NCBI GenBank assembly: GCA_014904985.1
Contig: MU128928.1
Coordinates: forward strand, 18,527-82,526
Direction: 5' to 3'
Origin: Hydnum rufescens UP504
Taxonomy: Eukaryota; Basidiomycota; Agaricomycetes; Cantharellales; Hydnaceae
Length of the DNA: 64,000 nt
The notes below the pieces were generated by a model, which was given only the letters and a program-made list of their open reading frames with translations, was not told the origin of the DNA and made no database searches. The translations under genes and the position numbers were made by a program. Shown here piece after piece: positions 1 to 64,000 of this stretch (position 1 is the first letter of the stretch; each line of letters starts with the position of its first letter).

Positions 1-224
1 CATATACTCTGATGCCTCTGACGTAGCGATGGGAGCTAGTCTACAGCAGGTACAGCCCATAGCTCTATGAGATCTGAAAGGCACGAAGGTCTATGATAAG
101 GTCATAGATGCTCATGCCAAGGGCGAGCTGGTCCCAAAACTAGCCCGTCAAGTCTTGAAGAATACAGACGATGTACCCAATCCAGGTTCTTGGGCCGAAA
201 GCGCACAATAGGGACACTACTTTG
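1..224 (+). pseudogene. Ty3/gypsy chromovirus RNase H, 5' part (cut by the window edge and by an insertion)
   Basis: Reading frame 2 opens with YSDASDVAMGASLQQVQP, the first catalytic Asp region of a Ty3/gypsy RNase H, followed by a lysine-rich stretch typical of fungal chromoviruses. An in-frame TGA follows that motif and the frame ends at a TAG near 210. The RNase H continues at about 2140, so the domain is split by the element at 225-2106. The upstream gag, protease and reverse transcriptase lie outside the window. Seen: frame and motif. Known: this Asp belongs to the RNase H active site. Inferred: a dead copy. Confidence 0.75.
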
Positions 225-272
225 GACCTCTTAGGCTGGCTTCCACTATGCAGGAAGGGACCTAAGAGGTCT
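225..272. repeat. left terminal inverted repeat with internal hairpin
   Basis: Pairs with 2059-2106. Arms GACCTCTTAGG and CCTAAGAGGTC lie at its two ends. Confidence 0.8.
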
Positions 273-730
273 CAGACTGCTAAGTAACCACAATGCCAAC
301 AGAGGCTGCTCACAGGGTCTGACCCTAGGGTAGCTCATGGAGCCTCATTTTATTGTCCATTGGAGCTCCTGGCTTCATGCATAGAAGCTCTGACAGTGCA
401 GCAATCTGTTTATTGCAGCTGCTTTAAGGCAGTATTGGAGCTGCTCACAGGCTGTTAATACTATTGTAGCTGCCCTGGAACTCCATCCCATAGAGAATCA
501 GAGCTGCTCATCTTCATGTAGGCTGCTGTTAATGGCCCAAGGAGCAGCTCCTCCTACAGCAGCTTACTATTATTGATATCTTGAGTTGCTCATTTCTCCA
601 TTCAGGAGCTGCTCATTTCACAGCAGCTGCTTGTCTCAGCACTGCTGTAGCAGCTGCTTGTCTCGTAGCGCTCTGCCTAGCAGCTGCTTGTCTCCTAGCA
701 GCTGCTTGTTGAGGGTTGGGGACTGTTGGG

Positions 731-1026
731 GGTTAGGGTTAGGGTTGGATTGGGGTTGTTGGGGTTGGAGTTGACATGGTACAGGTTGGAAGTCCCCCCC
801 CACAGCACTCCCACAGCTGCTTGTCCCACAGCAGCTGCTTGTCCACAAGAGCTAGCATGTTGAGGGTTGGGGACTGTTGGGGGGGTTAGGGTTAGGGTTG
901 GGCTGGTTGGGGTTTGTTGAGGGTTGGAGTTTCACATGGTACAGGTTGGAAAGTCTACCCCAATGTCAGGTAGTATAGTTGATGGTTGGGGGACTGTTAG
1001 GGGTTGGGGTTTAGGGTTAGGGTTGG
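731..1026 (+). repeat. three G-rich units with telomere-like TTAGGG tracts
   Basis: GGTTAGGGTTAGGG-type tracts occur at about 731-748, 885-900 and 1011-1026. Each follows a GTTGGGGACTGTTGGGG-like leader and, where preserved, is followed by a TGACATGGTACAGGTTGG-like tail. TTAGGG is the common telomere repeat of basidiomycetes; only two to three repeats are present per tract, so these are interstitial. Confidence 0.7.
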
Positions 1027-1116
1027 AATTGGCTGGGTGTATGTCTACCCCTGGTTGGGGGCTGCTGACTAATCACCCTTACATGTGCTGCTGTAAGTAT
1101 GATTAGTCACCAGAAA

Positions 1117-1192
1117 TGTTCCAATGGCAGGATTTGAACCTGTGACCTCATTGTAGGGCCTGGGATTTTGGCAGTTTAGACCACTGGACCTT
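1117..1192 (-). other. tRNA-like (SINE-like) segment
   Basis: On minus, GGTCCAGTGGTCTAAACTGC resembles a tRNA D-arm/A box. About 45 nt on, GGTTCAAATCC matches the B-box consensus GGTTCRANYCC exactly. The acceptor stem does not pair convincingly, so this is a tRNA-derived relic or internal pol III promoter rather than a working tRNA. Confidence 0.5.
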
Positions 1193-1289
1193 CAACCCCC
1201 TCCCACCCACCCATGATTTTTTGTACTACAAGTAGGTGCATTCAAGCCTAAGGTGTATCAGCTAGTTATGAAGTAGATTGGAGCTGCTA

Positions 1290-2040
1290 TGGAATGGAAA
1301 GGAGCTGCTGCTGGCACTAAATGTCAGTAGCTGCATGCTGATATAGCAGCTGATTATTGGTCATTATAAGAGCTGCTGGCTCTCAGAGGTGCTGGAAGCA
1401 CAGCCACATATTGGCTCAGCAGAGCTTATGAGCAGCTCTTTGGATGTTATATCAGCTGCTATAGAAGTCATAGGAGCTGCTGGCTCTGAATCTCAGCAGC
1501 TGCATACCATATAGCAGCTGATTACTGTTCATTATTGGAGCTGCTCATTCTCAATATACCAGCAGCTGCTAGGAGCACAGCCACATACCAGCTTTTCTGA
1601 TGATATATCAGCTGCTATAGAAGTCATAGGAGCTGCTGGCTCTGAATCTCAGCAGCTGCATGCCATATGGCACCTGATTACTGTTCATTATAGGAGCTGC
1701 TCATTCTCAATATACCAGCAGCTGCTAGGAGCACAGCCACATACCAGCTTTTCTGATGATATATCAGCTACTTTGGGATGGATAGGAGGTGCTGACTCTG
1801 AGTCTTAGTAGCTGCATGGGCACATAGCAGCTGATTATTGTTCATTATAAGAGCTGCTAGCTCTGAGGGTAGCAGCTGCTGCTGTAAGCACAGCCACACA
1901 GCCACAAATCAGGACCTATGAAGAGCTCTTCTGATGATATTGCAGCTACTATAGCATGGATTGGAGCAGCTGGCTGTCAGTATGACAGCAGGTGCTAGAA
2001 GAAAGCCCTGATAGCAGCTGAGTGCTGGTGATTGCAGGAG
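1290..2040. repeat. tandem CAGCTG-rich units
   Basis: Several degenerate repeats of roughly 110-160 bp share blocks such as AGGAGCTGCTCATTCTCA, ACCAGCAGCTGCTAGGAGC and ACAGCCACATACCAGC. The clearest pair lies at about 1440-1770. The palindrome CAGCTG recurs throughout. No coding frame persists. Confidence 0.65.
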
Positions 2041-2106
2041 CTGCTGGATATCAGTGCTGGACCTCTTAGGTCCCTTCCTGTGTAGTGAAAGCCAACCTAA
2101 GAGGTC

Positions 2107-3163
2107 AAAACTTGTTTCCCTGGGCTGGAAAGTGTAGAAGACACAATCATCAATGTCGAGTGAGTGATCACCTATTGGAGCAGATCTCTGAAGTCAGCTG
2201 AAAGGAACTACTCAGTGACCGAAAGGGAAGCTCTGGGAGTTAAGGAAGCACTAGTGCAATTCCAACTGTTTATCAAAGGTGAAAAGAACATAGTGATCAC
2301 AGATCACGCGGCCCTACAGTGGGCCCAAACCTACGAGAATGCCAACAGGCGTCTTGCGGCGTGGGGGGCAGTGTTCGCAGCGTACCCAGGCTTGGATATA
2401 GTACATTGAGCAGGAGTCATACACTCGAACGTAGATCCGCTCTCCAGGCTGCGACAAATCCCGCCACATCAATCGCCTGTTGAAGACAACTCCCCGGCTT
2501 TACCAAGCCAACTCCCTGTGCAACCCCTATTCGCGTGGGGAGACGTTGTAGAAAGGAGACCAGCAGAATGAGCAGCATTTCTATCGACATGAGCACAGGC
2601 CAAAAGGAGGTTGGAAGGGATACCTCCAACAACAGCAGATGAGCTAGAAGTAGCAGCGAGGTGGAGGGGTAAGACGTCCAATCCCCCTGGTTGAGAATGG
2701 ATGCCCTGGACACTGGATATTTCCATCAGCCCCACATGAACAGAAGCCTTCGTTCAAGGATATCAGGACGATCCCAGCTTCAAGCAGCCATGGAAGGAAG
2801 CCGTCGACAACAAAGAGGAGCTTTCAGCAGCACAACGCTTCTATCGATCAGAGGAGGGCCTTCTCATCTTCCACGACGCCAATTGGGTTGCCTGCTTATG
2901 CGTACCCAAGTCAGAGGTGAGGAAAATAATCCAAGATTCTCATGAGTCGCCCTGGGAAGCAGCACACACAGGGTCCTCCAGGCTGTTTCACAAGCTAGCC
3001 ATGAGATTTTACTGGCCCAGAATGTGGGCTGACATTGTAGAATTTACAAGAACATGCGACGTCTGCCAAAAGACCAAGTCAGACAAATGTGGCCCTGTGG
3101 GAAAGCTACACCCCCACGTGATCCCGCTGCTTCCATTTGAAGTAGTTACGACTAGATCTGATT
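2107..3163 (+). pseudogene. Ty3/gypsy chromovirus RNase H 3' part and integrase zinc-binding domain
   Basis: From about 2140 a frame resumes the RNase H: YWSRSLKSAERNYSVTEREA, then ITDHAALQWAQT and a final SNVDPLSRL motif near 2450. The linker to integrase (2470-2900) carries several stop codons. Near 2940-3070 the integrase HHCC zinc-binding motif is visible, with His in HESPWEAAHTG and Cys in CDVCQKTK. Around 3150-3163 an apparent extra base shifts the frame just where the integrase core begins. The order RNase H, HHCC, DDE core, chromodomain fits chromoviruses. The copy is inactive. Confidence 0.8.
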
Positions 3164-4234
3164 ATGGGCCTCCCAAAGTTGGAGGGGTTCGATGCAGTAT
3201 TAGTGATCATAGACAAGCTTACAAAGTTCATCCAGTACATCCCCACTACTTCCAACTTAAAGCAGGAGGGGTTTGCGAAGCTATTCATGCGACACCTGGT
3301 TCTGAAATACGGTATCCCCCACCAAATGATTGCCGATCAAGACGCCAGATGGGCCAAGTCTTTCTGGGTGTTGGTGGCCAAGCACTTAGACCTGGGCCTA
3401 CTGCTCTCGACTTCACATCACCCCCAAATGGATGGGCAGACCGAAAAGGCTAATGACATGCTAGAGGTAGCATTACGAGCGTATACCGCGGGCAATCGTA
3501 GCTCCTGGGCCCAGTGGCTAGGGACACTAGCGATGGCCCACAATGCTACGCCACACTCCTCCACGGGCTATTCACCCTTCTTCCTATTGCATGGGTATGC
3601 ACCACAGATGGAAGCAGTGGCAATAGACCCAGTAAAGAGAGGAATCACCCAGCTCGAGCCCAATGGCGTAGCAGCAACAGCCTTTATCAACGAGCTCGAG
3701 GTGCACCAATCCCAAGCAAGGGACACTTTAGTACGAGCCCAAGCCAGGCAAGCCAAAGCCTACAATCTTAAACAATGCAACAAGGAATTCAAAGAAGGGG
3801 ATGAGGTTCTAGTGAACCCTCATTCCTTGGAGCTAGTGGACGTACAAGGGACAGGGAGAAAGCTAGTACAATGTCACATAGGCCCTTTCCTGGTCTCAGA
3901 AAAGATCAACCCAGTAGTATATTGCCTCCAGATACCGCCTGAGTATAAGATGCACCCCGTTATAAATATACAACATCTAACGAAATACTACCACAATGAC
4001 CAGGCGGAAGAACGAGCAAAGCTCCCAGAAATGAGAGAATTAGCTGCAGAAGAAGAGTACAAAGTAGAAAGAATAGTCGGGCATCAATACAATCCACGGA
4101 AACGAAGAAGAGAGTATCTTGTAAGATGGAAGGGCTACGGGCCAGAGCACAATACCTTTGAGTCGGAACCCGGGCTGCGGAATGCTTTCTCCAGGCTCAG
4201 GGAGTATCGCAGGACCCTGGAGGAGTGTGCCTAG
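3164..4234 (+). CDS. Ty3/gypsy chromovirus integrase core and chromodomain (3' part of pol)
   Basis: A 356-codon open frame. It begins inside the integrase core just after the first catalytic Asp (DLIMGLP, in this frame upstream of the listed ATG). It carries the second acidic site in IADQDARWAKSF and the third in HHPQMDGQTEKAND. A GPY/F-like region follows (IGPFLVSEKINPVVYCLQ). The C-terminus (about residues 295-352) is a chromodomain with YKVERIVGH, REYLVRWKGYG and NTFESE. Chromodomains steer chromoviruses to heterochromatin. The first ATG is not the natural start; this is the tail of a frameshifted pol. No 3' LTR was identified before 4416. Confidence 0.85.
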   Translation: MGLPKLEGFDAVLVIIDKLTKFIQYIPTTSNLKQEGFAKLFMRHLVLKYGIPHQMIADQDARWAKSFWVLVAKHLDLGLLLSTSHHPQMDGQTEKANDMLEVALRAYTAGNRSSWAQWLGTLAMAHNATPHSSTGYSPFFLLHGYAPQMEAVAIDPVKRGITQLEPNGVAATAFINELEVHQSQARDTLVRAQARQAKAYNLKQCNKEFKEGDEVLVNPHSLELVDVQGTGRKLVQCHIGPFLVSEKINPVVYCLQIPPEYKMHPVINIQHLTKYYHNDQAEERAKLPEMRELAAEEEYKVERIVGHQYNPRKRRREYLVRWKGYGPEHNTFESEPGLRNAFSRLREYRRTLEECA

Positions 4235-4415
4235 AGTACTTGCAGACCCCACGAGGCAGCTGTGGAGCTCCCCTACCCCCATGTCCGCAACTTAAAAGCC
4301 CCTGGCTCCCTTGATCTCCTCTTCCCCACTTCCTAATTGCCTCTCTCCCCGTGTTCTCGCTTACTCCCTTTCCCAGTCCTCCCTTTACCAGCAGCTAACC
4401 CCTCCGACAGTACTT

Positions 4416-4654
4416 ATGCAGCATCCAGGCCCCAGAAGACATAAGGGCATCAGGCGAGGTTGCTGCTATGCCATGCCTGGGGAGGGTATGGATCCCTTGG
4501 ATCCCTACTATGCCCAATACAGAGACAAAGAGGATAACCCCGAAAGGTGCCCTGCCGAATACCTATCACTTGAGAGCTGCGGGTATTTTTACGTCTACAG
4601 CCTAACTACTCTGAACCTCACCGGAGCCTTTCCTCGAGTCCAGGGCCAAGCTCC
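4416..4654 (+). pseudogene. unrecognised gene, 5' part, split by the 4.5 kb foldback element
   Basis: The frame starts at ATG 4416 and runs to 4654 (79 codons plus two bases), where the foldback element begins. Removing 4655-9122 and one copy of the 7-bp duplication AAGCTCC joins this frame to the one at 9130 without a shift: the split codon is CC+A, and the protein reads ..VQGQAP then FAKDPYG... That in-frame join is strong evidence that both pieces were one gene. The N-terminal part has MDPLDPYYAQYRDKEDNP and no domain I recognise. It lies 182 bp after the chromovirus integrase, same strand; whether that matters is unclear. Confidence 0.7.
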
Positions 4655-4730
4655 CAGGCTGGTCAGTCACATAGGGGACCTAATTTAGGTACCACTTTCG
4701 GGGCAGAAAATGGTACCTAATAGGTCCCCC
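4655..4730. repeat. left TIR with internal hairpin
   Basis: CAGGCTGGTCAGTC at the tip, then a palindrome with GGGACCTAATTTAGGTACC on one side and GGTACCTAATAGGTCCC on the other around a GGGGCAG loop. Related copies lie at 22414, 38447 and, reversed, at 46386-46462. Confidence 0.85.
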
Positions 4731-4735
4731 AGACC

Positions 4736-6121
4736 TTACGGCCGAAATCAGGCTATTCCAATTCAGTTTTTGGGCCATCTATCGGCCAATCCATGGCTGT
4801 GCCAGATTATATATTTATTTATTATTATTTGTTTGCTATTTATTATTATTATTATTATTATTATATACATATTATACTATATCCATATTATCCCCCCCCC
4901 CCTGGGGTCTGCCACCACAGGGGGGGATGGTTTATTGCGGGTCATGTGCCCACATATACCCACTGTACCCTCCGCAGCAAGTGCGGTCGGGGGCCGGTTC
5001 CTTTTGGGCACTCCCTTGAGGGGTCAGTCTTCATTTGTGGGGGTTCGTTTGTAATTATCGTTCGCCATGTCTCGTTCGGCCGGTTCTGCTTGGGGGCTCA
5101 TGGGGATTCTGGTTCAGGATCTAGAGAAATAAATAATAAAATATTAGTGCAACAGTAATGCAGTGCAAAAAGAGCAGCTTATGCTGCTCTTTTTGCACCA
5201 CAACAATAAGAAATAAAAAAATAAAAGAAAACATACGTTATAGTACCCCACACCCACTGCAGCGGTGTGGGGTACTGAGGCCATGGGCTCTGGCTCGTAC
5301 GTATGTACAGTGGTTCGTATGGCAGTTCATACGGGGGCTCGCACGGGTGCCCCGTCGTTCGGGCATCGATAAGGGGAGTTACAGGGGGGGGGTTTGCGTC
5401 GGTATTCATTCACAGGGGATGTTGAAACCTACAGAATAAAACTTGTAAATTAGTTAAGAATCAAATACCACGCAAAAAGAGCAGCTTTTGCTGCTCTTTT
5501 TGCGTGGCTGTAGCTACTGGGCTGGGGACTTACCTTATATAGGACCACACACCTGCCATGGCGGGTGTGTGGTTCCTGGGACCTCATTTGGCGTGGTGCC
5601 ATATGTTGCATCATTGGCATGGTACCGTAGGTCGCGTCGTTGGCGCATTGGCGCATTGGTGTACGTCGCATCATTGGTGCAGTACTGTAGGTCACGTCAT
5701 TGGGGTGTTGGGGTGGGTTGTATCGTTGGTGCGTTGCCGTAGGTCGCGTCATTGGTGCGGTACCGTAGGTCGCGTCATTGGGGTGTTGGCGCGTATTGCA
5801 TCGTTGGCGCATTGCCATACGTCACGTTGTTTGGCATGCCTTTGCTTGGGGCATTGCCGTTTGGGCCCTCGTTTCGCGTGTTTTCATTGTGCCTTGGACC
5901 CCAGGTCTCAATCTAGAAAAATACAAAATATGTTAGTAAAAAGGTTCAAAGGGGCACAAAAAGAGCAGCGCTGCTCTTTTTGTGCTGTTGTATCTACTAG
6001 GGGAAACACTCACCTTGTGACCACACCCCCGCAGCAGCAGGTGTGTGGTTGTGTGCTTGCCTTTCCAGGCGGTTGCTTGTTTTGGTTGCGGAGATGCGAA
6101 GGAAGATACAAACTCAACACC
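4736..6121 (-). other. left arm: minus-strand exon-intron array
   Basis: Read on minus from the centre outward there are three introns. 6013-5913 (101 nt) has GTGAGT, TTTACTAACAT and TTTCTAG. 5533-5429 (105 nt) has GTAAGT, TTAACTAAT and CTGTAG. 5236-5121 (116 nt) has GTATGT, GCACTAAT and CTCTAG. Their hairpins sit at 5954-5985, 5468-5507 and 5163-5198. Each preceding exon ends in a second hairpin: 6019-6049, 5549-5573 and 5243-5275, the last with the GTACCCCACACC variant. The exon at 5534-5912 carries degenerate GTCGCGTCATTGG-like short repeats. A TTA microsatellite lies at 4830-4870. No frame survives joining the exons. Confidence 0.7.
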
Positions 6122-6210
6122 GGCAATTGCCAGTATTTAAGAAGCACCCAGTGCTGATGCTACAAGCACAGTACACATTAATAGTAAGCATGTAGATGCA
6201 AAATAAATAC

Positions 6211-6264
6211 TATATAATAAATATTTGTCCAAGAAAATTCTAAGAAGAAGAAGATAATGAGTCA
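6211..6264 (-). promoter_or_regulatory. candidate outward promoter for the left arm
   Basis: TATA-like TATATAATAA at 6211-6220 and a bZIP-type TGAGTCA site at 6258-6264, mirrored at 6596-6650. Known: TGAGTCA is the AP-1/Gcn4-class site. Inferred: promoter use. Confidence 0.4.
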
Positions 6265-6420
6265 GAGCTCAATAAGGTGTGATATGGCTAATTGCAAAGT
6301 GGATTGGGCCACTTCTATGCATCAGAATTGGCCAAAATTTGAATATATTGATGGTATATATGCACTCTACATTATATTGGACGTTCTGGGCATTTTTCAA
6401 TTTTTCATGCCTTCAATTCC

Positions 6421-6603
6421 CTAAATAGGGAATTGAAGGTGTGAAAAATTGAAAAATGCCCAGAACGTCCAATATAACTTGTTGTCCATGTAGAGTGCAT
6501 ATATACCATCAATATATTCAAATTTCGGCCAATTCTGATGCATAGAAGTGGCCCAATCCACTTTGCAATTAGCCATATCACACCTTATTGAGCTCTGACT
6601 CAT
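6421..6603 (-). CDS. small ORF in the central palindrome (doubtful)
   Basis: A 60-codon frame starting MSQSSIRCDMANCKVDWA. Similar frames occur at 44494-44685 (+), 44661-44852 (-) and, more diverged, 31960-32166 (-), which still keeps CKVDWA and an FFNF..LQFPI ending. The start ATG overlaps the TGACTCA motif. Persistence in a diverged copy hints at constraint, but a palindrome forces both arms to resemble each other and no known domain is visible. Confidence 0.25.
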   Translation of the reverse strand: MSQSSIRCDMANCKVDWATSMHQNWPKFEYIDGIYALYMDNKLYWTFWAFFNFSHLQFPI

Positions 6604-6650
6604 TATCTTCTTCTTCTTAGAATTTTCTTGGACAAATATTTATTATATAG
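6596..6650 (+). promoter_or_regulatory. candidate outward promoter for the right arm
   Basis: TGACTCA at 6596-6602, a CT-rich tract, then TATTATATAG at 6641-6650. It mirrors 6211-6264. The first plus-strand intron starts at 6852. Confidence 0.4.
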
Positions 6651-6742
6651 TATTTATTTTGCATCTACATGCTTACTATTAATGTGTACTGTGCTTGTAG
6701 CACCAGCACTTGGGCGCTTCTTGAGTATCGGCAGTTGCCAGC

Positions 6743-9047
6743 ATTGAATTTCACAACTACACAGCCACATCCTAAGGCAACACACACGACCACCACATGA
6801 CCCCATGACCCCGTGACCACACCCCCGCTGCTGTGGGTGTGTGGTCATAAGGTAAGTTTCCATTTTAGTAGGTACAACGGCGCAAAAAGAGTAGCGAAAG
6901 CTACTCTTTTTGTGCTGGTTTTAATTTCTTTACTAACAACTTTATTATTCTAGGATATGGCTTTGTCCCAGGTGCCAACAAGGAGGCCCAACCTGCCACA
7001 AATGAGGACCTGCGGAGCAAGCCCCCCAGAACAACAAAGGAGACCGGCAAACAACAATGCCAAACGAAGGGACGAACCACACACCCGCAGTAGCGGGTGT
7101 GTGGTTCTATACAAGGTATGTAATGTACCCCCGACAATGCAAAAAGAGCAGCAACAGCTGCTCTTTTTGTGTTGCTTTTATTTTTTGAACTAATAATATT
7201 TTATTCTAAGTATCGCCACAAATGAACCTGTGAAGCAAGCCAGAATGACAGCACCCCCGCAAACGATGCACCACACAAAGAGAACCACACACCCACTACT
7301 GTGTGTGTGTGGTTTTATACTCAGTATGTAATGTACCCCCGATGGTGCAAAAAGAGCAGTGAAAGCTGCTCTTTTTGCATCGTTTTTCATTTTTTAACTA
7401 ATAATTTTTCATTCTAGGTATCCTCACAAATGGTGACCCACAGAGCAAGCCCACCACACCTGCAAGGGGGACTGGCGAACGACGGCACACCACGAACCAT
7501 ACACCCACAGTAGTGGGTATGTGGTTCTATCTATGTATGTAATGCACCCCTGACAATGCAAAAAGAGCAGTGAAAGCTGCTCTTTTTGCATCGCTTTTAA
7601 TTTTTTAACTAATGATTTCTTATTCTAGGTATTGTCACAAATGGAGACCCACAAAGCAAGCCCCCCAGAATGACAACACCCCGCGAACGACGATGCACCA
7701 CATGAAGAGAACCACACACCTGCAGTAGTGGGTGTGTGGTTCTATCTATGCAAGGTATGTAACACACCCCCGACAATGCAAAAAGAGCAGTGAAAGCTGC
7801 TCTTTTTGCGTCACTTATAATTTTTTAACTAATAATTTTTTATTCTAGGTATCACCACAAGTGAAGACCTGCAAAGTGAGCCCCCCGGAACAACAACATT
7901 GCCATGAACGATGACGTGCTGAACAAAGAGACAAACCACACACCCACAGTAGCAGGTGTGTGGTTCTATACATGGTATGTAATGTAGTGCACCCCCAACG
8001 GCACAAAAAGAGCTGCAAAGGCAGCTCTTTTTGCATTGCTTTAACTTTTACTAATCTAAAATTTTGTATTCTAGATCTTCCTTCCCCCCAAATGAGTACG
8101 TGCCCGAAAACCCCCAACCCACTGTATGGAAAACCAGCAGTCAAGGGTACGTGACCCCGGGCAAAAATGAGTACCACACACCCGCCAATGCGGGTGTGTG
8201 GTATTACAAGGTATTTTTTTTAAACTTTCTACATCTACAGTGACGCCAAAGGAGCAGCGCAAGCTGCTCCTCCGGCATCACTTCGAATTTTTTTACTAAC
8301 GTACATTATCATTCCATTCTAGGATCAAATTTAAAGCTCCCAAAACGACGACAGACAGCTGCAACCCCCGAACGACCCACACAACGGTGAACCACCAAGC
8401 CACGCCCGCCCAAATGGCTACCAACAAGCCGGGCGAGCCCCCATCCCAGCCCCAAGGCAGAAATGCCCAGTACCACATAGCCCCCTCAGTGGGGTGTGGT
8501 CTTTTATTTTTATTTTTATTTTTATTTACAAGTGGTGCAAAAAGAGCAGTGATAGCTGCTCTTTTTGTGCTGCTTTGAATTTCCTCCTTACTATTTTGCC
8601 ACCTGACACCCCAGCAACATGTCCCCTGAACCTGCATCTGAACACTGGATGACCCCCCGTCCTAAGTCCCGAGGAAACAACAAACGGTACCACACACCTG
8701 CCCTAGCGGGTGTGTGGTATGTTTTTTTAATTGAATTTTTAAATAAATAAATACATTAGTTCATAAGAACAAAACACGAGACTGCCAAATGAAAACAGCC
8801 CCCACCTGGTGTATATAGTGATAATGATAATAAATAAATAACTATAAATGAAACACCAGAGGGGGGAATATAATAATAATTACTGGTGATTATCCCCGAT
8901 AAGCCCGCATGGCCCACTGTCCTGCAAGTCTGAGATTCTCTCCAAGTCCCAGTTTCAGCCAATTTTCGGCCAATTTTCGGCCATTTTGGCCAATTCTGGG
9001 CCAGGAGGTGAAATCATAAAAATGGCCATTTTGGCCAGAATAGTGAT
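6743..9047 (+). other. right arm: plus-strand exon-intron array
   Basis: Seven introns: 6852-6953 (102 nt, GTAAGT/TTTACTAAC/TTCTAG), 7116-7210 (95), 7324-7417 (94), 7535-7628 (94), 7755-7848 (94), 7975-8074 (100) and 8211-8322 (112). Most have GTATGT, AACTAAT or TACTAAC/T, and TTCTAG; 7116-7210 ends CTAAG. Intronic hairpins: 6880-6915, 7138-7171, 7346-7381, 7556-7591, 7775-7811, 8003-8037, 8242-8279. Exon-end hairpins: 6817-6846, 7075-7106, 7283-7313, 7493-7526, 7708-7743, 7932-7966, 8172-8204. A further hairpin pair at 8476-8568 and one at 8688-8720 lack clear splice sites. The middle units repeat every 208-220 bp. The first full exon (6954-7115) is open for 54 codons; the later ones hit stops in all frames, so coding is unlikely. 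Confidence 0.7.
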
Positions 9048-9122
9048 GGGACCTACTTAGGTACCATTATCTGCCCCGGAAGTGGTACCTAACTAGGTAG
9101 GCTTAGATGACTGACCAAGGTG
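9048..9122. repeat. right TIR with internal hairpin
   Basis: GGGACCTACTTAGGTACC and GGTACCTAACTAGGTAGG flank a CTGCCCCGG loop; the tip is GACTGACCAAGGTG. Reversed relatives lie at 32317, 36538 and 39930. GGCCAATTTTCGGCC-type short repeats (8950-9000) lie just inside. Confidence 0.85.
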
Positions 9123-10258
9123 AAGCTCCATTTGCTAAAGATCCCTATGGCTACAGATGGGAGCACTTGGATGAATGGGGACGGCTGGGAAAGTTCAAAT
9201 GGACATATCACACCCAGTTGCTTCCTAAGAACTTCCCCTTCCCATTGCACCGTGCCTTCATTCCCTTCGACATCAGCCAGTTCAACTTCGACCCTCACAT
9301 TCACCTCCTCCAAGCACGGGGGCCAAACCCTCAACTTTGCTCCCTGTCGATCAAATTCTTGAATGATGCCCGGGACGCTAGCCACGTGATGCTGCACTGT
9401 ATTAGACATATAGACCAGATTACGAGCCGATTTCACATCCTCCTTCCCTCTGCCTATGATCAGGACTGGCATTTCGGCTCTATGTGGATGTATCTCCTAC
9501 AGCAGGGATTGACCCCAGCCCCAGCTTGGAAAGCCATCCACGTCGCCCAGGAGATTCGAAGGAGAGTACTCAACACGACAGGGTTCACCAATATGGCCTT
9601 CCACGTCATATTATACCTCATCTGCTTCAAGGAACAGCTCCACCCTCTGCAGTTCTGGACGACCATATGTCTCGCGTGGCTCATCATATCAAAACAGGAT
9701 GCCTGCTCCCAACTCATCAGTGAGGGGCTTGCGCAATTAGGAGTCCTGGTATGGGCGATGGAAATTGAGAACAAGAACCCTCCCCTTGAGCTTCTTCCCA
9801 GGGGGATGACTCAGAACTCGCCCTTGTGGATTTCGGCTGAACGGGAGATCCGTGAAAAGCACCCCTCCTGGAGAATGATGGACTCGTACCCCTGCAAGGT
9901 TGTTCAGGAGAAATTCAAGCAGAATGTCCGAGAGCAGTTCTCTCATCGTTTGGTGAGCCCACCTGAATATGCATGGGTGATGAAGAAAAACCACCCGTGG
10001 GAAACGAGGCACCCTGGTCCTTACTACTGCCATCATCCAGCCTACTTCCACAAAGCCAAGGGCCCGCCTGGTGAAGTCTACCTGGAGGGGCTGCTCCGAT
10101 GGCTGTCGCAAATCCAGGAAGGCAACTATCTGCCAGTACTGAAGGAGCTGCAGGAATGCCTGGGGGAGGAGACATTGCCTCTGACCAAGTGGGCCAATCA
10201 TGAATTCTCTCCTCCCCCCCCTGGCCTTCCTCCACCAGAATTATCCGATGTGTCATGA
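9123..10258 (+). pseudogene. unrecognised gene, middle part
   Basis: Continues the frame interrupted at 4654 (codons from 9131: FAKDPYGYRWEHLDEWG). The ATG at 9107 lies inside the transposon TIR and is not the original start. Joined to 4416-4654 the frame gives 455 codons to a TGA at 10258. The protein is rich in Trp, His and Pro, with no domain I recognise and no clear signal peptide. The frame probably slips in the C-run at about 10210-10222, because the alternative frame continues with a plausible protein. It may be an Agaricomycete orphan family. Confidence 0.6.
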
Positions 10259-11534
10259 ATGGATGGAATGCAAAGTACATGAATGGCACAAGCCCGAACC
10301 TTTCCCCAAACCCACCTTACGGACTGAGTTGGCGGCGCACCTAATCAACCCCTCTGCCTGCACTCATGGCGCTCCCCCTGCCCTGCTGGAGCACCTTGAC
10401 GACATAGACCCCTGTTACCCCTCCACTCGAGGTGCAGCAAGAAGGTCCCATGCGGAATCGCCAGAGAGAGACGAGTACGCCAGCGACAGGATGCTCCCTC
10501 CTATCCTGAGGAAGAACTTGAACCGTACGAGGACTTTGCATCTCAGGAGGATAACGATTTCACCCTGCCAGAAGGGGCCACTCTCCTGTCCGACGAGTCC
10601 CCCACCAAGGAATCAGGGAACGTGCCCCCTACAACCGACCCTGATGAAGTCTGGGGAGAAACCAAGGTGCAAATGGAGAGGTTCCCAGTGGAATTATCCC
10701 CATTTGTGTACTTGAACTCCCCAGCGCAATTGGAGGAGGAACTAGTCAAACGCTATGGTTCTGGGGTCAAAGAATGGCTCTATGAAGAACCCCAACTCAT
10801 CCTGGTCTTCACACATTGAGACCGTGCCCGCAGAGCCCTAGAGAGCCAAAAGGGGGCAGCGAAGTTCTACCCTTCAGAGCCCTCAGCATGTGCCCGGCCA
10901 TACAAGGAAGGAAAATATCATACGTGGAGTGGGGAAGTCCAAAACCAGATTTTGGAGACTGTCAAGATATGCCGCATGGGGCGTAAGAACGAATGTCCTA
11001 TCCCAGAAATGGTTCTTGTAAGCGGTAGCCCAGCTCGCCCCCCTGGCACGACGTTCAAATCGGCCGACCTCATGCGGGTTCTCTACCCCCAAGGCCCCCC
11101 TCAGATTTTTGGGACCTCCCAAAGCCTCATGTTGCGATACTTAATCTCACCCCTAATCGCGATCCAATATCTTAAGCAGAGGGTGAATCATCTCAAACCT
11201 ATCAAACATCCATTCACCGCCCAGATCATTAAGGCCACAAACGAGGTATTAGGGGTACTCGAAAGACATCTATCATACGAAGATCCCATCAAATTCAACA
11301 TGCAAATCCTGTTCCTAGGTCCCCACCATGACAGTCCTCATATGGCTAGCCCATGCCATCCTGGAAGTCGACCCCACCTCTATTGGAGCCTGTGGCATGT
11401 ATGCCAGTGAACAATTCAGATGGAACAGGTGGTTTGAAAGGTATGAGATTACATTAGATGACCTAGGTATCGAAGACCTTGGCCTCCATGGAACAAGAAT
11501 CATAGTGTCCATGCTGGGGGGCTCTGTAATATAG
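10200..11534 (+). pseudogene. unrecognised gene, 3' part, broken by frameshifts
   Basis: Coding-like sequence moves through frames: 10200-10480 (NYPMCHEWMECKVHEW), about 10500-10819 (acidic, EEELEPYEDFASQEDNDF, ending in a stop at 10819), 10820-11410 (KICRMGRKNECPIPEM) and 11328-11534 (RWFERYEITLDDLGIEDLGL). At least three shifts and one stop are needed to read it as one protein, so the gene was dead or dying. Its strand and order match the 4416-10258 pieces. Confidence 0.5.
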
Positions 11535-12900
11535 TGCTCATGGTTTGTATGTACATAGCAGTCATCCCCTATGTCTGTCCCTTCATCTGTACTATTACAT
11601 AATAGCGTGGCTGCGATGATTCTAAGTCGCTAACACGGTGGAATCAAATTCATCTTTTTGCCTGGACATCTTCACTCTTGTGAGACCCGTGAAACTATGC
11701 AGCCACGTGACTGAGTTGCATTATGACCTGCTTGATTAAGCTACCCAAACCATCGCCATAGAGCACAGTGTTGCGAAGGATAAGGGAGAGTCGCGTACGA
11801 GCGCGACTCTACTAAGTGAGTCCTTTCTCTGACCTACTAGCTGACCACTCCCTCACCTCCTGAGATAGTAGCCTGGCCCCTTAGCCAGCTACTACCACAC
11901 TTCCCCTATTCCTTTCCCCTCTCCCTCCGCTTCTCCCACATACAAGGTGAAGCCAGTGCTTAGCCTTGTGCGTGGCCCGTCCACTCAAAGCCAGTGCTTA
12001 GAGCAGGAGGATTACCCACTCTCCTCTGTTTACAGGAATGTCAACTCTGCCTCATCTAACAATGACTCCTGCATATATTCGAAGTCAAATAATGCAATAT
12101 TACAGAAAGGCATGGCAGTGGAGAAGTAAAGACAAGTGTTGGCACTGTACAGTTGATTAGTCACTTGCATAGCCCTTGGCCCCTTATGTGTTCTGGATTC
12201 CAGAGATCAATGCTTGACTGCTGGAATTTGTGGAATGTCAATTCAAGCTCTTGAGTTCAAATTACATTCCTGAGAATTTGAGGCTAGAATCCAGATTCCC
12301 AACTAATTCCAAAACTGATTCTCAACTTGATTCCAGCTCAATTCCTGCCAAATTCTTGCAGTGTGAAACCCCCCAATGTGACAGTGACAATTGATGCCCC
12401 ACTTCCAAGCTTTATTTTGTAGTGCTGTCTATGCAGCCTGAAAGTATAAGAGCCATTCACTTTCAGCCTTCAAGAGCATCAGTCCTTTTATTTCTTCTCC
12501 TGATCTCATCTATCTTATAATGAGGTCTACAGTCTCTTTGTTTCTTGCTCCAGGAATTGAATACATCAATAATTCACCCCTCAAAGGAGGATCCATCACA
12601 CAGGGTGCTCCTCACTTCATTGTTTAATGGTGTGGTATATTGCAATCAGCATTGAATTGATCTCTTGCAAGGATTAGCACACAATCCACTTCAGGCTGGG
12701 GAGCCAGCAAGACTGCCCCCCAAGACAAATTGAAGCTCATGGGGTACTACATGATCCTAGAATTGCATTGTCATATGGGAAGAGAGAAGGAAACAATAGT
12801 AGAAGTTGTATCATGCAAGGGGTTGTACAATATACACAATGGTTCTTGGGCTGCCCCCTATGCCAAGTTGGTTATCAACACCACTAACAACCAGCACCTT
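11535..12900. other. no supported gene
   Basis: AT-rich unique-looking sequence between the broken gene and the 3' end of the first NLR. Only short ORFs without coding character; no repeat family from elsewhere in the window was recognised. Confidence 0.5.
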
Positions 12901-15900
12901 CTACTTCACAATCAATTCTTGACATTGTGCCCACTGTATACCACACTTAAAGTGCTGAAAATCAATCTGGGTCTTGTTGGGATTTCCCATCATGAGAGAG
13001 TTAGGGTGCTCCAGGGATGTGCGGTAGGCAACAGGGATCCAGAGAATACACTCATTATTGAGTCCCAAAATCCATCCATCATCAAGCTGAAAGGGGCAGG
13101 GTGGGAGTGGGAATAGATGGACAGGGTATTGGAGGATGTGCTTGGACACTGCAGCAGCCAGCTGTGAAATTTCAACAGCATTGTTCTCAGAGCCACCTGC
13201 AGTCCACCTGCCATGAGGTGAAAAAGCAGTGGACAAGATTCCACCATCATCTCCCTTCATTGGCTGGCCACCTGACTCTACATCCCAGAGTTGTATGGTC
13301 TTATCTGAGGAGCCAGATGCAATCTGCTGGCCATCAGGTGAGAAAGCAACAGACAAAACAGCATGATCATGTCCCTCCATTGGCTGGCCAATGTTTGCAC
13401 CTGTCTCCACATTCCAGAGTTGAATGGTCTTGTCTCCAGACCCAGAAGCAATCTTCCTGCCATCAGGTGAGAAAGCAATGGACAAGACAGCATCATCATG
13501 CCCCTCCATTGGCTGGCCAAGACTCACACCTGTCTCCACATCCCAGAGTTGTATGGTCTTGTCCAATGAGCCAGAAGCAATCCACTGGCCATCAGGTGAG
13601 AAAGCAACAGACAAAACAGCATGATCATGTCCCTCCATTGGCTGGCCAATGTTTGCACCTGTCTCCACATTCCAGAGTCGAATGGTCTTGTCTTCAGACC
13701 CAGAAGCAATCTTCCTGCCATCAGGTGAGAAAGCAATGGACAAAATAGCATGACCATGACCCTTCATTGGCCCACCAATGCTCACACCCATCTCCACATC
13801 CCAGAGTCGTATAGTCTCATCCAAGGAGCCAGAAGCAATCTTCCTGCCATCTGGTGAGAAGGCAATGGATGAGACAGCACCATCATGCCCCTCCATTGGC
13901 TGGCCAATGCTCACACCCATCCTTACATCCCAGAGTTGGACAGCCTTGTCCAAGGAGCCAGAAGCAATTTGCTTCCCATCAGGTGAGAAAGCAATGGACA
14001 AGATGGCATCATGCCCATCCATTGGCTGGCCAATGCTTGCACCTGTCTCCACATTCCAGAATTGGATGGTCTTGTCTGATGAGCCAGAAGCAATCTGCTT
14101 GCCATCAGGTGAGAAAGCAACAGATAGTACATCTTTATGATGTCCTTCTAAGATATTTGGCCAGTGCTGAAGTCGTCCCCGTGCAAGTCTTGCAACTCCT
14201 GGAAATTGGCTTTGCCACCTCTGATATAGGAGGGATGATGCAGGAGCAAATGTCAGGCCAGAGAGGTAGATGTGAGGTGTGCTTGTTGCAATGGCAGTTG
14301 CAAACATGGAGATGAATTGCATAGCATCCTGTTGCAGCTCAGCAAGGCCCACAGGAATCTGGGGAACACATGTTTTGGATCAGCCCACAGCTTCTGTGTG
14401 TTCCCAAATTAGAACCATGCTCACATGAGAGGTATTAAGTGAGGCTAATGCAATTTGAGGGGAGCTCTGGGTAAGGCTCATCACTTCCAACCAGTACAGA
14501 AAATGTTTCTGGAAGAATGACTCCAAGGGTTTCTGAGGAAACTTGCCAGCACGCAGTGCAGACACATGGACACTCCAGAATCGACAAGCATAATACAGAT
14601 GATGAGGGATGTATTTTTCCTGGAGATACTTAATGTAGGGGATGTCAATATTGCGAAGGAATGACGTTGGGATTTGACAGATATTGAAGCTCAAGGTCTG
14701 GTCCATCACGTGAAAGCACCCCAGGGCCATGTGTTCATTTGCTTCGTTTTTGTCGATGTAGAAATCTTTGTTACGCTCCGGGTTACACATGAAATCACGA
14801 TAAGACGAGTGGAAAGGCACAATTGGCTCATGGTCACTGTGTGTCCCACTAAGAAGCGAGGCGAGAGACTTCACAATGCTTCGCTGGATCTCCATGTCAT
14901 TCGGGTCATCCGGAGTGAGGATAGAGTCAGGTGGAACTAGGTGCACCAGGGCATGCAACGACAGAGGCTCCTGAGCGCATATAATTCGGCCTAGGATTGA
15001 CTTGACTTGCTTTACTGCTATCTCGTTGTATCGACCCCAGTGCTCTTTCATGATGGTGCTATAGAGCGGGTACAGCCCTTCATCACCATGCAGCACCGTC
15101 GCAATCCTTTCCCGCGGGCCGATGCCGGCTTCACCATCCCCACGAATGAAGCGGCAGGCAGTAGCAGCCCACAGAAAAGATGTTCCGGCCATCTGAATGA
15201 GATCCCTTAGCTGGGTACGATACTTTTCTCGGAGTACATTCACGTGACGTAGGGCATTGTGTATAAAGATTGCAATGTCGCGCGAGGTCTGATAAGTCGG
15301 GATATCATCTACAAGGATGATGTCAACCCCGGGCGGTAGCGGAGACTGCAATGCACTTTGAACATCGGGCTCATATCTCGAAGTGACTACGACTCGAAGA
15401 CCAGGTGGGAGTTCTGATGCTCGCTTTGTTAGAATAGCGAGTGCGTCCGCACGATCCAAAACGTCCCCAGATTCGTCGAATGCGTCGATGAAAACCGCAG
15501 TCACCCCAAGGGCCTTATCATCCTCGAATGGTGCAATGATAAAGTGTTGGAACTGCAGTTTGCAGTCAGGGGTTGTTCGTATCGCGGCGTCATTCTTGAC
15601 AGCATCGACCAGGCGTTGCTTCCGGGAGTTGTCGAGGTCGGTGAGGTCTCGAGCGATCGTACTGAACAGGTTGGTTAGGTTTGCGAGGGGTTTATTTTTG
15701 TCGAAGCCATAGTATGACCCCATGCGGTCAAGCTCAGAAATGCGTTTCGCGCATGAGCGAAGGATCGAGGATTTCCCCGAACCCGCGGGGCCACAGAGCC
15801 AAAGTATACGAGACGATTCATTAGAGTTCAATATTATCGAGCCACTTGAATCAGACGATGCCGTGTCTGCTCCAACGACCCAGTGTACTATAGCGTCGAT

Positions 15901-17389
15901 GATTTCAGTACGCGTACCTGGAAAGCACGCTTTATCCAGATCGTGATGGGCCTGTGGGGCGTATTTTAGTTCATTGAGCACTTGCAAGTCCCCTGAGGAC
16001 CATCTTAGAACGCAGGTTTTGACCGAAGACATGCAAGAAGCACTTACGGACTTCGGTCACGACATCTAAGACGCGATGCGTAATGACGGAGGATTGTATG
16101 TTCGCATGATCAATCAGATTCCGTCGGAGAGTTTCCAGGATCGTCGTGTAGTTATCGATCCGTGCGTCCACATGAGAAACCGTGTACTTTACAGTGCGTT
16201 TGACTGTGCCCCCTCCTGATCAGTCTTGGAGTAGTAGAACACGCAGGATTCTCCATACCGAACGACTTGTCTCTGCTATAATCCCGAATGAAATGGGCAC
16301 ATTCCATTACTTGGTGTAATATTTGGTTGATGATATCTTGATCTCTTTCCGAGCGTTTCTTCAATTCCTCGGGTTCATCAGCAAAAGAGCAGCTATCCGC
16401 CATAGCCTGGACTAAACGCATCACTTTGGCATCTTGGGCAGAAGCAATCTAACAGAACACGGGTCAGAGAACATACAGATACAAAAGTTGATTCTAGTCG
16501 CACCATATACGCTGCTGAGGCAACCCCCCACGTTAACTTGATCCAAGGGTGAGCCTGTTCGTAAAATATTTCTTAACGGTCGCGTGGCGCAGGCAATTCA
16601 GGATGAAACGTACCTCGGCCAGGATATCAGCAACTTTCACAAGAGCGGCAAGGCGACTCAACAAAGGCTGCCAAGCATTGAACTGGGCTGTGATTTCTGT
16701 TACAAGTGGGGTGGTAGGTTGAATGGCGTTGTTGACCGCGGCTAGTCTGGGACCAAGCTGCTCGGCAACCTCACGAGTGGATGCGAGAGAGGATGTGACA
16801 CATATTGTTAATTCTCCGAGTTTGTTGTTCGTGTCACCCTTCAGATCGAGGCATATCTCTGCTGGGATAGAGGCCGCGCGTGAGCGTGGCCCAATCTCCA
16901 CATAAACATCAGCAGCTTCACCTTTGTCTGTCGCGGAGGAGAGATCCAAAGTACACGATGCGACGGCTCGCGACAAACGTCCAAAACGGCGCTCGCGCAA
17001 ATCTATAGTCACTCTGCAATCGATAGGCGTTCGAGTTCGAGTCACCACCGTGCTGCCGAGGGAATGTGAATAAGGGCGACGAAATATGTGCGCATGAACT
17101 AGACCTACAACTCCTCCCCGAAGGGATCCTTCCACGTCATGACCTCATGTGTTGCCCGGAGGTAGGCTGACTTTGGCGAACGCAGCCCAATGACGGTGGC
17201 AGGAGGCTCAATGATGAAGTGAAGGCGATAGCGTTTCGATGTATGTAGAAAGTGACTGCTACATCTGGCCTCTGTTGCGAGGACCAAATAGGCTTGTTGG
17301 ATGCGAATTGTTGGTCTGTAAGTGGATAGCATACCTGAGATATGAACTTGGCGCATGTCCGCTGGGTTCAGCGGGTCTTTGGATACCAT
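12901..17389 (-). CDS. NACHT-WD40 NLR-like protein (STAND receptor), 7 exons, about 1380 aa
   Basis: Six introns join in phase: 17053-17108, 16555-16613, 16449-16503, 16204-16258, 15993-16047 and 14359-14424, each 55-66 nt with GT..AG. The coding total is 4143 nt. ATG at 17389. An N-terminal region of about 370 aa comes first. The NACHT NTPase follows, with P-loop GPAGSGKSS (about 15770), Walker B VFIDAFDES (about 15490) and VVVTSRYEPD. Seven to eight WD40 repeats (13150-14160) with SPDGKQIASGS and DKTIQLWDVE are very alike at DNA level. The end LDDGWILGLNNE..WIPVAYRTS matches the usual tail of fungal WD40 NLRs. Known: such proteins (HET-E/NWD class) sense non-self and may trigger cell death. 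It looks intact. It is head-to-head with the NLR at 18021. Confidence 0.85.
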
Positions 17390-18020
17390 GATGGGCGAGA
17401 GAGCGAACTGCCCAGACGTTTAAAGATAATAGACGGCGGTGTGATCGACCAACACTCGAGGGGCGAAGAGGCGGAGATCAATTTGCGATCACGGAGCTCT
17501 CGTGGAGAAGCACACTAGAAAGGACCCCGGCGAGCTCAAGGAACCCCCCGATCCAAAAAAGTACCTTTTCGCCCCCTTTTTGTACCTAGCATTGATCCAA
17601 AATCGTACCCTTTTTGCTGTTTTTTTGCGCAATGTACCATAAGAACAAGTACCTTTTTGGACTCAGTTGGGGGAAGGTCAGAGGAAAAATAGTACTGTTT
17701 TGGCAGACGGGCAAGTGGTTCACTCACGGAGACCCCACTTTCCCCTTTCGTCCTTGAGGCTTGAGGTCTCTGCAAAAAGCTCCCGGAAATTCCCGGAAAT
17801 AGCCGGGGGCCTCAACAGCAGTCACTTGCGAGATCTCCAGCCAAAGGAATGGGAAGAAGGGACCCGGACACCCCACAGAGGACCACAAAGGGTCTTCACA
17901 GGTCTAGAGGGAAGTGGCGGTAGGGTCCTATCGGAAAAAAGTACCTTTTTGGACGTTTCTCAAAAAAAATTGTACCGAAATGGCATGGTCAGTGAGATTC
18001 ATTAGGAAGTTGCTGACGTA
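17390..18020. promoter_or_regulatory. shared divergent intergenic region of two NLR genes
   Basis: 631 bp between the two start codons. GTACC followed by a T-run recurs, for example GTACCTTTTCG (about 17562), TTTTTGTACC (about 17577), CGTACCCTTTTTGC (about 17604), GTACCTTTTTGGACT (about 17650) and GTACCTTTTTGGACG (about 17941), with weaker forms near 17690 and 17971. The repetition suggests regulatory sites or a small repeat; use is inferred. Confidence 0.4.
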
Positions 18021-21000
18021 ATGACATGTTTCAGGCACGGATCCAGGTTTATCATCAGCGGAATATACCGGTCCGGTTCCGAGATTGACGCGCTTAGAGT
18101 CCATGCAGATTGCGGGGTATATCGGATTGAACGATACCGCCTTCGTATCTCCACCCTCGACGCAGGCGAGTGGATCCTTCCAACTGATCCTGGTATTGTC
18201 AAGGGTGGGGCACACTTGTTGATCACGATGCAACACATTACACACAATATCACTCTCAGTACTATCAGTGAGTTACTTTTCAATCTCTCCTCCGGTCCTC
18301 CCCCTCACCAGTGCTTGTCCTCAGCCACTGGCCATGGGGGTCATGGGGAAAACGGCGGTACTGGTGGTCGTGCGGGGGATATCTATTTCGGTTCTGGTAA
18401 TAGTCAACCCCCCCCCTCGATACCTGGAATCCTTGCCCATAATCAATGCTCTTCCAGGCGGGACTTCCCTTTTAATGGCTCTTCCTCACGCTCCATATGC
18501 GGCCCACGACTCTTTCCGCGAGGATGCACCATCCTCATGTCTAGTGGGCACACGTGTTGCTGTATTGGAGGAAATTTCCACGTGGTCAGAGAGTGCGAAT
18601 GGTGAAAGGCCACCTATATACTGGCTTAACGGAGTCGCTGGCATCGGTAAATCGACCATCGCGAAAACCGTCGCAGAACGAGCGCAAGAGAAACGCATGC
18701 TAGGCGCGACTTTCTTTTTTTCTCGGAAGAAGGAGTCTCTATGGGATCCAGCCCTCGTACTACCGACCCTCGCTTTCCAACTTGCCCAATCAGATGATGC
18801 GTTCAGGAACGTCATAGTGGATGCCATCGAACGAGATTCGGAAGCCGGACGAAAGACACTGTTGTCTCAGCTTCAGAAATTAATCCTGTCGCCCCTACTC
18901 ACTATCGATCCCCGTCGGAGCCCAATACTTATCGTCCTTGATGCCCTCGACGAGTGCGAGGAAAATGGTGCTACTAATATTTTGGAACTCATGTTTACAC
19001 ACCTCATCCGAATACCTTTCCTACGGATCTTAATCACAAGCCGTCCACAACCTCACCTATCCTCCGTATTCAACAAGGCATCGAGCCTGGCGGAGACAGC
19101 TCTTCACGATATCGACGCCTCAGTCGTTGACCAAGACATCCGCTTGTACATCTCTACCGAACTGGCCAAAATTCCAAGGAAACTTGGTCTTGACATGCCT
19201 ACTGATTGGGCGACGGAGGCGGAGAAGAATGCCCTGGACACCCTGGTAAAGAAGTCCGGGAAGTTATTCGTTTACGCAGCAGTGGTGATCGGCTTCATTG
19301 GGGACGGTTGGGTGCGAGATCCTCAATTTCAACTAGGGCTCATCCTTAACACCTGGTCCCTCAAACAAGCCCAGGCGAAACCTTATTCGCCCCTGGACAA
19401 GCTCTACATGGAAGTGCTTCGCAAGTCGCTTTCTCCATTTAATCATCAAGAGATTCTGAAACGGTTTCAAACCGTCGTCGGGAGCATCGTGCTGTTGCGG
19501 GAACTCCTCCCGCTCCCTTCATTGGCTGTGTTTGTTTGCTACACAACGCACGTCGTCGAGGAGAGTTTGCGCCATTTTCACTCAGTCATCATCCCCCCCT
19601 CTAATAACCAGCCCCCTCGTATCTACCACCCTTCATTTCTCGAGTTTATTACCGATCCTTCGCGCTGTTCCATGAGGGAATTTGTGATTGTTGCTGTGCC
19701 AGAGCAGGAACTGCGGCATGCTATCCGATGCTTCGAACTCATGGCGAAACATCTAAAACGGGACATCGCCGGGATCTCGGATCCATCTCTGCTGAACAGG
19801 GAAGTCGATGGATTTAAGGAGAAAGTGAGAGAGGCGCTATCACCGGAGGTCCAGTATGCATGTCGGCACTGGGCATCCCATCTACGGTGCGTGGAGATTG
19901 GGGAGGGGAGTATAATGAGGGCACTGGAGACATTCTTGACGCAGTCAGTTTTATGGTGGTTCGAAGCAATGAGTCTGCTTGAGAGTATCTCGAATGCTCC
20001 AAGCTCGATTGAAGTGGCTCACCGCTGGGCGGTATGTGTATTCCTTCTCGATCCTCGATGCAGTGACTGAATAGGGAACGACTGTAATTATAGGACAGTT
20101 CGAGATGCAAGCCGAGTGTTGTAAGAATTCTGTCCGATTCCCATCGATTCATTCTCGCACATCGGGATGTGATAAGATCGAGTGCACTGCATGTGTACCA
20201 TTCTGCATTGCCTTTCACAGCACATGACACTATGCTATACAAGACATATACTGGAGATGGAAAGAATTCTATTCAGGTTCTCCAAGGCATGGAGTCCAAA
20301 TTGCCACGGCACTTGGGTGCTTTACATGCCCATTCTGACACAGTTACAACTGTTGCATTTTCCCCCGACGGATTGTGCCTGGCATCAGGCTCCAGTGATT
20401 ATACTCTGCGGTTGTGGGATCCCAAAACAGGCATATCCATCAAAACACTGAAAGGCCATTCTGGTTCGGTTAGGACCATTGCATTTTCCCTTGATGGATT
20501 GTGCCTGGCATCAGGCTCCAATGATTATTCTCTGCGATTGTGGGACCCCAAGACAGGCAGATTGATCAAAACACTGGAAGGCCATTCTGGTTCAGTTAGA
20601 ACCACTGCATTTTCCCCTGATGGGTTGCACCTGGCATCAGGCTCTGATGATTATACTCTGCGACTCTGGGATCCCAAGATGGGCATATGCATCAAAACAA
20701 TGAAAAACCATCATGGTTCGGTTAGGACCATTGCATTTTCCCCCAGGCCTGATGGATTGTACCTAGCATCAGTCTCTGATGATCATACTCTGCAATTGTG
20801 GGATGGCATGTCTGGTGTATTCATCAGAAGATTGGAACATGATTCTCATCAACTTTGGGAACTTGGATTTTCCTTTTATCATGATACTCCAATTCCACAC
20901 CCAGAGACCTTGACTGCCCAACCCCTGCATCACCTACCATCTGTAATAACTCCTAAGCCATCTGTGGCCATGACTCCACTCATCTGGCAATGTGAAGGTC

Positions 21001-21410
21001 ATTGGATACAAGTGATGCAGCAACAAGAGGGCTATGCCCGACGAATATGTTACATCCCAGAAGATCACCTAACCAGCACTGAGATTGCTGTGTCAAGCCA
21101 GGAAACATACTCTCAACTTGCAGTTGGATGCTATAATGGTCACATGATCATTCTTGTTGTTCCACATGACCTGTTTCCTTGGAGCTTCAGCAAGGAACCA
21201 GCTGATACCCAACTGATGCCCACTGTTACATGTCCACATACACCTCTCATGAGCAGCACCTTTCCCATGAATGATGACCCCCCTCTCCCAACTCATGGCA
21301 CTGGTCAAAGGCATGCCTGGAGCCTCCCCAGACTCTTCAGGCATGGGGCAGATATCTTGGCTAGGGTAGTGACTGTAAAGACTCAGTCTGGGGGAGGGTA
21401 CAAGGGCTAG
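18021..21410 (+). CDS. NACHT-WD40 NLR-like protein (STAND receptor), 3 exons, about 1088 aa
   Basis: Exons 18021-18396, 18458-20031 and 20094-21410 join in phase. The introns are 61 and 62 nt, with GTAATA..TTCCAG and GTATGT..TTATAG. A glycine-rich segment (HGGHGENGGTGG) precedes the NACHT module. NACHT motifs: P-loop GVAGIGKST (about 18630), Walker B LIVLDALDEC (about 18930), ITSRPQP (about 19035). A linker typical of fungal NLRs (DSHRFILAHRDVIRSS) leads to four WD40 repeats (about 20320-20830; SPDGLCLASGS, LRLWDPKTG). The tail RRICYIPEDH..LAVGCYNGHMI resembles the end of such proteins. An in-frame TAG at 18003 supports this start, though an upstream exon is possible. Likely role: allorecognition or immunity receptor. 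Confidence 0.85.
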
Positions 21411-22413
21411 GCCTGTGCATGTGCCTGGGTCTTTCCATTGTTCTACCTTGCACCTGCATATAATCCTGGCCCTTCAAGACTTCACCTAGGGGGATTCTGT
21501 AATGTAGTGTATATAATATGGTTTGGAGCCAACAGTCATGTATAGTTCTCACCCAATCACTGAAAAGTAAAGATATGTTTCTACAAACCCCAAACATGTA
21601 GAATACCACTTGAATTTTTTGGGAAATATAGAGGAACATATTGGGCACCCCCTCACCCAATGTACAAGGTATTTAAGTGTTGTAGTGCATAGTTATTGTG
21701 ACTTGCTGAAAGGTGTTGAAATTACATAACCCCACTCAATGACTGGTACACAATAGGCCAAGATTCCTCAGTAGCCAGAGCTCTCATCCTGCAGGGGGGC
21801 ATAATGAGACCCTGTCAAGTGATTCCCAGTGTTCTGGAATGTGTATGTGCCTCACTGTTAAGTACTCTTTGTTGGGTGCTTCTATAGTCAGGAGCAGGTG
21901 AGCCAAACTGGTTTTTTGGTGGTATCTTTCTCATAGCTCAGTTATATAATAGCTTGTTCCTGGTCACAGTTAGGTGGGCAGGGAGAACCAGGCCTTTTAG
22001 GCCGGGACCTTGGAGCATGCAATGAAGGACACATGACTGTGAGACCTACATAAGGCACATTGTTTTGTGGACCAAGGGGGAGGCAAAAGGGAGGAGGGTG
22101 GGTGATTAAGAGAGTAAATGGAATTCTGCAATATTTCACTTGAGTGGTTTGAGTCTTGGAAGTCAAAATGGAGAAGTGTGACTCAAACCACTTGCTTATC
22201 TAACTGTCAGTCTGAGACTCCAGCAGGTCACCTCAGTCAACCACTTAGGCTAAGGAGGACTGTTTGAGGTCATTTTTCTGGCCTAACAGGGCCTAATTTT
22301 CTTTGATGTCAATTAACAATCATCAAATTTGACCTTATCAATGATTTGACCAAAATCAATATTACATAGAGCTATACCCCATCTCTACATTACAGTGTGG
22401 ATTATAAGGTGCT
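21411..22413. other. no supported gene
   Basis: 3' flank of the second NLR followed by non-coding sequence; no repeat recognised before the foldback end at 22414. Confidence 0.5.
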
Positions 22414-24254
22414 CAGCCTGGTCAGTCACATGGGGAACCTAATTTAGGTACCATTTTCAGGGCAGAAAATGGTACCTAATAGGTCCCCCAGACAGTATGG
22501 CTGAAATATGGCCATTCCAATTCAGTTTTTGGCCCATTCATGGCTGTGCTAGATTATATATTTATTTATTATTATTATATATACTATACAGTCTTTCACC
22601 ACTCAATGAGCCAGAATTTGTATTTCCAGTCTCATTCATGTAAATCTTGGAGATTTTGCCTCAAATTTTCACCAGCACATAGAGGAGGTCCTTGTGCATT
22701 ACTCTGTGTAATAGCATAGTAATAGAGTGGGAATTGAGGGAGGATGAGAGAAATTACAAAGTAGGGGCTATTTCAGCCATTCCCAGTCCCTGAGCCACCT
22801 GGTTGTGTACCAACCTACTGTTCATCAATGTTGCTCTCACCTTCTGAACTTCTGCCATAATGAGTAGGCAACTAGTTAAGGAGCAGTGAGTGGGTACATG
22901 GGCAGTGGAGGCTCAGGCTGGGGAATTGAGATGAAGAGATTGAATGGTGATTATTACTGTGTTTATCCAACAACATGTTTTATTATCAAAACAGATAATG
23001 AAGCTTCACATTAATAAGCAAAATTCTTCCTTTATGTGCCCTTAAGGACTTAAATATGTTTTGGGGGATTTGTGGGCTACAGGGAACAAGAAAAACCTGT
23101 TGAGGAATTGCATCTTGTTCAAAAATCACTCAATTCAGCCTTAATGCCTAGCATGCAGGTTTTCTGTGCATCCATTTCACTTCAAATTTGGCGCAATGAT
23201 TCCTTACATGTGTCCCTCCAAGATGCAAAAAAAAGTGAAAGGATATCTTTTAAATTGAGGGAGATATAGGGAGATGGCTCATTGACTGGTGTGGCTCATT
23301 GAGTGGTGAAAGACTGTATACATATTATCCCCCCCCCCTGGGATCTGCCACCACAGGGGGGGCACCATTCCTGTGGGTCACACACCTGCATATACCCACC
23401 ACACTCAGGTGGGGTTCATATGCCCCAATCAGGGCTGGTTCCATTTGGGCACTCCCTTGAGGGAGTGGGTTTTTGTTCATGGGTGCTCATTCACAGTTTT
23501 TGTTCCCAGCATGTCATTTGGTAGGTTTGGAGGGGGTTTGTGCAAGTTCTGGTCAAGGATCTAGGTGAATAAGGAATAGAATATTAGTACAACATTAATG
23601 CAGTGCAAAAAGAGCAGCTTATGCAGCTCTTTTTGCACCACAAGACTAAGAAATAAAACAAAATATCAAACATACCTTGTACCCCACACCTGCTCTGGCA
23701 GGCATAGGGTACTGGGCCATGGACATGGGCTTGTATGCACAGCAGTTCATATGGGTCCCCCATTGTTTGGGCGTTGATAGGCAGGGTTATGGGGGGTTCT
23801 TTGTCAGTATTCATTCACAAGGGAAGTTGAAACCTACAAAATACTATGTTTAAATTAGTTAAGAAATAAGCACCATGCAAAAAGAGCAGCTTTTGCTGCT
23901 CTTTTTGCATGGCTGAAGCTACTGGAGGGGGGGGAAGGGACTCACCTGATATAGAACCACACACCCACTGTGGTGGGTGTGTGATTCCTGGGGCATTATT
24001 TGACATGGTCACACCCTCATTTGGCACATTGCTGTGTCACACTGTTGTGTGTTGCATTGCCATGGCATGCTGCCGTGTGTCATATTGCTGTGTTGTGTTG
24101 CTGTGTGGCATTACTGTATGTGGTGTTGCCATGTCACATTTCTGTGCATCACATTGCTTTTTGGGCTCTTGTCATGTGTGTTGGATGAGGCCTCAATCTA
24201 AAATAAATAAACACACATTAGTAAAATATTCCAAAGCAGCACAAAAAGAGCAGC
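22414..24254. mobile_element. foldback family copy B: left end and part of the left arm
   Basis: Starts with a diverged TIR (CAGCCTGGTCAGTC, 22414-22490) and the AT-rich block seen in the intact element. After the MITE at 22589-23316 it continues with intronic hairpins at about 23597-23632 and 23876-23909 and exon-end hairpins near 23680-23712 and 23954-23985. Splice signals read on minus, as in the intact left arm. It breaks off at about 24254 inside the third hairpin, of which only the first half remains. Confidence 0.7.
22589..23316. mobile_element. 728-bp Tc1/mariner-like MITE
   Basis: Perfect inverted repeats of about 26 bp begin CAGTCTTTCACCACTCAATG at each end and are flanked by TA on both sides (22587-22588 and 23317-23318). 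The flanks join into the AT-rich block of the foldback left arm. TA duplications are the hallmark of Tc1/mariner. The interior lacks a transposase. Confidence 0.8.
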
Positions 24255-24830
24255 AAAGTGGGCCCCCATGGCTCATCCTTTAGGTGCTGGAGGCTGCCCA
24301 TTCAAAATCCTGCCAAAAGTTTTAAAATTAAATTACATAATGGTAAACAGAAACACTGTACTCACTTCAGGGGAGTGTAAGAGACATGATCTTATGGTTC
24401 TCATTTGAGTCCCATAGTCTTCTGAGTCTCCTGTTCATATGTAAAAGTATTTCTACCTAACTTTCCAGGAAAAGATATGAAAGAAAGTAATTAGTTTGCA
24501 CCAAGACAGGTGCTGAACACACAGTCAACATCTTTCATGGCATTAAGCCAGTCTGTAATATCAGCCCAATCTCTCTCAGCCAGATGCTTTCCCCACCAAT
24601 AGAGTGCCATCATAATACACATCACCCCATTATTGCTCCCAACAAGGAGAGCCTCCCAATCTCTTGTAATGTCTGACCAACTCAGTCAGCCACAAATGTA
24701 GGTCTAGTTAGATATTACGAGCCTTGCATTTATATAGTCTAACTAGAGGTTTTGATGCTGGGGCCCTTGGGGCCGGCTAACATGATTTGTGTGATTCAGG
24801 CAGGGGCCCCTGCCTCTCACCTTAGACTGG
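24255..24830. other. unassigned sequence between foldback fragments, with a possible tRNA-like relic
   Basis: Near 24260-24315 a TGGCTCATCCTTTAGG box and a CCATTCAAAATCCTGCC box resemble a degenerate tRNA A/B box pair. The rest shows no gene and no known repeat. Confidence 0.3.
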
Positions 24831-25894
24831 GACTTAGAGATTCTCAGACAACAGTGGGCTACACAGGCTTATTGGGGATAATCACCATTGTTTATTATGA
24901 TGTAGCAGGCCATACAGGCTTATTGGGGATAGTTCCATTTATAATTATTTATTAATTATATATTAAACATAACCTGGGTGGGGTTTCATTCAGTGGTCCC
25001 ATTATTTTAGTTATTGATTTATCTGTCAAAATTAAGAAAAAATTAAAACTACTTAGTAGCACCACCCACTAGGGTGGGTGTGTGGTACTGTCCATACAAA
25101 TCAAAAAGAAAAAAAGTACTACTTAGTAGCACCACACACCACTGAAGTGGGTGTGTGGTACTCATTTGTACCATGGTCATGCATTTGGATTTGTGTACAG
25201 GGGCTGGTTGTCGTTTGGGCAAATGGTTTGTTTGCGGGTTTCTGTTCTCACATGTTTTTTTGGCAGGTGTCATGGGTCTTGATTGGGGGTTGGTTGGGTT
25301 GTAGGATCAGAGAAAACCTAGGAATAAATAATGGGTTAGTAAAAGAGAAGAAACAACAAAACAAAAGCCACACAAAAGGAGCAGCATATGCTGCTCCTTT
25401 TGTGCGATTGTACTTACCCTGAATTACCACACACCCGCCGAAGCAGGTGTGTGGTTTGTCTGGGGTCCTGTCACATTGTGTTCCTGTTCCCGGGTTTCAT
25501 TTGGTGGGTCACATTGTCATTTCCGAGTGGGGGGGTTCATTTGGCCAGCTCAGGCAAAAACCTAGAATAATATGATAAATGATGTGTTAGTTAAAAATTA
25601 AAACAAAAAATGAATGCAAAAAGAGCAGCCCTTGCTGCTCTTTTTGTGTCATTGGGGGGTGTACTATATCACTTACCTTTTGTAGAACCACACACCTGCT
25701 ATCATGGGTGTGTGGTTTGTGCGGTTCAGGGGAGGGGGAGGTCGCTTCACAGGCCTTCATTTGTGGTGATGATAGCCTAGAAGACTGCATTATTAGTCAA
25801 AAAATTTAAACCAGTGCAAAAAGAGCAGCAGGTGCTGCTCTTTTTGTGCCATTGTGGGTACCCAACATTACTTACCTTGCATAGAACCACACAC
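24831..25894. mobile_element. foldback family copy C: reversed right arm, first section
   Basis: Matches, reversed, the right end and right arm of the intact element (compare 32485-32690). Intronic hairpins: 25369-25405 (CAAAAGGAGCAGC variant), 25614-25650, 25815-25850. Splice signals read on minus, for example a GTAAGT donor near 25419 and a TTTACTAACCC branch site near 25335. It is interrupted at 25895 by repeat X, inside an exon-end hairpin. Confidence 0.65.
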
Positions 25895-25901
25895 CCACTA
25901 T

Positions 25902-27541
25902 AGAAGAAGGATTGGGAGCTCCGATGACTGTCAAATCAAAATCTGGTTCAGCCAGTGTGTAGATAGGAGACTGTGTTTCTGTTTATTCAAATGGGTTGGT
26001 TCGCTTCAATGGTTGATCACTCTCTGCAAGATATGTATGTGTTTATTGGAGAATGGAATGTGATATGGACTAGCAATAGTCAATGATATATCGTAGATGC
26101 TTATAGGAAGGCTTATATGTCATATGGAATGCTTATAGAAAGGCTTATATGTGGGGATGCTTATAGGAAGGCTTATATGTGTTCGTGTTGTGTTTGTTTG
26201 TTTACTGATATTTGTGTGTCCTTGTTTACATCCTCCTGGTCAAAATGGGGATATCTGTGGGCTATAGAATGGTCAGTGCTTGGTTAATTTTGTTAGTCTG
26301 CTTCAATCTTCTTTCCTGACTCATATTTCATTATGCTTACCTTTTCCTTGGATGTCCAGCAACTCTAACCTTAGGTTCTGCAACTATCCTTGGCTTCAGT
26401 ATTTTGAGTAGATGGCTTCCAGTAGCTTGGTCTCAATGACTTAGCTCCAGATGGCTTTAGATAGACAGTTCTTTAGATATTAAGCAGAATGGTAGACAGT
26501 AGTTGACAGTGGTTGATTTCCAGAGTGAGGAGATTGGGGGGACAAGAAAATCTGCTAGCTTATATACCTATCTGAAGGTGGCTGTGCATGGAGCAAGAAC
26601 AAAAGAGTAATAAAGCTATGAGATCATAGTGATGTCATGGGGGAGTCATAGTGGAGTAGAACAAAAGAGTAATAAAGAAATGATGTCATAATGCGGTCAT
26701 AGCTGAGTCATCCATAGAGTGTGATGTCATAGTGAAGTCATAGTGATGTCATTCATAAAGAGAACAAAAGGATTCATGAAGGGAATGATGTCACTAATTT
26801 GCTGAGCTTGTGGAGTAGTTGGAGCATGATGTCACTGGTCTTGTGATGTGTTTTTGGAGCTCATGGGAAGCGAAATTAAGGAACATCTCTGGGTTCTGGA
26901 GATTAATCTGAGCATAGTCCAGTGGTTAAGGTGTTTTTGTTACTGGTTAATAAAAGGAACAAGTGCATGGTGTGGGATTCAATGCAGAGACAGCAGTTTG
27001 CATCCATAATAGGCATGCTCAATATCGTTCAGTGCGGATTTTTAGCAGCTTTCTGGGTGCAGTGGTTCCGAGCAGATCTGGTGTAAACTGACAGAGAAAT
27101 TTGTTTTTTACTGATGGCTGTTGATTCTGATAGTAATATCGTTCTGTAGAGTTCAGTTTTGATTTGTTCTTCGCGTGCTCAGTACCGTTGGATGCGTATT
27201 TTTTATATCTTTCCAGGCGCGGTTGTTCCGAGAGTATTGAATGCGAACTGATGGAGAAATTCGTTTTTTACTGGAAATCCCGGATTTTGATAGTAAAATT
27301 GGCCTGGAGAGTGCAGTTTTGGTCCGTTCCACTTGTGTTTGGTACCATTCGAAAGGTGTGAATCGTAGCTTTCTAAGCATTATATGGGGGTACCTCTTCG
27401 ATCAAAACTGACGGAGTTATAGAACGAATTCGGTTTCTGTGCATAGCCGTAATTAATTTTATAATTGGTCATGTGATCGTCCAATGGCTGGAAGTAGTGT
27501 AATTTCGCATTTTCTGATACTGGATGTTTTTATCTTCCACA
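25902..27541 (-). mobile_element. repeat X copy 1 (about 1.6 kb, LTR-like)
   Basis: Read on minus it begins TGTGGAAGATAAAAACATCC and ends CCTTCTTCT. Both sides carry CCACTAT (25895-25901, 27542-27548), a probable 7-bp duplication. It sits in the apex of a CCACACACCC/GGGTGTGTGG hairpin of the foldback family. A TATA-like GGTATATAAGC lies near 26565 on minus and AATAAAC near 25985. A tRNA-like A/B box pair (about 26912-26999, plus) is internal. No ORF. It could be a solo LTR or a large MITE. Confidence 0.6.
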
Positions 27542-27548
27542 CCACTAT

Positions 27549-27805
27549 GGCGGGTGTGTGGTTCTATGGGTTTGGGGTCGGCTCATGTCTTCATTTGGTG
27601 TGTTGTCATTTGTTGGTTTGGTTTTGGGGGCTGGTCATCATTTCGGGGGTGATTCGTTTCACTGATCTTCATTTGTGGTAGCCTAGAATAAAAGATGTAT
27701 TAGTTAAATAATAATAACTGGTGCAAAAAGAGCAGCACTTGCTGCTCTTTTTGTGCCATTGTGGGTACCCAATGTTACTTACCTTGTATAGAACCACACA
27801 CCTGC
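27549..27805. mobile_element. foldback copy C, second section
   Basis: One unit between two X insertions: the right half of one exon-end hairpin, an intronic hairpin at 27720-27757, and the left half of the next exon-end hairpin ending at 27805. Confidence 0.65.
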
Positions 27806-30800
27806 TGTGGAAGATAAAAACATCCAGTATCAGAAAACACAAAATCACACCACTGTCAGCCTTTGGACGATCACATGACCAATTATGAAATTAATTACGG
27901 CTATGCACAGAAATCAAATTTGTTCTATAACTCTGTCAGTTTTGATTGGAGAGGTGCGCCCATATAATGCTCAGAAAGCAATGATTCACACCTCTCAAAC
28001 AGTACCAAACACAAGTCGAACGGTATAGAAGAAGGGTTAGGAGCTCCGATGACTGTCAAATCAAAATCTGGTTCAGCCAGTGTGTAGATAGGAGACTGTG
28101 TTTCTGTTTATTCAAATGGGTTGGTTCGCTTCGATGGTTGATCACTCTCTGCAAGATATGTATGTGTTTATTGGAGAATGGAATGTGATATGGACTAGCA
28201 ATAGTCAATGATATATCGTAGATGCTTATAGGAAGGCTTATACGTTGTATGAAATGCTTATAGAAAGGCTTATATGTGGAGGATGCTTATAGGAAGGCTT
28301 ATACGTCTGGGATGCTTGTGGAAAGGCTTATACGTGTTCGTGTTGCGTTTGTTTGTTTACTGATATTTGTGTGTCCTCGTTTTCGTCCTCCTAGTCAAAA
28401 TGCGGATATCTGTGGGCTATAGAATGGTCAGTGCTTGGTTAGTTTGGTTAGTATGCTTCAATCTTCTTTCCTGACTCGTATTTCGTTATGCTTACCTTTT
28501 CCTTGGATGTCCAGCAACTCTAACCTTAGGTTCTGCAACTATCCTTGGCTTCAGTATTTCGCGTAGATGGCTTCCAGTAACTTGGTCTCAACAACCTTGA
28601 AGATGACTTAGCTCCAGATGGCTTTAGATAGACAGTTCTTTAGATATTAAGCAGAATGGTAGACAGTAGTTGACAGTGGTTGATTTCCAGAGTGAGGAGA
28701 TGGGGGGAACAAGAAAATCTGCTAGCTTATATACCTATCTGAAGGTGGCTGTGCATGGAGCAAGAACAAAAGAGTAATAAAGCTATGAGATCATAGTGAT
28801 GTCATGGGGGAGTCATAGTGGAGTAGAACAAAAGAGTAATAAAGAAATGATGTCATAATGTGGTCATAGCTGAGTCATCCATAGAGTGTGATGTCATAGT
28901 GAAGTCATAGTGATGTCATTCATAAAGAGAACAAAAGGATTCATAAAGGGAATGATGTCACTAATTTGCTGAGCTTGTGGAGTGGTTGGAGCATGATGTC
29001 ACTGATCTTGTGATGTGTTTTGGGGCTCATGGGAAGCGAAATTAAAGGACATCTCCGGGTTCTGGAGATTAATCTGAGCATAGTCCAGTGGTTAAGGTGT
29101 TTTTGTTACTGGTTAATAAAAGGAACAAGTGCATGGTGTGGGATTCGATGCAGAGACAGCAGTTTGTATCCGTAATAGGCGTGCTTGGTATCATTCAATG
29201 CGGATTTTTAACAGCTTTCTGGGCGCGGTGGTTCCGAGCAGATCCGGTGTAAACTGACGGAGAAATTTGTTTTTTACTGATGGGTGTTAATTCTGATAGT
29301 AATATCGTTCTGTAGAGTTCAGTTTTAATCTGTTCTTTGCGTGCTCAGTACCGTTGGATGCGGATTTTTTATATCTTTCTAGCGCAGTTGTTCCGAGAGT
29401 ATTGAATGCGAACTGACGGAGGTATTCGTTTTTTACTGGAAATCCTGGATTTTAATAATAAAATTGGCCTGGAGAGTGCAGTTTTGGTCCGTTCAACTTG
29501 TGTTTGGTACTGTTCGAAAGGTGTGAATCGTAGCTTTCTAAGCGTTATATGGGCGTACCTCTCCGATCAAAACTGACGGAGTTATAAAACGAATTTCGTT
29601 TCTGCGCGTAGCCGTAATTAATCTCATAATCGGTCATGATGAATCGATTAATGCTGAAGAATGTATTACAAGAAAAATGTCAGATAATATTCAGACATCA
29701 TTTTCATGAAATACTGAGATATTTTTCTCCAGATGCACTTCAGTTCATATCAACTCGTCAGTCATCATTGACAATCGACTAGAAGGATATAAAAATCGCA
29801 TCACGGTACTGAGCGCGCGAAGAACAGATCAAAACTGAACTCTACAGAACGATATTACTATCAGAATCAACACCCATCAGTAAAAAACGAATTTCTCTGT
29901 CAGTTTACACCGGATCTGCTTGAACTGCCGTGCCCAGAAAGCTGTTAAAAATACACATCTAATGATACCAAGAGCGTCTATTACGGATGCAAACTGCTGT
30001 TTCTGCATCGAATCCCATCCCATGCACTTGTCCCCATTATCAACCAGCAACAAAACACCTTAACCACTGGACTATGCTCAAATTAATCTCCAAAACCTGG
30101 AGATATCCTTTCATTTCGCCTCCAGAATGCTCCACATGGTCAGTGACCACATGCTCCAAGCATTCCACATGCTCAGCAAATTGGTGACATCACCCCCCCT
30201 CATGATTCCTTTTGTTCTCTTTTATGAATGACATCACTATGACATCACACTCTATGGATTACTCAGCTATGACTGCATTACGACATCATAGTTTTATTAC
30301 TCTTTTGTTCTGCTCCACTATGACCTCATAGTTTTATTAACTCTTTTGTTCTCACATATGACTCACCCATGAGGGAGTCATATTTCTTAAACACAGCCAC
30401 CTTCAGAAAGGTATAAAAGCTGGTAGATTTCCTGTATCCCCCTATCTCCTCACTCTGGAAATCAACCACTGTCAACTACTGTCTACCATTCTGCTTAATA
30501 TCTAAAGAACTGTCTATCTAAAGCCATCTGGAGCTAAGTCATCTTCAAGGTTGTTGAGACCAAGCTACTGGAAGCCATCTACATGAAATACTGAAGCCAA
30601 GGATAGTTGCAGAACCTAAGGTTAGAGTTGCTGGACATCCAAGGAAAAAGTAAGCATAATGAAATACAAGTCAGGAAAGAAGATTGAAGCATACTAACCA
30701 AACTAACCAACCACTGACCATTCTATAGCCCACAGAGATCCGCATTTTGACCAGGAGGATGCAAACAAGGACACACAAATATCAGTAAATGAACAAACAC

Positions 30801-31085
30801 AACATGAACATGTATAAGCTTGTCTATAAGCATCTCAGACGTATAAGCCTTTCCATAAGCATCCCCACATATAAGCCTTCCTATAAGCATCTATGATATA
30901 TCATTGACTATTGCTACTCCATATCACATTCCATTCTCCAATAATCACACACATATCTTGCAGAGAGTGATCAACCATTGAAGTGAACCAACCCATTTGA
31001 ATAAACAGAAACACAGTCTCCTATCTACACACTGGCTGAACCAGATTTTGATTTGACAGTCATCGGAGCTCCCAACCCTTCTTCT
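27806..31085. mobile_element. nested inverted pair of repeat X copies
   Basis: A fragment of X in one orientation (27806-28023) is followed by a full copy in the other (28027-about 29640), an unassigned spacer (29641-29789) and the rest of the first orientation (29790-31085). The result is an inverted repeat with arms of about 1.3 kb centred near 29715. The reversed copy keeps GGTATAAAAGCTGG at 30410 and AATAAA at 31000. The whole block again splits an exon-end hairpin of the foldback family. Confidence 0.65.
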
Positions 31086-32316
31086 ATACTGCCATAGCAG
31101 GTGTGTGGTTCTATGGGTTTGGGGTCAGCTTGTGTCTTCGTTTGGCACATTGTTCGTTGGTTTCATTTTGGGGGCCAGTCATCGTTTTGGGGGCGATTCG
31201 TTTTGCCGATCTTCATTTGTGGCAGCCTAGAATAAAAGATGTATTACTTAAATAATAATAACCAGCGCAAAAAGAGCAGCACTTGCTGTTCTTTTTGCAC
31301 TGTTGGGGTGTACAAGGTAACTTACATTATATAGAGCCACACACCTGCCACAGTGGGTGTGTGGTTCCTGGGGCCTCCCATTGGGTGGTCTGTCACTGGT
31401 TCTGGTTTGGCTCTTGCCATTTGGGTTCTCATAAACCTGAACGGTGACTAAATAATAAAAGCTACATTAGTATAAGACTTCAAAATGGCCCAAAAAGAGT
31501 AGCTTTCGCTACTCTTTTTGCGCCCTTGTATTTACTGAAACAAAAACTCACCTTAGGACCACACACCCACAGCAGCAGGTGTGTGGTCATGTCCATGCCT
31601 TTCTGGGCCGTTTGTTGGGTGTGGCTGCGTAGTTGCACAATTCAATGCCAGCAATTGCCGGTCATTAAAAAGTGCTGAAGTGTAGTGCCACAAGCAGAAT
31701 ACATATTAATAACAAGTATATAGACATAGAATCAATACTATATAATACATATTTGTCCAAACAAGCAAAGAAGACAATGATAATGAGTCAGAGCTCAAAT
31801 AAGGCACAATATGCCCAATTGCAGAGTGGATTGAGCCACTTCTATGGGTCATAATTGGCCCAAATATAGATATAATGATGGTATATGCAAATCCCTACAT
31901 GGGGGACCAGGTATATTGGACAATTCTGGCATTTTTCAATTTTTCACACCTTCAATTCCCTAAATAGGGAATTGAAGGCACAAAAAATTGAAAAATGCCA
32001 GAATTGCCCAATGTACCTGGTCCCCCATGTAGGGTACATATATCCCACCAATATATTTAAATTTGAGCCGATTCTGAACCATAGAAATTGCCCAATCCAC
32101 TTTGCAATCTTCATGCCTTAGTGAACTCTGACTCATTGTCATGGTCTCTTTATTTCCTTTCAACAAATATTAATTATATGGTATTTATTTTACATTTAGT
32201 CACTTGCTACTAATTCATACTGTAGTCATGGCACTGGACACTTGGGCACTTTTTGGATGCCAGCAATTGCCAGCATTGAGTTGTGTTTCTTTCTTGCAAC
32301 CACCACCTAACAGGAA
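31086..32316. mobile_element. foldback copy C, third section with central palindrome
   Basis: Intronic hairpins at about 31263-31300 and 31492-31525 (GAGTAGC/GCTACTC variant), then a diverged central palindrome (about 31640-32290) around CCCTAAATAGGG at 31970. The left arm of the element is missing; another foldback end starts at 32317. Confidence 0.65.
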
Positions 32317-35300
32317 CACCTTGGTCAGTCATCTAAGCCTACCTAGTTAGGTACCACTTCCGGGGCAGATAATGGTACCTAAGTAGGTCCCATCACTATT
32401 CCAGCCAAAATGGCCATTTTTATGATTTCACCTCCTGGCCCAGAATTGGCCAAAATGGCCAAAAATTGGCCGAAACTGGGACTTGAAGAGAATCTCAGAC
32501 TTGCAGGACAGCGGGCCATGTGGGCTTATCAGGGATAATCACCAGTAATTATTATTATATTCCCCCCTCTGGTGTTTCATTTATAGTTATTTATTTATTA
32601 TCATTATCACTATATACACCAGGTGGGGGCTGTTTTCATTTGGCAGTCTCGTGTTTTGTTCTTATGAACTAATGTATTTATTTATTTAAAAATTCAATTA
32701 AAAAAACATACCACACACCCACTGTGGAAGATAAAAACATCCAGTATCAGAAAATGCGAATATCCATTGATCCCAGCCATTGGAATGATCATGTGACCTA
32801 TTATGAAATCAATTACAGCTATGCACAGAAATCGAATTCGTTCTATAACTCCGTCAGTTTTGATCGGAGAGGTACGCCCATATAACTCTCGGAAAGCCAC
32901 GATTCATACCTTTCGAATGGTACCAAACACAAGTCAAACGGACCAGAAATGCACTCTCCAGACCAATATTACTGTCAAAATCCGGGATTTTCAGTAAAAA
33001 ACGAATTTCTCCGTCAGTTCACATTCAATCCTCTCAGAACAACCGCGCCTGGAAAGATATAAAAAGTTCGCATCCAATGGTACTGAGCACGCGAAGAACA
33101 GATCAAAACTGAACTCTACAGAATGATATTACTATCAGAATAAACACCCATCAGTAAAAAATGAATTTCTCTGTCAGTTTACACCGGATCTGCTCGGAAC
33201 CACCGCGCCCAGAAATCTGTTAAAACTCCGCATCGAATGATACCAAGAACGTCTATTACGGATGTAAACTGTTGTTTCTGCATCGAATCCCATCCCATGC
33301 ACTTGTCCCCATTATCAACCAGCAACAAAAACATCTTAACCACTGGACTACTAACAAATTAATCTCCAAGAACTCGGAAATATCCTTTGATTTCATCTCC
33401 CATTGCCACAAATAACTTCTAGAACCTCACAGATAAGAAAGATAACACTCCCTTGACTACCCTTTTGTTCTGTTTATGAATGACTCGCCCTCCTTGCAAC
33501 CACTTTATGAAAGATAACACCTCTTAGCAACCCTTTTGTTCTGTTTATGAATGACTCACCTATCTTGCAACCACTTTATGAATGACTCACCTATCATGCA
33601 ACCACTTTATGAATGACTCACCCTCCTTGACAACCCTATTGTTCTCACATATGACTCACCTAGGAGTGAGTCATATTCTTTAAACACAGCCACCTTCAGA
33701 AAGGTATAAAAGCTGGTAGATTTTCCTGTATCCCCCCATCATCTTCTCACTACTGGAATATACTACTGTCTACAAATCTGCTTGCATCTTAAGAGAGTAC
33801 TGATCTAAAGCCATCTGAAGCTAAGTCATATACAAGGTTGTTAAGACTAAGTCACTGGAAGCCCTCTACGCGAAATACTGAGCCAAGGATAGTTGCAGGA
33901 CCTAAGGTTAGAGTTGCTGGACATCCAAGGAAAGGTGAGTAAAAACAAAGTTAAGTCAGAAGAAGAAAGAAACACTTTGACATACTAGATCAAGCTTAAA
34001 CTAGTCTAGAGTCCTCTTTAGAATCCGCATTTTGACCAGGAGGACACAAAATAGGTACCCACAAATAGCAGTAAACAGTTCAATACAACACGTATAAGCC
34101 TTTCACAAGCATCCCATGATATATCATTGACTATAGCTAGTCCATACCACAATCTTATCCTCCACTGAATACCATATCTAACTTGTTAGAGAGTGATCAA
34201 CCATCAGAGCGAACCAGCCCATTGAATAAAAACAGAAATACAGTCTCCCATCTACACACTGGCTGAACCAGAGTTTGATTTGACAGTCATCGGAGCTCCC
34301 AATCCTTCTTCTATACTGCTAGGGCAGGTGTGTGGTACCGTTTGTTGTTTCCTCAGGACTTAGGATGGGGGGTCATCCGGTGTTCAGATGCGGGTTCAGG
34401 GGACATGTTGCTGGGGTGTCAGGCAGCAAAATAGTAAGGAGGAAATTCAAAGCAGCGCAAAAAGAGCAGCTATCACTGCTCTTTTTGTGCCACTTGCAAA
34501 TAAAAATAAAAATAAAAATAAAAGACCACACCCGCTGAGGGGGCTATGTGGTACTGGGCATTTCTGCCTTGGGGCTGGGATGGGGGCTCGCCTGGCTCGT
34601 TGGTAGCCATTTGGGCGGCATGGCCTGGTGGTTCACCATTGTGTGGGTCGTTCGGGGGTTGCGGCTGTCTGTTGTCGTTTTGGGAGCTTTAAATTTGATC
34701 CTAGAATGGAATGATAACATATGTTAGTAAAAAAATTCGAAGTGACGCTGGAGGAGCAGCTTGTGCTGCTCCTTTGGTGTCACTGTAGATGTAGAAAGTT
34801 AAAAAAAAATACCTTGTAATACCACACACCCGCATTGGCGGGTGTGTGGTACTCATTTTTGCCCAGGGTCATGTACCCTTGACTGCTGGTTTTCCATACA
34901 GTGGGTTGGGGGTTTTCGGGCACGTACTCGTTTGGGGGGAAGGAAGATCTAGAATCCAAAATTTTAGATTAGTAAAAGTTAAAGCAACGCAAAAAGAGCT
35001 GCCTTTGCAGCTCTTTTTGCGCCATTGGGGGTGCACTACATTACATACCTTGTATAGAACCACACACCCGCTACTGCAGGTGTGTGGTTCATCTCTTTGT
35101 TCGGTGCGTTGTCATTCACGGCGATGTTGTCATTCCAGGGGGCTTGCTTTGCGGGTCTTCACTTGTGGTGATACCTAGAATAAAAAATTATTAGTTAAAA
35201 AATTATAAGCGACGCAAAAAGAGCAGCGAAAGCTGCTCTTTTTGCATCGTCGGGGGTGTGTTACATACCTTGCATAGATAGAACCACACACCCACTACTG

Positions 35301-36537
35301 CAGGTGTGTGGTTCTCTTCATGTGGTGCGTCGTCGTTCGCGGGGGTGTTGTCATTCTGGGGGGCTTGCTTCGCGGGTCTCCATTTGTGACAATACCTAGA
35401 ATAAGAAATCATTAGTTAAAAAATTAAAAGTGATGCAAAAAGAGCAGCTTTCGCTGCTCTTTTTGTGTTGTTGGGGGTGCATTACATACATAGATAGAAC
35501 CACACACCCGCTACTGCGGGTGTGTGGTTCGTGGTGTGCTGTTGTTCGCCAGTCCCCCTTGCGGGCATGGTGGGCTTGCTCCATGGGTCGCCATTTGTGA
35601 GGATACCTAGAATGAAAAATTATTGGTTAAAAAATGAAAAACGATGCAAAAAGAGCAGCTTTCACTGCTCTTTTTGCACCGTTGGGGGTACATTACATAC
35701 CGAGTATAAAACCACACACCTGCAGTAGTGGGTGTGTGGTTCTCTTCATGTGGTGCATCGTTTGCGGGGGTGCTGTCATTCTGGCTTGCTTCATGAGTTC
35801 ATTTGTGGCGATACCTAGAATAAAATATTATTAGTTCAAAAAATAAAAGCAACACAAAAAGAGCAGCTGTTGCTGCTCTTTTTGCGTTGTTGGGGGTACA
35901 TTACATACCTTGTATAGAACCACACACCCGCTACTGCGGGTGTGTGGTTCGTCCCTTCGTTTGGCATTGTTGTTTGCGGTCTCCTTTGTTGTTCTGGGGG
36001 CTTGCTCCGCAGGTCCTCATTTGTGGCAGGTCAGGCCTCCTTGTTGGCACCTGGGACAAAGCCATATCCTAGAATAATAAAGTTGTTAGTAAAGAAATTA
36101 AAACCAGTGCAAAAAGAGTAGCTTTCACTACTCTTTTTGCGCTGTTGTACCTACTAAAATGGAAACTTACCTTATGACCACACACTGGCAGCAGCGGGGG
36201 TGTGGTCGCGGGGTCGCGGGGTCATGTGGTGGTCATGTGTGTCGCCTTAGGATGTGGCTGCGTAGTTGCGAAATTCAATGCTGGCAACTGCCAATACTCA
36301 AGAAGCGCCCAAGTGCTGGCACTACAAGCACAGTACACATTAATAGTAAGCATGTAGATGCAAAATAAATACTATATAATAAATATTTGTCCAAGAAAAT
36401 TCTAAGAAGAAGAAGATAATGAGTCAGAGCTCAATAAGGTGTGATATGGCTAATTGCAAAGTGGATTGGGCCACTTCTATGCATCAGAATTGGCCAAAAT
36501 TTGAATATATTGATGGTATATATGCACTGTACATGGA
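32317..36537. mobile_element. foldback copy D: reversed right half, interrupted by repeat X
   Basis: Begins with the right TIR reversed (CACCTTGGTCAGTC). After the X insertion it runs through the whole right arm in reverse. Intronic hairpins: 34457, 34744, 34988, 35214, 35433, 35643, 35853 and 36107 (starts). Introns on minus match the intact copy in length, for example 36069-36170 (102 nt) and 34701-34812 (112 nt). It ends inside the central palindrome at 36537, where the next TIR begins. Confidence 0.75.
32722..34318 (+). mobile_element. repeat X copy 4 (about 1.6 kb, LTR-like)
   Basis: Starts TGTGGAAGATAAAAAC and ends CTTCTTCTATACTG. Holds GGTATAAAAGCTGG at 33703 and AATAAA at 34225, in the order expected of an LTR promoter and polyadenylation signal. 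A tRNA-like pair lies on minus near 33268-33352. It splits the exon-end hairpin whose halves are at about 32709-32721 and 34319-34336. Confidence 0.6.
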
Positions 36538-36620
36538 CACCTTGGTCAGTCATCTAAGCCTACCCAATTAGGTACCACTTCCAGGGACAGATAATGGACC
36601 TAACATGGTCCCATCACTAT
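36538..36620. repeat. isolated right TIR (reversed) of the foldback family
   Basis: CACCTTGGTCAGTCATCTAAG followed by a decayed form of the TIR hairpin (ATAATGGACC where other copies have ATAATGGTACC). Sequence beyond about 36680 no longer matches the family. Confidence 0.65.
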
Positions 36621-37963
36621 TTCGGCCAAATTCGGTCATTTAGGTCTTTCCCTTTGAAATCTCTCACTCAAGCTTCTGGCTGAAAATTGGCCGAACATTG
36701 GCCAAAATGATGGCTTAGAGCTCAAGCCCTTAGAACACTTTAATTAAAGGCCATTATAGATGGCTTCAAGTCTGCCTTTAAGGAATCAAACTTAAACTTA
36801 GGAATTTTTAGATATAATCAAACAGTTTTTAGAATATAACAGTACTATATACACAAGATATCATAACCATATGGTACTGTTCAACTGCATCTTCAGAAAG
36901 AGTTGAGGAGAAGAAGGGAGGAGGAGCAAAACACTTGAAAAAGAGAGAAGATAAAGACTCGACCGAAAGGGAATTGTCTCTCTCGAGTTGAGGGTGCTAT
37001 CTGGAAGGGTTTGCATATCCTTGATGAGGCTGACTAGGTGACAATCGTGTGCCACCACGATGGTTGGCAGATGAAAAATGTGGGTGGCAATTATCGCATA
37101 TCTAAGCTGGAAGGTTGCACGCCGAATCCGACATCATCAAGCCCGTGAGGTGCAAACATGAATGTCTGGTATGCGGAGGAACATGATGCTATTCAGATGG
37201 CGATCCATGAGGCCGGTATGCACTCCAATGAACACATGTTGACTTGAATTCCTTTATGAATCACTTACAGGACTGGATTCTGCCCTTCGCTGTTCACCTT
37301 CTACACAAATTTCACAGATCTCAACAACCCTCGGAGAATTGTGGGAATCATTCTCTCTCTCAACTAACCCTACCCCTTCCAACATACGATCTATCATGCC
37401 TTTCCGCTCGAATAGCGTACATGCAGACGTCACACATGTCCACGCTCTGTCTAACACCCTTTTCCCCGAAGGTTTTGACAACACAAGCGCTTGATTCAGA
37501 TTGGTGAAGATTGCAGTCGAACAATGTGAAAAAATTCTAGCAGTCACCTCCGAGGTGCTCTAGGAAAATAGACGAAAACGAAGAATGCAGTCAACGTGAC
37601 ATCTGCTCTGATGACTCTGTAAATACATATGAATCCAAATAGAGTCTTGCATTGTGTCTGGATTTGACAGATAATAAAATCAATGTTGCATTCCGTTGTA
37701 TTGGAACAAAGTCGGGTTTAGATAGCTCTCCAAGTTCGAGGTCGGATGGAATATGGCACTGACAAACTAGTGTTTCTGCGACTCAGCTCAAACTCTGGAA
37801 TTCTTGGTCTGGGGACACCCAAAGTTGGCCTTGGGACACCCAGGGTTAGGCTGTGGGACACCTGAATTAGGCCATGGGATCCTCAGATAGGGGTTGGTCT
37901 GCCTAGTGTCCGCGACTCAAAGTCACGAAAATCTTTCTCATCTGTTGTAGTTGGTGACTCTGC
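36621..37963. other. no supported gene
   Basis: Low-complexity-free sequence with short ORFs on both strands, none with a domain or intron pattern I can support. Confidence 0.45.
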
Positions 37964-38088
37964 AACTTGACTTGATTCGACTCGACTTGACTTGACTTGA
38001 CTCGGCTTGACTTGACTTGACTTGACTTGACTTGACTCGACTTGACTTGACTTGACTCAACTTGACTTGACTCAACTTGACTCAGTTG
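37964..38088. repeat. CTTGA pentamer microsatellite
   Basis: Tandem CTTGA with CTCGA and CTCAA variants over about 125 bp. Confidence 0.9.
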
Positions 38089-38304
38089 AGCATCAGCATG
38101 TAAGTAAATAAAGTATGTACAGTTTAAGTGCTTATGGAAAAGGTGGGAGGGCAAAGGAAATACAATCAATCCATTGAGATTAAGTTTCCATCAACTAATT
38201 AAGAAAACTAAAACTATGCACATTTGGAAGGAGAAAATTCTTGAAAGGGCTGAAGCAAGGAATATTCAGAAGGCAGGTAGTGCTGCGGGTGACAGACTTC
38301 ATGA

Positions 38305-38446
38305 GACTCACGATGAAGTGCACAAGCTTCACAACTTGTGATGAAGTTCGTGAGGTTTGCGAGACTCGCGACGAGGTTCATGAGATTGAGACTCATGGGG
38401 AAGTTTGTGAGGTTGGCGAGAGTCGTGATGAAGTTCATAAGGAGAC
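38305..38446. repeat. degenerate GATGAAGTTCGTGAG-type tandem repeat
   Basis: Three to four imperfect units of about 30-45 bp (GATGAAGTTCGTGAGGTTTG, GACGAGGTTCATGAGATTGA, GAAGTTTGTGAGGTTGGCG). They translate to Glu/Val-rich repeats but show no gene context. Confidence 0.55.
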
Positions 38447-39929
38447 CAGGCTGGTCAGTCACATGGGGGACCTAATTTAGGTACCACTTTCGGGGCAGAA
38501 AATGGTACCTAATAGGTCCCCCAGACCTTATGGCCAAATCAGGCTGTTCCAATTCAGTTTTTGGGCCATCTATCGGCCAATCCATGGCTGTGCCAGGTTA
38601 TATACTTATTTATTATTATTTGTTTACTATTTATTATTATTATTATTACTATTATTATATACATATTATACTATACCCCCCGGGGTCTGCCACCACAGGG
38701 GGGGATAGTTTATGCAGGTCACGTGCCCACATATACCCACCGTACCCTCCGCAGCGAGTGCGGTCGGGGGCCGGTTCCTTTTGGGCACTCCCTCACGGGG
38801 TCGGTCTTCGTTTGTGGGGGTTCGTTTGTAGTTATTGTTTGCCGCGTCTCGTTCGGCCGGTTCTGCTTGGGGGCTCACGGGGATTCTGGTTCAGGATCTA
38901 GAGAAATAAATAATAAAATATTAGTACAACTGTAATGCAGCGCAAAAAGAGCAGCTTATGCTGCTCTTTTTGCGCCACAAGAATAAGAAATAAAAAAATA
39001 AGAAAAAACATACTTGTAGTACCCCACACCCGCTGCAGCGGTGTGGGGTACTGGGGCCATGTACTCTGGCTGGTATGTACGGCGGTTCGTACAGGTGCCC
39101 GTTGTTCGGGCGTTGATAAGGGGGTTATGGGGGTGTTGCGTCGGTATTTATTTGCAGGGCATGTTAAGACCTACAGATAAACCTTTTTAATTAGTTAAGA
39201 ATTAAAAACCACACAAAAAGAGCAGCTTTCGCTGCTCTTTTTGCGTGGCTGTAGCTACTAGGGTGGTGGGGGCTTACCTTATATAGAACCACACACCCGC
39301 CGTGGCGGGTGTGTGATTCTGGGCCCTTGTTCTTTATTTGGCGCGTTGCCGTGTCGTGTTGCTGTGTCGCGTTGTTATGTTGCATTGTTGTGCCACGTTC
39401 CCGTGTTGTGCTGTGGTGTATCGCGCTGCCGGGTTGCCGTGTCGCGTTGTCTCATCGTTTCACAGGTTATCTTCGTGCGTTGGATGGGCTCCTATCTGGA
39501 ATAAAGTGCATCAGTGAAAAAAATCCCAAAGCAGTGCAAAAAGAGCAGCTTACACTGCTCTTTTTGCGCCACAACAATAAAAAATAAAAATAAACCTTGT
39601 AGTACCCCACACCTGCTGTAGCGGGTGTGGGGTACTGCGGTCCGTTGTTCGGGTGTCGATAGTCAGGGGTTACGGGGGCTCTCGCATGGGTATTCGTTCG
39701 TGTGGGAAGTGATGACCTATAATACAAGACTATATGTTAGTTAAGAGTTAAAGACCATGCAAAAAGAGCAGCTTTCGCTGCTCTTTTTGCATGGCTGTAG
39801 CTACTGAGGGGGGGGGACTTATCTTATATGGAACCACACACCCGCCGTGGCGGGTGTGTGATTCCGGGCCCTCGTTTGGCGCGTTGCCATATGTCACATC
39901 GTCATTGTCGCGTTGTTGTCATGTCGTGT
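38447..39929. mobile_element. foldback family copy F: left end and left arm
   Basis: CAGGCTGGTCAGTC TIR with hairpin, TTA microsatellite, then intronic hairpins at 38939-38975, 39213-39247, 39535-39570 and 39757-39792 with matching exon-end hairpins. The left flank is AGGAGAC. It is cut at 39929 by the start of the next copy. Splice signals read on minus (for example a GTAAGC donor near 39278). Confidence 0.7.
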
Positions 39930-42681
39930 CACCTTGGTCAGTCATCTAAGCCTACCTAGTTAGGTACCACTTCCGGGGCAGATAATGGTACCTAAGTAGG
40001 TCCCATCACTATTCCGGCCGAAATGGCCATTTTTATGATTTCACCTCCTGGACCAGAATTGGCCGAAATGGCCGAAAATTGGCCGAAAATTGGCCAAACT
40101 GGGACTTGGAGAGAATCTCAGACTTGCAGGACAGCAGGCCATGCGGGCTTATCGGGGATAATCACCAGTAATTATTATTATATTCCCCCTCTGGTGTTTC
40201 ATTTATAGTTATTTATTTATTATCATTATCACTATATACACCAGGTGGGGGCTGTTTTCATTTGGCAGTCTCATGTTTTGTTCTTATGAACTAATGTATT
40301 TATTTATTTAAAATTCAATTAAAAAAACATACCACACACCCGCTAGGGCAGGTGTGTGGTACCATTCATTGTTTCCTCAGGACTTAGGACAGGGGGTTGT
40401 CCGGTGTTCAGATGTGGGTTCAGGCGGCATGTTGCTGGGGTGTCAGGCAGCAAAACAGTAAGGAGGAAATTCAAAGCAGCACAAAAAGAGCAGCTATCAC
40501 TGCTCTTTTTGTGCCACTTGCAAATAAAATAAAAATAAAAATAAAAGACCACACCCCGCTGAGGGGCTATGTGGTACTGGCATTTCTGCCTTGGGGCTTG
40601 GATGGGGGCTCGCCCGGCTCGTTGGTGGCCATTTGGGCGGGCGTGGCTTGGTGGTTCACCATTGTGTGGGTCATTCGGGGGTTGTGGCTCTCTGTCGTCG
40701 TTTCGGGACCTTTAAATTTGATCCTAGAATGGAATGATAACATACATTAGTAAAAAAATTCGAAGTGACGCCGGAGGAGCAGCTTGCGCTGCTCCTTTGG
40801 CGTCACTGTAGATGTAGAAAGTTGAAAAAAAAAATACCTTGTAGTACCACACAACCTTGCATTGGCAGGTGTGTGGTACTGCGTTTTTGCCCGGGTTCCG
40901 TACCCTCTCAGCTGCCGTTTTCCGTACAGTGGGTTCGGGGTTTTTGGGCACATACTCGCTTTGGGGGAAGGAAGAATCTAAGAATACCAAATTTAGATTA
41001 AGTAAAAGTTAAAGCAATGCAAAAAGAGCTGCCTTCCGCAGCTCTTTTTGCGCTGTTGGGGGTGCACTACCATACATACCTGGTAAAGAACCACACACCC
41101 GCTACTGCGGTGTGTGGTTTGTCTTTGTTCGTGCATCATTGTTCACGGCGATGTTGTCGTTCCGGGGGGCTCGCTTTCGCGGTCTTCACTTGTGGTGATA
41201 CCTAGAATAAAAAACTATTAGTTAAAATTAAAGCAACGCAAAAAGAGCAGCTTTCCACTGCCTTTTTGCATCGTCGGGGGTGTGTACATACCTTGCAATG
41301 AGAAAACCACACACCCGCTACTGCGGTGTGTGTGTTCTCTTCCGTGTGGTGCGTCATCGTTCGCAGAGTGTTGTCTTTCTGGGGGGGGCTTGCTTTCGTG
41401 GGTCTCCATTTGTGACAATACTAAGAAAAGAACTCATTAGTTAATAATTATAAGCGACACAAAAGAGCAAGCCTTTCACCGCTCTTTTTGCATCGCAGGG
41501 GTGTGTTACATACCTTGCATAGATAGAACCACACCACCGCTACTGCAGGTGTGTGGTTCTCTTCGTGTGGTGCGTCCGTCATTCGCGGGGGTGTTGTCAT
41601 TCTGGGGCTTGCTTCGCGTCTCCATTGTGACAATACCTAGAAAGAAATCATTAGTTAAAAAATTAAAACGACACAAAAAGAGGCAGCTTTCACTGCTCTT
41701 TGCATCGTCGGGGTGCGTTACATACATAAGATAGAACCACACACCCGCTACTGCGGGTGTGGTTATGGTGTGTTCGTCATTCGCAGTCCTCCCTTGCGGC
41801 GTGGTGGGCTTGCTCCGTGAGTCTCATTTGTAGATACTATGAATGAAAAATTATTAGTTAAAAATGAAAAATGATGCAAAAAAGAGCAGCTTTTCCTGCC
41901 TTTTTGCACGTGTCGGGGTAACATACATAACGAGTATAAAACCACAACACTGCAGCACGGGTGTTTGGTTCTCTTCATGTGGTGCAGTCATTTGCTGGGG
42001 TGCTGTCATTCTGGCTTGCTTTCGGGTTCATTTGTGCGATACCTGATAAAATATTATATTCAAAAATAAAGTGACACAAAAAGAGCAGCTGTCGGCTGCT
42101 CTTTTTGCGCGGGGTACATTACATACCTTGGTATAGAACCACACCCCCGCTACTGCAGGGTGTTGTCGTCCCTTTCGTTGGCATTGTTGTTCGCCGGTCT
42201 AGTGCGCTCCCTTTGTTGTTCTCCTTGTGCGGGTCCTTTGTTGTTTGCTGGTCTCCTTTGTTGTTCAGTCTCCTTTGTTTTCTGGGGGGCTTGCTCCGCA
42301 GGTCCTCATTTGTGGCAGGTCAGGCCTCCTTGTTGGCACCTGGGACAAAGCCATATCCTAGAATAATAAGAGTTGTTAGTAAAGAAATTAAAACCAGTGC
42401 AAAAAAGAGTAGCTTTCTACTCTTTTTGCGCTGTTGTACCTACTAAAATGGAAACTTACCTTATGACCACACACCCGCAGCAGCGGGGGTGTGGTCCGGG
42501 GTTCGGGGTCGTGTGGTGGTCATGTGTGTCGCCTTAGGATGTGGCTGCGTAGTTGCGAATTCAACGCTGGCACCTGCATACTCAAGAAGCGCCAAGTGCT
42601 GGCACTACAAGCACAGTACACATTAATAGTAAGCATGTAGATGCAAATAAATACTATATAATAAATATTTGGTCCAAGAAA

Positions 42682-42706
42682 NNNNNNNNNNNNNNNNNNN
42701 NNNNNN
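42682..42706. other. assembly gap (25 N)
   Basis: 25 consecutive N at the point where the central palindrome of the reversed foldback copy is interrupted. Confidence 0.99.
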
Positions 42707-43464
42707 GCAACACTGGAAGTCCTCAAACCATCCAATCCCCCTGAAGATAATATTGGAAGAGATCCCAAACTGAGGGATTTCTATCAAGCCCAGTAGCCCC
42801 CCATAGTACACTGCTTCCATCAAACAGTGTGTGAATGACAAGGCAGATGAATGCCTTAAAGCCCCAACACTAGAAATGCTCCTGTGCCTTGAGTTGTTAT
42901 CAGATCGTCCTGAATGTACTGGAATTGGAATGCCACGATAAAGGCCTTTCTTCCAAGCCCATATATGAGGAGAAGCATGTAGATTACATGACGAAGTGAG
43001 GGTGGGAATGAAATATCAGCTCCAAAGTGCGTTGGGAGCTCCTGAAGGTGAAATTCGCCACGGATAAGCTCGCCAATGGTACCTTTGGAAAGCCTAAATC
43101 ACAGCTTTTGATCGAGCACAATATTGTATGTTTTGGTGGGGATTTGGCAACAAAGAGGCAGGAGGAGTACAGAGGTGATGAGGAGATCACACTCATCTCA
43201 CTCCTGAGCATGTAGTTCACCTCCAATCGTCTCACAAATGGGACCAATGGAAAGCTGTGATTCACAGCTCCATGTCAAGCCTATTATGAAGACGATTGGA
43301 AACAACTCATGAAGATATGGGGGAAAAGGTGGGAAACAGGGCATAGGAAAGACGAAGCCACTGTGCCCCCAATACCCCACCAAAATGCGCGATATAGGGC
43401 TTGTTTGAAAGCGTTGATTCAGGGCTTTCCATCGGGCATACGAACGCAATGAATACGACAATTG
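42707..43464. other. unassigned sequence after the gap
   Basis: No gene supported. It contains internal similarity (for example AAAGCTGTGATTCACAGCTCC and AAAGCCTAAATCACAGC blocks) suggesting an old repeat. Confidence 0.35.
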
Positions 43465-43730
43465 TGCTACTCCCTGAAACCACACAGAGGTGATAATAGG
43501 GACATGGCGACAATTAAGGACCCTGGTATGCCACCCTCCAGAAACCTCACAGAGGTGGTTTCTGGTTGTTGCAGTGTCCATCCCCCCCTCTTGTGCTACT
43601 CCCTGAAGCCACACAGAGGTGGAAACAACAGGGAAATGGCGACAGCTAAGGACTCTAGTATGCCACCCTCCAGAAACCTCACAGAGGTGGTTTCTGGGTG
43701 TTGCAGTGGTCATCCCCCCCCCCCTCTCCC
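43465..43730. repeat. tandem duplication, period about 129 bp
   Basis: Two units starting TGCTACTCCCTGAARCCACA at 43465 and 43594. Each contains CCACCCTCCAGAAACCTC and ends in a C-run. Confidence 0.8.
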
Positions 43731-44474
43731 CTAAAATAAAGTTCTAATGCACCTATCACACCAAAACCAGCAGAGGTGGCTTAGGGGCAGTGATAGGAAT
43801 TGACACCCAGAGGGTGTCCCCAGACCTCCTGTTGATCAGGATGGAATGTGCTCAAGTCACTGTCCACTCAGAGGTGACAGTGACCTTGTGCAATGTTTCC
43901 TAAGCAGCAGCTATGGGGATTGATGCCAGATCAGTAAAAATCAAAAAGATAGTGCAAAAGAGCTGCACAGGCAGCTCTTTTTGGCACCAATGTTATATAC
44001 TAGGTAGCATATACTCACCTTACTTCCACAGCCCAGGTGTTCTAGGGTGTGGTGTTGAGTTGGGGAATAAGGGTGTGGTGAGTTGCAAGGAAAGGGCACA
44101 GCCACTGTGCCTTTCCTCACAACTCAACCCACCACCTTATTCCCCACTCACACCAACACCTAGAACAACCTGGGCTGTGGAAGTAAGGTGAGTATATGCT
44201 ACCTAGTATATACATTGGTGCCAAAAGAGCTGCCTGGTGCAGCTCTTTTGCACTATCTTTTGATTTTTACTGATCTGGCATCAATCCCCATAGCTGCTGC
44301 CTTAGGAAACATTGCACAAGGTCACTGTCCACCTCTGAGTGGACAGTGACTTGAGCACATTCCATCCTGATCAACAGGAGGTCTGGGGACACCCCTCTGG
44401 GTGTCAATTCCTATCCAGCCATAAGCCACCTCTGCATGGTTTTGGTGTGATAGGTGCATTAGAATTTATTTTAG
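43731..44474. mobile_element. 744-bp mini-foldback with two divergent hairpin introns
   Basis: Almost entirely an inverted repeat: both ends read CTAAAATAAA..TCTAATGCACC, with the centre near 44105. Each arm carries an intron-like stretch pointing outward. On plus: AAGGTGAGTATATGC donor (about 44188), hairpin CCAAAAGAGCTGCC / GCAGCTCTTTTG (44218-44255), TTTTTACTGATC and a CCCATAG acceptor (about 44292). The left arm mirrors this on minus (hairpin 43950-43985). Sequence outside the hairpin differs from the 4.5 kb family. Confidence 0.65.
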
Positions 44475-46462
44475 TTCTAAGAAGAAGAAGATAATGAGTC
44501 AGAGCTCAATAAGGTGTGATATGGCTAATTGCAAAGTGGATTGGGCCACTTCTATGCATCAGAATTGGCTGAAATTTGAATATATTGATGGTATATATGC
44601 ACTCTACATGGATGATGAGTTATATTGGATGTTCTGGGCATTTTTCAATTTTTCACACCTTCAATTCCCTAATTTAGGGAATTGAAGGTGTGAAAAATTG
44701 AAAAATGCCCAGAACGTCCAATATAACTTGTCGTCCATGTACAGTGCATATATACCATCAATATATTCAAATTTCGGCCAATTCTGATTCATAGAAGTGG
44801 CCCAATCCACTTTGCAATTAGCCATATCACACCTTATTGAGCTCTGACTCATTATCTTCTTCTTCTTAGAATTTTCTTGGACAAATATTTATTATATAGT
44901 ATTTATTTTGCATCTACATGCTTACTATTAATGTGTACTGTGCTTGTAGTGTCAGCACTGGGCGCTTCTTAAATACTGGCAATTGCCGGTGTTGAGTTTG
45001 TATCTTCCTTCACATCTCCACAACCAAAACAAGCAACTGCCTGGAAAGGCAAGCACACGACCACACACCCGCCGCTGTGGGGGTGTGGTCACAAGGTGAG
45101 TGTTTCCCCTAGTAGATACAATGGCGCAAAAAGAGCAGTGCTGCTCTTTTTGCACCCCTTTGAACCTTTTTACTAACATATTTTGTATTTTTCTAGATTG
45201 AGACCTGGGGTCCAAGGCACAACGAAAACACGCGAAACGAGGGCCCAAATGGCAATGCCCCAAGCAAAGGCACGCCAAACGATGCGATGTACAGCAACGC
45301 GCCAATGATGCAATACGTGCCAACACCCCAACAACGTGACCTACGGTACCGTGCCAACGATGCGACCTACACCAACGCACCAACGATACAACCCACCCCA
45401 ACACCCCAATGATGTGACCTACAGTACCACACCAACGACGCGACATACACCAACGCACCAACATGCCAACGACGTGACCTATGGTACTGTGCCAACGATG
45501 CAACATACGGCACCACGCCAAACGAGGTCCCAGGAACCACACACCCGCCACGGCAGGTGTGTGGTCCTATATAAGGTAAGTCCCCAGCCCAGTAGCTACA
45601 GCCATGCAAAAAGAGCAGCGAAAGCTGCTCTTTTTGCGTGGTATTTGATTCTTAACTAATTTACAAGTTTTATTCTGTAGGTTTCAACATCCCCTGCAAA
45701 CGAATACCAACGCAAACCCCTCCCCCCGTAACTCCCCTTATCGACACCCGAACGACGGGGCACCTGTGCGAGCCCCCGTACGAACTGCTGTATGAACCGC
45801 TGTACATACGTACGAGCCAGAGCCCATGGCCTCAGTACCCCACACCACCGCAGCGGGTGTGGGGTACTATAACATATGTTTTCTTTTATTTTTTTATTTC
45901 TTATTGTTGTGGCGCAAAAAGAGCAGCATAAGCTGCTCTTTTTGTGCTGCATTACTGTTGCACTAATATTTTATTATTTATTTCTCTAGATCCTGAACCA
46001 GAATCCCTGCGAGCCCCCAAGCAGAACCGGCCAAATGAGACACGGTGAACAATAATTACAAATGAACCCCCACAAATGAAGACTGACCCCTCAACGGAGT
46101 GCCCAAAAGGAACCGGCCCCCGACCGCACTTGCTGTGGAGGGTACAGTGGGTATATGCGGGCGCATGACCCGCAATAAACCATCCCCCCCTGTGGTGGCA
46201 GACCCTGGGGGGGGGGATAATATGGATATAGTATAATATGTATATAATAATAGTAATAATAATAATAATAATAATAAATAGCAAACAAATAATAATAAAT
46301 AAATATATAATCTGGCACAGCCATGGATTGGCTGATAGATGGCCCAAAAACTGAATTGGAATAGCCTGATTTCGGCCATAAGGTCTGGGGGACCTATTAG
46401 GTACCATTTTCTGCCCCGAAAGTGGTACCTAAATTAGGTCCCCTATGTGACTGACCAGCCTG

Positions 46463-47283
46463 GGTAACCAATGGGAAGTAGGATCGTAACAAAGGCAAAG
46501 TTGTATTTGTCCACGGATTCGATATAGGCCTGGAAAACAAATGGGACACCTCTGGGAATATATGCCACCATCAATCCACTCATGTCCTCCACTCCAAGGC
46601 AGAAAACGACTTCACCAAACCCCTTTCGCTCGATGAATTGATGGGACAGATTGAATATGTCATCGGGATATTCATAGCACAGGTAACGTCCTTTGGGATA
46701 CGAGAATTTGATCGCAGACATGATGGGTGATTATAGAATGATCTTGGGGAATTCTGCATAATTCAGTGTTCCTTAAATTGCTTTTTGGAAGTTGGCATTT
46801 AATTTCCTGGGATGGGGACTTAATTAGACACCTGAGCCTTGGTGATCACTTGTAGTTTTTAATTCCAGGGTGCATTCGATCACAAGGCATTTTGCAATTA
46901 ATTTGTGGTGATTCAATTTTCAATTTCCACATTTGACTTGGCTTTCAGGGTCAGAAACACATGATATTCTTTTAACTGGGAGGGGGTGAAAAGTCATATG
47001 AAAAGAAGGGGTGGGTACATTGAGTTGGATTGATCCCTCCAAACACAGTAAGACCCAGAACAATCTCAGCCAAAAACATAGGGCCATCTGGACGCATGTT
47101 GCGATAACGAATTCCATCAATTTGGGCAAAGAAATAAACCATGGGATCATTTTTGTCTGGGTAAACTGCGCCAAAATTACCTAGTCAAATAGAAAGGAAG
47201 GGCAAATTTTGATTGGTTGTATACATGCCCACATCAATGAGAACTGCATGGGGAACTTCAAGCAAATTCAATTCATCAGACAT
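46463..47283 (-). pseudogene. unrecognised gene-like stretch
   Basis: On minus an ATG at 47283 (MSDELNLLEVPHAVLIDVGM) leads after a TTGACTAG acceptor-like site to a coding-like frame (NFGAVYPDKNDPMVYFF, then NMRPDGPMFLAEIVLG) up to about 46980. A second frame (46721-46443) reads MSAIKFSYPKGRYLCYEY and runs into the foldback TIR at 46462. Exon joins could not be placed in phase. I recognise no domain. The foldback insertion probably removed its 3' end. Confidence 0.35.
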
Positions 47284-47689
47284 TTGCCTAATTTGGGAAA
47301 GGATTTTAGAATCTGCTCATCAATATTTGTTCTTGGCTTATGAATAGCACAGGATTCAAGGTATGTCTGGCCATGGCCATTTTCCTCTGTTTTTTTTATA
47401 CCTCTCTGAGTCCTTAATTTGACTGATTTTTTAAGAGTTTCCTTATTTAGGGATTCTAGGATACGGGCTTAGGGATTCTAGGGTGGTACTTTGATTTTGT
47501 GCTTTGATTTTGCTTGTTGGCTTTTGTTCCTTTCATTTTTTTTTTTTTCAAAGGTACTTTATTTTTACTAAGTCATGTATGAACAGTTGTAATTCGAGTT
47601 TTTAACTGGTTTGACAGAAGGTGGTAAGGGGAGACAGAAGGGGAGGGTGATAGACCTGAGGGAAGTCAAGAAATCGAGGGGACTCAATA

Positions 47690-48617
47690 AAGTTGCTGGA
47701 ATCAAGGAGGACTTGAGTAAAGTCATGGGAATTCGAGAAAGGCTTGAATGGAGTCGCGAGAGTTGAGAAGAGCTTGAATGAAGTCGCGGGAGTCGAGAGG
47801 AGCTTGAATGAAGTCGCAGGAGTCGAGAGAAAGGTGTGGGGACTTGAGAAAAGGTGTGGGGATTCGAAAAGGTGCATAGGAACCCGAGAGATAGTGTGGG
47901 GACTTGAAAAGGTGTGTTGGAACCTGAGAAAGGGTGCAGGAACCTGAGAGATAGCACGGGGACTTGAAAAGGTGCATAGGAATCCAAGAGATAGTGTGGG
48001 AACCTGAGAGATAGCATGGGGACTCGAAAAGGTGCATTGGAACTCGGGAGATAGCACGGGGACTTGAGAGATAGTGCAGGGACTTGAGAGATAGCGTGGG
48101 GACTCGAAAAGGTACATAGGAACTCGAAAAGGTATGTAGGAACTCAAGAGATAGCATGGGGACTTGAGAAATAGTGTGGGGATTCAAGAGGGTGCGTAGG
48201 AACCCGAGAAATAGCGCAGGGACTTGAGAGATAGCGTAGGAACCCGAGAAATAGCATAGGAACCCAAAAAGGTACGTAGGAACCTGAAAAGGTATGTAGG
48301 AACTCAAGAGATAGCACGGGGACTCAAGAAATAGCATGGGGATTCGAGAGGGTGCATAGGAACCTGAGAAATAGTGCGGGGACTCTAGAGATAGTGTAGG
48401 AACCCAAGAAATAGCGCAGGGACTCGAAAAGGTGCGTAGGAACCCAAGAGATAGTGCAGGGACTTGAGAGATAGCGTTGGAACTCAAGAGATAGTGCAGG
48501 GACTCGAAAAAGTGCGTAGGAACCCGAGAAATAGCGCAGGGACTTGAGAGATAGTGTAGGAACCTGAGAAATAGCGTGGGGACTCAAGAGATAGCGTTGG
48601 AACTCGAGAGATAGTGC
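47690..48617. repeat. 20-bp minisatellite
   Basis: Dozens of units such as GGGGACTTGAGAGATAGCGT and GGAACCCGAGAAATAGCGCA alternate over about 0.9 kb. It is preceded by three 30-bp units (GAATGAAGTCGCGGGAGTCG, about 47740-47830). All three minus frames stay open because 20 is not a multiple of 3 and the unit lacks stops, so the long ORFs here are not evidence of a gene. Confidence 0.9.
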
Positions 48618-49349
48618 GGAACAAAATCACATCATTTCTTCGTGGCAAGGCAATTTCCAGATTATGTGGCATATTTACTTAAGTGGAAGTGCTCATCTAA
48701 GTGCCATGAATATGAGAGCAAAACCGAGGTCATCATATGATATAAACTGAATTCATACTTAGAAGATGTTCTTTAATTTTGCCAGCGGAATAACACTTTC
48801 TAGCATGGATGGCATGCTATTGCCCTACTAAGAACTCAGCCTACTGGTCTTATTTTTTACTGTTGTTTTCTCTTAGTTTCTAAGCCATGAGTTCTTATAT
48901 CTTGGTGGGTGAAGGTTTTTAAATTTTGAGTTGCCCTCTCATGATGTCATTTCATTTAGGGGTCCTGTTTTTTGCACTGACCCTTCCCATCCTCATTCGG
49001 GTTTCTTAGAATATCGTAGGGTTCGTTGTTTAGCTTCATAATCCACCTTTTGCTACCCCAGATGTGGACTCAGCTCTGATTCCTAATTTTTTTTTTTTTT
49101 TTTAACTCAGACTTTTGGCCCTTTTTAAAGCTTTTGCATTTTTCTAGTCCTTTCTTTATAAAATATTTTCTGTAATTTCAACCAAGGATAGATGTAGTCG
49201 TACATGAGAGTTTTCAAATCATAGGTCTTTGTAAAAAAAAGAAAGCAACTTGAGAATTTGGGGGGGAATGTGAGAACAAGCTCCACAGAAAAAAGATGGA
49301 GGAAGAAAGGAAGAGGGATGGGGAAATTTACAAGAAGAGGGATATGGAG
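48618..49349. other. no supported gene
   Basis: AT-rich sequence with a T-run of about 19 at 49089-49107; nothing else recognised. Confidence 0.45.
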
Positions 49350-50363
49350 AGTTTACCATCCATCATCCTCATGCTCCAATGATGGGTCACCACAAAGTTC
49401 CTGGACCATTTGGGACCACAGGAGATCAGTGTATTCATACTCATTAATATCATCCTTGAGTTCTGACCATTTGTGATCATAAAGTTTGAGTTGAAGGCCT
49501 TGGACAACTCACAAGTAGCATGCGATCGACTCGGAATCAGGTGTAAAAGCAGAGATGGAAGAGTGGGTTGGGCGATAGCCCGGGCGAGTCCCAGCAGATG
49601 AGGCACAAATCATCAATGAAGTTTGAAAGCGAAGAAAGGGTTGGATGAGGTTTCTTCCTGGGACACGATGTCCGCAGCGAGTGTGAAGATCTGAGAAAAC
49701 TTGTCTACCTGTGACTGCCCTTGACCAGCCATTGCTTTAGCATAAAGGTTGACCAAGTCCTTGTGGTTTTTAATGGTTTCGGACTCCATCTCCTTTAATT
49801 TTCGACATTGTTCATCGAGAGAGTGGGTCTGGCAAGTGAGCACAGCAGCAGCATCAATCATGGCCATGATTTTGAACTCACAGGAGTCGAGGGTGCGATG
49901 GAGGAGGGAAAGAATTTTTGTGATGTCTTCCTGATTCGCACTTGTTGTAATAGTTGATGTGATAGATTCAACGTGGTTGCGGTGGTTGGCTTCGCAAGCC
50001 TCCATCACTTGGCGCAGGGCCGGATAAGCATGATAGGAACTAAGCTTGATTTTCAACAGTTTCTTGTGCGGTTTGGAATTTTTACAAGAATGAGGAGGGT
50101 CAAGGGAGAAAGAGGAGGGAGTGTGTAAAACCAGGGTCAGAGAAGAAGGAGGTGGTCAAGGGATAGCATGAGGAGGAGATCCGTACTCTGGAAAGGAACT
50201 GTATAACTCGAGTGTGTCCGCTAGGAATGCGGGTGAGGCTTTGTGGTCGTTGGGTTTTTCTCACGCAGCGGACTTTCGGTGACATCGCTCCTCCAAAGGG
50301 CATCTGTTCATCTTTATACATGAACGAATCCTTTTTGCAAGGGTCGAGAGTCTTGGTCGTCAT
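49350..50363 (-). CDS. unrecognised gene, probably spliced
   Basis: Three coding-like blocks on minus: 50363-50100 (MTTKTLDPCKKDSFMYKDEQ), about 50130-49613 (a helical, Glu/Lys/Gln-rich stretch with SLDEQCRKLKEMESETIKNH, likely coiled coil) and about 49500-49355 (LYDHKWSELKDDINEYEY..GDPSLEHEDDGW, ending in a stop). The order suggests one gene of two or more introns. I could not place the introns with certainty and see no known domain. Confidence 0.4.
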
Positions 50364-51034
50364 AACAGATACCCATTCGTTAAGCTGAGAGCTTGGTCAG
50401 AGAGGGTGGCGGAGTGAGAAAGGTCGAAATAGTCGCGGGAATTGAGAGACTGGGCATGTTGAAACATGACGAGAGAAAAGGGTCAGGCTGCTGCTCGAAG
50501 GTCAGCATTTTGCCTTTCTTTTATCCTGGTGGAACCTGTACCGTTCCATGGAACATAGACCACAGCAGCTGAGGTTATCGCTTGAAGCAAAAAAAGATCA
50601 AAGAGAAGAGAAGCAGGGTCACCGTTGGTCTTTTTCTGACTGTGACAGTCATAAAGACATATCATATAACCTTTAGATAGGAGACCCTGACAGAAAAGTA
50701 AGCAGAGAGAGTGGTTGGGTGGTCGCCAGAATGTGTGGGGTGAGGTTTTTCTTTTGTGTAGGGAACCATGCTTCACATTGCTTTGTACTTTGATCGTCAA
50801 CATTGGTCAGCTCAATCTGATTGATCTGTTGCTGTGACTTTACTCATGGTGACTCATTATCCTGGTATTCGATTCATTCACACGTTTGGGGGTTCAGCTT
50901 AAAATCTTGATTTGATCTTGGTTTGCTCTGATGACTCAGGGTGACTCATCAGGTGACTCATTTTATATGGCTTTAGCTTCGGGGATGAGGATCTAGGTTT
51001 TTTTTTTTTTTGATTTTTTAATTTCCCATATGCC
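50364..51034. other. no supported gene
   Basis: Flank of the Ty3 element. On minus an A-rich tract (about 50999-51025, including an A-run of about 15) follows the last pol-like frame; no matching 3' LTR was found. Confidence 0.4.
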
Positions 51035-51938
51035 TCATGATGTACCCAATGACATGTCTGAATCTGAAGATGAGATTTCGCTGACAATTAACCAGCAATG
51101 CCACTCAATAAGTTTATCGCCCCAATACTCCCAACTATTAGTAGCCTGCCAGTGTTGGCCACAAATAATTCCGTAAATGGTTTTCCGGACCGAAGGACAC
51201 CTGGGGTCATTCCCAGTACTCAAAATCCCGATGATATCCCGGCATTGTTATCAATTAATTCCTGATTTGGAACAGTGGCTGTGATTGCATATACATCTGC
51301 TGATAGTTCATTTCCCGTTTCATCATGATGATTTGTAATATCCATTTTTGGTATGTGGTCGCGTGAATAATATTTCTTAATTCGGTTAGCTGCAAATACG
51401 GCATTCATAGGAGTACCATCCAATTCATTTAACTCGTAGGACCCGCGGTCATTTTGTTTTTGTACACGGTAGGGACCCATCCACCGGACTTCTCCCTTTT
51501 CGGCCTTGTTGTGTGACTAATGCGGAGTTAAAGACTAATATAAGAGTGCTGGGCCGGTAATTTCCTTCAACGAGCATGTGTTCATTACGTAATGCAAAGT
51601 TCTGGGCGCTTTTAATCCGGGATTGTAATAGAGCTTCAGATGCTTCCTTGATATCGTCATCTCTATGAGCTAATTGAATTGCCCGGATCGACGAGTAATT
51701 CTTCAGTTGTTTTAATTGAATGCCAGTCAAGTGTGTACCAGGATGCATCCGTAATGTCAAATGGAAAAATGTGGTGTTTGCCGTATAATAAATAATAGGG
51801 GGTGTGGCCTGTGGTCCGCTTTGTTGTAACCCGGTCTGCCCACATACAAGCATAAAAGTAACGTGACCAATGACTCAGATTTCCTTTACAAGCAATGAAT
51901 AATGACCCAATCCAAGACCGGTGATGTCGCTCAATCAT
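51035..51938 (-). pseudogene. Ty3/gypsy integrase 3' part and C-terminal domain
   Basis: The third integrase acidic residue lies in GMIERHHRSW (about 51940). Then come TTGHTPYYLLYGKH, a GPYRVQKQNDRGSYEL segment of GPY/F type (about 51470), and a final KKYYSRDHIP. Several frame changes (about 51853, 51663, 51480, 51223) mark decay. Confidence 0.75.
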
Positions 51939-52571
51939 TCCATTTGCTTCCGGGTGATAGGGGGCAGCTCAGGACAATTGGCACTTTGTATTTGTCAGCC
52001 ATTATCTGTACAATTCCTTCAAATTCAGAGCCATTATCAGTAGTCAATTGGAGAACACAACCAAATCTGCACATGACATCTTCAAATAGGAACTTAGCAA
52101 TGTTCTTTGAGGTAGCTTTCTGGAGCATTCTGGCTTCAAGCCAGCCTGACAAATCATCTCTGAGGTCTACTATATACTTGAATCCATGGGATAGGGGCAT
52201 GTGGACTGTATCCATATTGAACTTTCTGAGAATTGTGTGAACATAAGTGGGGCTCAAGGTTATTTTTGGGTGACTTGAGGATCTTCTTTGACATTCATGG
52301 CAAGTTCTACAATACCAGGCTACCTGAGCTATCATATTTGGCCAGAAGAACCTATCAGCTAATTTCTTGAAGGTGGGATCTCTTCCTCTGTGGCCTGAAT
52401 CATCATGGGCTGCCTTGCATAATTGCAGTCTTTCCTGTTCATTTCTGATGACTTTCTGAGGTATCTTTGAGGGGTTTCTTCTCCAGAGTTGATTGTGATA
52501 AAGAAAATACCTCCTAGTAGTCTGAATAAATGGCTTAATTCTTTGAATGTGTGCTGGAATCTTTAGGGTTT
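51931..52571 (-). pseudogene. Ty3/gypsy integrase, zinc-binding domain and core
   Basis: The HHCC motif is visible: HDDSGHRGRDPTFKKL with CRTCHECQRR (52430-52290). Core acidic residues are in FNMDTVHMP and TTDNGSEFEG; the third lies past a frameshift at about 51931-51945. It follows the RNase H block after a frame break near 52572. Confidence 0.8.
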
Positions 52572-53411
52572 TCAGATATGATTCAATATCATTCCAGTGA
52601 TCTTCTCCATCTCTGTCTTTACTTTGTGAGGATGATAGGTGAGTTCTTGATCCTTTGACAATGGCTGGGGCTCTTCATCCATGGACATTGCTGATACTGA
52701 CATGCAGGACAGAATAAAATACCCTTGATGTGGAGATGCAGTCTTCTTTGGTGGAATTGAAAAGGTCTGGTTATTCCAGTGGGGCTCTATTAATTCTTCA
52801 TGTGGCTCTCTCTTTAACTGGGTTGCCTGTAGTATAGAATCTGACCCTGGTTTTTGGTTCCAGTCAATCCACTCTTCAAGATATCTTGGTCCTGAAATAA
52901 AATGGCCTGGTTCATCTGGCTCCAATTCTTCTTCAGTATTTTCAGAGTCTTCTGCACTGTGTGGTCTTCTTGATAACCCATCAGGTCCTTGGTGTCTTGC
53001 TGCTGGTACATGGGATAATTCAAAATCAAAGAGCTGGATGTAGGCTACCCATCTTGACATAGCTGCATTTGGCAATCCTGGGGTGTTAATTGTCTGCTTG
53101 AGAAACTTGGCATCAACTTCCACCTTGAAATGGATTCCCCACAGGTCATTTCTTTGGGCTTTTATAGCTTTGAACAATCCTTTTAATTCAATCTGAGGCT
53201 GGGAATATTTTGTCTCTGCTTCATTGTTAGTAGTGGATCCAAATACAATTGGGTGTCTTCCATCTTCAAGAGTTTGATACTCAATCCATCCTACTGCAAT
53301 AATGGAGCTGTCCACAGCAAGTGTAACCAGACCATAATCTGAGGTTCGTTCTTCTTCCTTTCCTACATTGGCAATACTGATGTCCAAGGCTTTTCTTGTA
53401 GGGAGATCCAT
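52572..53411 (-). pseudogene. Ty3/gypsy RNase H and linker
   Basis: 279 codons with LAVDSSIIAVGWIEYQ (first Asp), ETKYSQPQIELKGLF (Glu), FKVEVDAKFLKQTI (Asp) and VPAARHQGPDGLSRRP near the end of the domain. One base separates its frame from the reverse transcriptase frame at 53411-53414. The acidic linker to integrase follows. Confidence 0.8.
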
Positions 53412-53413
53412 TG

Positions 53414-54856
53414 CTAATTCTTTAATTCCTTCATGGCTTCCTCTGCTTCATTTGTCCATTCAAATTCATGTTCAGTCTTCTTTGTGAGGAGAGTAAGAGG
53501 CTTGGCTATTCTTGCAAACTGCCAGATCCAATTCCTTGTGACTCCAACTGTTCCTAAAAATCCCCTGACTTCTTTAACATTGGTTGGGCGTGGCCAGTTC
53601 TTGATTTTTGAGACTATTCCATGATGTGGTCTTCTTCCTTCTATGGAGCAAACATTTCCTACTATATGAATAAGAGGAGTTGCTAACACAAGTTTTGTCC
53701 CTGATGCTGTACACCCTGCTTCAATGAAAGTTGCAAACAAGCGATCCACAACATGTGCAAATTCCCATATAAAACGACGTATTCCTGGGTTTTCTGGGAT
53801 GGGCTCCTCGTTGTATCTTGTTTTAGGACCCTTTCCAGCGATGTCATCAACAAAGGCTTCTGCTTGGTGGGGAATCATGGGTTTAATCATGTGTGTAACT
53901 GTGCGCATAAATTCTTGCATGGAGTTCGTGTATCCCTGGGGTAATGAGGTGAGCTTGACTGGTCCTAATGGTGAATCACTTGTTGTCATCTCCTGGGATT
54001 CTTCTGCAACTCGTCTTCCATCATATCCTGCAAACAGATCTGCAACAACATACACTGAATGGCCTACAAAACTGTCTGCAAAGTCATTTACATTTGGAGG
54101 GAGACTGGAGTCTTTTACTGAAACAGCATTCAGTGGTTGGAGATCATGTACAATTCTTATACCACCTTTGGGTTTAGCCACAGCAAACATTTGGGATCTG
54201 TAAGATGACCATGATACTTTATATTTTCCTGCTTTTAATTGATCTCTAATCATCTGGACCATTGTGGACACAATTGCTTTTGGAGGCTTGATTGGGGGAA
54301 GTGCCCAAGGGACATGAGGTACAGTTTCCATCACATAGTCTGGGAAATATTCTGGTTTGAAGATTCCTCTTTCTGCTTCATCAAATGCTATTCCTTTTTC
54401 TTGGCGAGCTACAACATGTAGGAGGAGATTTAATTCTTCATCTGTCAGGAAATTGCTGGGTATGTTGGAAATGATTTTGTTGATTCTTTCTGGTGTTAAT
54501 TTTACTGTGAATGGGAAGTCTGCAAGTCCTGGAGGGTGTGTGGATAGTGGGGAAAGTTCTGGCACTCTGAGCTCTTTATAGGGTTTTCTAATAACTGGAT
54601 TCCTGGATACACCTAGTGGAATGGGATTCTTCTTTTTGTCCACAGTCTTGTACTTGGTCTTGCCTACATTTCGAATTATTTGGCCTAGATGAGATCCAAA
54701 TATTTGAGGTTCTGCTGAGGAGCTGCTTTGAGTCTTGGGGTTGAATAATTTGTATAGCTTTGCAAGATTTTCTTCTAATTCTGTGCCTTCACATGCTGCA
54801 GATGCACTCCAGACTTCGTGTAAATATTTTGCTGCTGTTCCTCCATCATTTATCAA
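53414..54856 (-). pseudogene. Ty3/gypsy reverse transcriptase
   Basis: 480 codons, with FAVAKPKGGIRIVHDLQPLN, VVADLFAGYDGR, TSLPQGYTNSMQEF and the catalytic box in AEAFVDDIAGKG (about 53840), where FVDD replaces the commoner YxDD. The connection domain VRGFLGTVGVTRNWI follows. The frame continues upstream through a TGA at 54917-54919 into the protease region. Confidence 0.85.
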
Positions 54857-54916
54857 TGCATCAATGAGATACTTGTTTATTTCTGGTGCAATGTTGGCTG
54901 CACAGGTCTCTGGTAG

Positions 54917-56686
54917 TCATAAGGCCTCTGAAAGTTCTCTACCAAAAGTTGGAATTGATGGGGCATATCCTGCTAAGGAATTAACTGAAGGGGAAATGTG
55001 GAGGCGATCATATTGGTTATGTAGCTCCTCTAGGTCTGGGAAGTCTTCTTGTGGGTGAGGTTCTGGTGGTACAGGAGGGATCGCCCTGACTGCAGTGACC
55101 AATTTCGTTTGTTCTCTTGTTTCATTGACTAGTGCTGGTACTATTACTGATGCATCCTCTGTGTTTCCCTTCTCGTATATCTGGAGTTTCATACTATGGT
55201 TTCCATCATTTGAACCACCATATCCTATTTGTGCACCATATGCCATCAGCCAGGGTTGTCCCAATAACAATTCATGGTCATTGAAGTTTCCACTTTTAAC
55301 AAAGAAATCATGGTCAAAGCGAATACCTCCAACTTCTATGGGGACATTTCGACAGCATCCTAGGAGAGGTTCTGGTCCACTATTGACTCCTTGAAGAGAC
55401 CATCGTTGGCCATCTGGATCCATTGGCAAGTGAAATCGTTCCATGGTCTCTTTTGATATGAGGTTCAGCTCAGAACCTGTGTCCAGCATTAGTATTACAT
55501 CTTCTTCACCAGCAACTTTGGCCTGAATCTTTCCAGTGGCCATGGCTAATAATCGTTTTGCCTTCAGCATGTGGGATTTGTAGAGCCATTTCAGTGGGTG
55601 TTGTTGTCCTGGAGGGTAAATGTCCTTGTACATGGGTTCTTCATCTGAGCTGTCCAGATATTCAGCATTTTCAAGCTCCTGAGTATCTTGGTATGCTGTG
55701 CTGTTGACGATGTTTACTGTGAGTGGTTCGCGATATTTTCCTGTGGGTTCCTTCTTTAACTTCAACCTTGATGCGAGTATTTTTGCTGGGCCAATGGCAG
55801 TTCCAAGGAAGTCTCCCAGTGATATTTCAATCATCTGGTCCAACACCTTTTCTGCTACGTCTTTATCTTCACATGCATCCTGGAGATCAGTTGTAAATCG
55901 AAAGGCTGGAGCCTGCTTTGGAATTTTCTTTTCAGGTGCATCAAACCCCATTTCGATATCTTCTTGAGGAATGTTGTCCTTCCAGGCTTTGGGTGGAGCA
56001 GTTTCCTTGATTTCAACTATAGGCTGGGGAACATGAATGGGAGGAGGTTGGATGGAAGGAGGCTGCTTAAGAGTTTCAGCAGGTAAGATGCCTGATTCTG
56101 GTTTTCGTGCATTCAAAAAAGGAGTATTCGTGGGTGGTGCTGGGACATTTTCAATTACTTGTTTTCTTTCTGGGACTGGGTTCACCTTGGGAGCAGCTGT
56201 TGGTTCAGCAGGATGCTTGGGGCGATTTTCAGAATTTGGTTTGGCAAGATTTCGAGGAGGGATTTCCACTGTGACCTTGTGATCTGGCAATCGACTAACT
56301 TTGTGTTCCTTGGGAGGCTCTACCATTGGGGTGAATCGAACATTTGGTTTCTCCTGTTTGGCTGCTGGATAAACCCTGTAGTCTGCTTCTATTGCATAGG
56401 CTCGTCCTTGGAATGGAGAATGACCATAGTCATCTACCAAACTGCATGCTCCAGAGCGACTAGTGTTGGGAATATCTGATCCAAACCTCTTAATCTCGTC
56501 TATAATAGCTTGCTTGAATCCTCCTTGGCCTGGGATTCCTCGAGGTAGTCTAGATCCATCCATCTTCACAAGCTGTCCTTCGATTGAGTATTTGATCAGA
56601 TTCTGTCTGATCATTGCCTGGGCATCTGGACAATTCTTCATGCCTACATTATGAGTTCCTACTTTATCACAGAACCAGCAAACCAA
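54917..56686 (-). pseudogene. Ty3/gypsy zinc knuckle, linker and aspartic protease
   Basis: 589 codons. An N-terminal zinc-knuckle-like CWFCDKVGTHNVGMKNC (about 56680), a long Pro-rich linker, then the protease motif LMLDTGSELNLIS (about 55490) and a second conserved FFVKSGNFNDHELLLGQPWL. It overlaps the gag frame by 28 nt in a different frame, which may be a programmed gag-pol shift or decay. An in-frame TGA at 54917 separates it from the reverse transcriptase. Confidence 0.8.
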
Positions 56687-57720
56687 ATTGTTTCCTGATC
56701 CTTCTGCTGATTTATTTGCATGTACTGATTCTGAGGCATTCCAAGGGGATAGTTGTTAGGATATGTCGCAGGACTAGAAGTTTGTGGGTGAATCTGATTA
56801 CTGTTGGGGCGAGGGTTATCATTGGGCAAGGACCTAGCAAAGTGGATCTTCATCTCATCAAATGACCTGGCCAACTCTCCTACTTGATCAGCAACATTTC
56901 GAATGGTAGGAATTACTGGTGCTTTATGATGTACAACTGCCTTTTTGGGAGAAGTAGTTGCTCGTACTGGGACTTCACTATCACTGTCACTTTCTGGCTC
57001 CTTTGCTGGGGATTCATCATCTGAGGAGTCTGAAGAACTTGAGCTTGAGGAATCTGAATCTGATTTGTGCTTGTAATAAGACTTTTTCGCTTTAGACTTC
57101 TTGTGAGCTATCAACAACTTGCTGCTGGATTTAGGGAGGTGTCCTGTATTATAGTAAAGATCCTCAGTAACACACAGCTTGATACACTTGTAAGCAGCAG
57201 AATATTCCAGTGGTTTTGTAGGATCAAACCCTTTAGTCTCTCGTAAGTTTGGATATGCCACCTTCTGCAGTCGTCGAGGGATTCCTTGCCAGAACAGGTC
57301 ATCTCGATCTCTGTCAGCAATTGTACCTTTCTTAGCAAGGTGTTGTACCTGTGTAACAAATTCTCGATAATATTCATCCAGGTCTGCCTCACTCTTGATG
57401 GATCTTGAATGGTAGCAGAACTTGGCCAACCTTTCTCAAGTATACTTTTGTCTCCTGTCACTCAAACCATAGAAGTCACGAAGTCTCTCTGATAGGGCTT
57501 TGAAGGATCCTCCTTTTACTTCAGGAAGATTTTTAATTAGTTCTCTGGCATCATCATTGCAATACCTTGCTAAATTTTCACATTTCTTGATATCATCATA
57601 CAGGGCTTCATCACAGCAGGCTTCATAGTCAGTGAGAAAGCTTTCAAGTCGTTTGCCCTTGAAGTAAGGAGCATCCTTGGCAGATGGCCTAGGCATTGGT
57701 CTAGCAGTTGGGGTAGCCAT
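56659..57720 (-). pseudogene. Ty3/gypsy gag
   Basis: Starts at ATG 57720 (MATPTARPMPRPSAKDAPYF). The capsid-like region (FLTDYEACCDEALYDD, LIKNLPEVKGGSFKALSERL) is broken by a TGA at 57436-57438. The same frame continues to 56659 through a Ser/Asp-rich spacer (about 56970-57080) to the knuckle overlap. Confidence 0.75.
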
Positions 57721-57861
57721 AGTAGGTGTGTGAGTCTAAGAGTGTACTTGGAGTGTGTTTGGAAGAAGGAAATGGAGGATAGGTTCTGGAAGATTCTAGA
57801 GGTTCTAGTTGACAAAAGGTTGACTGAGTTTTGAATTGATTCCCCTGTAAGGACCACCACT

Positions 57862-58612
57862 TGTAGAAGATGCTTTATCGCTCTGCAGAAATTACTAACA
57901 CCACCAGATGTTGGCTAAGGTTATAGGGATTGGGAATGAAAAGGTATGGGAGGGGCTCAGGTTAGTCTCAATGGGTTGATTGGCTTACTAGGTATAGAAA
58001 TGATATGGATGACTCTGATATGACATAATGTTTCTGACTCTAGCTGGACTACTTGTATCACGATTGTCGAATTGAAACTTAGAAGCTATTTCTGATTTTA
58101 AACTTTTATGGGCTTGAACCTATTATCGTATGATTCAGGGCTTAGACATCTAGCAACACCTACACTGAGGGTCCTACAACTATCTACAACTTCTCGTTGT
58201 TGCTCTGAGTACACCTTTCAGTCACTGGCCACTTGAATTTCTCATCTGTAACTACTTTATTTCAAGGGGAGTCTTATCTAAAAGCTACCTAAAACTACAA
58301 ATTTGATTCCTTATATGTATTTTTGGATGTCTGTGTACTTTCTGCACCAAAGTCTGTGTGATGTTTGGAATGGTGCAGTTGTGGGATGTTTGGATGACTA
58401 AATCAGGCTGAGTCATATCTTTTGCTTAGTCATACAAATAGCTTTGTCATACTTTTGAGTCCGGGTTTTTGATTACAAATCTTGGTTACATAAGCATATT
58501 TTTTGACATGTAGAAAACTTTATATTTTGTTTGTCGAATGGAGTTATTTCAACTGAGTTTCCTTGATATCTTTGGGCTGTAGCAAGATAAGGTTGTCCTA
58601 AACACTCCAACA
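57862..58612 (-). repeat. candidate 5' LTR of the Ty3 element
   Basis: On minus it starts TGTTGGAGTGTTTAGG and ends TCTACA (TG..CA), lies directly before the gag leader and is 751 bp. No second copy was found downstream of pol, so the call rests on position and termini only. Confidence 0.35.
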
Positions 58613-58666
58613 GATCATTGATTGAGGTCTAAGGTCTGAGCATATCCAAACTCGCATTTTCAAATA

Positions 58667-58969
58667 CTAGACAGTTATTCCTCCCACAGCATGTTTGGCT
58701 GCTAGGGTTGCAGACATATATTCCACCCCCATGCTTGATTGGGCAACTGTAGTTTGTTTCTTTGAGATCCATGAGATAACCCCTCCTCCCAATAGGAAGA
58801 CATTTCCGGATATTGATCTGCACAAAATAGGAGAATTTCCCCAGTTGGCATCTGAGAGTCCTGTCACCTCAATGGTGGCTTTTCTGTCTAAGGTATCATA
58901 CATGATGCCTAGGTTCTGAGTCCCTTGGAGGTAGTGGAACACTTGCTTTACAGCTGTCCAGTGTTCCAC
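58667..58969 (-). pseudogene. Ty1/copia RNase H, truncated
   Basis: VKQVFHYLQGTQNLGIMY, SDANWGNSP (usual form SDADWG, so the second Asp is changed to Asn) and ISWISKKQTTVAQSSMGVEY. The domain ends early after LAAKHA, so the 3' end of the element is missing. Confidence 0.8.
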
Positions 58970-59023
58970 TGCTGGATCCTTTGAGAATTGGCTTAGGGTC
59001 TGGACCGCATAAGCAATGTCGGG

Positions 59024-60052
59024 TCATGTACCCATTGCTGCATATAGGAGAGCGCCAACTGCAGAGTGGTAGGTAGTTGGGTGTTCAAAGTGGATAGCAT
59101 TGGAAGTTGGTTTGAGCTTGACTGATGTGTCCATCAGTGTCGCGGTGGGGCTACAGTCAGCCATATTAAAGCAGGCAAGGATTTTTCGTATGTATTCCCC
59201 TTGGGATATTGTGATACACCCCTTTGCGTGGTCATGATCAATATTGATTCCAAGCAATAGACATGGCTCCCCTTGGTCTGTGGCTTCAAACTTTGCTGAA
59301 ATTTCTGCTTTCACCTGGGCTAGGCGGCCTTTAGTGCATACAAAATAGCAGTCGTCGACCCATATTCCAAGGATGTCAAACTCCTCCCCCTCTCGCCAGA
59401 CGTAGATACACAGATCACTTGGGATAGACTTGTAGCCTATGGATGTGATGTATGTGTTAAATTCTTCGTTCCATTCTTGTGTGGACTGTTGAAGACCATA
59501 TAGCGTGCGCCTGAGATGACAGACCTTTCCAGTTCCGTCTTCATATCCTTCGGGCTGCTGCATATATATGTCCTCTTTTAAGTAGGGGTTTAAGAACATG
59601 CCTTTAATGTCCATTTGGCCAGAATTGAGGTCTTTTATTGCTGTTAAGGCAATCAGGATTCAGAGGGAGTCAAGCCTCATGACAGGTGAGAAGGTGGCAT
59701 TGAAATCTTGACCAGGAACCTGTGAGTAGCCTTTTGCAATGAGTCGTGCTTTGTACTGGCTAAGTTTCCTGTCAGCATCAAATTTCTTCTCGAATGTCCA
59801 TCGCGACCCCACAATACTCCTGCCTGTTGGCAGGTCCAACATTTCCCATGTACCATGATCCTTAAGCTGGTCAAGCTCTTTCTGGATGGCCTGTTCCCAG
59901 TGGGTCCACTCAGGTGAGTTTTTCACCTGGTTCAGTGACTCCGGGACATCATGTACTGAGGCCTCGCCTGTAAACATGGCTGTCATGTATGCTGCAATCT
60001 CCTGCTGTGCAGTCTCCATCGATGTTGCAGGTCTCTGCTGTTGGGCTGGCAC
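59024..60052 (-). pseudogene. Ty1/copia reverse transcriptase
   Basis: Two blocks in one order: 60052-59660 (WTHWEQAIQKELDQLKDHGT, ARLIAKGYSQVPGQDF) and 59614-59024 (MDIKGMFLNPYLKEDIYMQQ, LYGLQQSTQEWN, catalytic ILGIWVDDCYFV). A frame break lies at about 59615-59660 and a stop at about 59024. Family and order are clear; it is not functional. Confidence 0.85.
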
Positions 60053-60103
60053 AATTTGCTTAGTTGACCTTGGGTTGTCCAGTTTACGGTAATTGACCTC
60101 ATT

Positions 60104-61186
60104 TCATGCTTGGGTAGAATGGATTGCTGGAGGTGGCTGTGTTGTTTTAGGGATTTCGGGGGGTACATTCGGTGTCGTTGCTACAGTGTCTGCTGGGGCT
60201 TGAACAGGTACATGAGTGTCCTCTTTTGTACTCTCCCCCTCACTCGCAGCTGGCTTTACTGATGGCACACTCATCTCCACCAGTTCTCCAATCCTGAACT
60301 CAACAAAGCTCGCATCGGATCCCTTGTGCTCCTCAAATGTGAAGTCCCTTGACACCCGGATTCTCCTGGTTGTTGGGCTATAGTATCTGACTGCACAGGG
60401 TCCATCTTTAAATCCAATGAATACGAATTTGTTGGCCTTGGGATCAAGCTTTGATCTGTCGCCAGTATCTAGGATCCAGACATCACATCCGAATTCATGA
60501 AGGTGAGTGACATTGGGTTTCTGTCCTGTCCAGGCCTCATATGGGGTACGGTCAGTCAATGCTCAGGTTTCCATGTGGTTATGTATGTATGAGGCATATT
60601 TCACTGCCTTGGCCCATAGGAATGGGGGCAGATCCCGCGTGATTAGCATTGTGCATGCAAGTTCTATTAGAGTACAGTTCAGCCGCTCAGCTATACTGTG
60701 TTGCTCTGGTGAATAGGGGGTGGTGGATTGGATGTCAATCCCTCGCTCAGCACACCATGCCTTCAACTCCTTGGTGAAGTATTCAGACCCATTGTCAAAG
60801 CGAAGGTATTTCAGCGCTTCAGATTTCTCCTTCAGGAACATGACTGTATTTCACCTTGTCGCATCATCCATAAACAAGATGTAATATCTGCTTCCCCCTA
60901 GGGACTTGGTGCGAGCAGGTCCCCACAGGTCCGAGTATGTGAGATCACCTGGGGAATGGCTCCGTTCGGCTGTTTCTTTTGGAAATGACTTCTGATGTGC
61001 CTTCCCTTGTATACAGGCTGTGCAGTTTATACTCAGTTCAGATTTAGGATCAACAATGAGTCCATTAATGATGCCTGAATTGGCGAGACGTTTGAGGCCA
61101 GATACTGAGATGTGACCAAATTGGTGATGTATTTTGTCCCATGAGTTCTGTTTCCCTTCTGTCACTGATCTTGCATGTTTGCCCAC
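60104..61186 (-). pseudogene. Ty1/copia GAG-pre-integrase and integrase
   Basis: The HHCC region holds HHQFGHISVSGLKRL and CTACIQGKAHQKSF (61150-60990). Core residues lie in YSDLWGPA and FDNGSEYFTKEL (about 60790), and SPEQHSIAERLN carries the Glu. The C-terminal part continues to 60104 with FGCDVWILD and KFVFIGF. Stops at about 60845 and 60560 interrupt it. Confidence 0.85.
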
Positions 61187-61219
61187 GAGTTTTGCCTTTG
61201 CATTTAGCAGATAGACCTT

Positions 61220-61768
61220 TCAGGAAAGCTTCCCTTGGGCTACCTTTGTGCCATTTGCTTGGCTTATGTGTGCATTGCCCTGGTTGAAGGTGACTAAACT
61301 GCCTTGTTCATCTACCTTACTAACTGACATTAGGCAATTGAGGGCTGATGGGGTGTACATGACATCGCGTAATTGGATTGGGATTGTGTGTCCATTTATG
61401 TTCGAGAGTAGGGTTATGGTCCCACATCCAAGTGATTCGAGGCACATGGCTTTGCCTACGCCTCCGATGGATTCGTGTTTTGGGGTGAACTCGCTGAACA
61501 TCTCTCAGACAGTAGCAATGTGGGAGCTGGTTCTGGAGTCAAGTAACCAATCGGTTTTGCTGAAGGTTGGAGTGGGGCGAGTGAGGTATGCGACATCAGG
61601 CAGGCTCTCTGTGACTTGTTTTGCCATTTCTGAGTTCTCTGCCTTCTTTTTGCATCCTCCTGTTTCTTCTTCTCCTGCTTTTTCTGGAATGGCCCTTGGC
61701 CTTCCTTCCCTCCCCCTTTCGACCAACAGTCTGCCTTCTGGTGGCCTGGCCATTTGCAGTTCTCGCAT
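61220..61768 (-). pseudogene. Ty1/copia protease region
   Basis: The aspartic protease motif reads WLLDSRTSSHIAT (about 61540) where the family has DSG(A/T)S; the Gly is replaced by Arg. A stop follows at about 61505. The rest of the domain (RDVMYTPSALNCLMSVSKV) is in the next block down to 61220. Confidence 0.7.
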
Positions 61769-62487
61769 GTTGGGCCAGTACTCATTCCAGGATCTGTTTG
61801 CTTCCCTCTGGGTGCACTGGTATTCAGGTTGGCAACTTTGGCTGCATCAGTCTGTTCTCTGCGGCGTTGATCTTCCTCCATCAGGATGGAAATGAGCTTG
61901 CTAGAGTTGACATTGAGACTTAAGCTCGCACTCGCAATTGAGCCGAATAACCCACTAGTGAATTGATCCCATGATTCGGGTAATGATGTGATGAGCAGGA
62001 GAGAGAAATCTTCATTGGTCATGGCATGTCCCATGTTGGCCATTTGGTCCTGGGCCTGCCTGAAGGCTGCAATGTGTTCCTCCATCTGAGCACCTTCCTC
62101 CATCATCATACAGAATAGCCTTTTTCGGGCCACAAGGACAGCATGTGTGCTTTTCGGTTCCTTGATTGTATGAAGCTGCAACCAGATTTCAGCAGCAGTC
62201 TTTGTGCCCTTGGTGTGATTCAGTTCCAAGCCTGAGATTGATATAAGGAGGAGCACTTGGGCCGCTTGGTCTTTTGCATCCCACTCCCTCTGGATTCTCT
62301 GTGCTTTGGTAACTGCTGGGTTGTTAGGGGATCTGGATTCAGGTATTTCAGGGCGGGGTATTGTGCCATCCATGTACCCAAGGAGACTGGAAAGTACCAT
62401 GAGACTGGAGACATGGGTTTTCCATTCATACCAGTTGGTAGTGTCTAATTGCTTTAGCTGTAGGAAGCTTGCTGACAGAGACAACAT
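61456..62487 (-). CDS. Ty1/copia gag-like protein
   Basis: 343 codons from ATG 62487. It begins with a copia-type gag domain (LKQLDTTNWYEWKTHVSSLM), contains LLISISGLELNHTKGTKTAA and ARKRLFCMMMEEGAQMEEHI, and carries a zinc knuckle CENCKWPGHQKADCW (CX2CX4HX4C) near 61760. The last part past about 61660 is out of the protease frame, a sign of frameshift. The start is 74 nt after the primer-binding site. Confidence 0.8.
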   Translation of the reverse strand: MLSLSASFLQLKQLDTTNWYEWKTHVSSLMVLSSLLGYMDGTIPRPEIPESRSPNNPAVTKAQRIQREWDAKDQAAQVLLLISISGLELNHTKGTKTAAEIWLQLHTIKEPKSTHAVLVARKRLFCMMMEEGAQMEEHIAAFRQAQDQMANMGHAMTNEDFSLLLITSLPESWDQFTSGLFGSIASASLSLNVNSSKLISILMEEDQRRREQTDAAKVANLNTSAPRGKQTDPGMSTGPTCENCKWPGHQKADCWSKGGGKEGQGPFQKKQEKKKQEDAKRRQRTQKWQNKSQRACLMSHTSLAPLQPSAKPIGYLTPEPAPTLLLSERCSASSPQNTNPSEA

Positions 62488-62560
62488 AGATGGAAATTTT
62501 TAAATGAATGTGTGTAATTGTGAATGAATGAGTCCTAATCTGCCCTTCCACTAGTGAGAT

Positions 62561-62572
62561 GGACCCATAACC
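62561..62572 (-). promoter_or_regulatory. primer-binding site of the copia element
   Basis: On minus, GGTTATGGGTCC directly follows the LTR. It resembles the complement of the anticodon arm of initiator tRNA-Met (GGGCCCATAACC), the half-tRNA priming used by many Ty1/copia elements. Confidence 0.6.
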
Positions 62573-62727
62573 TATTGAGGCTATGGCAGGAGTGGACCTG
62601 GGAGCTATCCCAGCGAGCAGATTTAAGGATGGATTTATTAGATGGATGAACCTGTAACGAACGGAACAAGCCAGTATATTAGGTAATTAGTAATGAATGA
62701 ATGGGGTGCAGGTTGGTTCCCTCAACA
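62573..62727 (-). repeat. 5' LTR of the copia element (155 bp)
   Basis: On minus it starts TGTTGAGGGAACC and ends GCCTCAATA; the inverted ends TGTTGAGG and CCTCAATA pair. It lies between the interrupted frame at 62728 and the primer-binding site. No 3' partner was found. Confidence 0.6.
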
Positions 62728-63228
62728 GGAGAATCCATGAGTTATGATATCTTTCCCTTACTTTCCCATAATTTAGTAGGCTTGTCCCAGATAATTGAGT
62801 ATCGCACAGTCAGGGTACTGTACACATCACGAGATGATGGGCAGCTTCATACCAACATTCTTCGCTGCAGCCCATCATTCCACAGCTGTGCCCGGTATGA
62901 CTCCATGATTGTGGATACTGGCAGCACTGACAAGATATCATTTGCCAAACTCATTTTTATGTTCAAATGCATGGTGTATGGCACTGTGTATAACATTGCC
63001 CTCATCCGGTACTATCATTCATCCCCAACACAAAGTGTCATGCAAAGTGATAAATTGACCGGATTCCAGTGCATTACTTTGTCCCCCCCCAAGGATGCTG
63101 AATTTTTGTTTCTGAACTCTGTAATATGTGGTGCATATATAGCACCTGCTTCTGACTCCTGACCAAATGACTTCTTTGTCAATGACCTGATTGATTCTGA
63201 CATGTACATTCGTCTTCATGATAGATAG
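62728..63228 (+). pseudogene. C-terminal fragment resembling a DNA-transposon-associated protein
   Basis: The frame reads RYDSMIVDTGSTDKISFAKL, IFMFKCMVYGTVYNIAL, DAEFLFLNSVICGAYIAP and, after a TGA at 63160, FFVNDLIDSDMYIRLH. From memory this pattern resembles the C-terminal module of long Agaricomycete proteins linked to Plavaka/KDZ-type transposons; the assignment is tentative. The copia LTR cuts its 5' side. Confidence 0.4.
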
Positions 63229-64000
63229 TTTTTATGTGTAGATAAGAGTTATTATGGGAGAATAATGCATAATAATGCATTCCAACAACTCCAATTTGCA
63301 TTCCTGATCTAGATTATGTGACATGCTTTCATAATACCTACCCCTAACGAGCCACAATGGGAAGAAACTCTGTATTACATAATACAGATTTTTCCGACAT
63401 ATTCAAATCCAGCTGTCCTCAAAAAACTGCAAGGCTCAAGCCCTGATGCGATATTATTGTCCAGCGGATTGTTCAAGGTCAGCGAGGCGGCTAGTCAACT
63501 TGATCTGAATGATTGTCTTGTTGGAATTGGGGATGGGAGAGCTCTAGCCCCTGGCTGGTACAGTTGGTGCCCAAATCAAAGATCGAGAAAGCACTAACGG
63601 AATCCGGAAGGACATTCAGTCAGACAAAAGGAACCCTCAGGTCATCAGTCTCTCCCATGCCCTTATGAATGAATCCAGAGAAGGATAACTCGTTTCGCAG
63701 CAGCAGTGATACCACCAGACAAGTGCCTCCAGATACAAGCACAGGCCCACCAGCCGCCAATATTAGATATAAAACAAAATGGAGTATCATTGGTTCGAAT
63801 GCACCCACCCCGAACAAAATTAGGAAAGATACACACGAGGCACCCCATTACCATGCGTTACAAGGAATCCCATTTGTTCCAATGTTTGGCAGGGAATTTC
63901 AGAGGCCTTATGACTCTGAGAAACTGCAAAAAGGATTGTCAGCCAGCAGACCACGTACCTACTGGGAGCTTGTAACAAAGAAGCGATCTGCCGTATCTCA
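63229..64000. other. no supported gene
   Basis: Short ORFs on both strands without coding character; the window ends here. Confidence 0.4.

Follow-up and report, generated by a model that had tools for sequence, protein, structure and literature searches.

In the 64,000-nt stretch of Hydnum rufescens UP504 contig MU128928.1 that was analysed (the window), we found a complete foldback element at positions 4655-9122 (CAGGCTGGTCAG...CTGACCAAGGTG, no strand assigned). Its ends were read in the retrieved copies: CAGGC starts at 4655 and AGGTG finishes at 9122. The element is flanked by a 7-bp target duplication, AAGCTCC (4648-4654 and 9123-9129, plus strand), and bounded by terminal inverted repeats (4655-4720 and 9057-9122, plus strand), within which 4660-4720 and 9057-9117 are 80% complementary. 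Together with a central palindrome, these features confirm the structural observation of an earlier sequence-only reading, which had described a noncoding foldback element of about 4.5 kb here. Copies are numerous in the genome, with 222 left ends and 335 right ends at up to three mismatches (the reversed pattern, used as a control, gave 0 matches) and 5,174 intron-hairpin sites. The left ends found are CAGGC, with one CAGCC, and the right ends are AGGTG, with one (L037) a base short. Among the seven copies with both ends in hand, the duplication is perfect (7/7 positions) in two; in the remaining five, 0-2 of 7 positions match, and no more than 4/7 do in any of 42 mismatched pairings of left and right ends. 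The 98 nt at the right end (9020-9117) changed at 25/1078 positions, while the unmarked rest of the right part changed at 408/7437. A longer copy, L058, has a run of N at the place inspected for an internal transposase. We recognised no described precedent for such an element in the open-access literature that was searched.

The element contains ten predicted introns, each with a small hairpin (hairpin A), and all have GT donors, CTAAC or CTAAT branch sites and, with one exception, TAG ends. Three lie on the minus strand in the left arm: intron 1 (5913-6013; motifs read in the sequence; fold of 5914-6012, z −4.2), intron 2 (5429-5533; automatic finder; fold of 5428-5532, z −7.2) and intron 3 (5121-5236; automatic finder; fold of 5128-5233, z −6.2). 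Seven lie on the plus strand in the right arm. Five of these were called by the finder and are backed by constraint: intron 1 (6852-6953, hairpin A 6883-6912, z −5.6), intron 3 (7324-7417, hairpin A 7348-7377, z −6.5), intron 4 (7535-7628, hairpin A 7559-7588, z −4.2), intron 5 (7755-7848, hairpin A 7779-7808, z −5.7) and intron 6 (7975-8074, hairpin A 8004-8033, z −3.5). Intron 2 (7116-7209, hairpin A 7140-7169) was placed by sequence reading and constraint, and intron 7 (8211-8322, hairpin A near 8247-8276) by sequence reading. In all, the automatic finder gave six introns in the right arm, misplacing the donor of the last, and two in the left arm; sequence reading supplied the intron at 7116, the donor of 8211 and the intron at 5913-6013. 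Two of the ten introns are weak, namely 7116, where the acceptor in this copy is CTAAG and not CTAG, and 8211, where the donor is GTATTT; for the latter the finder gave the same end with another donor. Across the genome, a donor, branch site and acceptor occur on one strand at 366 of 522 retrieved hairpins, versus 98 of 2,610 mononucleotide-shuffled flanks (some loci overlap). Of the cases in which full introns are neighbours at most 1.6 kb apart, 247 share a strand, 29 diverge and 2 converge (loci partly overlapping). The motifs and these orientation counts thus uphold the claim of about ten hairpin-bearing introns, three minus and seven plus, running outward from the central palindrome.

The palindrome spans 6147-6713 (no strand assigned), and its arms (6147-6372 and 6488-6713) are 99% alike, or 94% over 284-column arms when the inner part is counted. 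Within one copy the arms are 93-100% alike in 32 of 36 arm pairs, while between copies they are 71-98% identical to the arm of the copy labelled A (several loci overlap in both comparisons); the palindrome is homogenised within copies. Among its most conserved blocks are a CCAAT-like and a TATA-like motif in outward order. The rightward CCAAT-like block, GGCCCAATCCAC (6550-6561, plus strand), is the top-conserved 12-mer of 28 distinct arms at 98%, and the TATA-like block, AAATATTTATTATATA (6634-6649, plus strand), is 96% conserved over its first 12 bases in 28 arms and less over its last four. Their leftward mirrors were read in the sequence at 6299-6310 and 6211-6226 (minus strand). Since these blocks are conserved and ordered outward, they suggest that the palindrome is a bidirectional promoter. 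The sequence-only reading went further and proposed that two RNAs with partial complementarity could feed RNA silencing, for which the near-perfect palindrome might speak. However, the promoter-like blocks suggest that RNA synthesis would begin outside most of the palindrome: with both start sites downstream of the TATA-like blocks, the bulk of the palindrome would sit upstream of them and be missing from the RNAs. The transcripts would then share only short hairpins and introns that are about 80% similar, and we regard this part of the earlier proposal as very improbable. The A hairpins, and the B hairpins described below, say little about pairing between two RNAs because they are palindromic on each strand.

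We then looked for coding capacity. None of 47 exon indels shorter than 60 nt in eight close copies is a multiple of three, and no conserved open reading frame was found among 48 arms: the exons keep no reading frame. Spliced open stretches vary by copy, the longest being 245 aa in one of the 48 arms and the next 180 aa. A public gene model in another copy, BS47DRAFT_1365468 (212 aa, six introns in all), overlies such exons; its intron 2 is the exact counterpart of right-arm intron 6, and it uses the acceptor matching right-arm intron 7. This model is what a degenerate protein-coding gene has in its favour, yet it retains one hairpin as coding sequence, the indels are mostly frame-breaking and the open stretches are unlike between copies. 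A coding gene was ruled out on the frame-breaking indels and the lack of a shared open stretch, and we find even a degenerate one scarcely credible. Copying through RNA was likewise rejected: a spliced-junction pattern, for one junction only, gave 0 matches, versus 166 for the intact exon-intron pattern at the same settings.

Constraint was measured in eight copies of 92-94% identity and, for divergent comparison, in five copies of 81-84%. In the close copies, splice signals changed at 1.7% of positions (donor 5/288, branch 4/239, acceptor tract 8/480), versus 8.5% in the exons (338/3983 for the exon remainder); the intron remainder changed at 146/2127. The stem of hairpin A changed at 1/1151 positions, versus 103/1151 for the stem of an exonic hairpin (hairpin B), which precedes right-arm intron 1 at 6816-6845 (plus strand) and recurs at 5544-5573, 7076-7105, 7284-7313, 7496-7525, 7711-7740, 7935-7964, 8173-8202 and 8689-8718. 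The order is similar in the 81-84% copies (A stem 16/719, donor 11/179, branch 11/150, acceptor tract 30/296, exon 552/2416) and the contrast is smaller; ten of the 16 A-stem changes are one paired double change common to all five copies. Purifying selection on the splice signals is thus supported, and with it splicing, as predicted from DNA alone. The earlier proposal of two multiply spliced noncoding RNAs from a bidirectional promoter accordingly gains sequence-level support from selection on the splice signals, frame loss and the promoter-like blocks. What is selected seems to be the introns, above all the small hairpin in each, rather than the exons.

Splicing itself could be the function, with promoter-near introns raising expression or masking a foreign transcript, and hairpin A only folding the intron to an efficiently spliced length, roughly 50-55 nt once a 40-nt hairpin is taken off about 94 nt. 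The conserved donor, branch and acceptor tract would fit, as would the spacing from hairpin to branch site, with 220 of 313 units at 22 or 23 nt. A purely structural role needs no invariant sequence, however, and hairpin B stays mostly paired while its stem changes at 103/1151 positions, versus 1/1151 in the A stem; we consider this explanation fairly unlikely.

A further comparison is offered by an orphan hairpin A (8538-8567, plus strand), which has no recognisable intron and serves as a natural control. In 10 copies its stem changed at 4/240 positions, versus the 1/1151 of the intronic stems (Fisher p = 0.004), and the tract following it at 23/220, versus 18/1022 in introns (p = 2e-8), related copies being treated as independent in both tests. 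The orphan hairpin is therefore less constrained than the intronic ones, and the tract that follows it is not conserved. At this single orphan site the stem nevertheless varies less than the sequence around it (209/4119). This residual conservation is consistent with another explanation, in which hairpin A serves as a palindromic binding site on the DNA for a transposase accessory protein or a host factor and splicing merely keeps transcription of the array tolerable. Subterminal binding arrays of this kind are known in CACTA elements. Hairpin A has a 12-bp stem; read as a DNA site, it has two half-sites and a 4-nt spacer. The half-sites are nearly invariant while the spacer is free (26/192 changed), and loop inversions were observed in single copies. 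On the sense strand, G.U pairs and A.C mismatches in hairpin A number 43 and 36 (p = 0.5), with no clear G.U preference. RNA-level selection on the A stem is not established by these counts, since G.U is not clearly above A.C and a palindromic DNA site would fit them too. On the other hand, a DNA site predicts no difference between orphan and intronic stems, and the splice signals would need a separate reason, so that we judge it improbable. We also considered selection for a GNRA tetraloop, which occurs in 131 of 294 hairpin A loops, with its reverse complement in 6. This idea was dropped: among the listed loops one change from GAAA, GNRA was kept in 24 of 90 by hand count, versus one third expected, and ancestry can explain 131 versus 6.

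If the spliced exons were instead the product, they might form a scaffold RNA, a paired array of B hairpins with U-poor linkers. Exons contain 5-20% T and introns 29-50% T, B hairpins keep pairing through changes on both sides, and in them G.U exceeds A.C by 133 to 90 (p = 0.005, relatedness of copies ignored). The linkers and the B stems are nevertheless among the fastest-changing parts measured, which makes a scaffold distinctly doubtful.

The ends of the element point to a possible source of its mobility. A KDZ + CxC1 element in this genome begins with the same CAGGCTGGTCAG, its first 12 bases matching those of the left end described here; its left boundary was set independently, from where its copies start. 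Because these 12 bases are common to an element with a KDZ transposase, a KDZ (Kyakuja-type) transposase probably moves the foldback element in trans. The Kyakuja label within KDZ (Pfam PF18758), as against the Dileera or Zisupton branch, is tentative and was chosen from end features reported in PMC12730594, namely CA..TG ends and a 7-bp duplication. The present element has CA..TG termini, the 12 shared bases at the left end and, in two of seven copies, the 7-bp duplication. Unlike Kyakuja elements, it has no transposase found inside, and its cargo is noncoding introns; Kyakuja-1_LB and -2_LB are reported to lack terminal inverted repeats (PMC12730594), which are present here. No KDZ transposase in the window was seen among the KDZ or Plavaka matches listed, and no conserved open reading frame. 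The genome holds 57 Plavaka matches. Plavaka was rejected as the mover on its published description, since PMC12730594 reports duplications of 2 or 3 bp and different termini for that family.

Our best explanation, to which we give an even chance, is a non-autonomous KDZ transposon carrying two divergent inside-out noncoding genes in which selection acts on the intron hairpin. A Kyakuja-type KDZ transposase would act on the element in trans, and the central palindrome would drive two divergent noncoding transcription units. Each transcript would be spliced several times, with the exons as fast-evolving spacers and the highest constraint on one 12-bp stem per intron. Given that contrast between exons and intronic stem, the units may work like inside-out host genes and deliver intron-borne hairpin RNAs. 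The sequence itself shows the boundaries, the copy number, the outward direction of the introns, the constraint on splice signals and intronic stems, the lack of a frame and the homogenised palindrome; from it we infer transcription, splicing, mobilisation by KDZ and the excised hairpin as the product. The present analysis goes beyond the sequence-only reading in the probable KDZ link, the near-invariance of the A stem when close copies are compared and the relaxed constraint on the orphan hairpin. More tentatively, and with rather less confidence, there may be a transposon class with mirrored inside-out noncoding genes as its only conserved cargo, which thousands of intron-borne hairpin RNAs would help to spread. 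If so, these RNAs might act, for example, on silencing, splicing or the mobilising transposase.

The usual view is that a non-autonomous transposon requires nothing but its ends. In this element, splice signals and hairpin are kept while exons drift, and splicing of noncoding RNA appears to matter for the transposon's own success. The use of intron-derived RNAs or of splicing by transposons to spread thereby becomes testable, and the hairpin sites of this one genome form a large natural dataset on fungal intron requirements. Drosophila Foldback (FB) elements have long inverted arms of tandem palindrome-rich units, as does the element here; we know of no intron arrays in FB arms. Fungal introner-like elements, sister stwintrons (PMC8469720, PMC4457414) and introners (PMC9860276) are likewise repeated spliceosomal introns, the fungal ones being internally symmetrical. 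However, they are single introns gained inside protein-coding genes, whereas here intron arrays and noncoding exons lie together in one bounded DNA element. UHG/gas5-type snoRNA host genes, known also from Neurospora (PMC2780460), have several introns, short open reading frames and an intronic constrained part, one per intron. In the present element, too, introns are constrained, exons much less so, and no frame is kept. An Rfam scan of 4600-9200 gave no match over the gathering score, including none to the C/D or H/ACA class, and in contrast to snoRNA host genes these units are transposon-borne, arranged in divergent pairs and present in many copies.

As judged from the sequence, the foldback element at window positions 4655–9122 (element A) is a bounded, multicopy unit with outward splice signals under selection and without a reading frame. 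It has the terminal sequences CAGGCTGGTCAG...CTGACCAAGGTG and carries a 7-bp duplication, AAGCTCC, on both sides, and the other copies that we fetched have similar termini with minor differences. When up to three mismatches are allowed, the genome (63.2 Mb, 539 contigs) contains 222 matches to the left end and 335 to the right end, while the reversed end patterns gave no match. For the hairpin inside each intron (hairpin A), a search tolerating up to two mismatches gives 5,174 sites (none for the reversed control). A 1.26-kb core query, for which 40 of 1,663 candidates were scored, has at least 289 matches.

The window contains additional copies of the element. Near the centre of its palindrome, a minus-strand copy at 32317–46464 is broken up by about 8 kb of nested insertions (about 36.5–44.5 kb); these contain an N run at 42682–42706 as well as more copies or fragments. 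A second foldback (43730–44480) differs in sequence from element A; its two divergent introns flank a palindrome of their own, each contains a similar hairpin, AAAGAGCTGC..GCAGCTCTTT, and its inverted arms are at most 71 nt long (the best is 65 nt at 100%). ORFs at 4296–4688 and 9107–10258 adjoin element A, one on each side, and the element may therefore interrupt a gene; a Pfam search gave no match for the ORF at 9107–10258 or for the 4413–4688 portion of the left ORF. Just to the left, the ORF at 3146–4234 is retrotransposon-like (Tf2-1-like SH3 and chromodomain). ORFs at 12901–16056 and 18223–21410 are NACHT- and WD40-like by appearance, and the NACHT ORF that was searched (18223–20070) is one of a large Hydnum family; over 85% of its length it matches a Hydnum rufescens UP504 protein at 100% identity.

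We compared substitutions in the element A core (6816–8074) with eight copies of 92–94% identity. Changes are few in the donor (5/288), branch (4/239) and acceptor tract (8/480), and the hairpin A stem is changed at only 1/1151 positions, its closing pair at 20/95 and its loop at 26/192. The intron remainder is changed at 146/2127 and the exon remainder at 338/3983, and the exonic hairpin (hairpin B) at 103/1151 in the stem and 1/285 in the centre. In five copies of 81–84% identity, the corresponding values are 11/179 (donor), 11/150 (branch), 30/296 (acceptor tract), 16/719 (hairpin A stem), 260/1308 (intron remainder), 552/2416 (exon remainder), 73/716 (hairpin B stem) and 47/172 (B centre). 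Thus, the hairpin A stem is almost 100 times less variable than the exons in the close copies and about 10 times less in the divergent ones. The acceptor AG is retained in 47 of 48 cells in the close copies and 34 of 36 in six more divergent copies. This pattern of constraint, together with the control hairpin described below, is difficult to account for without splicing of the introns.

Of the 522 hairpins at the fetched loci, some of which overlap, 366 have the three splice signals (donor, branch, acceptor) together on a single strand, compared with 98/2,610 for mononucleotide-shuffled flanks, and four have motif sets on both strands. Neighbouring introns up to 1.6 kb apart are on the same strand in 247 cases, divergent in 29 and convergent in two. 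A score cut retained 313 of 435 distinct intron units and removed 122, so the following counts are biased toward the consensus: donors GTATGT, GTAAGT or GTGAGT in 259, branches CTAAT or CTAAC in 289 and acceptor TTCTAG in 197 of the 313. In both arms of element A and of a further copy (L057), exons are U-poor (5–20% T) and introns U-rich (29–50% T). Folding z-scores lie between −3.5 and −7.2 for five introns of the right arm and three stretches of the left arm.

One hairpin A, at 8538–8567, has no donor and no recognisable surrounding intron, and serves as a natural control. At this single site, in ten related copies, the stem is changed at 4/240 positions versus 1/1151 for intronic stems, and the downstream tract at 23/220 versus 18/1022 in introns; with a surrounding background of 209/4119, the orphan stem is still somewhat conserved. 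Since its stem varies least and is less constrained at this one non-intron site, the intron hairpin is a moderately supported candidate for the selected product. Both hairpins show several pair types at positions outside the search seed, and loops are inverted in some cases. On the sense strand, with a statistic that ignores relatedness, G.U and A.C pairs number 43 and 36 in hairpin A (p = 0.5) and 133 and 90 in hairpin B (p = 0.005). Near the right end of L057 (3971–4285), five B hairpins follow one another with no A hairpins.

None of 47 short exon indels in the close copies is a multiple of three (22 of 168 in six more divergent copies). Spliced open stretches vary between copies, the longest, 245 aa, being found in one of 48 arms. 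A predicted public gene model with six introns, BS47DRAFT_1365468, covers another copy; one intron corresponds exactly to right-arm intron 6 of element A (7975–8074), and a second has the acceptor matching 8322, that of intron 7. Its remaining introns differ, and one leaves a hairpin within the coding part. Tandem repeats of about 26 bp lie in a left-arm exon (5579–5827). CAG/CAA repeats are found near the right-arm start in L057 (about 2240–2390) and in another copy, L058 (about 1680–4590, with a long N run among them).

Of the 36 arm pairs of the central palindrome with a value (several loci overlap), 32 show 93–100% identity between the two arms of a copy and the other four 77–84%; one further pair gave no value. 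Compared with the arm of element A, those of the copies are 71–98% identical. Since the arms match within a copy yet vary between copies, they are being homogenised, with conversion or template switching as the presumed mechanism. The most conserved 12-mer in 28 distinct arms is GGCCCAATCCAC (98%), followed by AAATATTTATTA and ATTCTGATGCAT (96% each); GGCCCAATCCAC and AAATATTTATTA are in outward order with about 80 nt between them. These two blocks are CCAAT-like and TATA-like, respectively. With good support, we infer that the central palindrome (6147–6713) would act as a bidirectional promoter, that two spliced noncoding RNAs would be made from the element, and that a KDZ transposase would mobilise it.

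A genome-wide search gave at least 154 matches to KDZ. At one locus (L059), a KDZ + CxC1 element has its left boundary at 1934, as most copies start at 1931–1934 and surrounding retroelement copies stop at 1934–1938. Compared at the left end, it opens with CAGGCTGGTCAG, the same as element A. Kyakuja elements, DNA transposons of the KDZ group, are reported with 7-bp duplications and CA..TG ends and without terminal inverted repeats (PMC12730594). On the other hand, five of the seven copies of our element with both ends lack the duplication. This counts against a simple KDZ picture and points to either recombination between copies or ends that were wrongly paired.

As a transposon, the element is probably a non-autonomous member of the KDZ group. 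Known systems offer several comparisons: UHG is an inside-out gene, CACTA elements carry binding arrays, and Drosophila FB elements can also be compared. We recognised no match among the open-access papers searched for mirrored arrays of selected noncoding introns as cargo, which does not prove their absence. Fungal snoRNA clusters have host genes of low coding potential and an intronic product, and are a precedent for such a product from a weakly coding host gene (PMC2780460). Introner-like elements, stwintrons and introners share repeated introns with the element (PMC8469720, PMC4457414, PMC9860276), and in the fungal cases of introner-like elements and stwintrons the introns are likewise symmetrical (PMC8469720, PMC4457414). 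However, the introns of these systems sit singly in genes, whereas element A carries arrays (PMC8469720, PMC4457414, PMC9860276).
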